Part shown: positions 1 to 64,000 of the stretch, piece after piece
Layout: each line of letters starts with the position of its first letter
Position numbering within the stretch: the stretch's first letter is position 1
Made by a program: the position numbers and the translations under genes
Source: Aquila chrysaetos chrysaetos
Taxonomy: Eukaryota; Chordata; Aves; Accipitriformes; Accipitridae
DNA length: 64,000 nucleotides
Assembly: GCF_900496995.4 (NCBI RefSeq)
Contig: NC_044014.1
Location: forward strand, 23,830,234-23,894,233
Direction of reading: 5' to 3'
Notes under the pieces: generated by a model
Told to the model about the DNA's origin: nothing
What the model saw: only the letters and a program-made list of their open reading frames with translations
Databases searched by the model: none

Positions 1-3000
1 TCAAAGGATGAATTTCATCAGGTCCAGCCTAATAAATAACTACCCAAGTACTAAGAAGTATGCAAAAGGCTTGCTTCAGATTTGCCATCCATCTTATATG
101 TCCCCTGTGCTTTTTATTTCCTTCTTGTGCTAACTGCTGCTCACTTACACTCCTCTTCTGCTAGTGTTTTGAGGATATTTTCATAGTACTTACTTCAAGT
201 ACATCTTACAAAATTGTGCTGCATATCAAAATCCCCACATGACAGAGCTATGGATATATTGGCAGCTAGAAGCACACTGCGGTGAGAGCAGCTAAAGCAG
301 GCAGCGGTGCTCCAGTGCTGCCTGCAGACTGTGCAGCCCTCCCAGAAAGCTCAAGACAAGGCCCCAGGAGAAAGAAGGGGTACTTCTAAACGGGGTGGCC
401 ATTTCTAGTTCAACGGCCATACGGAGGAGATCTGTAGTAAGACAATAATACACAGAACCGGAGCTCTGCAATCCGGACTTGCAATCACACCAGCTAGGGA
501 AGACCAATTAGCAGATTGTTTGCAGCACATTAGCGTCGCTTCAGCGTCAAATAGGAAAGCCATCTTACAGAGGCAGATAGAGCTGGGTTGGATGGGCACA
601 TACTTTGTTCACATACTCACGCACATATACTGAATACGGGATTGCAGATAAAAAACAGGATTAAGCCTGACACGGGCAATCCTGCAGATACACTCTGGCT
701 CTCGCAGCGTGTTTGCTCTGATAGCACAGTGCACAAAACCAGGGAGCCGTCTGTACACTCCTACGTTGTTGCACCATTACATTTAGAAATGTTAGTTACT
801 TGCTGTCATTGCCCAAAATTAAACTACATAATAATAGACTTTTATTATAGTACATGTATATGTGGCAGTTTAAGATTGTTGCTATTTTAAAATAATGAAA
901 GCAAACACAAGAACAGGAAGAAAAAAAGTTTAAAGACAGCAGCAGCTGTACTGCAGCTCTGCTGATTTTTGCCAGATAACTAAGTGTATTTTCTTAAGTG
1001 TATTGCAGAGTACTCACCATACACCCAAATTGTTTATTTCCTTTTCACAAGAATTATACAATGATTACATAAACGTGAAAACTGTTCATTATCTTCTGCG
1101 TACACTACGCATACTCATAGCCTTCTAGCCCTTCCCTTCATTCAAAAATTTCATCTTGCCATAAATATCAGAGACCAAAAGAAGTAGGATACTGTAATAC
1201 AATTGTAAATTAATAAAAATGAAGAGCTAGGATGCAAATCTTTAAAGTTAATTAGTTCCCCTAAGATTATCCAAAATTCATCTGACACATTGTATAAATT
1301 TGTGACAATACTTTATAAATAGCAGAGCAAAATCCAACAAGCTTAATGTTAGAAGAAAAAGAATGAAAATACTACTTGTGTAGCTTAAGATGGTAAAGTA
1401 ATACTTAGCTTTTGGGGCATATCTGATTTTTATCTAGTTAACAGTACAAATACTAATGTTTTTGAAGAAAAAAAAGTACCATTCCAGACATACCCTGCTT
1501 TGTCCACCACAGAAGGAGGAGGCTAAAATACTGATTTACCATGATTTAACAAGACACTGACCATCAGCTGAACTGCATTAACTGACTAAAGCACTTCTAG
1601 TCCAATTACCCTGAGAAGCAAAACATGTTAGTATAAACCACCAGTGAATTAACTATATATACACTCAAGGGAAATCTCAGACAACATACTAACAAAAGAA
1701 AATTTATGTTGCAACTGCTCAGTTGCTAATTTACAGCTTACCACATTTTTCCTGATGAGGCAAACTAATTTACAAGGACAAATATTCAGGCTTCAACTGA
1801 TGGGATTTGGGGGTTGTGTTTGTTTGCTTGCTTTTTGTTATAGGCACACTTTAAAAAAAGATTAACGTTTTGGAAACTAGTAAGAATGCTACAAATGTTA
1901 CTGTTCTTTTTATTGATCCTCTTAACAATATTGAACACTAATACTAATCATTATTAGATAGCATTTTACTGGCCAATTTAAAGTGGGCTGGCATTTGGTA
2001 TATTTGGAAGAGACATTAAACAACTGTGTTTGATTTTCTTTTACATGAAGCAGATTAATTACTACAGCTCCGATAATATAATCATTTCATCTCAGAGCTC
2101 AAGAACTTAATGTGTTTAGGAAAATTAACACAGTAAGAGGCACATCACCTTTCATACGTGATTTGCACTGCCGCTTCATATGTCACAGCTATTTCCATCA
2201 ATACAAAAAATGACATTGATGCAGGCTCCTAATATTACCTTTAAACTTGGAAAGAAGTAAGAGGTCTCTCATATCTAGTTCACTATCTACTACATGATTA
2301 GCTTTCTATGCTGTATTCACAACCACACTGGAATTCAATCCAAATACATATTTAGTTTAATAATTCTCTAACAGAATTTGAATGGTTAATACTGTCTGTA
2401 TTCACAGTGCTTGTTTATGCTTAGTTTTAGCTGCAAGCTCAGTTGCATCCTGTCTATATGGTCAGGACCCATAACAAGAAATAATTACTGCTGATTAATC
2501 TATGTCCAGAGAAAGACTGAACTATGCAGGTGAGCTTCCTAATTAAATCTAATTTCTCTCTCTCATGTGTAGATAGGCACACAAATTATATGAGCAAAAT
2601 CATCTGCTAACTCATAAGATTTCATTGTAATGTAGTTTCATTATGCTACTTTGCACACCCTCCAAGAACTTCACCCCCCAGTAGAAGTTAACAGATTTTA
2701 GAACTATTTTGGTAAGAAGACAGACAGCACAAGATCTGGTTCCTCTTCTTGCTGAACTGGGGATTTAACAGTGCTGGAACAGCCAGAACACCCAAATTCT
2801 ATTCCCAGTTCTACACTAAGATCCTCCGACAAGCCAAGCCTCTTTGCCCATCCATTCTGGCTACTTACGATACCATGCCAAAATAAATTTGCTGAAATCC
2901 CTGGACTGAAAGACTCAACACAGAATTCTGGTAAAAAAAAAAAAAACGGTGAAAAACATGCTGAGAACTGAATTCACCTAGATTAATTTGAAAGTTCAAA

Positions 3001-4189
3001 CAGTAAAAGGAATACTGCCTGCTTACATAGCAAAGACAAGAAATAAATCCTCAGCCCCTTACTTGTCAGAGGAAGCCTTGTTTCTACACATCCACCACAA
3101 CAAGCAAGGGAGTGGTACCATATAAAGCAGCTGTCCCCGATTCCAACACATTTAAGCCTGGGTAACAGCTACATACAATTTGACAGGGAAGGGTGGAATG
3201 GAGGCTGATGTAATAAATGTCCAGTGGAATGCTGTAGTGGCCCAGTTCTCATTGCTCTAAAATTTTAAGTGCTGTCATCTTTTCCATAGTATCAACCACC
3301 AATGGTTACTATTTGAATGGATAAGCTAAACCTAAAGACATTATTGAAGCAAAAGTTATGCATATTCCTTTCTTAAGTGTTTACTGATAAACTGAGCCTG
3401 CCAGCCTGCTCTCCTATGTATTTACTTCCCCTTTGATGGGTCAACAGCTTTGCAACTTAAAATTGGCTACTTTGAAACTGCAAAGTTTAAACTGATTACA
3501 TTTTAAAAAATTAGATCATGTCCATAGCTCCATTTAAAAAATGCACTTATATGTTACTGAGCTCACACAGCTTTTGCCAACGTTATTATTTCTGCAGACA
3601 CAGATGTTTGTTATCCCTGCTTGATTGGGCACAGCAAGAATTAATCTAGAGCCAGGGCAAAGACAGAAGTTAGACAACATACTGTCTCACTAAAAACACC
3701 TTCCACAAGCAACCTAGAAACCTGTGCAATTGCATAGAACACAATGGGATCATTAAACACAAATATACTGCCAGCAAGGGCTAACCTCCCACACAAAGAG
3801 CAAAGCTGCAGTCAAACACTTTGGATGAAAGTGCTAAAAAATCTGTGTGTATCAAGGACTGTAGATCACATGGTCCTGTACACAGACTTCACTGAGATCT
3901 TCCTGGGGCACATAAAATTAACAGGTATTATATGCATAAATCCACTGTGCTTCTAAAGCTTGACTCTCATATATAATTCCTGCCACCATATCCCTGAACT
4001 ATTAAGGTAGAATGGCAAAAGATACAGCGAAAGATGACAAGAAGAGTACATAGTTAGGAAGGGAACAAGGGGACTGCATTATCTTAGATGTGCCTTGTTT
4101 TTTCATAGTCTTTCTCTATGCATTTTCTTTAGGCCACAGTTGACACTGCTTGACCAATAGAAACGATATAGCCCTAGCCAAAAGACCTT

Positions 4190-4310
4190 CCTAAAAAAAA
4201 CCAGAACAAATAAAAAAACCCCAAACACAACAACAAAACCCCCACCAAACAAAAAGACCACATAACGAAAAAACAACACCGAACAAATAAAAAGCCATAA
4301 AAATTAATAC
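4190..4310. repeat. A/C-rich low-complexity stretch
   Basis: The + strand here is almost entirely A and C, with runs such as aaaccccaaacac and acaacaaaaccccc. It looks like simple-sequence drift. The sequence shows no target-site duplication or body of a retroposon beside it. Confidence 0.6.
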
Positions 4311-7300
4311 AACTAATTACCAATTGATTGCTGGGGACAAAGAATAAGAAAAAGTTGAGTCAATAAACAAATTTTAAATGAGGCAACCAGAGAGGGGCAC
4401 CAAGCAAAGTTCCTTCCTTTATTAACCATCTTCCCTGTTGTCAACTACCAGTCTATCAACACAGAAAGACAATAAAGGAGGTATGATATTAAAGCCCAAA
4501 TACATGAACTCTGGTAGCAACAGGTGTAAGCCTAAACTAAAAGAATGACCACCTACAACCCTGCCATAAAGTTGAGGGCAAGGAGGAGGAGAGAACCCCA
4601 TAAAGCTGATAAACCAAGTGATTTGAGGGAGCAACCACTGAAAATAATGTGGTGGCAAAAGTTAAAAGATTCAGAAATGTAAAATGCATAAACTGGAGGA
4701 GAATGCCAAACAGAGCACCCCCTTACCGATTACCACCAGAATAAGAAACTGGGCTAAGCAGATTCTCGGTCTAATTCAGCATGTTAGCTCTCATGTTTTT
4801 CTCTGAGATGGCCGGGAAGACCAAATGTAATGAGCAAACTCAGTATTAAGGCTCACAAACTTCTGAAACTAAAACACCAGACTCAAGTTCTTCTATATCT
4901 TCGTCTATATTTTAATTCTCCTTACTGCAGAGGATCTGAAAGACCTAAGTAAGTGAGCAATGTCATTGGACTTTATAAAGAGGCAGATCTTGCATAAAAT
5001 GTAAATATGCAAGGCACATCGATTTATTTCACAATTACTTACATAATAGATATTGCTTTTTATTAGTACATCTTGCAAATTTACACCATTTCAAAAATGC
5101 ATTCTAATATTTTGCCTAGCAATTCTACCTGATTAACTTTTCTACTAGGCAGAGTTGTATTTCTAATCAAAACATAACTAAATATGCAGTCAAGTCACAT
5201 GTAAAACCTATGTCATTCATAACACAAAGCTTTCAATACTGGCATCCTGGCTGTATCCAGAAATCTGAAGGTATCAGCAAACATATTTTCCTGTTACTTC
5301 ATTCATTGGGAATAAAAGACTCACAAGGCTGAAATTTAAACAGCATAAGAAAACAGGACTGATTCCAGCTGTAAAAATGTCTATATTTCCAATCCTGGGT
5401 TGCTGCCTAAGGTGGCAACAGCCACTGAAGTCAAAGAAATTCTCTCCTGGGAGAAACTTCTGTCTGCAAGAGAGAGGTTACTCTAGTTGTGGAAGCAGGA
5501 GAACAGACATCACTAAAAAGAAGACGAATGCTGCTCTACATTATCCTAGCCTAAATTCCAAATAATTTCTGCAGTACCAGTATGCATTGATAAAATCCTA
5601 GTGCAACAGAGGAAAAATTTCCCTAATGACTAAAGAATCTCCAAAGCAATTTTGCCTTGAAAGTACACAAAGATGCTAGTATTTCCTCCAGGCAGATCAG
5701 TTTCTTTATAAAAATGTCAAATGGATTTTTGGCAGTGATATTGTTTTCTTATTCGAATTTTCAAAATCATGATTTCAAAGATCTCAATCTGCCAACAGGG
5801 CAAGAAGATAAACAAGTTGTGACATTAAGTCCAAGTAAGCTTAGAGGAAGGCACTTGATTTGGCATTGCATTTCCCAAGGAACAGATCAGTAATAAAATC
5901 CTGTGTGAAAGCTGATTGGAAAACCACAAAGAATGGTTTTCCAGAAGTGTATGCACAGAAGACAAATCCTCCATAGAGTAATGGAAAGTCCTATGTATTG
6001 GCTACTGTTGCAAACATACCTTTTGTTCAAGCCGCACATTGTGCTGCTATTTCTTTTCCTTCTGAGGAAGTAAACTGCTTTTGAGATGAAAGATTAAGGA
6101 CAGCACTATTAAAGACAGAACTAGTAACCAAGAGCCTTCATGCTGTTCTGAGCTAGGGCACCTATGGACAATAAGGTAAAAAGCCTGGCTTTCATTAAAA
6201 GGGACTGAGGGTATATCACCCTCCTGAAGATCAAGAGTTTTCTCTTTAGAGTGGCCCAGAGTTGACCTTCACCAGTCCTTAACAGACACAAAATCATCAT
6301 CACTGCTTCTCAGTCATGTGATAATATTATCAGTCAACAGGAATTCCTTTGGTAAGCAGCTAAGGCAACTTCCACCCACTCTGACAAATTAAAAATAAAC
6401 AAATTAAAAAACCCACACTAACCAAACAGGTTAACACTCATTAAAAAGAGGAGAATGGAAGACCCTTCATTTCATTTGACATCACTTTCCTCTGTATTCA
6501 GTAGTTGTTGGGTTTTTTGTTTTTTTAAGAACAAAGAATGTTGGCAGAATTAAAACTGCATGACTACACACCTAAATAATGGGAATGGGCAGAGGAAGGA
6601 AAATTCAAACATTAATTTATGTGCTAAAATTCTATTTATTGCCTACAGTCATTATGGGGAGGATAGAAAAAAGATCATTGTGGAGGAAAGTGAGGGGCAA
6701 GCTATTTCTTGAACTGCTTTTCAGTTGTTACCAACTGTTTGCAGTCCAAAACAAGCAGCTGGATCTCACTTCGGCATTCCCACTAGAAAGCATCACCAGC
6801 ACCTACCTCATATCAAAATAATTTGGCAAACTGGAGCAGCCATGCAGAACACCACTACACAGCACCAGCGGCTCTGCTGCAGCAGTCAGGCCCCGAACCT
6901 GGAGCGCTCCTTAAAAACACATAAATGAAAATCAGCTATTTGATCTTCCTCCAACACCAAAGGATAACACTGAAACGTTAAATGGGTATTTAAAACAAAA
7001 CTGACCTCAGTTAAGTCTAGGACCAGTTTCGTCATGAAAATATTACTACTAGATAGAGAAATAAGATTTCTTCCTCCCTGCTGTAACTTTAAGCAGGTAT
7101 TAAACCTCTTCATAAAACTATATTAATTATACTATAGAGGCATAAATTATGATAGTTTCTATAATTTTTCCTTTCTCATGACGTAACTGACTCTGAAGAC
7201 AAAAGGATTTTTTTTTATAGTCTCAAAAAAAAATTCTCCTGAAGAGCTGGGGGTTTTTTAATGCATCTTTTCTTTCTTCTAAAAGAGTGAAAAGTAACTG

Positions 7301-8051
7301 ACAATGCTATTCTTTTAAAAACATTTATGCAGTTCAGTCTGCTTAACAGCTGATTGCAATTAAACAAAATTTATTTTTGGCCTCTTTCTGGCTTTGTTTG
7401 TATCAGTAACAAAACAAAAAAAAAAACCAAACAAGCAAAAAAAAGTTCAGTTGAAGCAACAAGCTTAGAAAGAGGCACGTTATACAGTGCCTTGGTGAGT
7501 TCCTGCTTAAAAGCCATGCTAAGCTCATCTGGTAGGTCTGAAGTTTTGTCTCGGTTTTATTAGGAAAAAGAGTGTGCTGGCTCCCTTGCTCTAATTCTTC
7601 TTGTGTGCATTATATCCAAGTTATGCTATATCCTACCAACAGCTAGAATTTGTTCTGAATATTTTGTAATATGTGTCAGAATCCTCCATTTCTTGTACTA
7701 AAATTAATGTTTGTTTAGTCAAGTTTCTCCATAATTTATTAAAATTTAGAACATAGAATTTCATAGTTTGGTTAAGTCCTCTTAGGAAAATGGCTTCATC
7801 TATATATACTAAATCTTCACAGAAATATTCTTCAAAGCAGAAGTTAACCTGTCCACGTCCTCAGCCGCTTCTCAGAACAGTTGGACAGCAATTTCTCTGC
7901 GCACCTTTACTTCCTGACCTGGTGCCTCTAATTCTTCAGTCTCATGTGATGCCATTCTTACTGAAGGAATTTACTGAGCACTCCAAATGATCAGCTCATG
8001 CAGTTAAGAACAAAGAATGCTGAAGATGAGTGTGATCAACAAGTAAATCAG

Positions 8052-8300
8052 AATCACAGAATAACTGAGGCTAGAAAGGACCCCAGAGGAGGTCTCTCAT
8101 CTAACCTCATGCTCAAAGCATAAGCAAGAGATCAGATTAGGTTGCTCAGGGCTTTATCCAGTTGGGTCTTAAAATCTGCTAAGGATGGAGACTGTACAGC
8201 CTCTCATTCAAATACATGACTGTCCTAATGGAGGAAAAAAAAGTCTTCCTTACAACCAGTTGGAACCTTTCTTGTTTTAATTTATGTCCATAAATTCATA
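8052..8300 (-). mobile_element. CR1 LINE 3'-end fragment, minus orientation
   Basis: The + strand begins AATCACAGAATAACTGAGGC and continues with AGAAAGGACCCC, GGTTGCTCAGGGC, CCAGTTGGGTCTTA, GATGGAGACTGTACAGCCTCT and AGTCTTCCTTACAACC. This is the order of blocks in the reverse complement of the avian CR1 3' untranslated end: the ...ATTCTATGATT terminus, the GGAAGGGACC block, the GGTTGCTCAAAGCCC block and the TTTCTTCCTAA block. The element therefore lies with its 3' terminus at about 8052 and is 5'-truncated, as is usual for CR1. Divergence from the consensus as I recall it is considerable, suggesting an old copy. It contains no reverse-transcriptase coding sequence. It is the best single marker that the genome is avian or other sauropsid. 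Confidence 0.85.
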
Positions 8301-10395
8301 ACATACTTCACATGCTTCCTGATGAAAGTTCCTATTGCTTATTTATGAGTGGTTTTCACAAATCAAATGAGGACATTAGTATGACTGGACAAATGAAGAT
8401 ATTATTATGTCCTATCTAAAATAGAGATCTATCGGCACTCCCATATCAGCTCAATAGGCTGGCATCACACAGAAGTAGTGAAAATTTAGTATGTAGAAAA
8501 CAAGGAATTGCCACTGAAAATTCTCAAGAGTTCACCTCAAGAGCAGCATTTCCATTGTTTTATTGAAGTAATTATCAAAATTTGCATGTTATTAACACCC
8601 AAGGCCATTCGCAGTTACAGACAAGATGAGTATCATAATTCATGTCTGGATATCAAACAATATGGGACCTGGCATTTAGCATTCATGCCATTACTCAAAT
8701 GAATTCCAGACAAGCTGGAATAAGAAGAGGAAGGGAAGCCCAGGAACAACCTGGAATACTGTTGCACTTTTTTAATTGATACCATCAAAATAAAGTGGGA
8801 AGGTAGAGACATGAGGAAAGAAGTGCTACAGCTAGCATAACTATTTTCAAATTTAGCTGTCTCTGGCAGTTCTGAAGCAAAACGATACTAAAACAAATCA
8901 GTATTTAATGTTTTCTGCTGTGAAAATCCAAACAAAAAAACATCCAAGGATGTTTAAAGAGTTTAGGATTAATTAGAAATCTTATTTTAAGCTTTGGATG
9001 CTTGTTCAAACAATTTTACATATTTTTTTATTTACTATGCATACATAAGATAAAATATCTCAAAGATTAAAATTTATTGATAAATGACACATCAAATCTA
9101 ACTCCTGTACAAACAGTACACACACTCCTTATCAGAGGAAAAAGCAATATAATTTTGTAATTGATACTTGAAGTAATATTTTTCACAGCAGAATTAAGCA
9201 ATTCAGTTGGGCATGACACTGCAACAGTCATACATTTTCCACATTTTCTCTCCCAAAACCTCACGTATCCCTTTGCAGAACAATCCTGAAAAATAAGATC
9301 TTGCTAGTACTGCTGCTTCTGCCTAGAAACGTTCCCGGAGCTACACAGTCAGAAAAAGCAACTGCAACTTTAAAATGTCACTCTTTATCCTTAAGCCTGA
9401 GAAGCTCTCTGTTCTAGTAGAGAAGACAAGACTCTACCATCGCGTGTCTGTGAGTGCTCCCGGTTCCTACCAGAGCAAGAATCGAATACAGTGGAATTGC
9501 CCAGGTAACTTTCCAGGCTGCAGCTGTGATACCAGACAAACAGGCAGAGGAGAACCCATCACAAGCAAAAAGTGAACAGACAAAAAACACAATGGAGAAG
9601 TGGTAAATAGTTTAATTTACATCATAATTATACTGCTGAAGATGACTGCTATAATTATTAACAACTGTAAATGGACTGATTGAAGAAATACATTACTAAA
9701 TTAATTAAACTACCTTTCTATCTCTCCCAAAAAGGAAGAGCCCTTCAAGAAAATACATCTGCACAAAAGAAGGTATTTCTTCTCAAAAGATAGCTATTTC
9801 CATATCAAACCTACAGCCTTAAACCCAGCTATCTAAAAGGAGAAGATAATATAAACACCTTTTTGCTAAAAGGAAAGTTACATTCTCTCCTTGCCTATCC
9901 TCTCCTGAAACAATGCATTTTAAGAGAAAAGTCTAAAATGATATTTCAAAAAGCTTCCCTGAAAAATTTGTGGAAGTTGCCTAGCTTTGAGAATTTAAAC
10001 AAATTAGGAGCACCTTAAAAAGAGCACTTTCAGTGAAAACTGTTGTTCATCCTGCAGCACTGCCAAGCTCACACTGCAGCATTCTTTCCTGGTTCTCTTT
10101 GAGAAAAATAAATCTGTATTTAAAATCTATCAAGCATCCATAATCAAAGGATCCTAAAATTTTTGTTGGCAATGCTTTTTTAACATGCTTCAAAAGTATT
10201 TACATAAACTCCCCAGATATCATCTATTATAAGTACTGACTGCATAGACTTGTTGTGCAGAACAATGTCCATAATAGAGAATGCTGCAGTTTACTAATCA
10301 CAAGTTTTATGAAGCTTTGCTGTCTATTTATTAGCATGCCTCAGGTATAGTATAATGGAAAAGTTTTAGGGAACAGGCAGAGCAGATAATCAACA

Positions 10396-10460
10396 CTTTT
10401 TCTTTTTTTTTTTTCCTTTTTTTTTTTTTTTTTTTTAATTTTCCCTCCCTTTCCCCCACC
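10396..10460. repeat. Poly-T / pyrimidine-rich run
   Basis: The + strand carries about 40 bases of T interrupted by a few C, followed by a CCCTCCCTTTCCCCCACC tail. It is the only long tract in the window with pyrimidines on the + strand. It could be the remnant of a reverse-oriented A-tail, but no retroposon body is visible next to it. Confidence 0.7.
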
Positions 10461-10969
10461 ATGACCTATTTTCTCAAATAACATGCAGACCTAGTGAGGA
10501 CATTAACCTGTTTCCATGTCACAGTACAGCTCACGTACTGATGTGCTGGGATGCATTAGCTGTTGTTTATTGATCCATTTATAAGTTCATTCTACTGGGA
10601 ATACCAGCTGGAGGATCAGAAAGTCTTCTGGTATCCTCTGCTTTGTGACATACTTTACTGATTAACTATTTCCCAGAATACATTTATTTTAACATTTTGT
10701 GGAAATACTTACAGAAGATTCCTCCTCTTCAAACAGTCTCCCACATGTGAATCATTCTTACATATTTTTAGTCCATTCATTATTTTCAAAAGTCAAAGTG
10801 TAATAAATCACATACCATTTTTTTAAATAAAAACCTAAGAATTACTTGCACCAAACATTATCTACTACAAATGCTTGCTGATTTACATTTTACCAAATAT
10901 TAGAAATTAACAAGCTAGCTGGTCTTTACTCAAGAGTGTAAAATGCCAAAACAAGTTTCATGCAGATGC

Positions 10970-10990
10970 GGGGGGGGGGGGGGGGGGGGG
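10970..10990. repeat. G homopolymer, 21 bases
   Basis: The sequence shows 21 consecutive G on the + strand inside the probable USP54 intron. Such runs are prone to length errors in assembly, so the exact count is uncertain. Confidence 0.85.
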
Positions 10991-13900
10991 AACAAAAAGA
11001 AAGCTAGTTTCCCCTTGATTCCCCACAGGCTTCTCATATGCAAACTGTTTCCCACACACACAGTGTGTACTTCTGTATAAATTTTGGTGAGCCAAACTGT
11101 ACCATAAAAAAAGAATTCTAGAGAAGACACCAATATGTGGTCATTATTTATTATGGTTCATCCTACTTGCTTCTGCCTTTAGCATTATTAACCTTTGAAC
11201 CAGCAATTACTTACTCCTTATTTGCAATGTACATACTCTTAAAAACCTACCTTTGTGCCAAGAAGTGTTTATATCATTTTGTAAGTTTGACTACATTTTA
11301 AAAATAGATGTCTACAATAAACCCACATTCACTGTTCCGATTTAAACAGGATGGGAAAGCAGCTGAGCTTTAACTGTCTGAATTTTTGGAGCTGTAAAAG
11401 ACAACAGGGCAAAGTAATTCCAAAAGCCAGGCTTCTAGCCTTCAAATTCAAGGACTGCAAGCTTGATCAAATCCACATATCAAATTAATTATGCCAGAAT
11501 GTAACAAGCTAGAGCCTACTGCAAAATAATTAAGCAAAAGATCACCAGGGTTCATGTCCTGTCACACTTTTAAAGCCAACCATAGTCTAGTGAAGTCTTA
11601 TCTGCAACATAAAACGGCATCGTTTTGGGCTTGGAGAGATGTTCGAAACATTCACAATTTATATCTACAAGTTTTAAAAACCTGATTTCTCCAATTCTCA
11701 GAAAAAAAAACAAGGATTCAGACATGTTGCTTTTAACAACAGAACCCCTGGGAAATGAGTGCAGTACAATCAAAGGAGTGGGGAAAAAAATGACAACACA
11801 GATATGGATCACAACCTGTATACCAGAAACGCTATGCAAAAAAGGAAGATACTGCTCTAAGTGGGATGCTCTAACTGAAATAGGGGGAGAAGACAAATGG
11901 GACCAAGGATACATCACATAGTATGATCATAAGCCTCATTTCATTAGTAACTAGGCAGCAAATCATTTTTATTGCCCGCAGAAGCATCTAACCAAAATCA
12001 GTTTTCTTCCAACACCTTTTGAATCAACTGGCCAATTTCCAACATTTTGAAATAAAAAACCAGAGATCTCAAAAATAATTAAGTTCCTATAGACTACATG
12101 AAAATCGATGGTCAGGTAGAGGAAAAAGACCCAATCTGCACTTTTAGTGAGGGGGAAGTAGGAAAATTCACCTCTTAATATATTTGATTTGGCAGCAAGT
12201 CAATCAGTACAGACTATCCATAGGACTGTCCGTTACAGAGGAGAATGGGATTAAGGACTGGAAAAGGGATAAGGAGATAAAAAGACAATCCATATAAATA
12301 CAAATGTAAATTTTATTATTTCTGCAGCTCAGAGAAACTATGACCTGCAGACAGTAACTTGTTTTAATAGCCTTACAAACTGTGAGTAACTTGGACAAGT
12401 ATTTACATCTCTTGACCTCCTCCTGCTAGGTAGGTTGCCTAGAAACATCTTACCTCAGAATGAATGGGCAAATGGACTATGCACTCCTGTCTGTGTACTT
12501 CAAATATTTTGTTGAATCCATTTTACAACATCCATAGAAATAATTTTCCATTATGCTTTTTACAGCATTGAGCACGAAGATACTCAATGAAGAACAAAGT
12601 AGACATGTAATAGTGATAATATATTCTGAAAAGGCCTCCATAGATAAATACAAACCTGGATATAACATGCAGAAGTGTTGGTGGGATGACTCAGCTCCTA
12701 ATGATATTTCATTTAAGTTCATTTTCTTAGCAGCAGCCTGAGGTTATTAATAACCCCCAGTATGCTACTTAGAGCTGTGGATTCATCTTCCTGTTAATGG
12801 TAGCAATAGGTTCTTTGTTAATGGTTTTAAGATAATGCTGGGTTTTGCCATATGGTTGGATTTGTATGAGGGTTTCTCATGAAAAGCCAGAGAGTGTAAG
12901 AAATTGTTGCTATATATAACTTCAGTGTCCTCACACGCACAGCAGACAGTTGGAATGGACACTGTTCTCGTATTTACAAGTGCAAACAATGCTCAATATT
13001 TACTGCACGTTCTGATTAAGAGAACTACAGGGACTTTAAACAAGAGAACATATGGATAGATCAGAGGATTGGTAATGCAATACTGAGCTTTTCACCTCTA
13101 GGTCATTGGTTCAAAGCTAAACTGGTTGGTAATGAAGGCAAGCTATTATCATCTGACAGCTCTGGCCTTTGCAAATTGATTTGTCAGGCTCAGTCCAGTT
13201 CCCATCAAAGTCAAAATTCACCATACGATTTGCATTCCTGAAAAAAACTTCACCCTAGCAAAGTAACAAAAAATTGAACAGAGACAGAAGTAATCTCTTC
13301 CTCCTCGGGCACCATCTCCAGACCCGGAGCTAGAGCGAGTGCCAGAGGAACATTGAAAATTACACCACTGGTAGCACAGCACATCATTCAGTGGACAAAG
13401 ATTACTTCTGCCTCTCAGATACCCAGTTATAATTACCTCTGTACCAGTACAAAGCTTTCAGGTTTTTTATTACTAAAGAAGGAAGACAAGAAAGAAGAGA
13501 CGCCAATACGCAGGTTTTAAAACTGAAATTTCGCAGTGCTGCTTGAAGATTTCTTTGGATATCTTGTTCAAAGATGCATTTCATAAGGCTGAAGGCTTTG
13601 AACAAAATGGTCACAGTGCTCTATAAAAGCAATATCAAATTTAATATCCATTTTGTTATGATGTATTTGTAGCCAAAATGTGTAAACAACACTTGTAGCA
13701 GCAACATTTAAGAATTGTATTTCCTGCAGATGGGTTTAATTCAGAAATGGTTTTATTTACAAGTTACTATGAATGATACTAGAGAAGTCATGTTTTTACA
13801 GTATTTCTTCATAAATATGTGAGACAAGAAATGTATGGATTAGTCCATAACAGCACATAACTTTCCGCAGGCTTTCATAATTTGAACAAAAATGGTTTTA

Positions 13901-15850
13901 AGCCTCAAAACCATAAGTCTAGCCTCTTCCTTTGCCTCTTAATAGTTTGGCAACAATCACAGCAAACACTCTGCAGGAACCACAGTTCTCCATTTTACCA
14001 AGTGATAACTGCTACATTAGTCAATAGAGACATCGAGTTTTAACATAGCACCTTTAAGATCACCTTCACTTTGCATATTTAGAGCACTAGACAATAAAAT
14101 CTACTGGAAGTTTTACACTCTATGAACACAAAACATTACTTCTAACATTTAAGACTACAACAGAATACATACAGCTCTCAAATCTTGGGAAGTGTGGAAA
14201 AAAAATAACTTAAGTAAGAGCCTCCTGCCTTCCTTGCAGGTTCCTTGGTTTTTACTAAGGTGTTGATGACATACTGAAGTTTTTCCTTCCTTTTCCAACA
14301 ACTCCAGAAACAGACCACTTACTGTAACTTTAGGAAAGCCACAACAGGTTAACTTCCCAACTGAATGATTGCACATAAGTTCAGCAAGCTGAATGATTGA
14401 GCTGGCATGTGATCTACCGCTATAAAGTCAGAGTAGCTTAGCCAAGTGATACCGTAGTTTGGCCAAACACTAGTCCCGTGTCCCATAGACAATGGCTGGT
14501 GAGCTCCACCCAAACCTTTTAACTTTCTCAGGTCACAGAACAGGAAACCCCATGCATCAAGTGACATAATGGAGAGAAAGGAAGGAATAAACTGCATGCT
14601 AAACTTGCATGTCAAAAGACACGATAAGAGACCTATATATTGTGTCACTTGCCTTAGAAAGTGTCCAATTTACAGCTAGGAGATGGTTCCTCCTAGCAGT
14701 CTCACACACAGGGTGCAAGCCTAGGAAAGGGGGCTGCCTACAGATGAAAGCAAAATCTTAAAGACTAAAGAATGCCAATTACTTGACTTGCATTTAACAG
14801 GAACAATAGAGAGATGCGTGCAAGACAATCAAAATTCCTTGACAGTCAGTAACAACATTTCTTGCTGCTCCTCTCTGCCATCAAACACTGCATATCTGTG
14901 TTAGGGAATGACCTTCAGCGACAGAAATACAAAGTAACTTTGGAATGGTGACTGCAGCCACTATCGATAGAAAAGAGAGAAATTAAAAGGCAAAGTTTAG
15001 ACAAAGGCAAGAAGTGGAGTATTTCAGAGAGCAAATTAAAATAAACTGTTTGAATAAATGTGGGTGGAACATATGTTAGGGAACTAAAGGATGTGTAAGG
15101 GATTTAAATTTCAGAAGGTTGCATGACAAAAATGAGAAGACTAATATGTTCTACAGGTGCCAATAGGCACATTTATTGTAAGACTTTTATTGGTTCTGAA
15201 CAGTAAGGTAAGCAGATTTAAAAAAAGAATAGCTCTAACTTTTTATTATTCTTTCATCCTCCTACCTCAGTTCCCTTTTTGTATCACCTGCTGCATTTTG
15301 CATAGTTGCACCAAAAGTTATTTGGGACAGCCGCAACTGTTCTTTATATAGATATGTTTATAGAGCACTCAAACACAATGCAGGCTAAATTCTGATTACT
15401 GTGGATATAACCTACTACAACTACAAGAATGTGATACCTAAGAGCTCTGCCACTATTCTTTCATCTCTACGTAACAAGGTTTTTGAAGCTCCACAAACTG
15501 GGAAATAAACACACTTTCTCTTCTATGTACTCTCCATGAAAATTCGCATAAGAAGGCTTAATGCCTAATAACATCACCAGGACTGGATAAAGAAGGATTT
15601 AAATTCCCATTATCCTTTTTAATGAACTCATGACTACAGTCTCAAAATAGACCGTTAACCCAGAACAGAAAGAACTGACATAATTTTTACCTGCAACAAC
15701 TGAAAGAAATGAACTTAAATGCTTTCACAGCTCTCACTAGCATAAAGAAAGCAAAATTTCTAAATTCTCTCAGATAACTAAGTAAGTTAGTCTGTACTGG
15801 ACAAATCAAGAACACTGTGGCAAAAGGCTTCCTGGCTGGCATCACCCAGG

Positions 15851-18270
15851 TGAGGGGAGGAAGAGGGGGGAGGGGAAAGAAAAGAAAAGAGGGGAAAGAA
15901 AAGAAAAGAGGGGAAAGAAAAGAAAAGAGGGGAAAAAGAAAGAAAAGAGGGGAAAGAAAAGAAAAGAGGGGAAAGAAAAAAAAGAGGGGAAAGAAAAAAA
16001 AGAGGGGAAAGAAAAAAAAAGAGGGAAGACAAGAAAAAAAAGAGGGGAAAGAAAAAAAAGAGGGGGAAAGAAAAAAGAGGGGAAAGAAAAAAAAAGAGTG
16101 GGGAAAGGAAGAAAAAAAAGAGGGGAAAGAAAAAAGAGGGGGAAAGAAAAAAAGAGGGGAAAAAAAGGAAAAAAAAGAGGGGAAGAAAAAAAAGAGGGGA
16201 AAGAAAAAAAAGAGGAGGAGAAAAAGAAAAAAAAAAGAGGGGAAAGAAAAAGGGGGGGAAGGAAAGAAAAAGGGGGGGAGGAAAGAAAAAAAAGAGGGGA
16301 AAGAAAAAAAAGAGGGGAGGGAAGAAAGAAAAAAAAAAAGAGGGGAAAGAAAAAAAAAGAGGGGAAAGAAAAAAAAGAGGGGAAAAGAAAAAAAAGAGGG
16401 GAAAGAAAAAAAAAGAGGGGAAAAGAAAGAAAAGAGGGGAAAAGAAAAAAAAGAGGGGAAAGAAAAAAAAGAGGGGAAAGAAAAAAAAGAGGGGAAAGAA
16501 AAAAAGAGGGGAAAGAAAAAAAAGAGGGGAAAGAAAAAAAAGAGGGGAAAGAAAAAAAGAGGGGAAAGAAAAAAAGAGGGGAAAGAAAAAAAAAGAGGGG
16601 AAAGAAAAAAAAGAGGGGAAAGAAAAAAAAGAGGGGGAAAAGAAAAAAAAGAGGGGAAAGAAAAAAAAGAGGGGAAAGAAAAAAAAGAGGGGAAAGAAAA
16701 AAAGAGGGGAAAGAAAAAAAGAGGGGAAGAAAGAAAAAAAGAGGGGGGAGGGAAAGAAAAAAAGAGGGGGAAAGAAAAAAAAAAAGAGGGGAAAGAAAAA
16801 AAAGAGGGAGAAAGAAAAAAAAGAGGGGAAAGAAAAAAAGAGGGGAAGAGAAAGAAAAAAAGAGGGGAAAGAAAAAAAAGAGGGGAAAGAAAAAAAAGAG
16901 GGGAAAGAAAAAAAAGAGGGGAAAGAAAAAAAAGAGGGGAAAGAAAAAAAAGAGGGGAAAGAAAAAAAAGAGGGGAAAGAAAAAAAAGAGGGGAAAGAAA
17001 AAAAAGAGGGGAGGAAAGAAAAAAAAGAGGGGAAGAAAGAAAAAAAGGGGGAAAGAAAAAAAAGAGGGGGAAGAAAAAAAAAAGAGGGGAAAGAAAAAAA
17101 AAAAAGAGGGGAAAGAAAAAAAAAGACGGGGGAAAGAAAAAAAAAGAGGGGGAAAGAAAAAAAAGAGGGGAAGAAAAAAAAAAGAGGGGGGAAAGAAAAA
17201 AAAAGAGGGGAAAGAAAAAAAAGAGGGAAAGAAAGAAAAAAAGAGGGAAAGAAAAAAAAAGAGGGGGAAAGAAAAAAAAAGAGGGGGGAAAGAAAAAAAA
17301 AAGAGGGGAAAGAAAAAAAAAGAGGGGAAAAAAAAAAAAAAGAGGGGAAAGAAAAAAAAAAAAGGGGGAAAGAAAAAAAAAGAGGGGAAAGAAAAAAAAA
17401 GAGGGGAAAGAAAAAAAGAGGGGAAAGAAAAAAAAAAGAGGGGAAAGAAAAAAAAAGAGGAGGAAAGAAAAAAAAAGAGGGAAAGAGAAAGAAAAAAAAG
17501 AGGGGAAAAAAAAAAAAGAGGGGAAAGAAAAAAAAAAGAGGGGAAAGAAAAAAAAAAAGGGGGAAAAAAAAAAAAAGAGGGGAAAAAAAAAAAAGAGGGG
17601 AAAGAAAAAAAAGAGGGGAAAGAAAAAAAAAAGAGGGGAAAGAAAAAAAAGAGGGGAAAGAAAAAAAAAGAGGGGAAAGAAAAAAAAAGAGGGGAAAGAA
17701 AAAAAAAGAGGGGAAAGAAAAAAAAGAGGGGAAAGAAAAAAAAAGAGGGGAAAGAAAAAAAAAGAGGGGAAAGAAAAAAAAGAGGGGAAAGAAAAAAAAA
17801 GAGGGGAAAGAAAAAAAAAGAGGGGAAAGAAAAAAAAAGAGGGGAAAGAAAAAAAAAAAGAGGGGGAAAAAAAAAAAAAGAGGGGAAAAAAAAAAAGAGG
17901 GGAAAGAAAAAAAAAGAGGGGAAAAAAAAAAAAAGAGGGGAAAGAAAAAAAAAGAGGGGAAAGAAAAAAAGAGGGGAAAGAAAAAAAAGAGGGGAAAGAA
18001 AAAAAAGAGGGGAAGAAAAAAAAGAGGGGAAAGAAAAAAAAAGAGGGAAAGAAAAAAAAGAGGGGAAAGAAAAAAAAAGAGGGGAAAGAAAAAAAAGAGG
18101 GGAAAGAAAAAAAAGAGGGGAAAGAAAAAAAAAGAGGGAAAGAAAAAAAAAGAGGGGAAAGAAGAAAAAAAAAGAGGGGAAAGAAAAAAAAAGAGGGGGA
18201 AAGAAAAAAGAGGGGAAGAGGGGAAGAAAAGAAAAGAGGGGAAGAAAAGAAAAGAAAAAAGGAGAAAAGG
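15851..18270. repeat. Giant polypurine minisatellite (about 2.4 kb, 17-20 bp units)
   Basis: From just after a short mixed GGGGAGGAAGAGG lead-in, the + strand is essentially pure purine for about 2.4 kb. It is built from 17-20 bp units of the form GGGGAAAGAAAAAAAAGA, on the order of 130 copies. Edge units (about 15875-15975 and 18215-18250) read AGGGGAAAGAAAAGAAAAG. Interior units have lost the second G, giving A-runs of 6-13. Units vary in A-run length and in 3-7 G. Open frames of over 700 residues cross it on both strands, but they encode only K/R/G/E or F/S/P/L and result from the lack of T on one strand. They are not genes. It lies in the presumed first intron of USP54, whose RNA would be C/U only here. 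Such mirror-type purine tracts can form triplex DNA. Confidence 0.97.
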
Positions 18271-19320
18271 CTGCTATTTAATTCAGTCTCAATGATATGC
18301 AGCATGCTTGATTAGATATACTCTTGATTAGGTGCTGGAATAGAATTTAAAGCGTATCCTGTCTAATGAAATTATCATTATTTCTATCACTTCCTAAATG
18401 AGAACAGATTTTAACAGACTCATTCAAAATTTTTTTAGCCCATAATACATTTTTGGCAATTATTTTTAAAAGCTGTCATGTTTAAGTTATGTATTACCTC
18501 ACCAGTTTAGTTCTCAGCACAGCAGTACTTTCTTTCCTTCTGGAAACAAACACAAGACTATCTGTGTTGCTATTGTTGCAATTGCTATTGTTGCTATTGT
18601 TTTCCAAAATTGCTATTCAATGTCAAGTATATTGCAGCACAAAACCTTTCAGTTGTAGATTTTCTTTTTCAAGTCTGAGGAGCAGCACAAGCTTAGAGAG
18701 GCTTGTTGTCAGTACATACTTCTTTCTTTCAAACTGCATGGGAAACTACACAACTATTTTTCCTCCCATTTCACATGCATATTTTTTCCATGATTATAAC
18801 ACTCAGAATTTGTTCTGAAATCTGAAAAGCTCTTTGAATTCTTTTCACATGCACGATCAGCCACTACAATACCCCACAACAACTTCACCCAGCTGAAAGA
18901 CCAGAAAGCCATTGTGTCTGCAACTTTTTAAAAGCAGAAGGTGTATACTGTTACGGTTTCTATTTAGGGCTGTAATCCTTCACGAATCCTCACTCATAAT
19001 CCTCCTACTGAATGAAGGGTTTCAAGCGAAATAAAATCCTGGAAAAGCAAACAGCTTCTGCTTTTTTTTTTTTTAAGGAAAAAAAAAAAGCAGCACATGC
19101 TTTTGCCTACCTTGGACCAACATAGTAAATACAATACTATAACTGAGCAGCTTCTTCTAACCACCGGCTTCTACGCAAGATTAACTTTTAATGGCAGTTG
19201 ATCACATCTGAGTTATTAACCAACATAATACGATGTCGGCGATGTCAATTTCAAAGATCCCTGCTGATAAAAGACCTTTTTAGCCTCCAGTATCCTCTTT
19301 TTCTCCTACCTGCTACTCCT
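18271..19320. other. Non-coding sequence between repeat array and CpG island
   Basis: Ordinary AT-rich sequence. A T11/A10 pair at about 19061-19089 is the only low-complexity feature. No exon is recognised. It is probably the 5' part of the presumed USP54 first intron. Confidence 0.5.
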
Positions 19321-19580
19321 TCCCTCCTCTGAAGCCGACCCGCTGCAGGCAGGCGGGGGGGCCCCTCTCTTACAGCTGCGCCGGAGGTCAGGCCCCGGGG
19401 GCCACGGCTGCGCCGCAGCACGGAAACGCCGCTGACCGCCGCCTACCCACGCGTGGGCTGCCCGCCCTGCCACCAGCCGAGGCCAGGCCGTGCGGCCATA
19501 CGGGGCTGCACGGCTTTACAGACCTGGGAGAGTCACTGGTGGGTCTCCAGGCACATGGAACAAGTAACCAGTTAGCGGCT

Positions 19581-19605
19581 GGGGGGGGGGGGGGGGGGGG
19601 GGGGG
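19581..19605. repeat. G homopolymer, 25 bases
   Basis: The sequence shows 25 consecutive G on the + strand at the edge of the CpG island. It is the longest homopolymer in the window and may be miscounted in the assembly. Confidence 0.85.
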
Positions 19606-20037
19606 TGTTGTTTGGATTTCCCCTCCCCCCCCAAGGAGACGGGACAAGAGGAAAGAAACCCCAAGTATTCCCGAGAGCGGTGGATCCGGGGTTCCCGCCG
19701 CGCCCCGCAGGGACCCGGCCGCTGCCAGCACCGCGATACAAACTGCCCTGGCCCCTCGCCCAGCCCGCCCGCGCCGCTGAAAGGAGCGACCGCTCCCGTC
19801 CCGCCGCCGGAGCCACGGCCCCGCTGCCGCGAGGGTCAGGACGGCTCCGGACAGTCGCAGCGGGACCCCGCAGAAGCGGGGGGAGGGGGAGAAGAGACGG
19901 CGGCGGGTCGCAGCCCCTCCCCGGGGCGGTGAGTCCCTACCTGCCGGCGTCGGGTCCCGCCGCGGCGCGCAGCATCGCCTCCCCTCGGGCGCCCTCATCC
20001 CCCGCTGCTATAGCTACGGGGAGCCGCGGCAGCCGCC

Positions 20038-20047
20038 TCTCGCGAGA
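20038..20047. promoter_or_regulatory. TCTCGCGAGA palindrome (BANP-type CGCG element), copy 1
   Basis: A perfect 10-bp palindrome, followed four bases later by GCCATCTT (a YY1-type core on the minus strand). In vertebrates this motif is bound by BANP at CpG-island promoters and drives high, methylation-sensitive activity. Confidence 0.75.
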
Positions 20048-20049
20048 GG

Positions 20050-20058
20050 CGCCATCTT
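20050..20058 (-). promoter_or_regulatory. YY1-type motif AAGATGGCG
   Basis: The minus strand reads GGAAGATGGCGCC, matching the AANATGGCG YY1 consensus in the orientation usual just downstream of transcription starts. This supports minus-strand initiation nearby. Confidence 0.55.
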
Positions 20059-20067
20059 CCCGCGAGA
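20058..20067. promoter_or_regulatory. Degenerate CGCG element (TCCCGCGAGA)
   Basis: One mismatch from the TCTCGCGAGA palindrome, lying between the two perfect copies. It may be a decayed third site. Confidence 0.4.
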
Positions 20068-20094
20068 GCCGCGGGCCGCGCCGGCGGCGCTTCC

Positions 20095-20104
20095 TCTCGC
20101 GAGA
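20095..20104. promoter_or_regulatory. TCTCGCGAGA palindrome (BANP-type CGCG element), copy 2
   Basis: A second perfect copy, 57 bp from the first. Paired copies at this spacing in a CpG island are a recognised arrangement at strong housekeeping promoters. Confidence 0.75.
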
Positions 20105-20169
20105 GGGCCGAGGGAGCCCAGTCCGGCCCAGGGTAGCGCGGCGAAGCGCGGTCTGCTCCGCTTTCTCCA

Positions 20170-20179
20170 CCGCCATTTC
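20170..20179 (-). promoter_or_regulatory. YY1-type motif AAATGGCGG
   Basis: The minus strand reads CAGAAATGGCGGTGG, a good YY1 consensus. Its position about 70 bp upstream of the CGCG copies (minus-strand sense) could mark an alternative start. Confidence 0.5.
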
Positions 20180-20373
20180 TGATTTCCCCCAGCCCAGGGC
20201 AGCCCTGCCCCGGTTCGGGGCGCTTCGGAGGGCAGGGGGCCTAACCCGGTGTCCCGTCCCAGAAGGGGCGAGAGGTCTCCGGTGTGTTGTGACTAACCCC
20301 CTCGTAAGGAGGCAGCCCGTAGAGCTGTCGCCGCACCCGGCCCGAAGCCAGGGCGTAACTAGGAATAATTTCA

Positions 20374-20393
20374 GGGGGGCGGGGGGGGGGGGG
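20374..20393. repeat. G-rich run in CpG island
   Basis: GGGGGG C followed by 13 G on the + strand. It is a potential quadruplex sequence and an assembly-sensitive site. Confidence 0.75.
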
Positions 20394-20600
20394 CTGGCTG
20401 AGTCCCGGTAAGCCGCCTTACTCTGCGGAGGTGCCAGCGCTCGGGGGTCGGTGGGTGCCGCGTCCGGAGCGGGCTTGGCCGGGCCGGCGCGGCGGCGGCT
20501 GAAGCGCCGCTCGGGGCGGGCCCGGGCCGGCCTGGCAGGGCGCTCGCTGCTCGCAGCGCCCGGAGCAGCTTACCGCGGTTCAGCACCTTAAGCTGATGCA

Positions 20601-23600
20601 GCAGAGCTTGCTCGATAAAGCTGCCTGGGTAGAAATAGCTTTTTCTTGCCCGAAAAGAAACAGGTGTGCTTGCAGAGTGTGTATAATCTCGAACAGTTGC
20701 ACAGTATGGGCTGTGATGGCTGTGGGATGTGACTGGAGCCAAAGGTAACAGTCCTCCAACATAACGCCTAGCAAAAGCTTACTTGTAATTAGTGCAAGAG
20801 CTGGATTTCCTCACAGATTAGAGCCATAACATCATATGTTCAACATCATCTGTCCAAGTACTTCAGGCATGAATTAGACCATCTCAGGATATGGGAAAAT
20901 TTTAATAAAATCTTTTACAAATTTGTATTTTGATTTTCTGAATACTAGACAATGTGTAAAATTAATATTAAGCTCAGTCCCTGAATTGCATCAGCTGCAC
21001 ATGTGCAGTATGTGATTTTCCTGTCACCAGTGCAGAGTGCTGGCAATAATACTAACTGGTGGTTTTGGTGATAACCAAGATACACATTTAAAGCCCACCG
21101 AAATTAATGGGTCCTTTCCTATGGGTTCAGGATCATGCATGTAGAGAGTCTGAAGATGACTGGGGGGACAGCCATTTCCATGAGCAGTTGGTATCTCAGT
21201 GCTACCACCCTGGATAAACAGGATAAACAATGAAATTAATTACTCAAACTGAAACATGAAGACACGAGGGCTAATACACTTTCTTTTCTGCCCTTGTATT
21301 TCAGTGTTCCCGACATCTGAGAGAGATGTCCTTTGTAACAATCCTGAGAGGAGCGCCACCAGCTTTGTAAGTTGTGGAGGAAGTTCTTTTTATTCTGTTG
21401 TTGAGCCCCATTTTTACATATGAGAAGTGAGTGAGTTGATGCATAATGTTCTGTATCTATAAGATGCATTTCTGTATGCCAGAATTACCAGCTTCTGATA
21501 ATTCAGGTGTACCATCAGTAGTACACCAGATGCACAGAGGATGCCTGGAGGACTGGGACTATCTTTTGTTCTGCTCAGAGCAAACACTTAAAGCATACTG
21601 TTTGTATATACCAGTGTCTGCAATACTGTTAGTGCGGCTGCTGTTAATATGGCATTTCTAACACCACTAAAATAATACCAGAAAAAGTTTGTGCATTTGA
21701 AAGAATGCTTGTTTACTTGTTGTGACTTCCCATCCCATTTCAGTCTTTTGCTTTGGGAATCAAGCCAATCGTACTGGGAGAGAGAGCAAATGAGGAAGGC
21801 CTCAAGCCTCTCTTAGGGACCAAAGATAATTAAGAGAAACATTTAGAGATAGTAGATATAATGAAGCCCTGAATCCATGCTAGCTTCAGTCCCATTGAAG
21901 TATGTCTGGTTTTGTAATAGAATATGGAAGTAATTACTCATCTGAGCCAGGCACTGTGGAGTTTGACTGAAGCACTCTTCACTGTAATTGAATTTGTACA
22001 GCATCTGTGAGCGGGGGAGGTCCTGTGCAATAAGGCCCATAGGTTGTCCTTAGGCTGGCCAGCAGAAAGTTTCTCATTTGTTTGTTCCTCCTTCCAGGGG
22101 CCACTTTGTTTTCCCTGCAGTGAATGATGTATAATGAGATTGTTGCTTAAGGCAGGACCTTCCCCCAGTAAGAAGGGGAAGTCTGCAGCGTCCTTATTTA
22201 CCCTTTTGTGTAGAGGGATGTTTTGGAGCACAAGTAAAGCACTGCGTAGTGGGTAGCCTTTTTCACTGCTGTTAGTGCCCTCCTTGTAGTTTCTTCTCTC
22301 CCCAGCTACAAATGCAGGGAGCTGGAGTAAAACAGCGGTGCTGCTCTTGGCTCATGTCTGAGCCTGGGAAGAGTTGAGACCTTTGTCAGCTTTTCGTAGT
22401 ATGGTTGTGCCTTCCCTGTCCAAATTTCCCAAAAATAAGTGTTCCCAGTAAGCCTTGTTAGAAGAACAAAGAAGAATAACTATTTTGGTTTGGCACTAGA
22501 AGGGGAACTTAAAACCATAAATTAATCTCACCTTATTTATGCATTCATTTGTTCACTGTGGATTTTTGAAAGGCAAATGTTCATTATAACTCTGGCTAGA
22601 GCTATACCTATAACTTCTTCCTATTTTTTAAAGGGTAAGTGGTCCCTGTCTGCAGATTTCTTTGTGTCAGTTCTCCCTGAAAGTACATCAAATGGAATTT
22701 TCTTTAAATGAAAAACAGACTTTTAACATTAAAACTCTTTGCACAAAACATTTTGTGTTTTTTTATCGTTAATCAAAAGACCAAAACAAAACAAAAAAAA
22801 GAGCCTGCAGGTTTTCTTCAAAAAAGTTGGAAAATGTGCATTAAAAGTTTTTATATAAATAATGTTTCTAAAAAGTATAATTGAAAATTAAAGGAAGAGT
22901 TTATATTTGAGAATTTGTTTATTAAGCTGACTGGATTTTAGGTTTCATTTAAGAGCATTGCTTCAGAGGGGTTTATGTAGTTCTCTTCCCTTTACTGCAT
23001 GTGTTAATTAACACAATACATATTTGAGCAAGTACTTGCACTCATTAAAGCGTTGTGTGAGCTGTACTGCAAGCAGAAGATGATCATCAGAGAGATGACA
23101 CTTAACTGTGTGTTAAATACATAGAGAGCAAGAGGTACAGCATAAAGGCACTGCTAATTAATTACATAAGCTGAAGAGACTTTTACTAGTAGATGTATGA
23201 TGCCATGAATATGATTAATAGTGTCTCAAATCCCACATACTCGGCAATTCACAAAAGTTGTAGGGTTCCACAAAATGCGTGCAATCTTGCTTCTGCATGT
23301 GTCTGCAAATTCTGCTTGATTATCTGTGGTCCTGGTCAGGCCCATCTCCAAGACAGAATAGGCAACTTGTCTAAACTAGTTTGTAACCTGCAGTTTGAGG
23401 ATTTGGGCATAGATGAGATTGCATATAAATGTATTAATGTGCTGTGAGCCAGCAGGCTGGCTTGCAAACTTTTCTAATACTCATTCAAGAGAAATTAGCA
23501 TATGTGCTGCAGATGGGCAGCAGTGGACTCCATAAGTTGCCAGAGAAGTGCTAACAGCAGCTTGTTGTGCCAAGAAGCAGTCCTTTGGAAGTGGGGCACT

Positions 23601-26600
23601 TGCCAGATGATCACACCTGTGGCAGTCTTCTGTGGAAGAGAACATATACTTGCAGACAAGCTAGGCAGGAAAAAAACCTCAGTGCAGTGAATGTTCAGGC
23701 CTTGCACCACAAGTCAGTGCTTCCCATGGAGGGACAGTCACATGCAGACCTGTTTGCCCCATAACAGAACGATCGTGTTCAGGCTCTTGGCTGTCTGGTG
23801 CCTGCCATCTTGTATATGAGAAGGGAATACATTTTATGTATTCATGGGATGATTTTTAAAACAAGTCAAACAAGACAAAGCCCATATTCTCCTAACAGCC
23901 TGAAACTGTTCCAAATTTTATTTCAGAGAGTCACTAAGCCTAATGACAAAGCCATCTCCTCTAAATGCTCTGTCAATAACAACATCAAATGTAATTCCCA
24001 GATGTTAGTTGTATGAATTATATCTTCATCACTAATGGCAAGCTGCTCACATGAGAGAGACAATTATGAGATGCAAACCCTTTGATTATGGAATAAATTG
24101 CAGTCAACTGGAAGAGTTTTTGCGCAACACAGAGAAGCATACCAACTGTGCTACTACCTGCCAAATATTTATGCCATCAGCCATCTTCAGGCAAGATTTT
24201 AAAACATATGAATCCATATTTATGGATAGTATTGCTGAGATTTTGTTAAACACCTTTCTTTTACATTAAAATGTGGGCACTATTTTTTAATGCATTTTCA
24301 GTGTGGCTTGGATTCTTTATCATACAAGTTGCCTTACATGAGAGAAACATTTCAGAGCTTGGAAACTGTAAAATAATATTCCTAAAAATAACACTGTAAA
24401 TAACTAAAAATATAAGAACTTTTTGTTCTGAATGAAAGATCTGAATGTCACAAAATTCTATCCAATCTGTTTTTCATGGGCCAGCCCCTCTTTATCAAAT
24501 GGATTTTTGGCTGCTGTTCAATGGGGTATAAGCTTAATATCCAGTACATTCTCTATGAGGGAACTGTAGCCTGCCTTTACAAGAGGATGGGCTCAATAGT
24601 TTGTTATTTCTTTTTTGTATCTAACTACGATGATCCTGCTTAAAAGCAAATGACTGAGTTTCCATTCTGTAGCTCCTAGTATGTGGGGGAAATCCACTGT
24701 AATTAAATCTTATAAAATCCTCTTATTCCCAGTATAAATAATTCTCTGACATAGGCGATTCCCCTGAGTCTACATCATAGCCCAAGGAAAACAAAGAGCA
24801 GGAACAGTTACTTACTTCCTCTTAAATATTTGATCATTTTGGACAAACTTCTGCCCTGATTACAGTAGCTGCAAGCCTCACTGAAATTAATTATATTTGA
24901 GACGAATTTGGATTACTGATTTTTCTCACTTTTAACGTTACTTTGAATAATGACTAAACTAGCATGTGTCTTAAGCTATTTAAACAGCAGTTGTCTGAAT
25001 TGTTCTACAACATGTAATGTTGTATTTCTTATTTTGTACTAGAAACAAAAGCACATAAATCCTGCTTGATGGGATTTGAGATTGAAAGTGTACTGGTAAA
25101 AGAGCTATATGCCTCATTAAGCAAATTACCAAAACTGAAGGATCCTCTTAGCTTACAAGTATGAATTATAGCAATATTTTTAATAATTTGCAGTGATACA
25201 ATACTAATTCCAAGCACATTGCAACTTTTTATCCCCACTTAGGGTTTGGGCTAATGGAGTGCACAGGTGAAAACTCTTGTCCAACAGTACATTATGAACC
25301 AGAGAGAAGCTTTGGGTATATACCCAGTCCTTTGACCTACCTGCTGGATGATGCTGCCTTCCTTGTACGCAAGAACTTTGAAACTACACCACCAGAGAGC
25401 ACTGTGCTATTTCTGCACAGTATTTCTTACATTTCCCTGCATATTTAAGGACCTATTTTATTTAGTCCTTTTTTTCTATGCTCCAGTAGAACTCAAATGA
25501 TTGTTGTGATTATATTGGAATTCCCAGTCATTTTGGTATCATTGCCCTGTATGCACCAACAGCCCTTAGGTGCCCTGTCCAGCCTCACCTGGGACCTTCA
25601 CCCCACTTACGGCCCAGAAACCCCATTTAAGCTCAGTCCTGGGCCTGGACCCCTTGTGTCAGCTATGTTGTAGGGGTGCTGGCCTGCATTCTTGTCTCCT
25701 GGGTGGACCCGAGACCTGTGCTGGAGCTAGCCTGTCTCCTAGGTGGACTTTGGACTCACAGTGTAGCTTGTGTCCAGCCCTGCCTCCTTTTGCTCCTGAC
25801 CAGACTCCTTGGATAGCCCCTGTGCCCGATTCATCCCCTCTCCATGTCTGGGATGACTGATGGACCCTGTCACCAGCACTCAGCTCTGCCTGCCATGCTC
25901 CGATGTGGTGGGCTTGTGTGCTGGTTGGTGAGGGCACTGCCTGTGCTGGGCTTGCCTGGGGCTCACCCCTCCTCAGAGCAGCCAGCCCTCTTTGCACCTT
26001 GACATGTCTAATTGGCCTGTGATCTGTAACACCTGCTACTGAAAATAGACCATGACATCCAGGTACCAAACTGTCTTGTTTCTGCTGCTCCTGACATATT
26101 TACCATGAAAGCATCATGTATTTCACTTTAAAAAATCATGTAATCCTGTATTACAAGAGTCTAAAATCCAGGTCAGAAAAGGGGAGGCAATAAATGGCAT
26201 ATCTAGTGGGGAAATATTTTCCTTATTGTTACCTAGTTTTCTCTGAAATTTCGTCTGTCCTTGTGAACTTCTGACATTCTCTTTGTAGCCTAGATTCTTG
26301 TAATATAGTTAGAATACTTTTTGAACTGGAAAAGAAATCCCTTCCACTTAATTACAATGCATTTGAAAAAGCTAGATTGATTAAAAATGTTGGAAAACCC
26401 ATAGCAACCTTATCTCCAGACAGAGATCTAATACGGAATAAACTAATAGTTAAGTAGAATGTGAGAATTTCCCATTTAATTGTCTTTCACCAGTGAAATC
26501 TGCATGTATTTATGTAAGCATTAAAAAAGGAAATCAACGTGGGAAATGTCTTTTCAACTAATTCCTGGATCCATTTTATCCAAATAAACAAGTTTTTCTG

Positions 26601-27794
26601 AGGATTTGTTTTTGACTCAAACTTCAAATACTTTGCAGGAACATGTCAAAAAAGACAACCTTTTTCATTTTTGTTCAAATTTTTTCCAAAGATCAAAGTA
26701 CCACCTTAATGTTTTTAAGTTTAGTCACAGAACTGAGTTATGGATACTTCTTAATCATTTAATAGGACATATAATAAATGTTTAGCCATTTCAGTGGAAA
26801 GGTTAGGAAGCTACTCATTCATTACTTCTGCAGCTTGTTATTATTAGCACAATTTTTAACAGATCTTGCGCAGTAGCCTTTTAGAGGAGTGTAATAAAGC
26901 CAACTTCATAACTATCCAAACAGAATAAAAATCAAATATATGGTTGCAGGGATTTCTAGACAAGGAGGAAAAAACTCCTGAGTTAAAAGTACTTCAGTGG
27001 AAGCTGTCGCAGTAAGCTAGCTGTTTAGCCCTGTTTATAAGAGGAAATGTTGATCTAAAGATGGCACCAGGACAGAGAATTCTAAACCAGTCTCCATACA
27101 GGCTGAGCTAGGGTATGGTAGTGAAACAGCAGTCTTGTACGTTATGTGTCAGAGTGCAAATGTTCATGAAACAGAAGGTATTTCATGTAGAAAAATAAAG
27201 TTCCTTATTGGTTTTCCACAGTGTCTGTCCTTCTTCCTGTATGTGTGGCATTGCTAGAACTGTTAGAAGAAATGGAATAGACTTTGATGCTGTGTATTTG
27301 AATAAGTAATGCACTGTGGCGGGTGTCAAATTATCTCTGTTGCAATTAAAGCTTTTTCTTTCTTGCTTTGTAGCTATGGGCAAGTCATCTCACCTGGGTG
27401 TTCCTCTGTTCCTTCCCAACCTATTGCCTTCTTGGTCTCTGTGTGAAAAAAACCCAACTTCTTAAGCTATCACTGCTTTTATACTCTGGAGAATTGGGGA
27501 ATCTTAGGTGACGGTGAAATACTTTCATCTGTCTGTTACACTGACAGGCTGACTTGCTATTTTAGCTCTGATCCTGTTATGATTACCTGTATCATTTCCT
27601 CTCAAAGTCATCATTCTTCACCATCAGTTTTGCAGTATTTATCCAAGCTTCCTTGATGTATACCTATCTTACGACCATCCCCATCAGTCCCCAATCTTTC
27701 TTCCCATGCTAACAGTCTAGCTGTGAGATTGAAACTTTTGTTATTGCTAATCCCCAAATTGATTCAGCAGCATTTTTTAAAGAGAAAACACAAA
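20601..27794. other. Intergenic region between MYOZ1 3' end and CpG island
   Basis: Mostly AT-rich with only short, unrecognisable open frames. The one compositional exception, the GC-rich patch at 25550-26060, is listed separately. No exon, RNA gene or intact transposon is recognised. Confidence 0.6.
25550..26060. other. Unexplained GC-rich patch
   Basis: About 500 bp that is clearly richer in G and C than the flanking AT-rich DNA. It has frames of 96 (+) and 136 (-) residues that overlap one another and match nothing I know. There are loose internal repeats, for example TGTCTCCTGGGTGGAC at about 25695 and TGTCTCCTAGGTGGAC at about 25733. CpG is modest. It could be a decayed repeat or an isolated regulatory island. 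I do not assign a function. Confidence 0.4.
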
Positions 27795-28131
27795 GGCTTT
27801 TTTTCTTCTTGGTGTTTTATTACTTGTTAATACATGACAAACAGATTTATTGTGGAGCAGACAGGCAGCATTTAGCATTGCTAAACAGAAAAACACTTCC
27901 TAGTTTTGCCCTTTTATGCCCTGGTGAATAAAAAGCTCCTTTCTCTGAAACTGTTTCTGATATGTATTAACACCACCATGAAGATAAGTTTAGAACCTGC
28001 TAGGAACTTGTCTGGGCTAAGGGCAAAAGAAAGGAAGGGCTTACAGAACTAGAGTTGCATTTTTCAGGCCCTTACTATCAACTTGCAAATAGAAAGGGCT
28101 GAGAAAAAAAGGCGGCCTTGGCGGTGGGGAT
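27795..28131 (-). other. MYOZ1: MYOZ1 3' UTR with two AATAAA signals
   Basis: Downstream of the MYOZ1 stop on the minus strand, canonical AATAAA hexamers occur at 27851-27846 and 27821-27816. A T/GT-rich stretch follows (minus strand ...TTTGTGTTTTCTC...), as expected for cleavage. This gives a 3' UTR of roughly 270-330 bases. Exact cleavage sites are not visible in sequence. Confidence 0.65.
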
Positions 28132-28363
28132 TTACAGCTCTTCTGTTTCGCCACTCCTTGGCACATTGACCTCAGTATGGTACTCGGAGGAGTCTCCTGA
28201 AGGCATCCAAGGTATTGGGGTTCTGTTGAAGGAGGGTCTGTTGCTGAAATTTTGATTATATATCATGAGAGATTCTGGAAGCAAAGGGCAAATATCAAAC
28301 TGAGGCACTTTGAAGGTCATCCGTTTGGCTGCTTTCTCATAACCCCCGTAAGGCATGGCAGTC
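28132..28363 (-). CDS. MYOZ1: MYOZ1 last coding exon
   Basis: The acceptor CTTGTGCCAG|GACTGCC supplies the third base of an Arg codon, then reads TAMPYGGYEKAAKRMTFKV through ETEEL and a TAA stop at 28134-28132. It holds the most conserved part of the protein, including the alpha-actinin/calcineurin-binding half and the PDZ-ligand tail. Confidence 0.96.
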
Positions 28364-31300
28364 CTGGCACAAGGGAATACATGGAGTTAGCAAACCGAGC
28401 ATAGGTAAACAACGGGATTTAGAAAATAAATAATGAAAGTTACCAAGACTGTAAATTTTACCACTGTTGCAGCTCGCTGGCCAACAAATCCTTCCCAAGA
28501 ACATATATGTATCCATTGCATATGTACTAAAAAAGATTTAAAAACAACCCCCCCACACCCCTCTGCTCCTGTGCACTTCCTTCACTCCTGTTGCATCAAT
28601 CTCCATCAAACCATACACCTTTCACACCTGTTGGTACCCTGTACATGTAGGAGGCAGACACTGGGTTACTGCAGAAATGAGTGGGATTTGGGTTTGTCCT
28701 GGGTAGTGATGTCCTGAGGCTATGGAATTGGGTGGCAAAATTATATACAGAGGTTAACAGGAAATTGTTGCTGCCCTAGAAATATTTGTAAAACTTTCAG
28801 TTCTTCTCAGAAGCAGCAGGAAGATCTTGATTCTTATCTGAAGTACTGTTAGGTATATAGCTTCTGATCATAAGTATTTTTCCTGAACCCTTGAACTTTA
28901 AATGGCTGCAGTAATAAACAGTGGCAAGCTAAATCTCCCTGGTCAAATGGGGTGAGAAAGAAAGGGAAATAGGATTAAAGTCCTTTTATCCATCTGCATA
29001 GGTTTTCTGTCCATAAGCTGAATTAAAATCTCTACCTCTTAATGTATTTTCTCTTTGTAGGCCTCCAAACATTTCATACACAGGAGACTGTGCTAAGAAA
29101 ATGACATGCATCTAAAACTTACTTACATTGCACAAGACAGGATGGCTACAGCCAGGGTTATTGTATTTTCTCATGCTAAATAAACTGAATTGAATATCCA
29201 AGAAGACTTACCGGTTAAAAGACTTGTAATGGGGGAAATCAGCTTTGGGACTATATGACAGTAAGTCAATGGTGAACTGACTTTTGTCCTCAGGGCTGAT
29301 ACCCATTGCTCGTTCCCAGGGGGAGATGTAAGTTTTAAATACAGTGATTTTTTTGCCTCCTGACTTTCCATCTGTAAACAGAGGAAGGTAAAACACTCTC
29401 GTTAGATGACACTTATTCTAAATACATTGCATTTCTGTATTCTGCTATTGAAGTTGAGACACCAGCTTTGTTTCCAGATTCAATAGATTCCTCGATCAAG
29501 TCTGAGATTTTATAGTTAGATTTATCTTACATAAGACTGTCATACGCGACTTCCATCCTCGTCCACAAAAGTAGGTGTATCACAGTCTAAGAGCCACTCA
29601 TCCAGGAATTTGCATTAGAGCATATATTTGAAAGCTAGTTTTTTTCATTCTTCTCTCTGGTCGCTCAGATAGAAACCTCTTACACCAAGAACAAATGTCC
29701 TTACCCCATCATCTCTTTCACTACCTCAGGGGAAGTGTTATACAAGGCAAAATGCTATCTAATTTCATAATTTACTTCTCTCTTCTCTGTCTGATCATAG
29801 CAGACATAACCCCTCCATATAAACCTCACTGTCATCATCAGATGCAACAAACAAATCCCAGACTGTACACTCCAAAACTAGGCTCAAACTTTGAAGCTGG
29901 CTCTAACTGACTGAAAACCTTTAACCATCGTATTTCATCGTCTTGGCAACCCACAACCATCTTTACTAACATCTTCCTCAGTAGTCTATTCTTGAATGTT
30001 CTAAAATGACCCTCTCCCTTGTCTCAGTATTTTTGTAAGTTGGCATTTTCTTAGTGTTTCAATGAACAGACATTCATATTTTCCCCCTCCTGAACCAGGA
30101 TGTTAAGAGCCAAGTCTGGGTCAAACACCTCAGGATAGCTAAAAGCAGTTTGAAAATATGACGGGGTATCTCTCTGGAAGTTAAAATCCTGTCAATGACA
30201 GAGCTGCACTTTGCTGTTAAGTCAGATACTTGATTGCCAGAAATTTTAGGTTAGCTTCTGCCTGCACCATTAAGCAAATGAGCTTAGACAAGGGTTTTCA
30301 TTCAGTGTGTCTTTTCTTTTCTTTTTTTTTCTTTTCTTTTTTCTTCCAGTTGTGTATAGTACCACCTTGCTAATAAGACCATTGGTTGTGTATTGATATG
30401 TAGCACACTTCTAAGATTCTCATCCTTCATAAGCCTTAAAAATCCTGAGCAATGACTTCTGCTTAGCTTCATTAAGGCAGATGGGAATAATAGGTTAGTG
30501 GAGTTAGCCATACTGGTGCTTCCATGGTGCCACAGTTTGTGTAGAAAATGTAAGTCCATATGAAGTAAATGAACCCTATTACTCTCATCTGAAACTTTCT
30601 TCTTTATCACACCTTCTTTCTTTGTCTTGCTTATTTTCTTCAAACCTTGCCAAACCCTGGGCTTCCGTGGTTTCAGAGAATTGCAGACATGTACAAGAAT
30701 CTCATTTTCATAAAGAAGATAAAAACCATTACCCCCCTCTTTCTGTGTGAAGGACTTAAACTAAGTAATTTAGAAGTAAATTGATTGTTAGGGTTGAAAA
30801 ATAAAAGTAGTTGGGATCCAGCTCCGCAGTAAAAGCTATAGGATGATATTAATCCTTATTCTCCCTGCACACAGAAATAGGATAACAATGGAGAAAAATC
30901 TCCTGTAAGAAGACAGAGAGTCTACACAGATTTCTTTTTCACAGGGATGCCCAGAAATGTAAAAGCTGGTTTTGATATAAAATGCGCATTATTCCAGAAT
31001 GTAAATGAAAAACCTTGGATTTTACAAGTCACTCATTTGGTTACTTATGACAGTGGTTCCTGGTTCCCAAGCAAATTTGCTTTTTATTGTAAAATCCCAT
31101 AGGTACTGTTAAAATAACAATTTCACCTGCTGATTCTCATACAAGGAATTTGGTTCTAGAGGTTTCTGGCCAGACTAAACAAAGGATAAAATTAAGCAAA
31201 GACTAAATTCAATGAAAAATACTTTTACTTGTACAGATACTGCTTCAGTAGACCGGTGGTGATTACCAGATAAGATTTAGAAATATTGCTGTTCCTTTCT

Positions 31301-34300
31301 GAAGATTATCCAAAAAGTGCTGTTTGTTTAGATGGAAGCTTTGATTTGAAATCAGGGCCGATATACTCGAGACTGATGTGTCAGGTTAGACTACTGAGCT
31401 AGAGTTAATACTGTCTCCAGTAGTGGTCAGTGTGAAACCTTTGAATGGAAAGGGTATGCCATACTGGCATACTGCTGTATCAACCTTAGGAGCCCAGTAG
31501 TTAAGTTTCCCATCATTTCTTTGGTCCAACCAATGAAGGTATTTCTGCTTCATTGCTATGATGTAGCAACACAGAAGCATGCAAACAAAACTATCAAGCT
31601 AAAGGCAGTTCAACTTTTCTGGACGTTGCAATGGAACTTAGTTTGGAAGAATTCAGGTTTTAGTAAATTAATTTACTTGTCCCTAAGAGTAAGGTTGGCA
31701 TGAGCTCTGACAGCTTTAGCTATTTCTTATTCTTGCAGAGAGATACTTGCCTTTCCCAGTACCATCGCCTCCTTCTCCACCACTTCCAGCCGATTCCCCT
31801 GCACGCTCCCCTTCACTGTCCCCAGGGCCTCCTTTGCTTCCAGGCCTAGGAGGAACAGCAGGATACTGCTGCTTACTGGAGCCATGCTGCCCCGCTGTCA
31901 CTCCTCCTACCATCCGCCCATGGGCATAGCCATGAGCATCTTCCCCGTAATGCCCTCCTGGTGGGATGAACTTCTGAAAGTGATCCTAGGGCAGGAGAAA
32001 AAAGAGTAGGAATCCCTGTTACTGGACACGGTCCATTCACATTTGCAGGGTTGGGTCCCAGAATGTGAACTCCTGAGTCTCCATGATCTGACCAGTTCTG
32101 TGTCTGAGTTACAAAACCAGTGGCAGAACTTCATGTGAGTTATTCTCTGTATTCAGTATAGGAGCAGTTATAGAACAGCAGCAAGGGCGATGGTAGCACA
32201 CCTTTTAATGGATGCCTCCTAGACATTTTATATGATCAGGGTGAGAAGAGAGGGATCTGTGTATTGTCCGCAACAGTGATCAGTATGAAATACAGGAGGA
32301 AGGGGAAGGAAATGCAGCTTTTGCCAGAGCAGGTAAAGGTCCAGAAGGAGATACATTGGCTAACCTGCGGGAAAGCAAGCTGGACAAGAAATAGGAAATG
32401 TTTTCATGTCGAGGTTAAGGTAGCCCAGCCAAGTCAGCTCGATTACAGTGTGGGAGCTAAGTGTTAAAGGGCACCAGAACAACAGGGTAACTGTGACAAC
32501 ATAAAAGCCTGGAAGATGACTGCCCATATGTCTGTTTTTCATATATATATATATATATATAAAGGTCTGTATGGGGAGGGGTATTTACATGTTGAGAAAG
32601 ACTGAAGAGAGAGCAGCCTGGGAAAACATGAAAGACTTCCTGGAAACCACAAGAGGAAAATGACAAAAAGGAAGAGTTTTGTTTGTCGCAATACGTGCAT
32701 TAACGAACCAAATCTAACCAGCAACAAGGCAAGAAAGCAAGCTGTATCCATCAATAAAATCAAGTTGGTCATTATTTTCCAGGCCATCCACTCTCCCCAG
32801 TCCAGGTTAGAAGGCACAATCCCTGCAGTACATAGTGAAAGAGCAAACTGTCTATGCAGGATTTATAGACCCTGTGGTGCTAGCACAAGGTCCTGCCTTT
32901 GCACACAGCAATTTTAATAAGTACTTGTGTGGAACAGAAACTGATATGTTTGCAAAAATGTTTTATGTATTGGTCATCAGTGAGATCAAAGCTTGAATCC
33001 TATCAGATATAAAAAAGTATCTCTTGTGTATTACAAGTAACATGGGTTATATATCACATATGGTCTTTACTGTTGGACTAGGGGATTGGCTATAGCTGCA
33101 CAAAGATATAACAAATACAGCTAAAGTGAATGAATCTGTGGTTCCTCATGGTGCAATTCTGTTTGCATAAATTCATCTCAGGCTGTCAATGGGAGACAAG
33201 AGTGCCAACCTCAGGGCTGGCTCTCAGAGGGTTAAGGATTTCTCAGGGCTCTTACACCTAGTACAGTTTAGCAAAAAGAAGCTTTCCAGGCTGTAAACAG
33301 GCTTCCAAGGCCAGCTGTTCGGTCAGCCAAAAATAGATGAGAAGTGAAAACCCCACAAGGCTCAAGGCAGAATTATCTAACCCTCCGCTCCCTGTGTCTC
33401 CAGCAACAGTGTCCAGGGTTTCACAGCAGGTCACCAGGCTGCAACCCAGGCAGGCAGCCAGCTGCAGGCTGAAGTGGCAGAGCTGGTGCCCCCAGGGCCT
33501 TTAGGGACTGTCTGTCCTTCTCCTAGCTGTAGGGAATTCCCTTTTTAGGAACAGAGGAGATGATGTTCCCCTGAATGTCAGGAAGCACTGAGAGGGGAGA
33601 GGATTGTGAGCATTAAGCTGTACACAGGAGCTAGCAGGGCAATCTGTTCAATTATGCGTGGGAGCTATGTAGCTGTAAAAAGGCAAACTGAAAAAAGGGT
33701 ATTTTGAGGGCTAGGGGTCAGAATGAGGTTATTCTCAAAATGTTAATATATCTGCAAGGTTAGTGCTTCTACTGATTTGCTCAGTAATTTCAAAGCAGGA
33801 TTTGCATCTGTTTTCCTTCAAGTTTCACCCATGCTATGTGCTCTTCCTGAGAATTAAATGCTTATTTATCTTTTCCTCTGGTTACTTACATGCACTCTAC
33901 ATCAAAACATCAGCATAACATGAGTAAAACAGGCTGGTTTGGTTTTTTGCATAGCAGTATTTGATGTGACCAGGAAGGGGCATCATTGTCATCTGCTGTC
34001 ATTTTAAGTTGCAGTATTATCACCAAGCAGGAGTGAAGTTTCTCTGAAACAAAAAGTCTGCCTCAGCAAGGCCACACCTAAGTCTTATTTAGCTGCAAAT
34101 GAAATTAGTTTGATTGGTCTCAGGCTAGTTCATGATTCTTCATGGACCCACTGGGAAAACATCCTATGTTCAGCAGACATCTCCATTCAGGTAGGAAAGA
34201 CCCATTCTCCATGCAATACCCCAGTCTACTCACCTGCTAGAATAAAAATGTAATTTTCTTTAGTTTTGGCCACCACAAGAGATTGTCTTAGCTCAAAGTA

Positions 34301-37300
34301 ATAGGAGGCAAAGGCAAATTCATCTTTTTGAAATCTTGAACCTCGGTGGATTCAAATGAGCTCATTCCAAGAGAGCGGAGTTCAGGAACAGCAGTTTCAA
34401 GCAGGAGTCTCACATAGTCAAAGCTGGGTAGGTGGAGCTTTGTCTCCAGTACTTACAGCATGCCTCTGGTCAGGATGTTTGGAGTGAAATACAGCTTGCA
34501 CTTGAGGGGAACGCATGTCTTGGGCCATTGCTAAAGCATGTGGAGCTTTTACATATATGCATATCTGCATCACAAAACCGACCTCTCAGTTAGGGTTGAT
34601 TGACCCTGTTGGTGGAAACCCCAGGAGAGAAGTCCAGCAGTGTCAACCGAGAAGGCTGATAACCTTCTCCTGTTGGCTCTGGGTGCAGATCACGCAGTTC
34701 CTCTGTGGTAGGGTCTGCCCTGTTGGTGCGTTGCTAGAGGTAGTGGATGTTATCAGTCCCTGGGTGTCCCTAAATCCACTCTAACAAGAGAACAATTGTG
34801 GCAAGTTCATGTGATGTGTAGTCCCCTGGGTTGGCTAAACAAATTGGGCTCATGTCTTTGAAGTCCTTAGGGCTAGCAAGAGCCTGATCCCACAGGCTGA
34901 GTGCCTAGATGGACAAATTCTGAATTCTCTAGGGCTACTGCATGTCTTATGAAAAATAGATAATGAAAGATGATCCAACTAATGGAGCTGAGATCTCTTA
35001 AGTATCTCAACGCCCTGATGTCACTGCAGGCAGTCCCCACGAGGAGACACTGTGTGCTCCCCGTCAGCTCCTTGCTGTGCCTTGAAGAGAATGATTGAGG
35101 CCACCAAATGTGTTTCTATTTCCACCTCACTGATAAAGAGCTTCCCAAAGGTTTGATGCCTATGTGGTTACTAACACTTCTGAAGTTACTGTGACTGTGT
35201 CCTCTCAGTGGCAGCCACTCAAATGCTCCTTAACGGTGGGATGGGAGATTTAAAATTCAGACACTTGGAGAGTCTCATAGAATGCCTGCTGTTTTTATCA
35301 AAGTGTGTGCCTCGGTCCTTAATTTGGAGTTCCACTGCCTTAAACCTATGATTCACTTTAAAAAAAAGGATGAAAATAAAAAGTAACCTCAGCTGTTGAA
35401 GGATCATAAGCTAATTTTTTTTTAAACATGCTCCCCAAAGAGGCACCATTCAGTGGGTTGAGCTCCTGCTCTCTATTTTCAGGTCTACTTCTGACTTGCT
35501 GTTCAATCTTAGGCAAATTATTTTTTGCCTCTATGCCTGAATTTACCCATCTAAATAATAGGAATTTTTATCTAATACTACCCTGAATTATTTATATCTT
35601 ATTTGTATATTTTATGTCATCCTTGCCACATTTTCTTTGTGGATGAAAGAAACTGAGTTTCAGAATTTCGGTCCAAAGTTTTGTCACAGTGCTCTAACAA
35701 ACTGCTATGGAAAATAAAAAGGCTCTTCCTCTCTGTCATTCTGCTGTTTCCACACAACTCAATTCTTGAGTAAGAAGGCATCAGACTTCATGTTCACTCT
35801 TACACAGCTTTGGGTATAGTTGGGACCTCTAGGTCTTCCGGACCAATCCAACTCCAGCACAGCTAGGCTCATTTTGTTGGAAAAGTTACATCTCAGCTGG
35901 CTTGCTCCACTTAGGTCATAACCTGAGGCTCTCTCGTATCTCAGCTCGTGGTTATCCTATAACATTTGTTCAAGAGGTTTAATATTCCCTGCAGAACAGA
36001 CTTCCTAGAAAGAATGCTTTTCCTAACATTTTCCCCTAAACGCTACCTCCAGTGATCTTGATTGGCATTCTTCTGAGTACATTAAGGGGGAAACAGAGCC
36101 ATCAGTGCACGCTTGTGTATTAAACCAAGTAGCTGCATGATAATATCTCTGTTCCTCCGTCCTTATGCTTTCCTTCACACACTGTATCATGTCTGGCTAT
36201 TTAACATATAAAGATCTCTGAGGTAGGTTGTGTACTTCTGTCTGCTGTGAAGCACCACTTTTGGTGTTGTAACATAACCACTTCCATTTTCTTGCTGCAA
36301 CCTCTGCTTACTCCTCTGAGTTCTTGTTCAGCAGCAAAAGGAATACAGGGTAACTCCTGCCGTTATCCAGAAGAACAGTAATCCAGTTCTTTAACCCTTT
36401 TTCACTTCTTCTGTTTTGTTTCACAGTTGATGTCTTAGCTTATCCGAAGAAATCTCTTGACCTGAAGACCAGCAGAAATTACTTGGCAACACACATTCAG
36501 CTTGTCTTCATACAAACACTGCCAAGATGTGGAAATGGCATTTATTTTAACTTGTGGGCGAGTCTGAGAAAGTATCAAGGTGGGTTTTTTTTGTTTGTGG
36601 GTCTTTGGTTTTTTTATGTACTACTGCTGATAATTGTCTACTCAGATATTGGTCATTCCACCTTCCCAATGGTTTTGATTTAAGATCTGGTATGTAAAGC
36701 AGAAAGGGCGGGGGGAGGCAAATCAAGTCTTTCTCTAAACTGTCTCCTGCATGTAACCCAAATCAGGCCACTGGATTTGACTAGCAGAAAGTCTATTTTT
36801 AAGGATCCTCACTGGAAGAAAAACAGTGTAACAGCAACACCCAAAAAGCATAACTATGGTTTTGTTTTCAGTTTACTCTTGATGATAGCAAGAAGGTCTT
36901 ACGCAGAGGTTCCCAAAGTGGCCGGGGGACCTTGAGAGAATTTAGGGCAATAATGACTGGAGCTGTAAGGCTAAGAAGCATAGTTTCACATGATCTTGAT
37001 GTGTTTGAGGCCAAACAAATTTAGCATTGTGAAGTGGAGAAAAGGTCTCTGAACTGCTGATCTATTAACTGCTAAACAGTGAAGTGGGATTTAGGAGACC
37101 CCGAGATAAGACTGAGACCCTCTCTATGACTTTAGGTGATTCATTAATCTACCCTATGGTTCAGTTTCACTGTTAAAAAATACATGTAGTAATTTCCTTT
37201 ATGCTATAGTTGGTCAGATGCTACAGTAATAGAGCACATAGCAAGATAGATAGGATTTCATCATGGTCTTTAGTCAGTAGCGAATAGCATCTTGCAGCTC

Positions 37301-40300
37301 CACAGTGAGGTTGATAATATCCTCTAAGACATGGAGAAAACCACAGTTCCTGCGACAGGGTGGCACAGCCTGGGGTGAGGAGAAGAAATCCTTCTTCTGA
37401 TTTAGTAGACAGGGCTCAGGAGAGCCCAGCTTCTCCAGCACAGCACCAAACAAGGAGGATGTCACATGAACCCTCCCTGTTTGGCAGGGTATCAGTGTGC
37501 TAGAAGTGTCAAACTCAGCCCTCCCTAAAAACATCCCCTTGTACTACATATTTGCAAGAGAAGAGGGTCACAGTATTGAAAACAGCTATGCAGTAGGTAG
37601 TGCATTTCATTTTGCTCATGTTGGGAATGGTCGGTCCTTTTGACTGTGGGTTTAGCTACTGTTTGCCTTTAATTGGATGGGTGGAGCCGCAGCAGTGATA
37701 GAGTGGCAGGTTTTCACTTTTGCATGGAGCTATCTGACATTCACGCACACACCATATATATGTTTTCTCCTCCAAAAGTAAGGAGAGTGATCTGATTGTC
37801 CAGTGTGGTTGTTTGGCTGCAGAAGGAGGAGGAGAGAAGCAGGAGGGTGATCAATGACAGGTGACTGCTGAGATCTTCTCCCTTGTGTGGAAGGTTTATG
37901 GCTACAGCACAGGCTATTCTGGGACCCCTTATATGGTTTAGATTTATTTTTAATAACCTTTCTCTTTGTGTGTTTTTATATTACATTACCTTGCTGTTAC
38001 ACTTTTGGGGGAAAGAAGCCATCTGTACTCCATCCCAGAACTTTCTTGACCTGCTTTGCTAAGCGTGTCCTGAGAATATTCTGATAGTTAAGAAATCTGT
38101 GATATAAAAGCAGAAAACACGACCAGCTTTAAATCCCTCCACTGTCCCACAGCCTTAAAGGCACAAGGACTTCTTTGGGATGGGGAGAAAAGGATGTGGA
38201 AATTAACTGGGAGGGGGAAATAACTGGAAGTAGCAGTAGGAATTCTTTACTCTGCCATTATCTTCTTCCCACAGTTCCCTTTTGTTTAAGCCTTCTTTTC
38301 TGCATCTGCCTTTGAGCAGAGCCAGGAGCAACAAAGGAAGGGAACAGAAAGCTAATAAAATATTGCAATCAAAAGGGCTTTTTGATGAAAGTTATTTGAT
38401 GCTAAGGTCAGGCACTGTCCTTATGGTTTGGAAGATAACAGTGAGGCCACAGATCTGTTGCCTTTACCTGCCCAAGAGCAACCAGCTGTCCGAGAGCATG
38501 GCTCAGTTGCTGTGATCGCTCAGCTTTTCTTCTCACTGCTCTGACTGCCAGCAAAGGTGCTAACTCATACTGGCTGTGTTCATGAGAATAGTTATCCCCA
38601 GAGGCAGTGGATGCAGCCTGGCAGAGTCCTTGCACAGAGCGCACAGGGCAGCCAGCAAATGGTAACAATTACGTTTGTGATCCTGCTAAGCTGGCCCCAA
38701 GTGAAGGCTCTAGGGCTGACCTAAGTCTTCCTGCACTGACCAGTGGAGATTTGTTATCTGTACCATGCATGTGGAGAAAAGATAGCCTTGAAAGTGAATC
38801 ATGGAGGATTTTAAAGCAGAGTATCAGCTGCTGTTTGGAGACTGTTCCATTGTTCTCATATAGCAAAGCCATAAAGAAAATCCTAGGCTTGTTAGGGTCT
38901 TGTCTAACCCCCAAGTACATTTCTCCACAGCACAGTATCTTACAGTCTTGTTCAAAGAGCTTGGCAGCAGGGGTATTCTTACAGAATAGAGGGAGAGATT
39001 CACTACAGAAAGGGTATGGTGTGAAAGTCGGGCACGGATGAATAAACAAAGTAGGAAAAACAGCTAACAAAAAAGAATTGATTGTCATCAGCCTTTGTAA
39101 TGTCAGTCCTGGAGGGACTCTCTGCATGTACAGTTTTGAGTCAGTTTGTCAAAGCTCATTCGCTTTGTATTTCTCTGATTGGACACACTTAAGTGACACC
39201 CTCAAATTTTATAAGTTTGGACTTCAGCTTTTTTATTCCCTCACCTTACTATTTTCTCACTCCTCCTCACTGCAGCGGATTTTGACATATGAACTTGGCC
39301 CTCTATGTTTTAGGAGCTCTGAGATTGCTGAGTATTTATAAAAACAGCTTGCATTTCTCTAAGATTTTCATCTGAAGAGTCCAAAGTTCAACACACCATT
39401 CATTCTCACATCCTTTCTAGGAGATAGCTCACTGAAGAGATGAACTACCTAAAGCACAAAGAGATGAAGAAACTGCCCAAAGTCTAACACCAGATATGCT
39501 TGCTATATCTCCAGTCTGTCATCCCTGATCTGTAATCTGACCTACTGTTGTAATTTTAATGACTTTTTTTTTTCCCCCCAGGCATCTTTCCACATCCTGC
39601 TTCCCAAATTGTCATTTTTAGAAGTGAACTACAAAGATTTACTTATTGCTGCTTTTAAAAACATCAGAGGGGTAAAAAATAGCATGTTGTTGTTTGGCAG
39701 AACATTTTCTTCAGCTTGACTTTTATTATTTTGCTTGAGTTTCCTTGGACTGGAAAATAGATGCCGTAAAGGGATAAAATGACACCAAATAAATTTTAAA
39801 TAACATCAGAAGACAAGATTCTACATCAAAATGCATATGAACCTGAAAAATTTTCTATTTGTTTTACTGTATTGCTGACAATCATGTGAAAGGAGAGTTT
39901 AATTTGTAAAAGTTTAAGTATCTTCAGAAGACTTTACACCAGCAACTAATGTAGAGAGAAGTTCAAAGATTAAACAACAGTACTAACTCATGGGAAAGGG
40001 AAGAAGAAGAAGAATGTCTGAATTTATACACCGTATCTGATAGAAAAATACTTTAGAAGACAACAAATGTAGCTTCTAGCAAATGAATTGAAGATATTGC
40101 AGTGTCAGGTTAGAGGTTTCTGTCTGAATTTTCATTTGTGGAACCTCCTGCAGAAATGAGCAGAGGACTTTGCCCAGCAGGAAGCATAAAAGGGTATCCT
40201 AGGCTAAAAATAGAACTGCACCTACTGGAGCTGAAGTCAGACCTGGATGGATCATTTCCATCCTGCAGAGAAGAAATGGAATGGGTACAAAAACAGTTAG

Positions 40301-42511
40301 TCCCACCCTGCGCAGCTCTGAACATGTGCCAAACATGCAGTCCTCCCTCGTCACTCAGTACTGAATTTTCTCATGCCTCTGCATGTGTGAAACCAAGTAT
40401 TTGCCAAAGGAAACTAATGCTGCTGCCGAAAAGAAATAAAACTTGTGGTTTTATATTATTTTGTCTTTTTCCTGCACTACTTTGCTAGTAGATCCCCACC
40501 CCCTGGCCCATGCACATACAGAGGAGAGCTTGGGCACACTCCATTCCTGTTTCCCCTGGGTGTATGGAGCAGCTTTTTAGTTTTAATCTCCGACCTACCA
40601 CAGAACTGTCGGTGAAGGCATCAGGGTTATTTTCATAAATGAACTTCTCCACCCTCAGCTGACGTAATTTGAACATCTTGGATCCTTTGTTAGTGAGGAG
40701 AGAAAGCTCTTCTAGCATCACATCTCTGGGGATGCTGATCTTCTTTCCCAAGTTCAGCTTGGACACCTCTTGTGGCATGACTACAAAACATAAAAAATGG
40801 GACACTTTAGGAAGTGCTCTGGTCCAAGTCTCTTGGCCATTGCTTCCCAGCATCAGTAGTGTCTTCAAAGCAGCCAAATTCTCTTCTAAATTAAGTTGTT
40901 AGGAAATAACCTATGCACCAAATTTTTACACTGATGACACTTTGGATATAGATGGGTGAAATTTACTCTGGATTGCAATCAAGGCAAATCTACCCAGAGA
41001 AGAGTTGCGTAAAGGTGGAGCTAGATGCACGTGTCTCACATCTGAAGCACCTCAGGCAGTGCAGCAGGATTCCTTAGTACTGCCTCAAAATGCACCACTG
41101 CCTTGTCTGGTTACTGCTTTACACTTGCCTCCCCTCCTCTGGAATTAGATGAGTGGCAGTCAGCTCTTCGGATTGGGCCAACATATAATAAATAAAGACA
41201 ACTCTGGCATGCTTTGGTTTAAACATTATCCTGAAACCATGGCAAGATTCAAGGTTATTATATCTTTTTGTTTGTTTGTTTTAAGGAGAATTTTTTAAGG
41301 AAAAAGTAGTTGAAGTTCTCTTCAAGTGTTAATGTGCTGGTTACTCAATAAGTCCTTTTCCATTTAATTTGGTACCACCAATTCTCCATCAAAACAAGGA
41401 ATTCAAACATTTTCAGTGTAAAAATCTTGCAGAAATGCAGTTAAAGCTTTTCATTCAGAAACAAGCAACTTTTCCTAGGCTTTCTTTTTTCTGTATTAAG
41501 CAAGGTTAAGACCACTTATCCACCTCTACATCTCATTTCCAACAGAGAGTGAACCTCCATCCTTAAACTGGTATAAAACTGGTATAAGCCCATTTGTTTT
41601 ATTAGACAATCTCTGAAGAAATTATTATTTTTTTAGCAAGCCAATTTTATATAGCACTCTTTCATAGCACAGGACAAAATGTCCTTTAACTGCAAATTGG
41701 ATTTTTACTTATTTGTTAACTTGAATAAAGGATTAGGGACAAACAGAAAAATATATACCTGTACCCTAGCAAAGAAGTTTCTACAGCCCTTTTGGGGGGC
41801 TGAAGAAAGGGACAGCACTGAATTATTACTTTTTAAAACCTCTAAAAATCTTCCCCATGCTGTCAAAGGTAAAGAGAAGATAGGGATATCACAGTTAATT
41901 AAAAGTCACCCTACCCAATACACAGGTATTCTGTGGAAAGGAAAGTGTCCCAAGTTATATTCTTCCTGCTGTATTACCCCCTCTAAAAGACTTTGACTTT
42001 TTCAACTAATGAGTGCTGGAATCAAAGGAATTCTCTCACGTAGAGGAAAAACAAATTAGAGACAAAGGTTATAAGAGAGAGAAAAAACATAGAATATAAC
42101 TAGGCACTGCAATATTGATACCCATAATAGATCATGTTCTTTTTCCATTCACATTGGTGTGCATCCAAATTAATGCTGCAGGAGGATATGGGTTTACAAA
42201 GTGCAATTTAGGTCAACATTTGGCCTGAGTGTGTGTGCAATGCTTTTGAACAGTAAATTAGAAAATGTGATGTGGTTGAAGGCTGAGTTTCAGTAATATT
42301 TGTGGGTTTGTCTCCTGGTATGTTCACTGCATGTCTTGCTCTGGGAGTTCAGTCAGACAGGGTATGAAATTTTAAAGGCTGAAATTCAGGTTGAAATCCA
42401 AACAATTCTCACGTGTGCAGGTTTGCATATCTTACCTTCGTGTGTCAGCTTCCCAATGAGTTTAGTGGACTTTTTCCTTTTAACAGGAGCAGGAGTCCCT
42501 GCAAGGGGCAT
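28132..42511 (-). CDS. MYOZ1: Myozenin-1 (calsarcin-2 / FATZ-1), five coding exons
   Basis: Z-disc protein of fast skeletal muscle. The family binds alpha-actinin, filamin C, telethonin and calcineurin, tethering calcineurin signalling to the sarcomere. Five minus-strand coding pieces (76, 182, 235, 160 and 232 nt) join in phase to 885 nt, a predicted 294 residues against 299 in human. The start MPLAGTPAPVKRKKSTKL matches the human N-terminus. Next comes the conserved block LNLGKKISIPRDVMLEELSL and FKLRQLRVEKFIYEN (about residues 31-75), then a Gly/Ser-rich variable middle (about 87-170). The conserved C-terminal half follows, with TVFKTYISPWERAMG and PYGGYEKAAKRMTF. The protein ends NRPSFNRTPIPWMPSG...ETEEL, the class III PDZ ligand of this family, which binds ZASP/ALP-type proteins. 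The exon 4 donor is GC rather than GT. No frameshift or stop interrupts it. SYNPO2L lies upstream in the same orientation. Confidence 0.96.
28364..29211 (-). other. MYOZ1: MYOZ1 intron 5
   Basis: An 848 bp GT..AG intron, phase 2, with donor AACCG|GTAAGT and acceptor GTGCCAG. Nothing else is recognised in it. Confidence 0.9.
29212..29371 (-). CDS. MYOZ1: MYOZ1 coding exon 4 (fifth exon)
   Basis: 160 nt. The acceptor TCTGTTTACAG|ATGGAAAG enters in phase 1, giving D-GKSGGKKITVFKTYISPW, ERAMGISPEDKSQFTIDLL and YKSFN, then the strong donor CCG|GTAAGT in phase 2. It aligns with human ITVFKTYISPWERAMGVD...YKSFNR. Confidence 0.95.
29372..31750 (-). other. MYOZ1: MYOZ1 intron 4, GC-AG type
   Basis: 2379 bp, phase 1. 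The donor is GGGAAAG|GCAAGT and the acceptor TGTTTACAG. Only the GC donor keeps the reading frame and the family alignment. No repeats of note are seen. Confidence 0.8.
31751..31985 (-). CDS. MYOZ1: MYOZ1 coding exon 3 (Gly/Ser-rich middle)
   Basis: 235 nt. The acceptor CTGCCCTAG|GATCAC begins in phase 0 with DHFQKFIPPGGHYGED, aligning with human DHFQKFLP. A low-complexity G/S/Q/H region follows (QHGSSKQQYPAVPPRPGS, GGPGDSEGERAGESAGSGG). The exon ends after GTGK plus one base at 31751, where the next two bases are GC. The middle is shorter than in human, which accounts for most of the length difference. Confidence 0.93.
31986..40598 (-). other. MYOZ1: MYOZ1 intron 3 (8.6 kb)
   Basis: The largest intron, phase 0, with donor GTG|GTAGGT and acceptor CTGCCCTAG. 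It contains a TA microsatellite at 32541-32561. Several overlapping open frames of up to 152 residues (for example near 38.6-39.1 kb) show no resemblance to known proteins and occur on both strands. I treat them as chance. Confidence 0.88.
32541..32561. repeat. (AT)n microsatellite
   Basis: Ten and a half AT dinucleotides without interruption, in MYOZ1 intron 3. Its length is probably polymorphic. Confidence 0.9.
40599..40780 (-). CDS. MYOZ1: MYOZ1 coding exon 2
   Basis: 182 nt. The acceptor ATGTTTTGTAG|TCATGCC completes a Val codon, then reads MPQEVSKLNLGKKISIPRDV, MLEELSLLTNKGSKMFKLRQ and LRVEKFIYENNPDAFTDSSV. It ends in phase 0 at GTG|GTAGGT. It aligns nearly residue for residue with human MYOZ1 residues about 31-82. 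Confidence 0.96.
40781..42435 (-). other. MYOZ1: MYOZ1 intron 2
   Basis: 1655 bp GT..AG intron, phase 1, with a strong donor CGAAG|GTAAGA. No embedded feature is recognised. Confidence 0.88.
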
Positions 42512-42537
42512 TCCCACAAAGGGTTGTCTGCTTTGCT
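42436..42537 (-). CDS. MYOZ1: MYOZ1 first coding exon
   Basis: The coding part runs from the ATG at 42511-42509 to 42436 (76 nt) and encodes MPLAGTPAPVKRKKSTKLIG, KLTHE plus one base. The start is fixed by alignment with human MPLSGTPAPNKRRKSSKL. About 26 nt of 5' UTR precede it if the acceptor CCTTGTGTGTTTAG (ending at 42538) is used. Another AG a few bases inside could also serve. Confidence 0.93.
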
Positions 42538-44673
42538 CTAAACACACAAGGAAATGGAGAATGAAACACTAGAAAGGTATTTCTTGCCTCTCTTTTAGTT
42601 GCCATCTACAGTTAAGAGATACACAGCCTTCATGTCACACACAGGTTCTTTTCTATCCCTTCCACATGAAGGAGCTAGTGAATGCTATCATCCCATACAG
42701 AATATCATCATCAGACCATTGTGGTGTTCTCTGGAGACTTAGCATTATGACACAAAATATGGCAGCAGATCACAGCAGAAGCATTGCCAAGGTGCCATAT
42801 AGCATTGTCGTCCAAAATAGGCATTTTAATTGCAATATGGCAGTCTCCCATCACCCACGTGTGCCACAGTGGTACTCTGTTATCATCTTGTGCTGCAGTA
42901 ACAGAATGACAGTTTGAAAATTTGCTCTATCATACCATATTATAATACCATGCAGTTATAATTAGATGGTAATATGTATTTTTGTATAAAGATTTTGTGT
43001 CTGTCCATGAGTTATTTGGGAGCTTTTTGAATAATGTGCAAGTTTGGTTTGGATATTTGGTCCTATTAGAATTAGAATAGGTATTCAGAAAACCACTAGA
43101 CTGCATGTTCTGTTAAAAAAAAGGAACAAACCAAACCCCTAAGTAATTCTGTCTTTTATGACTGCTACTGTTTTGTTACAGAAGGGCTGGAGGAACAAGG
43201 CATAGGCAAACTTGTTAAAGGAAAAGTTTTTCGCCCAATTTGAAGTCACTTGCACCTGTATCTTATGTATTGATCTTATCGCATATCATTTTGGAGGGGG
43301 GAGGAGGGGAAGAGGGAGATTTCTTCTGGTACAGTGTTCCCCATCTCTGTCCCCAGATAGGATGAGAGATCTGTACTGCAAAGTCAGGGAAAATTAGGAG
43401 AAATCTCAGCAATTCCACTTCAGGCAGCTTCTCAGAGTCCTTGGGGTTTATCACACATAATGCAAGTAGGGCAAATGTCTTGCCTTCACTTCAATACTGT
43501 CCGTGCCCAAACAACAGCATACAGAGGGACAGATTCTCACCTAATACAATACAATACAAAAAAAAAATGAGCAAAGACCCATTGGCTTCAGCAATAGCAA
43601 TAACTAACCATGTCTGTCTTAGTGATTCTTTGCACTTTAGTTGCTAAAAATTTCAGAACTGAAGACATTGAACTATGAGTTATATTTTAAAACTAGCAAG
43701 CTGGCTCTAGGAGTTTGTACGCTGCCCTTGTTGTGATCAAGACATTTTTATCTCCTGTGTGTTTTGCAGTTTCATTCTACCATTGCTCCTTTTGCAACAT
43801 GATTTTCATGTGATGAGGTGATGATAACTGCTAAAAGAAGCCCAGCCACAGCAAACCAGCTCCAATCACATTGGCAGATACTCTCTCAGATTAGTTTTTC
43901 TTTCAGATTCCCAAGCTTTCCTTTTTACTGAGATGCTGCCTATGTAGTTCACATCATAGAAGAGCCCATCCTGGTGTATTCCCAAAGCACGCGTGAGCAG
44001 GTGCAGCCATAAAGCACGCGCTGCACATTCTCCTCGAGCAGCCAGACATCTGCTTGGCTATATAAAAGAAGCAGGCCCTGCTTGACAGGAAAGGGGCAAT
44101 GCTGCCAGGAGGCGGGGGGGTGGGAGGTTATGGCCCATCTGATGGGTCATAAGACTGGCAAAACAGAGGGAAATCATCTGTATGCCCCAAACGTGGACTC
44201 CCTGGGGCAAGACAGAAAGGGCTGGCCCTGGTGGGGAACTGTGCTCCTCTAGCACACCCATTCCCAAGGAGCAGTGAGGGCAAATCCGCCCCATTCTGCT
44301 GTCCTCCTTTACTAATCCAGCAGGATTGGGGAGTGGAAAACCTGCTGCATGCAATTGGTCTAGCGTAAGGAAAGGGGCAGCAGTCTTTCAGTATGGACAG
44401 GGTCAAGAGCTACACTGGGACTACTGCTCTTTCAGCCACCCCATCACGGTGAGGCTGCTGGAGCCTCAGCCCCATCCTCCCAACTATCCCATACATAAAG
44501 CCAGAGCCACAATTATCCTTTTCTCCCCTGCGCTGTATCCCTTGGTTCAATTCCTCTGTCTTTTTCTGCATTGGTCTTTGCAGAAGTAATTTTGTTGTTT
44601 TTGCTGCAAACCAAACCAGTCTTTACCCTCTCCAGCACCTGCTCTAAACTATTTTGCTGCCCAGTCAACTCAC
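42538..44673 (-). other. MYOZ1: Candidate MYOZ1 intron 1
   Basis: A non-coding stretch between the first coding exon and the candidate 5' UTR exon. It carries no recognisable coding sequence. A CTATATAAAAG box on the + strand near 44058 points the wrong way for MYOZ1. Confidence 0.5.
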
Positions 44674-44875
44674 CTCAGGCTTGCAGTGCCAGGCTCAGAC
44701 CAGCTCACGCGCCTGCCCCAGAGCTCAGCAGTGGGCTGCTTCCTTCCAGCCCGTCTCTGGGTGCTGCTGGGCACGCTTGTCCAGTAGCCCCGCTCACCCA
44801 GGATGCCTGGGCGCAGGCAAGCTGTGCCCAGCACAAACTGCTGATGCGAAGTGCTGTGAATTTGACTCCTGAAGG
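44674..44875 (-). other. MYOZ1: Candidate MYOZ1 5' UTR exon 1
   Basis: A very strong minus-strand donor, CCTGAG|GTGAGT, ends a moderately GC-rich block at 44674. A MEF2 consensus lies at 44899-44908, about 30 bases before a plausible start near 44.87 kb. Human MYOZ1 also has a non-coding first exon. No transcript evidence is available, and TATA-like boxes on the minus strand near 46.02 and 51.11 kb are alternatives. Confidence 0.35.
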
Positions 44876-44898
44876 CTGCTCGCACAGGCATCCTGCAG

Positions 44899-44908
44899 TT
44901 ATTAATAG
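44899..44908. promoter_or_regulatory. MEF2 consensus site
   Basis: TTATTAATAG on the + strand, CTATTAATAA on the minus strand; both match YTAWWWWTAR exactly. It lies 2.4 kb upstream of the MYOZ1 start codon and just upstream of the candidate exon 1. MEF2 drives many sarcomeric genes. The AT-rich core may also act as a TATA substitute. Confidence 0.45.
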
Positions 44909-45740
44909 CTAACGGCCCAGAGGGCAGAGTCTCAGATAGCACTGCCACCAGACCCGAGGAGAGGGGAAAGGAAAAGGTTGCTCCTCAGGCCTCCTGCAGT
45001 AACTGCCTCAGTTTCCAGGAAAACCTAGCACTCCATAGGTTCCTCACTTCTTCCTCCTCTTTGTTCAAATCAACATCCGTTCCCCTTCCTCCTCCTATTG
45101 CATTTTAATGCAATTCATAAAACCGTCTCAATATCCTGTTTCTCAGGAACATGTACATACATGATGTAATGCCTCAAAAGCTCTCTTGGATCTTGCCCTG
45201 TTTTACACCCTCCTTCTGCCCCCTCCTCTTCCATCATTCAACCCAGTGTCCTCTAGGCTCTCATACATAATTCCTAAAATGCCAGGCATTCAAATAATAC
45301 ATCAGAAAGCACAGAAGAAAAATAATGGTATGCATGAAGCAAGAAGTAGTAGGAAAACCACAAAGTCTAGAAAACTATTTAGAGAGTTCTAGGAGGTAGC
45401 TGTGTAATGGGAATGGGAAACCCAGCAGAATCAAATAGCAAGGAAACCAATTTCCTGATTCATGACAGAAATAAGGTTGATTGCCTGCATTTGGTGCAGC
45501 TTTGTACATGCAAATGACTCCCCTTTAGCTCCTGTTCATTATGAGACTACTCTCCCTGTTTTTCCCCCCATACCCAGTTGGGTTCTGGTTCTAGGATGAA
45601 GGGAACATATCTCATTTTACTGGATTACTCAAAGATGCACATACCTTTCAGCTTCTATGTAAAGCAGAAATCCTACAGAAAACAGTGTCTTTCTATTTCA
45701 CACTGGATCAAAATCAAGTTGTCCACTGAATAAACCTAGA

Positions 45741-45766
45741 GGCGGGGGCGGGGGGGGGGGGGGCGG
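45741..45766. repeat. G-rich run (14-base homopolymer)
   Basis: GGCGGGGGC followed by 14 G and CGG on the + strand; potential quadruplex. Confidence 0.75.
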
Positions 45767-48700
45767 ATCAAAACACAGCTGTGATTGTAGTAGAAAATCA
45801 TCCGCACAGAGAATTGCAAGCAAATTTGATATAAAGGAACATCAGAAGACAGTCACTTTCGGTTTTTCCTAGGTTTTGCAGTTGGTTTTGCCTGCACCAA
45901 ATGCGTATAAACCTTCCCAGTGGGTTGAAAGCACAAAGTATTAACCCCTAGTAGTGTTTGGAAGATCCTGTCTAACAGTGCTGTAACATACCTATGGGCA
46001 ATAATCAGCTTTTATACCCTGCTTGGAGTCAGGGCATGTATGGCAATCTCCTGGCCTAAAGTTTCCCATTTTCTTCTTGCTTGCATCCATATAACCACTG
46101 TGTACACTTCACATTGTGCCTATAGCACAGCTCTTATTCTCCCTCATTCGAATCTACTGTAACGCCGTGCTGTAAGCTTTCCACTATCCAGAAGAGTGCT
46201 GCATCCTTCACTGAGCGCAGCAGTTACACCAGAATGATTTGTGGGGGCCAGACAGCCTGGATCCTGCCCCCACACTCCCATGCCAGTGATCTGGGAGTAA
46301 CTCCCCAGAGCTGTGCCAGTGTAAAACAGGTGTAGGGGATAGCACAAGTGAACTCTAAAACACACACTACCTGCTCTAGGCACCATCACAGAGCTTCATG
46401 CCTGGTGAAGGCATTTACATCTGCACAAAGCTGGAGGGTGTCAAATACTACTGTCACAACTGACCATCTGTCCACACTTCACACCCACTCTGGAGAAGTG
46501 CAGGTGGCCACAGAGGAGCAGGTCTCTTAGTGTTGGCCAAGCCCTGCTCACTGCAGGTTGTACAAAAAGGAGTGGTTTTTCACCATATTTATTTCTCTTG
46601 GATTGGTTTAGCACCATGCTGGGCATTTGCCCAGAGTGCCCAGTGCCTGCTGTGAAGTCCAGTTGTGCTCTTTGAGATGCTGCTCTCTTATTCAGGTTCT
46701 CTGCATTCTAAACCCTATTTATCAAGGGAGCTACTGCCTGTCACAAAATGATGGCACAAAGGGGGGGCATAATGAGAACAGACACAATGTGCTGCTATGT
46801 TGCTTAAAATCAGTAGCCCTTTGCTTCTCCTTTCACAAAGGCATGAGGTACAGTTACCTCTTAATTTTAAGAAGTTTCTATCTCCATTTTGATAGTCATC
46901 TAAGAAATGAATGTGATGTATATTATGGGGTGGGAAGCTGAAAAATGCGGCTACCACTATATGGCACCTTCTTGCAGTCACTAGAGTGATGCTAAACTTT
47001 GCCTCCTCTCTACTTGCTTCCAGCAGCTGTTTTCAGACCAATTTATGGCTGCTGTATTATTTCTCCAGTCATCTTCTGTGCCTTCCTGAGCACAAATTAC
47101 ACCTTAGGGGAACAGTTTGTGCCAGATGGATATCATGTGGAAATCTGCTGGATTTTGAGGCACGGTGTAGCTCCAAAAGATGATGTAGCAGGGAAGTATG
47201 TGGTTGCTCTTCCCTGCCATGAGCATGACCTGCTGCTTCTCTGCTTCCTCCCTCCCCAGGGGTTCATAGCTGCTCCAGCAGGCAGCTGCATGGAGGCAGG
47301 AGCTGAGCAGGCTGGAAGGGAAGAGGGTGCCCCACGGCTAGCTGGTATTTGGAGGTGAGCAGGAAACATATGTGAGCCCTCTTATAAAACTCAAGAGAGA
47401 CTAGGGAAAAGCAGTAGCAAGGAGATGAAGAGAAGGCATGTCTAGCATGTTGTGTGAGGATCTCAATCAGGATATGAGCAGGCATGCCCAGCAATTAGGA
47501 CCAGGAACAAGGCACTGACAGCAATTCAGGGTGAGCCAACTCCAGGAGACAAGACTCCTCTGTGGATCCCCAGCCCAAAGGGCAAGAGGCAAGCAGGGTT
47601 AGGGGCAAGGCCAAGGACCTTGAAGACCAGCTTCAAGGACTGATGGAAACTGTGGTCTGATGGGAACAAAGCATTTGTATGCCAAGTCAAAGTCTCATGT
47701 GAGAAGTAGGCAGGGTGGTGAGGAACTGGAAATGAGACATGTTGAGCAGGCATACGAAGGAAAGTAAGCTAGGAGTAGAGAGTACAGGGCAGGATCTTTA
47801 TCCAGGGCTCAGAAATAGTATCTGGAAGCTGAAATGATCAAATGGGGAGATTCCTTTATTCTCTAGATGCTGGTGGGTTGTATTTAGGTTCCTAGACCAA
47901 TCATTGGACTCCTCAGAAACCCCAGTAGCAAAATCCAGTGTTTAGACCAGCCTCTTGTCCAGGTTTTTCAGTGCTGTTGTGCCTGTGGCTGTCATCAGGC
48001 TCAAATTCTGAAAAGACCTTGGCCACCTCCACTTTGAAAGATGATCCATAGCCCTCATTCAGCGCTATGTGAAGTCCCATTCTGTCCTTGCAACCCTGAT
48101 CCTCCAGAGGTTATTTTCATCTGCATGTGCATATATATACATACACTGAGTGAGACACAGGACCTAAGAGTGCAGCAGGAGTGTACTGCACAGAACCTGA
48201 GCCTTGAACCCAGAAGGAATGTAAGAGAGGTTTTATCCTATTAGTATGGCACCAGGATTTATAAGGTGATTTGGATAAAGTAGTCTTGCGTTTGACACTT
48301 ATGCACCAAGGCACATCTTTAAATGAGATTCTCACCTCCTACTCTACCTTCAAATAAAATTATACGTCTCCATTTTCAGTTACCAAGCTGAGAACTAAAT
48401 CCTGCTCTTTCTCCTCTCTATGCATAGTTTCTCCCAAGAGATAGAAACATCTAGTTCACTAGTTGAGAAATGTCAATGGTGGGTCTAGCTGAGACTTCGC
48501 TTGTGCCCTGCCAGAGTGCCAGGTTCAGCAGCTCAGTGGCTTTTTCCACTGGGAATATTGTACTGATCTGATAGCTCTGGCATAAGTAATACAATGAACT
48601 CATCATAGATGAGAAGTTATGTAGGGCTCTTACTGTTATCTTAGCCACTCATGCTACTCAATGCTCAAGGTTTTAAATCATTACAAGCCTTGCTTGATGA

Positions 48701-50808
48701 GCTGTTTTAGTTTTGGTTGGAGGGGTGGTGGTGGTTTACCAGGAGTGTGGTGAGGTTTGCTGGCTAAATTCAATCTTTGCTTGAGTACATGGAACTTCCA
48801 CTTAGGTCAGCAGGGTAGTACATGTGCTGCCTGTAGGACCTTTCAGCACTTCAGGGAGGAGTTTTTAATCATACAGGGAACTGTCTGTATCTCACTGTGA
48901 CCACCTCCCTCTTTCCAAATATAACCTTTGCTTAAGTGGCCTTAGGAACAGCCTGCACAAAGCTTTGCTTTCTCTGACTTGTATCTTCAAAATTAATTTA
49001 TTTTTGCACTGCATTCTTGTGCATCTAATTTCAGATGGTCTAACTTCAAATTGTTAATGTCTGCAAAATCATTTCAAGAACAGCAGATGAGGTCTGCCTC
49101 ATTACACAGTGCTGGATGGACATAAGCAGTAGCTAAGACAGGCATCGTCAGCAGGGCTGTCTCCTGAGCACATTTTGATCATGTGGAAGTCTGGCAAACA
49201 GCACCAGTCTGGCAAATAGCCTTCACCATTTTAATGTTCCAAAGATAGAGAATTAAACCTTGATCCTGCTCCCCATTTTCCCTGGAGCCCAGGACTGATC
49301 TGTGCTGAAAGTATTCATAAGCAGCGGATTTCAACATGATTCAATCTGTTCTGAAAAAAAGTTGCAAAACTCTTGATTTGGCTTTTTTTCTGGTTGTTTT
49401 TTATTTTGAAATACATCTTATGTAATATTTGTTATTTTAAAATATTTCATATATGCTTAATCTCCTCCACTTCTACACAGACATCAGGAAGACTTGTCAG
49501 TAGTTTGTAGCGCCACAGTATGAGAAACAGTTAATGCCAGGCTCCCTCCTGCCACTAAGTGGGCTTAATGCACGATGAGATGTAGGACTGGGACAGAAAC
49601 ATGTAGAATTTGATCACAGAGCTGGAGTGTGTTTTGAAATACCTGGCGTGCCCATGGTCTGTTACTTGCTGGGCAGCCTGTTTGCCTGCGTGCCCAACAT
49701 GTACCACCCAGGAATCTCCTTCAAGCTGCAGCAATCCTCTCGCTGCCAAAACTCCCCAGTATGAGGCTGGCCTTCTCCTCTGGTATGTGGGATTGAGCAA
49801 CACCATATGTGAACGCCAAAAGAGGACAGATTAGGAAGAAAGGATTTCCTGAGATTTTAAACCCTCCAGACTTAACACCGCAAATGCCAAAACCCCAGGT
49901 AACTCGAAGAACAGTGGCAACATCTAGTGGCCGTTGAAGCTATAGGTCTGTACTGCCTGGGAATACCCTCATTCTTCCTACATGCCACATGCCCTGCTGT
50001 GCTCTTTGCTGGACACTTCTTCCATCGGGTATGATTGTTTGGGGGTAGATAGCCCCATTAGGCACCTTACTATTTCCTGGTTTTAAACTACTCTCTGAGT
50101 AGTGCACTGAAGTCCAAGTTCATCCCTAGCCTGCTGCATAGCTGTTCAGTAATCCTTCGGCTTTGCTTTGCGCCAGTAACCTCAGGGCTGGCTCCTGTTC
50201 CGCCTTTGAAAGTCTGTTTGTCTGGCTCGTTCTGACATGATCTGCTGTGAGAAGAAATGACTCTCACTTGAGAAGGTTGTAGAGGTTAACAGGGAATTTA
50301 ATGAGAGCCCTGGACACAGCAACTGTCCTGCACTGTGTCAAACCATCTGGAATAGCTCATAATCCTACTATATCAGCTTTATTAAGCAAAACAAGATGCA
50401 GTCCTAATCTGCAGCCTGTGCATCTGTAGACTTATTTCTTTGGAAGCTGTGCTTCTGGTTGGACAGAAGCTCAGGTTTGGCATCAGCAAACATTGCTGCC
50501 GCTTTGTGCGTTTCCTGTCCACAAATCAATCAGAAATATGCTGGATAGTCCCAAGACACACCTCCAGACCACAGCATAAGGAACCCCTCCTTGTAATTAA
50601 TCTGAAAAACATCCACAAAATGATACCCGGACAAGTGTCCAGAGTCTGCAGTCTAATCCTACAGCTGACCCCAGTGTCTCCTGCAGTGCTCAGGAATTGC
50701 TGTCTGTGAGTGACATGCATCTGGGAAAGGCAACCTGCTAACACTTGTCCTAAACCGAGTACAGTGAAACTCTCAGGACCCAGAAATTGAGTAGACTTAA
50801 CATGAATT

Positions 50809-50834
50809 GGATTAGGGTTAGAGTTAGGATTAGG
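50809..50834. repeat. Degenerate interstitial telomere-like repeat
   Basis: The + strand reads ATTAGGGTTAGAGTTAGGAT followed by TAGGC, about four TTAGGG-like units with single changes. It is too short to be a functional telomere. It may be a fusion or repair relic, or chance. Confidence 0.5.
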
Positions 50835-50997
50835 CTTGGAGCCTGAGGGTACAATGGGATATATTTGATTTTCTGACTGATTTGGTTTTCTCATTTCTTG
50901 GTTAATATTAAGAATAAGTTGAATTGTTCAATGTGAGTTTATATTTGGATTTACCAGAGCTGACAAACTTCCGTTGATACCAGATTTACAAGCAGAG

Positions 50998-51016
50998 GGT
51001 AGGGTTTAGGTTAGAG
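50998..51016. repeat. Second telomere-like patch
   Basis: GGGTAGGGTTTAGGTTAGAG on the + strand, about 170 bp from the first and in the same orientation. It is followed by GGGGCAGG/CTGGGGC-type short repeats at 51017-51070. Confidence 0.4.
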
Positions 51017-51409
51017 CAGGCTGAGGGGCAGGGCTGGGGCAGGCCTGCTGGGGCAGGCCAGCTGGGGCTGGTCCATAAATTTCTTAACCCTGTCAGTAAA
51101 TGAGTGTTTTATAGCCTGTAGTACCAAAGTTTTGGATCTCACTTAAGTTTTTGCTTGCATGGGGCTTTTTTAATGTGTAGGGGTTTTAAGTCCAATTTAG
51201 GTGTTTGTATTGCCAAGACATCCCATCCTTATTTTGGACTCCTTATATTCTTTTGGCCTTAGTAGTTTGTTGGTAGTGCTAACTGCATGTGCTGTACACA
51301 TAGCAGTTCCTCCTGGGTGCCAAGCAAAGAAGGTGACAAAATGCCACATGTAAAGTGCATATCACAAGTTTATTCTTCTGCACAAACAAATAGAAAGTGA
51401 CTGTAAATT

Positions 51410-51424
51410 GGGGGGGGGGGGGGG
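51410..51424. repeat. G homopolymer, 15 bases
   Basis: Fifteen consecutive G on the + strand in the intergenic region. Confidence 0.8.
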
Positions 51425-54400
51425 ACACGACAAAACAGAAAAGGAAAAAAAAAGTATTTCCATAAACAAAGATGCCACTTCTCACCTTCTTCTGGGGCCA
51501 CATCTTCCACCAGACAGAGCACTGCTCCTGGGCTCCCATTTTCAGAACACTGACGAGTTTCTTCTAGGAAGAGGGTCTGGTAGGGGATGCTGGATATTAT
51601 ACCAGAAAGGGAGCGTATTCTTTCTGAGGGACAATCTTGGATTGCACTGTGCTCATGTCTGGCATCAATGACTCCTCATCACACCAGTCTCTTCCAAGAT
51701 CCTTCCTCTCAGCTGCTGCAGGATCTTGAGGTTATCTCTGGCAAGTGTTCCCATATATTCAGAGGGAAAGGACTGATACTTCTGAAGCAAAGATAAACTC
51801 CCAGAATTGCCATAGCTGCAATGTGTAACCTGCGGCATGCTAGAGAGGGGGGATGGTAGGCAGTTTTAAATCAAAACCCATGCAGACATCTTCAAATGCT
51901 TAACAAGGGGACACTGGGGTTTGGCCTACCACTGCCACTTATAACTTAGCAGGTGGGACCTAAAACTTGTCAAACAACTGTTTATGTCTGTGCTTGTTCA
52001 ACAGCTGAGGAATTAGAAATTTGGAGAAGCTCAAGACAAGCTTATATGGTTCAAAAGTATTCCTCGTAACCTCACCTGTGACCTTTCTAACAGGCCAGCC
52101 ACAATATTTTCATGAGCAGACACTAGCAGAGCTGCTTGAAGCCAGCAGTAGTGTAGGTTTCTTCCTTATAGCTTAGCAGATGCATCTGAGTATTATTTCT
52201 CATCTCATGCTACTTGCAGCCACAGGCCTTATTTGGGATACGCCACAAGCACTGTAGGCCTCATCTGCAACACCCTCTGCTTCTGCAGATCAAGTCCTGT
52301 GTCAGCATAGGATCCAGAAAAGATAGGGAGGGGCTGAGATCCATCAAACTACTTTGGCTTTGCTTCTTTGAACCAAGGATGTTAGAAGTGAAATGCAGGA
52401 TCCCCAGCCTCCTGGTTCTTTTCCTTGCTCTGATGTTTAATATTCATTCTCCAATCAGACATAACTTTTTTCATCTCTTGCCCATTACATTATCAGAAAT
52501 GATGGGCCAAATGCAGTTATTCCACTCACTTGGGTCCTGACATCTAACATTCAACAGTGTTTGGCCATCACTCCTTCGCTTGCATCAGTGTCTCCCAGAA
52601 ATCTGGAGTGGGACCACTGAAATACTAACCACATGCAATCTCCCCTACATGCTAAGGCCAGACCTCTCTTTTTTTCCAGTGGCAAAATGAATTTCCCAAG
52701 ACACTCAGGCCCTGAGAGCACTTAACTTTAGGGGCCTGAGGGAAAGGGACACTGGAGTAAGATTCAGACTTTCTGAGGTTATTTTTTCACTGCAGAATTA
52801 TCTTGAGCACCCTTTCTCTGGTCCACACAACCCCGCTTTACACCTGAGTTCAGTAATGCTTTCAACCTAGGCTAGCTTGCCTGTCTAAGGCTAGTGGCTA
52901 AACCCACTAGCCAGTGACAGACAGCGCTCCACAAGGAGACTAGAGACGAAGCTTTTGGAGCACTCCTAGTCCTTGAGTTCCTTCCCACAGCTTTCCTAGA
53001 AAAACAGAAGACTTCTCCTTCCATGTTTGGGAAGAATCACAGAGATTCAGCTTGCTACAGCACACAAGATTTTTTTCCAGAAACACTGGCAATGCAATGC
53101 AGCATAGGATGAGTGAGAAAGCAATTGTCCAAGTTAGGTTTTGTAGCATGGCTGCTCCCCTTCACCAGAACTAAATGGATTCTGGTGATCTGAATTAACT
53201 TCATGGTGACCACTTGTCCTAAGACATCCCTTCTGGGGCTCTCCAGGAACACATAAAATCACCTCAGTTACAATCACCATCAGTTCAAGTTGGCTGCTCC
53301 TATGTCATACAACCAGGTGCAGCACCTCTCCTAGCTCAGCCACCCCTTTGCTCATTAACTCAAGGCATTCCCAAAGGTTTTCTCTCCATCCTCTCCTATG
53401 GCTGATAGTCTGCCAAGTGAGGTGTAAGTGCTGTCCTCCTCCCTCCTCAGCATGCTCATCCTATGTTTCAGGGCCCCCAGGAATGTGCACTGCAAACACA
53501 GGCCTGCAGAACAAGCCCAGCCAGAGTGTGAAGGATTCAAAGGCGGGATTGTGTATTACTTTTCCTTTTCCCTCATTCTCTCCCTCCCAAGCTTGTCCAG
53601 GACTCCAGCTGCTAGCTAGGTTCTCCAGCCCTCTTTTTCTTCGTGGGAGAGCACACATGCAAAATGTCCAGGTGCTCACAGAGAAGCACTTTAGAACCTC
53701 CAAGGAAAAGTAGAGCCTCCAGCTTTTGTGAAAAGGGCTACACATCATAAGCTCCAGCTGCGCAAAGGAAGGTTGGCTTGGACTTACTGTGAAATCACAC
53801 TAGCTGCACTGCTTATAGATGTGGCATCAGTCCCATTTGCACACATTTTTTTCTTCCCAGAATGTACAGTTTTGTACATCCAAAGTTGGTGCTCAGTCCA
53901 GTCAGAGAACGCCTTCTGCTTGAAGGAGAAGAGCAAATCTCATGAGATGGAGACATGTCTCAAGCAGGGCTATGAGACCCTCATCCTACCTCCAGTACTC
54001 ATTCCTGAGGGTTTAGGAAAAGGCTGGGCAACCCCTGCCCAGGAAGAGGTGGCAAGCCCCTTCCTTATAGCTGGGGCATCTGCTGTGTTGGGAGCCAGTC
54101 ATTCAGAAGCAATGCTTTCTTGGTGTACTTGTGGGATCACACTGCAAAAGTGGCTGCTGCAAAAGGGGGAGCACAGGTGGAAAGCAAATGGCAGGGGTCT
54201 GTGCAAACCAGAACACGGATGACATGCACACACACATGCACAGTCCTTACTAATATCCTGAATTCTTCCTTGGGAAAGGGAATGCTTTCTTCTTGTATGC
54301 CTTTAGTGTAGGGATTAAGTCTGAGACTAGCCTGGGACATTCAAGGAATAACCAGTCCTGTTTCCCCAGCATTGCCAGCAAACTGAGCTCTGTATGTAAG

Positions 54401-54900
54401 TGCAGGTCCTCCGGGACTCTCAGAGCACTTCAGTTCTTATCAAATAGACCCCAAGGATACTTAAATCATTTAGTATGAAATTCTACTTGTGACTTTCTGT
54501 TTTCCTGTCCTCCATTTCTATACTGAGAGCATCTGTAAAGGGATTCTGTTTTCCAGCTCATCACAGTTTTCAGCAAGTTTTATATCATGACCCATTTCCA
54601 ATCTAGCCACACTTCTGTCCTAAACTAAACAAAAAGATGATGTGCAAATGCATATTCAATCCTGCCTCCTTTTAAAGCCAACTGTACCTTCTCCCACGCA
54701 ATCCTCCTTTGTACTTACAGCATCTGTATCCTGTTCCAGTGGGACTAATGCTGCAGGGCCTTCCTTGCACCAACCAGCCACTGCCTGAGCTTAGCTTTGA
54801 CTTTGTGTATCCTCAAAAATTGATACTTCCTTCTGCAGTTCCTCCAGCTTGTGATAGCCCCACCAAGTCCATTCAACGTCCCTCTTCCGCAAACTGCTCC

Positions 54901-55674
54901 CAGACTTAATAGCCATGTTTAGCACCGGCTAGGATGACTCTCCTTTTTACTCCCAGCCCTGGTGACTGGAGGAATGGGCACACGTGGCCACCCACCTGTG
55001 CAGGGCACACTGCCCACGTGTGCATGTGCAAACACCCCTGCTCACTCTGCTCTCTCACCTCCTTTCCCATGCCCCTCCAGAAGGGAGTCTGGGAGAAGCA
55101 TCCAAGGCAAAGCCCCACTTCTACTTTCACTCCCTGCTGAGTGTTGCTGTGTGCATGTGTGTGCATGTGTACAGACTGACAGGCTCATAGAAAAGCAGTC
55201 TAATGGGGAAGCTAGGGCTTCTGTACTGTAATCCCACCTCTGACCTTTTCTTCCTGGAAAGCTCTTGCCCCCCGAGTCTCCCTCCATTCAGGGATGACTC
55301 CAAAGCCCTTGGGAAAGGAGAACCACTACCGAGGACATCTCACATGTCCTTATGTGAGACAACCCCTGCCATTCACCCCCTCCAGAGGTGGGTTTTGCTG
55401 CTGCATGCAAGTTCCCAGTCTCTCTGTACCATACTTGGGTCCTCTCTCCACATTCTTCCTCCTGCTGTAGCCACAGCTAGTAAGCCTTGCCATGAAGCTG
55501 CCCATCTGAGACCAAGGGGAGGCTGGGGGAGAGGGTGGTGCAGAAGGGGAGTAATTTTTTTTTTTTCTCTTTTCTTCATTTTGTGTCACTCATCTCAATG
55601 TACTGAGCTGACATGAAAGACAAAACGAGCACTATCTCTGCGGGGCCACAGATGGGATGGGAGGGGTGCCTGCC
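54901..55674 (-). other. SYNPO2L: Probable SYNPO2L 3' UTR (proximal part)
   Basis: Minus-strand sequence immediately after the SYNPO2L stop codon. No canonical AATAAA is seen in this stretch, so the end of the transcript cannot be placed. An A-rich run at about 55553-55563 (minus strand) follows the stop by roughly 110 bases. It could misprime oligo-dT in cDNA data. Confidence 0.45.
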
Positions 55675-58013
55675 TCAGTGGTGGCCAAAGCTCGGCCTCC
55701 ACACATTGGCCTGCATCCCCGTTCTCGCTGCTGAGAATTTGGGCCTGGCTACCTGAAACCGAGAGGCCGAGGCTGGGTTTGGGGAAGGCCCCTGGCCTGC
55801 CTGACCAGGCTCTGGGAAGCTCTGGTATGGCTTAGGGGACTGGCTGAGCTCCACCTGGAAGGGCGCTGGTGTAGCGGGGGCAGAAGAGGCCATTTCTGTT
55901 CTCCACACTGGCTCATCCAATGTGGTGGCCGAGCGGGGCGCAAGCACAGTGGGTGCCAGGCTGCTTGAGGCTGGCATGGGAGCTGGAGTGGAGAAGCGAC
56001 GAATCTCCTGGGTCTTGGCTGTTTTCACGGGGATCTGCTTGGCTGCTGTGAAGGATGACCTAGCCTGCGGGGCTGGCTGTCCAGGAGAATCCTGAATGCT
56101 GGAGCTTGGGGTTTCCCCAAAACAGAACATGGCTGACTTTAATTGATAGGGCTGGTGGCGCATTAAATCAATGACCTTGATCCCTGATTTCTGGCCAGGT
56201 GCCTTTTTCACTTTGCTCTCTGCTTTGCTAGCCTGAGATTTGCTGGCTGCCAGGGGATAGAAAGGGGAATGCATTGGGTTGTAAGCTATTGGAGGGGGAG
56301 CCCGGATGTTGGGTGAATATTTCCAGGATGAGGGTAGAGAAGGGGAAGGAGAGGGGGTTCTAGGCTTGGATTCTGGCTTTGGTGTTGTCTCCACCACAAA
56401 TTTGTCCATGCGGCTCTGGCGTTTGGCAAAGAGCTCTGCCCCCTTGCCTTTAAGCTGAGGCATGTCCTGGGCCCCATTTACCAGTCCAGCATCTTGCTGC
56501 TGAGGCTTAGGAGCCACTGGAGGTGGGGTCTTGAATTTGCGGCCAGAGGACTGCATGAAGTTGCAGGCCTCAGCACCCAGGCTGAGGAAGTCCTCCTCAG
56601 GCCCAGACTCGAAGCCTGCGCCAGGGTGGTCACCTTTCGGCTTCTCATCCAGGTTCTGCACCAGAGACAGGAGCTCAGGGTTCGGTGAATTCTTCTTCTT
56701 CTCCTCAATCTTACTGAACATGGGTTTCTTGTTGCCCCGCCGGCGAGCCTCCTGCAGGATGCCTGTGCGGGGAGCTGGCGTGGCAATCCTCTGCTCCCTG
56801 GAGGTTAAGGGCTCAGAAGGAGGTCGTGGCATTGCTGGTGAGACAGCAGGAGAAGGCTGCTTTGGCACGGGGGAACTGCTTATCGTGTGCTGTGATGGTG
56901 CTGGACTAATATACAAAGAAGAAGAGGCTGTTCCAGGGACTCGTGGCTGGGATGCTGCAGAGGCCTCCCCTCCTGGCTTTGAGGGAGTTGACAGAAAGAT
57001 AGAGGTGGTGGATGTCCGGGCAGTGTTGGCAGAAGGCTTAGTCTCTGGAGCACCTCCTCCTCCTCCTCTTGGCTGTGACTGTGGTGGTGGTGTTGGCCTT
57101 CCTGGTGCAGGAATATACAGAGATGTGGAGGAGCTGACTGGACCGCGGTGTGTTGGCACTGGTGCATCGGTAGGTGTTCCTGGAGCCGGAGGTGAGAAAG
57201 GGGGAACCACCGTGCTTTGCCCACTCAGATTTTCACTAGGTTTTTTGGGTGCGGATGGCCTGAAGATGACAGAGGATGTTGCTGGGCGTTGGCCAGAAAA
57301 GCCAGGAGTAAAGGGCCGTGCAGACCTGTTGAACATGCTTGTTGAGCTTGCAGAGAAGGAGTCAGGGGTGCTTGGGGGAGGTGGGACAAAAGTGGGGCTA
57401 GGGGGAGCTAGGAGCTGAGTGGGGAGGGTGGCTGCCTGCTTGCTGGGCACTTGCACACCTTCCAGGTGGATGCTGAGGGGCATGCTGTCTGCCTTCTGTG
57501 GCACAGGCATATCTCCGTTCACTGTGCCCTGCTGTGGCTGGGCAGCTGGCGCAAGCTGGGGGCTCTTCTGCACCGGGACTCTCTCGACTGTGTACTTCCC
57601 AGCCCGTTCCCTCTGCTGCTCAAATAATCGTGCTCCTTTACCTGAGGCCTCACTCAAACCTTTTTGCTTCTCTTCCTTCTGTTCAGAGTCAGACTTGGAC
57701 TTTTCAATGTCCAGGTAAGTGTTGTCCCAGTCCGAGTGATTAGTTAGGCTTCGGGCATCAGAGAAACCTTCCTCATCAAATTCAGACTCACTAGTTGGAA
57801 AAACTCCGTCTTCCTCCTCGTAGGAGCGGTCTTCGTCAACACTCCCAAAGCTTACCAATGTATACTTCTTAGCTCTCTGCCTGCGCTTCTTGAACATCAG
57901 CACCCCCTTGGAGTGGGGGTTGGGTGCATCTGTCAGCAGGGATGCAATGGTTCTGCACTTGGTTTTGGCTTCTTTCACGTTCTTCTCTTGGATGCTCTCG
58001 TGGCGGTGGAGCT
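55675..58013 (-). CDS. SYNPO2L: SYNPO2L terminal coding exon
   Basis: 2339 nt from the acceptor TTTTTGTCTCTTGCAG|AGCTCCAC to a TGA stop at 55677-55675. The first two bases finish a codon (xAG) from an upstream exon, then LHRHESIQEKNVKEAKTK. The frame is open further upstream through the acceptor, with no ATG in frame, so translation must begin in another exon. A single large 3' exon carrying most of the protein is the usual structure of this gene family. Confidence 0.96.
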
Positions 58014-61000
58014 CTGCAAGAGACAAAAAGACGCAAGCTCAGAGCTCAGCAAAAGGCTGGGTGGGCAAAGATGGACAGTGATATGGCTGTAGGTATTCTA
58101 GTGCCCATACGAGGAAAAACACTGTCACCCACTGCCCTTCTTTTTCTTTCCTACCTTTGCTGATAGTGTCTTTAGGAACTGCTGATAGAAATCAAGGTGC
58201 AGTTTTCTCTTTCCCTGCAAACACAATAGAAGTCCATGCAGGTGTGCGAAAGGAACTCCTCCAACTCTGAGGCTGCTCTCTGTTTCCTGGTCAGACCTGG
58301 GGTTTCCTATTTCTGCAGCATGTGGCCAAGAGTCCCAGACTGTATCTCACAGCGTTTTTACAGTGCATGCCCTTGCTCCTGGGAATTTTTACCATTTACT
58401 TATCACCCTGAAGGTGGAGCCCTGCGTTTTGTAGACCTTCTTCCTCCCATATGGAGGATTCCCAGGAGCAAGTAATCTCTCTGGCCCTGATTGTTTGGGA
58501 AGCAGCCACTGCTACTGTTAGCATCCATGCATGTGTGCAATGGGAGAGGTCCTCTGCAGGCATAGCCGGGCTGCTCCTGCTCTGGGCCCTGCAGTGCCAG
58601 CTACAGAGTGTCTTGCAGCAGCATTGTGTGTAGGGCTGTTTGCTGCTCTCTGCAGCAGCCCTGCAACAGCAGGAGGCATGTTTTCACCCTTGCTGTGGTC
58701 TCTTGCCTGTGCCCCGTGCCCAGCAAGGAAGAATAGCGTTTGCTCCTGAGCAAGAATCCCAGACCCCCACAACTGATCAGCCAGGCCAGAAGGAATCCAC
58801 TTAGACAGGCTTGCTTGGAAAAGCCAACACCTGTCAGGACACTGGCATGAAACTGTGGGACAATAATTTTCCACCTGCTCTGCCAGCCCAGCAGTCAGTA
58901 GAGCCCCAGGAAGGAACACTGTGTTCTCTGCCTTGCATGCAGGGAAAGCAGGGGGTGAACAAGATTCCATAGTAAAACCAAACTTGGCTGCCCTAAGGAA
59001 AGTATGGACATGCCTTGAATCAGTGTTCAAGTGACAGAAATCAGCACTAACCTTGTGCAGAAAAAACCCACATACCTAAACCATAGACTAATTTCTGATT
59101 TCTTTAATTTCATTCTTTTCCTTACTCCCATTGTCTTTTTCCCAGCATGATAATACAGGTGAAACATCCATCCACTGCCTGCATCTAATAATTTGTCAAA
59201 AAACTGTGTAGCACCTTGTCCAGATCAGACATTCTCAAGAAAGAGGTACAAAATTATGCCCTGCTGAAGGGAGGGATAGGAGAGGAGAGGGGAGGAGAGG
59301 GGAGGAGAGGGAGAGGGAGAGGGAGAGGGAGAGGGAGAGGGAGAGGAGAGGAGAGGAGAGGAGAGGGAGAGGGAGAGGGGGAGAGAGGAGAAGAGAGGAG
59401 AGGGGAGGGGAGAGGGGAGGAGAGGAGAGAAGAGAGAGGAGAGGGAGAGGGAGAGGGAGAGGAGATAGGAGAGGAGAGGAGAGGGAAGGAGAGGAGACGA
59501 GAGGGGAGAGGAGAGGAGAGAGGAGAGGAGAGGGAGAGGGAGAGGGGGAGAGAGGAGAAGAGAGGAGAGGGGAGGGGAGAGGGGAGGAGAGGAGAGAAGA
59601 GAGAGGAGAGGGAGAGCTGCAGGCAGTGCTGGGAGATGGTGTTAGCTCAAGAGAGGATGGAAACCGCTCAGTCCTCTCAGGATCTCACTTCTGACCCTGT
59701 TATCACAGAGCATTCATTCAATGGGGACCTGCTAATGTGGTGAAGTTACCTGCAGTGGGGAACAGGGAGATCAGCTAAGAAGAATACCAGTTTTCCTGAG
59801 GGCTGCAGATGTCTCCCAAAACCTGGCTAGGCTGCACAATTGTGGCAGGTGTCATCATTCCATACCGCACCAGTGTAACCACAGCAGAAAGAGCTTCCCT
59901 CTGTCACCCTATGCTGAAAATAAGGTGTTGATGTGCAGAGCAGTCACCCTTCCAGGAAGCTTAAGATAAATACAAGGAGAGACTCTTCTCAAGGTTTGCA
60001 GCCATTCCATAGCACATGCTGCTGCTTTGGGATTTCAACAAGGGGACTTCTGCGATCTGAGATCACCTCATGTGGATGCACAGTCCATTCCTCCCCTTTG
60101 CACCCAGAAAACTGGAAACAGCAAAATCAATGCTGAAAAAATGGCTCACTATTTGTACTTGCACTTGCGAAGTGAAGGCTCTCTGCAAAACTCTTACAGA
60201 ATGACTCTGCCTTGCTCAACCAAGACTGAAGTAGTGTCCAGGTTTCTGTGGAGAGCTAGTGCTCTTCAGGGCAATCATAGACTTGCCCTCAAACACCTGC
60301 TCTCCATGATGGAAACTAGCTACAGTCCCTGAAGGTCTGTCCACTCCACTTACAGATCTGCATGCATGTGTTTCTGGGGGTTGTTCACAATGGAGAAAAT
60401 AAGAGAGATTTCTTTCTTGCTACAGGCATCTTTGCTACAAGCTACTGCACCTCACCTGCCTCATATTTTGCTTCTAAATTTACAAGGAGGAAGAGCAGCA
60501 CTACAGAATCTTAGTCAAGTGCAGAATATGTAAACTCTGGACCATGAGTGACTCACAGGAGGATTTCTGGCATCAGGAGCTAACAGCTAGGGAGCTACAC
60601 CATCCAAAGTGAGTGACTGTGTAGCTCCTTCTGACAGCAGAGTACCATGAAAGCGCTCAACTCTAGAGTCTGGGCTAGCAAATACTGTTAGAGAAAATGT
60701 AACAGTAGACAGTCTTGGCTATGGCTCCACCAACTCTTGGTCCTGGCTTAGTATTAGCATTTATGTACAGCTTCCCTCAGAAGTTGCTCTGAACTTCCCT
60801 GTGCTGTGAAGCAGCTGGCAAGTAAGGCCCTCTGGGACCTGCTACTCGCCTCCCTCTTCTCTTCTTCCTGCTTTCCTCCTTACCAAAGGCTAAAGCACAT
60901 AACTAATTATACCAATCCTCCCAACAGAAAAATGATTGCGCTATTCAAGCTACAATCTCCCACAACAGTTTAAGAAAAAAAGAGAAAGAGAAATCTTCCT

Positions 61001-61330
61001 GAGATGAATTTCTGAAGGTAGAGAGCAAGAGTGAAATCAGAATAGGCAAAAGAATAGGGGAAGGAGAGGAAGAGTAAAAGGAGAGGAAAGGAAAGGGGGA
61101 AGAAAGGGGGAAGAAAGGGAAAAGAAAAGAAAAGAGAAAAGAAAAGAAAAGAGAGGAAAGAAGAGAAGAGAAAAGAAAAAAGAAAAGAAGAGAAAAGAGA
61201 AAAGAAGAGAAAAGAAAAAAGAGAAGAAAAAACCCCCAAAAATAGAGAATAGAAAAGAGGAGACATCTGTACCTGCATAAGGCTGATCCAAGCTTGAGAA
61301 GGCAGAGTCCAGACCTGGAGAGCTGGGCAT
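55675..61330 (-). CDS. SYNPO2L: Synaptopodin 2-like (CHAP), short form as seen in window
   Basis: Actin- and alpha-actinin-associated Z-disc protein of heart and skeletal muscle. The terminal exon (55675-58013) matches human SYNPO2L throughout. Landmarks are KEAKTKCRTIASLL, SKGVLMFKKRRQRAKKYTLV (about residues 55-74) and PTSESEFDEEGFSDARSLTN. Further on come FNRSARPFTPGFSGQRPATS, RTGILQEARRRGNKKPMF, SPNPELLSLVQNLDEKP, EEDFLSLGAEACNFMQ, GAELFAKRQSRMDKFVVE, SWKYSPNIRAPPPIAYNP and the C-terminus FQVARPKFSAARTGMQANVW...GHH. Long proline/serine-rich linkers are typical of this disordered family. With the candidate exon at 61273-61330 it gives 2397 nt, 798 residues and no PDZ domain. The long isoform of mammals has an N-terminal PDZ domain whose exons I did not find; they are probably beyond 64 kb. 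Identity is certain; the 5' structure is not. Confidence 0.8.
59267..59616. repeat. (GGGAGA)/(GGAGA)n polypurine tract with internal duplication
   Basis: About 350 bp almost entirely of G and A on the + strand, in GAGGA/GGGAGA units. An 89-bp block at 59361-59449 recurs exactly at 59528-59616, an offset of 167 bp. This shows recent unequal exchange or slippage. The 175-residue open frame across it is a composition artefact. Confidence 0.93.
61054..61237. repeat. GAAAA-type polypurine tract
   Basis: About 180 bp of purines on the + strand in AAAAG/AAGAGA units with a few breaks. It ends about 35 bp from the donor of the candidate SYNPO2L exon. In the transcript it is a long U/C tract directly after that donor. 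Confidence 0.9.
61273..61330 (-). CDS. SYNPO2L: Candidate short first coding exon of SYNPO2L
   Basis: The ATG at 61330-61328 (GTGACATGC; G at -3) opens MPSSPGLDSAFSSLDQPYA plus one base, ending at TATGCAG|GTACAG. The leftover G joins the AG of the terminal exon as GAG, so the splice keeps frame. An in-frame ATG at 61363-61361 (MGSCELNGLCD...) and another at 61420 would lengthen it. It may instead be an internal exon with an acceptor in the pyrimidine-rich stretch near 61390-61350. I do not know a mammalian counterpart for this peptide, so the call rests on phase, donor and protein-like sequence. Confidence 0.42.
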
Positions 61331-61572
61331 GTCACAAAGCCCGTTTAATTCACAACTCCCCATAAACAGAGAGAGGCAATGAGAGAGAACCAGAGCAGTT
61401 CCCTGCTGGAGCAGAACCAAAACTCTGAGGTGTCCAAGCCCTTTGCTATCAGCTCCACAAGCCTTTTAAAGCCTCTCTTTTGTCTCGTAGGCATTGCTGC
61501 CCAAAGCCATGAGGTCACTTTGTCTATTTTTGTCTTCTTAGCTTCATCACTGAGCAGTGTGATGGACATTGT

Positions 61573-61655
61573 CACCTGGCACTTAAATACCTTCCTTCGT
61601 TCCCCCACCCTCTACTCCCTGTAAGGAGAAACTCCTCTTTTTTATTTTAAAATAA
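61573..61655 (-). promoter_or_regulatory. Candidate muscle promoter elements upstream of SYNPO2L short exon
   Basis: In minus-strand order: a perfect 14-bp AT palindrome TTATTTTAAAATAA (61655-61642, MEF2-like but not an exact consensus), a TATA-like TATTTAAG (61589-61582) and an E-box CAGGTG (61578-61573). They lie 240-330 bp upstream of the candidate start codon. Several ATGs occur between them and the start codon, which weakens the case. Confidence 0.25.
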
Positions 61656-61687
61656 GAAAATATACTCTATACTCTCACTGCTTCTGT

Positions 61688-61728
61688 GGTGCAAGCTTCA
61701 GGTTAGAAAGGTGCAAGCTTCAGGTTAG
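61688..61728. repeat. Tandem 19-bp repeat (two copies)
   Basis: GGTGCAAGCTTCAGGTTAG occurs at 61688-61706 and again at 61710-61728, separated by AAA. It is a recent 22-bp duplication. Confidence 0.9.
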
Positions 61729-64000
61729 TGTTTCCAATGCCTCAAGGTCCAGCATTTCTGTTCTAAAGAGCCCTTCAAAGAGATGAGACTAACACAGTGC
61801 TCATGTCCAACATGGACAGGCAGAGAAACCCACCCAGGAGGAAAGCAACTTTCCTTGTCTGAAACCCTCAGACAGCACCCAGCTCTGGGTAAACATAAGG
61901 AAGAAAAGAGAGAGGAGAGGCTTTCTTTTCCTGTATATATCAATTTCCTTCCATGTCTGAGGAGAACCAGTCCATGATACAGATTTCTGTTGTGTACCAG
62001 GACTGAGGAACATTTAACAGAGGAGCATTAGGATCCTGGATGCCTGCAGTGAAGTGGTTTAGTTTTGAGATAATTTGAATTAAAATGGCAGAGGCTGTTA
62101 CCCACACCACAGAAGAGTGTGGCTGTGCCCAGGGAGGGTGACGGAGCGTTTGGAGGCCAAGGAGTGGTGTTTTGGCAGCACCATTCAGAGCTCCAGCTCT
62201 GGAGACTGAGAGGTGTTGAAAGATGAGATGCTGATAGTGAGGACTGGGGTCGACAGGGAAGAAGGGAACAGAGGGTGCTGGGAGTCTACATATCTCCACA
62301 GTTGTGGCCTGCTTAGCATCTCCTCACACTTTGGCTAGGCCTTGTCTTACTGCCTCTTTCTGTACACAAGCAATAGCTCCTGTGAGAGAATCCCAGAGCC
62401 GTGGCCAAGGGACACTGCCCTGTGATTTTCCCTCCCAGCAGTCCCAGTCTTAGCAACACTGTAGCCCAGGACTCAAGCAGACCATCTCCAGTGTTAGTGA
62501 GTCTAGAAAAATGAAGGTCTGACCATGCATCCTGAAATCCCCTAGCCATTGCTGCATGCCGGGAAGACAACTTCCACAGGCAATGTTGCTGTAAGAGAGA
62601 CCTGTCATGCCTCCTACAGAGGCTCTTGCAGCAAGAGCAAAGTGGTTCAGTCTCTTCTTCTTTGATAAATATTTACACATCTAGGGATACAGTCTCTTTG
62701 GGAAAACCTTGTAGAATCGGATATATACAATATGCAATTGGAAATGAAAATACAGCTTTTCAGTACAGAAAAAATTATCTATTAAGAACATTCAGATGGA
62801 ATAGATAAAAGACTAAATGGAAGGGTTATAAAACTCTCCTACATTCTGTTGGTGCGGTGGATAATTTCTATAGAAAACTTTTTGTTAACTTTTAAAGCAC
62901 TTAGTTCTTGTCACCACTAAATTGTGTTGGAATAATCCACAAACCCAAAAATTTTCTGTTAAGCAAAGCCTACAAAGATTTTTGCATGAACTTAATTTAA
63001 CTAGATTTCACTGAAGTGAAATGAATAACGTTACTAATTACTCTAAAGAGAAGTATAAAAAGTATAAATCTTTTCAAGATCAGGCCCTATTAAAAGAAAG
63101 CATTTTAATGTATGCTCAGGAAAACTACTGAACAAGCAGGCTTACGCAATGTCAGATACTGTTGATGTTCACTAGGAAACAAACAATAGTAAATTTTAAT
63201 ACTAAAGACCAAATTCCAGAAAAGCTATTACCATAGAAAATAAGCATACTGCTAATTTCAGAGATAAAGAGCCTGTTCCTCTGTGATAAAATACTACTTG
63301 TCTACTATTTTTTCACATGGGATCAACTTGAATCTTGTTCTTCCAGCTATTTATGTTAGAGAAGGTCATTTTTCCATGGCTAACATTGCAAATATCTCAG
63401 TAAGTCGTTAGAGGCTATAGACATCTCATGCTTTTCATACCTGGAATCCTTTCAAAATAAGATTTGGATAGGTTATATTGGCCTTCTAAATATTTCCCTG
63501 TTGAAAGCTTCCACCTTTCAAGCTTCAACCAATGTTTGAATTGCAACCAGTACAGCAGAGGAGTATATATTCTTTTAGTTAAAAGAAGTACTAAAGCTCT
63601 TGGGACAGAAAACATGTTTCTCATTCTTGGATATATGCACACTTCAATTACGTAATCTGTGCATAATATAAAACATAGATATGGCTTCATCTCCAATTTA
63701 GGATGCTACAGGCAAACGCTTCAGTCCTACTCAAGTCTGCAACACTTAAGCATGTGTCTGAGGTTAAATACATAGTTAAGCACTTGTCAAATCAGTATTT
63801 CTTCTTAAAGGGCTAGTGATTTTAAGAGCTCCCAGTGAAACACTGCCCCCTGCAATCTTCTAGTTTTAGAAAAACAGAAATCAAGCTTCTCTGCAAGTGA
63901 ATTGACATCCCATGGGAAAAAACATGCCCAGTCATTTTTGACCACTCTTAGCCATTCTGTGACTTCCACACTGCTATTAAAGAGCTCTGCTAGGCAAAGA
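61729..64000. other. Non-coding sequence, probably SYNPO2L upstream intron or 5' flank
   Basis: No PDZ-domain coding sequence (a GGAPWGFRL-type motif) was found on the minus strand, and no other exon was recognised. The last 1.4 kb becomes AT-rich. Confidence 0.5.

Follow-up and report, generated by a model that had tools for sequence, protein, structure and literature searches.

A locus-private 2.4-kb purine minisatellite in a probable 5′UTR intron of USP54 in Aquila chrysaetos chrysaetos

What is a stretch of about 2.4 kb, almost all of it purine on one strand, doing upstream of the USP54 coding exons of Aquila chrysaetos chrysaetos, and how might it have arisen? The DNA analyzed here, referred to as the window, is 64,000 bp in length and corresponds to positions 23,830,234-23,894,233 of a 43.8 Mb contig (C11) in a genome of 1.23 Gb and 144 contigs; positions are counted from the first base of the window, and negative values lie to its left. 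Our analysis identified a real, unusual and locus-private purine minisatellite, which probably resides in a germline-transcribed 5′UTR intron of USP54 and is most likely neutral.

The anatomy of the array can be read directly from the sequence (Table 1). A preliminary description of this DNA had reported a minisatellite of 2.4 kb consisting only of purines; its length and tandem organization were confirmed in the assembled sequence, while its purity had been overstated. The tract is not the single uninterrupted one that had been described, as it is broken by three pyrimidines (C16030, T16099 and C17127) into pure purine runs of 178, 68, 1027 and 1143 bp, the longest being those of 1143 and 1027 bp; the preceding base, 15851, is a T. 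TRF assigned to the array a period of 18 or 19 bp, 125-126 copies, 86-87% matches and a score of up to 3186, which comes near to the roughly 130 units estimated earlier. Units of 18-19 bp arranged head to tail are within the limits of 11-60 bp stated for minisatellites in the accessible part of a paper (PMC4992247). As one of its strands is almost entirely purine over more than 1 kb, the stretch is likewise a long purine-pyrimidine tract. Cutting at GAGGG yielded 116 pieces with 50 distinct strings, the most frequent being the A8 form (31 times) and the A9 form (20 times), and 92 of the 111 parsed G-runs consist of exactly four G, GGGG being present in most units. Units with an A4-G-A4 tail account for four of the first five units and reappear toward the right end of the array. 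Further inside, the A4-G-A4 string is matched by four pieces only by way of an A4 spacer or a compound piece.

Table 1. Positions of the array, its parts and neighboring features (window coordinates unless a contig is given).
Feature	Position	Strand	Remarks
Homopurine tract	15852..18270	purines on +	2419 bp, 3 of them pyrimidines; the opposite, pyrimidine strand (-) would be the USP54 sense strand
Tandem array, unit GAGGGGAAAGAAAAAAAA(A), variable A-run	15870..18255	+	about 125 copies
Left edge: four units GAGGGGAAAGAAAAGAAAA and one relative	15870..15965	+	
Eight identical 18-bp units in succession	16862..17005	+	
A4-G-A4 tails resembling left-edge units, at right edge	18218-18253	+	
CpG island A, two TCTCGCGAGA motifs	19101..20900		candidate upstream USP54 promoter
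Candidate exon-1 donor CGGCAG/GTAGGG	19931..19950	-	found by eye, consensus only; junction 19941/19940
Calsarcin-domain exons (PF05556)	28135..40778	-	span of best stretches
787-aa open frame	55675..58038	-	
CpG island B, between array and USP54 start codon	C11:23822634-23823883 (window -7599 to -6350)		

Outside the window, the longest purine or pyrimidine run measured 38 bp in the adjoining 100 kb on its left side. In 100 kb of other sequence it measured 35 bp; this is a small sample of ten 10-kb stretches, out of 60 places drawn, all within the first 9 Mb of contigs 1-20. A one-strand purine tract of 2.4 kb is far beyond chance.

The array had been assigned to a USP54 intron in the preliminary description, and this placement is supported by minus-strand coding exons downstream of it as well as by a compositional skew that ends at a CpG island. 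With a presumed human USP54 sequence that begins at residue 1 and extends to about residue 840 as query, 15 coding matches were obtained at E up to 1e-3. All 15 are on the minus strand and in order, and they lie to the left of the window, between -33.6 kb, where residue 1 is encoded, and -74.6 kb. The same query detected no USP54 exon inside the window at E up to 1e-3, and another search of the window with a presumed USP54 sequence gave no convincing match among the matches listed. The position of the array relative to the exons is thus directly observed: the start codon is located 33.6 kb beyond the window, and the array 49.5 kb upstream of the start codon, so that, if the array belongs to USP54, its location is a 5′UTR intron. 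Pfam searches of the three minus-strand frames of 1-15 kb and 18.2-28.1 kb returned no domain, and Rfam at gathering scores gave 0 matches. The Calsarcin-domain exons, which we take to be MYOZ1 by synteny, and the 787-aa frame, which we presume to be SYNPO2L-like, agree with what we take to be the gene order, USP54-MYOZ1-SYNPO2L, and thereby fix the neighborhood. In a Pfam scan taking in the 787-aa frame, a single family, Calsarcin, was recovered (E 9.2e-12). The candidate exon 1 ends at 19941, and 1671 bases (about 1.7 kb) separate the tract from this exon end. The array is, therefore, probably located within the first, 5′UTR intron of USP54, near the start of the gene.

Three CpG islands are present in the joined region of 164 kb, at -99.4 to -97.4, at -7.6 to -6.35 (island B) and at 19.1 to 20.9 kb (island A), and the edge of island A is about 0.8 kb away from the array. 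The TCTCGCGAGA motif in island A is our own presumed identification. A run of 25 G on the plus strand (19581-19605) also lies inside this island. In vertebrate introns, the coding strand has an excess of T over A and of G over C, as reported for mammals and fish in the accessible part of PMC2927911. The corresponding skew was determined per kilobase on the minus strand after masking of the array, of long one-strand runs and of islands, but not of exons. For the USP54 coding region, the skew sum amounted to +0.154 ± 0.014, with 95% of the 41 intervals positive. Between the start codon and island B it was +0.202 ± 0.017 (all 26 intervals positive), and between island B and the array +0.149 ± 0.015 (all 22 kb positive), similar to the coding region; the single interval from the array to island A gave +0.086 with a negative T/A part (-0.061). 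From island A to MYOZ1 the sum was -0.052 ± 0.025, with one of seven intervals positive, followed by -0.027 ± 0.022 in the MYOZ1 stretch, +0.010 ± 0.022 at 41-55.6 kb and +0.062 ± 0.036 in the SYNPO2L-like stretch at 58-64 kb; the region from -97 to -75 kb yielded +0.096 ± 0.020. Between -33.5 and 28 kb, the best change point fell between the intervals starting at 18.5 and 21.0 kb and was matched in 0 of 2000 permutations, with means of +0.176 (96 intervals) and -0.059 (14 intervals) on either side, island A being left out. The skew is not general, as the MYOZ1 and SYNPO2L-like stretches, which are also minus-strand genes, show little of it; this might reflect germline silence of these two genes. 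Over 20900-41000, which comprises MYOZ1 and its 3′ side, the minus-strand skew S is about 0 or slightly negative. Since the skew over the minus strand stops at island A, it supports germline transcription that would start at this island and cross the array, the splicing to USP54 being a separate step. Island A is probably an upstream USP54 promoter. Island B, downstream of the array, may be a second or the main USP54 promoter and, as it is nearer to the start codon, the use of island A as upstream promoter is still something we infer.

The repeat itself is restricted to this place. A 28-mer covering two units has 23 exact matches in the genome, all 23 inside the array, and an 18-mer of one unit has 83 in 1.23 Gb, of which 75 are in the array and eight are scattered singles; the reversed 18-mer, used as a control, gave four. 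Judged by exact matches, the array is private to one locus. A 24-base pattern of the unit had 0 exact matches in viral contigs, and none of the listed papers that mention both USP54 and a tandem repeat describes such an array as far as titles and the first parts of abstracts indicate. A transposon as carrier was rejected: the left flank (351 bases) and the right flank (701 bases) match one place each in a search that skips very common words, and no dispersed element was seen. A CR1-like 3′ end at 8047 (two mismatches) was dismissed as well, as 12 of 100 shuffles also have one, and a second CR1 pattern, which we presume to be characteristic, gave 0 matches. Similarly, the 8-bp direct repeat AAAAGGCT (15822-15829 and 18265-18272) was discarded as a target-site duplication, given that an 8-mer is common to 295 of 4000 random flank pairs; its presence on both sides of the array may be due to chance.

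Taken together, we consider it likely that the array is a locus-private minisatellite which was amplified from a short purine seed within the USP54 5′UTR intron, and that it is without function. The seed would have been a short local purine-rich motif, probably GAGGGGAAAGAAAAGAAAA, the form that appears to have been kept at the edges of the array. Loss of the inner G from GAGGGGAAAGAAAAGAAAA would have created the A8-A9 run, and strand slippage together with unequal exchange may then have multiplied the unit to about 125 copies. Presumably, the array is transcribed from the upstream island as a C/U-only stretch and is subsequently removed with the intron. Local homogenization is directly visible: of the 115 pairs of successive units, 23 match exactly, compared to 12.0 ± 2.8 after shuffling (0 of 5000 shuffles), and the block of eight identical units represents a local and recent event of this kind. 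Among the clean pieces (65 of 116), the mean A-run increases from 7.9 in the left half (n = 33) to 8.8 in the right half (n = 32; p = 2e-5). The long A-run holds the largest single share of indels, with 54 of 142 insertions relative to an 18-bp reference and 56 of 71 deletions relative to a 19-bp reference. Counting against a neutral view, the tract is more faithful to purines than plain point mutation suggests, although many of the differences may represent slippage. With regard to base changes, the tract departs from the unit by 35-53 A/G differences but has only three pyrimidines, which may point to a bias toward keeping purines but is confounded by slippage. The array is nonetheless most likely neutral and without a specific function, while side effects such as exclusion of nucleosomes by the A8-A9 runs or binding of pyrimidine-binding proteins are possible.

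Several other explanations have to be weighed against this neutral minisatellite. Purine repeats are hard to sequence, and the length of the array might be an assembly artefact, that is, an over-expanded or mis-polished repeat; homopolymer errors could explain part of the variation in A-run length. However, the contig is 43.8 Mb long, there is no N in the window or in the 100 kb to its left, and 50 distinct strings among 116 units in a spatial order do not resemble a simple assembler loop, which renders an artefact rather improbable. Poly(dA:dT) disfavors nucleosomes, and the array might be a promoter-side chromatin element in which spaced A8-A9 runs keep about 2.4 kb nucleosome-free and aid the CpG-island promoter. 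The array is located within 1 kb of island A and its sense strand has 121 runs of at least five T, but its main periods (19.4 and 17.9 bp) do not correspond to a whole number of helical turns, and only weaker peaks occur at 9.8 and 21.4 bp; we therefore regard such an element as very unlikely. The array might also be H-DNA or a different non-B DNA element at which polymerases pause, comparable to the tract in PKD1 intron 21, in line with the triplex formation suggested in the preliminary description. The nearly pure purine content over 2.4 kb and the GGGG in most units would fit, and mirror arms of at least 10 bp have 99 centers in the array (40.9 per kb, compared to 12.1 in shuffled sequence) and those of at least 12 bp have 50 (20.7 compared to 3.5 per kb). 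Moreover, the accessible part of PMC11696556 describes inhibition of replication by PKD1 intron 21 and G4 formation by a repeat derived from this intron. However, mirror arms of at least 15 bp (spacer up to 8) have 0 centers in the array compared to 380 in 600 bp of (GAA)n, and the mean 60-bp mirror identity is 0.556 compared to 0.550 after shuffling, with a maximum of 0.867 in both; for (GA)n this identity is 0, an artefact of the even window, and that control counts by its arms only. Canonical G4 motifs (four runs of at least three G, loops 1-7) number 0, as they do with loops of up to 12, and 25 are found with loops of up to 16. Also against such structures, S1-seq in mouse gave little or no signal at non-mirror pyrimidine repeats in the accessible part of the report (PMC9171763), and short AAAAG repeats form neither triplex nor quadruplex, unlike AAGGG, although a triplex is considered possible by the authors when AAAAG tracts are long (PMC10563062, accessible part). 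Given the absence of long mirror symmetry from the unit, the triplex idea is weak, even though arms of 10-12 bp exceed those in shuffles, and a pausing element of this kind is unlikely.

With regard to RNA, the C/U-only intron might be a PTBP1/hnRNP platform that binds PTB-type proteins, either as a sponge, as put forward in the preliminary description, or as a local splicing silencer. In 2419 bases, the pyrimidine strand has 514 overlapping or 242 non-overlapping YUCUYY/YYUCUY motifs, a density about 20 times that measured for this strand in the flanks (155 motifs in 15,851 and 615 in 45,730 bases), along with 107 UCUUUC, and human PNCTR RNA acts in this way with 2178/565 motifs (PMC6224606, accessible part). 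In 200 shuffles of the same bases, however, overlapping motifs numbered 712 ± 29 and non-overlapping ones 231 ± 8; as the counts in the array are below the former and close to the latter, the density, despite being about 20-fold that of the flanks, follows from the C/U composition. In addition, HeLa cells are stated to have about 36 PNCTR copies and about 286,000 PTBP1 molecules in the accessible text of the same study (PMC6224606), and, with the number of nascent introns assumed to be ten, less than 1% of this PTBP1 would be bound, so that the nascent intron is probably too scarce for a sponge. The absence of an AG, which had been part of the same proposal, is correct inside the tract on the sense (minus) strand, but a first AG appears 16 nt past it, at 15837-15836; a cryptic 3′ splice site at this position might be marked by the tract and hidden by PTB. 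The sole sense-strand A of the tract is located 248 nt before the tract end, which leaves this AG without a usual branch point. Hence, the sponge idea is weak and a PTB platform as a whole is doubtful, while binding of PTB in cis is possible.

By analogy, the array may be grouped with long intronic purine tracts such as that of PKD1 intron 21, and it resembles avian intronic sequence stuttering. The human PKD1 intron 21 polypyrimidine tract is 2.5 kb in length and has, by the title of a paper, many H-DNA-forming sequences. The two tracts are alike in length, in their intronic position (a probable one here), in the pyrimidine-rich sense strand and in the purine repeats opposite; the PKD1 tract is absent from the mouse orthologue and hence not conserved, which we count as a further likeness. 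In contrast to PKD1 intron 21, for which the accessible text gives 38 G4 motifs, the A-rich unit of 18-19 bp has neither long mirror repeats nor canonical G4 motifs. In stuttering (PMC12954441, accessible part), a local short sequence is massively expanded within an intron in imperfect tandem copies, as appears to be the case here in a genome of the same avian type; the exact matches are private to the locus, and the intron is a probable one. However, stuttering has been described for chicken dot chromosomes, and the array is purine-pure and located on a contig of 43.8 Mb. PNCTR (PMC6224606, accessible part) is similar as a repeat-derived RNA with YUCUYY/YYUCUY motifs in the hundreds, but it is a lncRNA, whereas the array is intron sequence with less than half of the non-overlapping motifs of PNCTR, at a density not above that of shuffles. 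The RFC1 AAAAG/AAGGG expansions (PMC10563062, accessible part) resemble the array as purine repeats composed of A-rich and G-rich portions within an intron (a probable one here), but are pentamer microsatellites with disease alleles and not an 18-19 bp minisatellite. Recombination in birds concentrates at CpG islands, and its enrichment in zebra finch was measured within 100 bp of islands (PMC12047795, accessible part). By analogy, CpG-island recombination could feed expansion of the array, which is about 0.8 kb away from the island edge. It might even be speculated that an intron outside the dot chromosomes is undergoing a stuttering-type expansion by such recombination with a purine-keeping bias, and that its C/U nascent RNA forms a PTB-coated, splice-silent zone in which the adjacent AG remains unused; we regard this combination as quite unlikely.

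The minisatellite adds, beside PKD1, a vertebrate example of a kilobase-scale one-strand purine tract in a probably promoter-proximal intron, and, as its unit is without long mirror symmetry, the array is of use as a natural control. Stalled replication or S1 sensitivity at the array would mean that purine purity alone suffices for such effects; should neither occur, mirror symmetry or G-quadruplex motifs would be needed. A second purine array of the GGAGA/GAGGGA type, with the purines on the plus strand, is located at 59270-59616. It has eight centers with mirror arms of at least 15 bp, two of them with arms of at least 20 bp, and would, as judged from its sequence, be a better H-DNA candidate than the main array. 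A pure purine run of 157 bp, partly (GAAAA)n-like and also with the purines on the plus strand, is present at 61076-61232.
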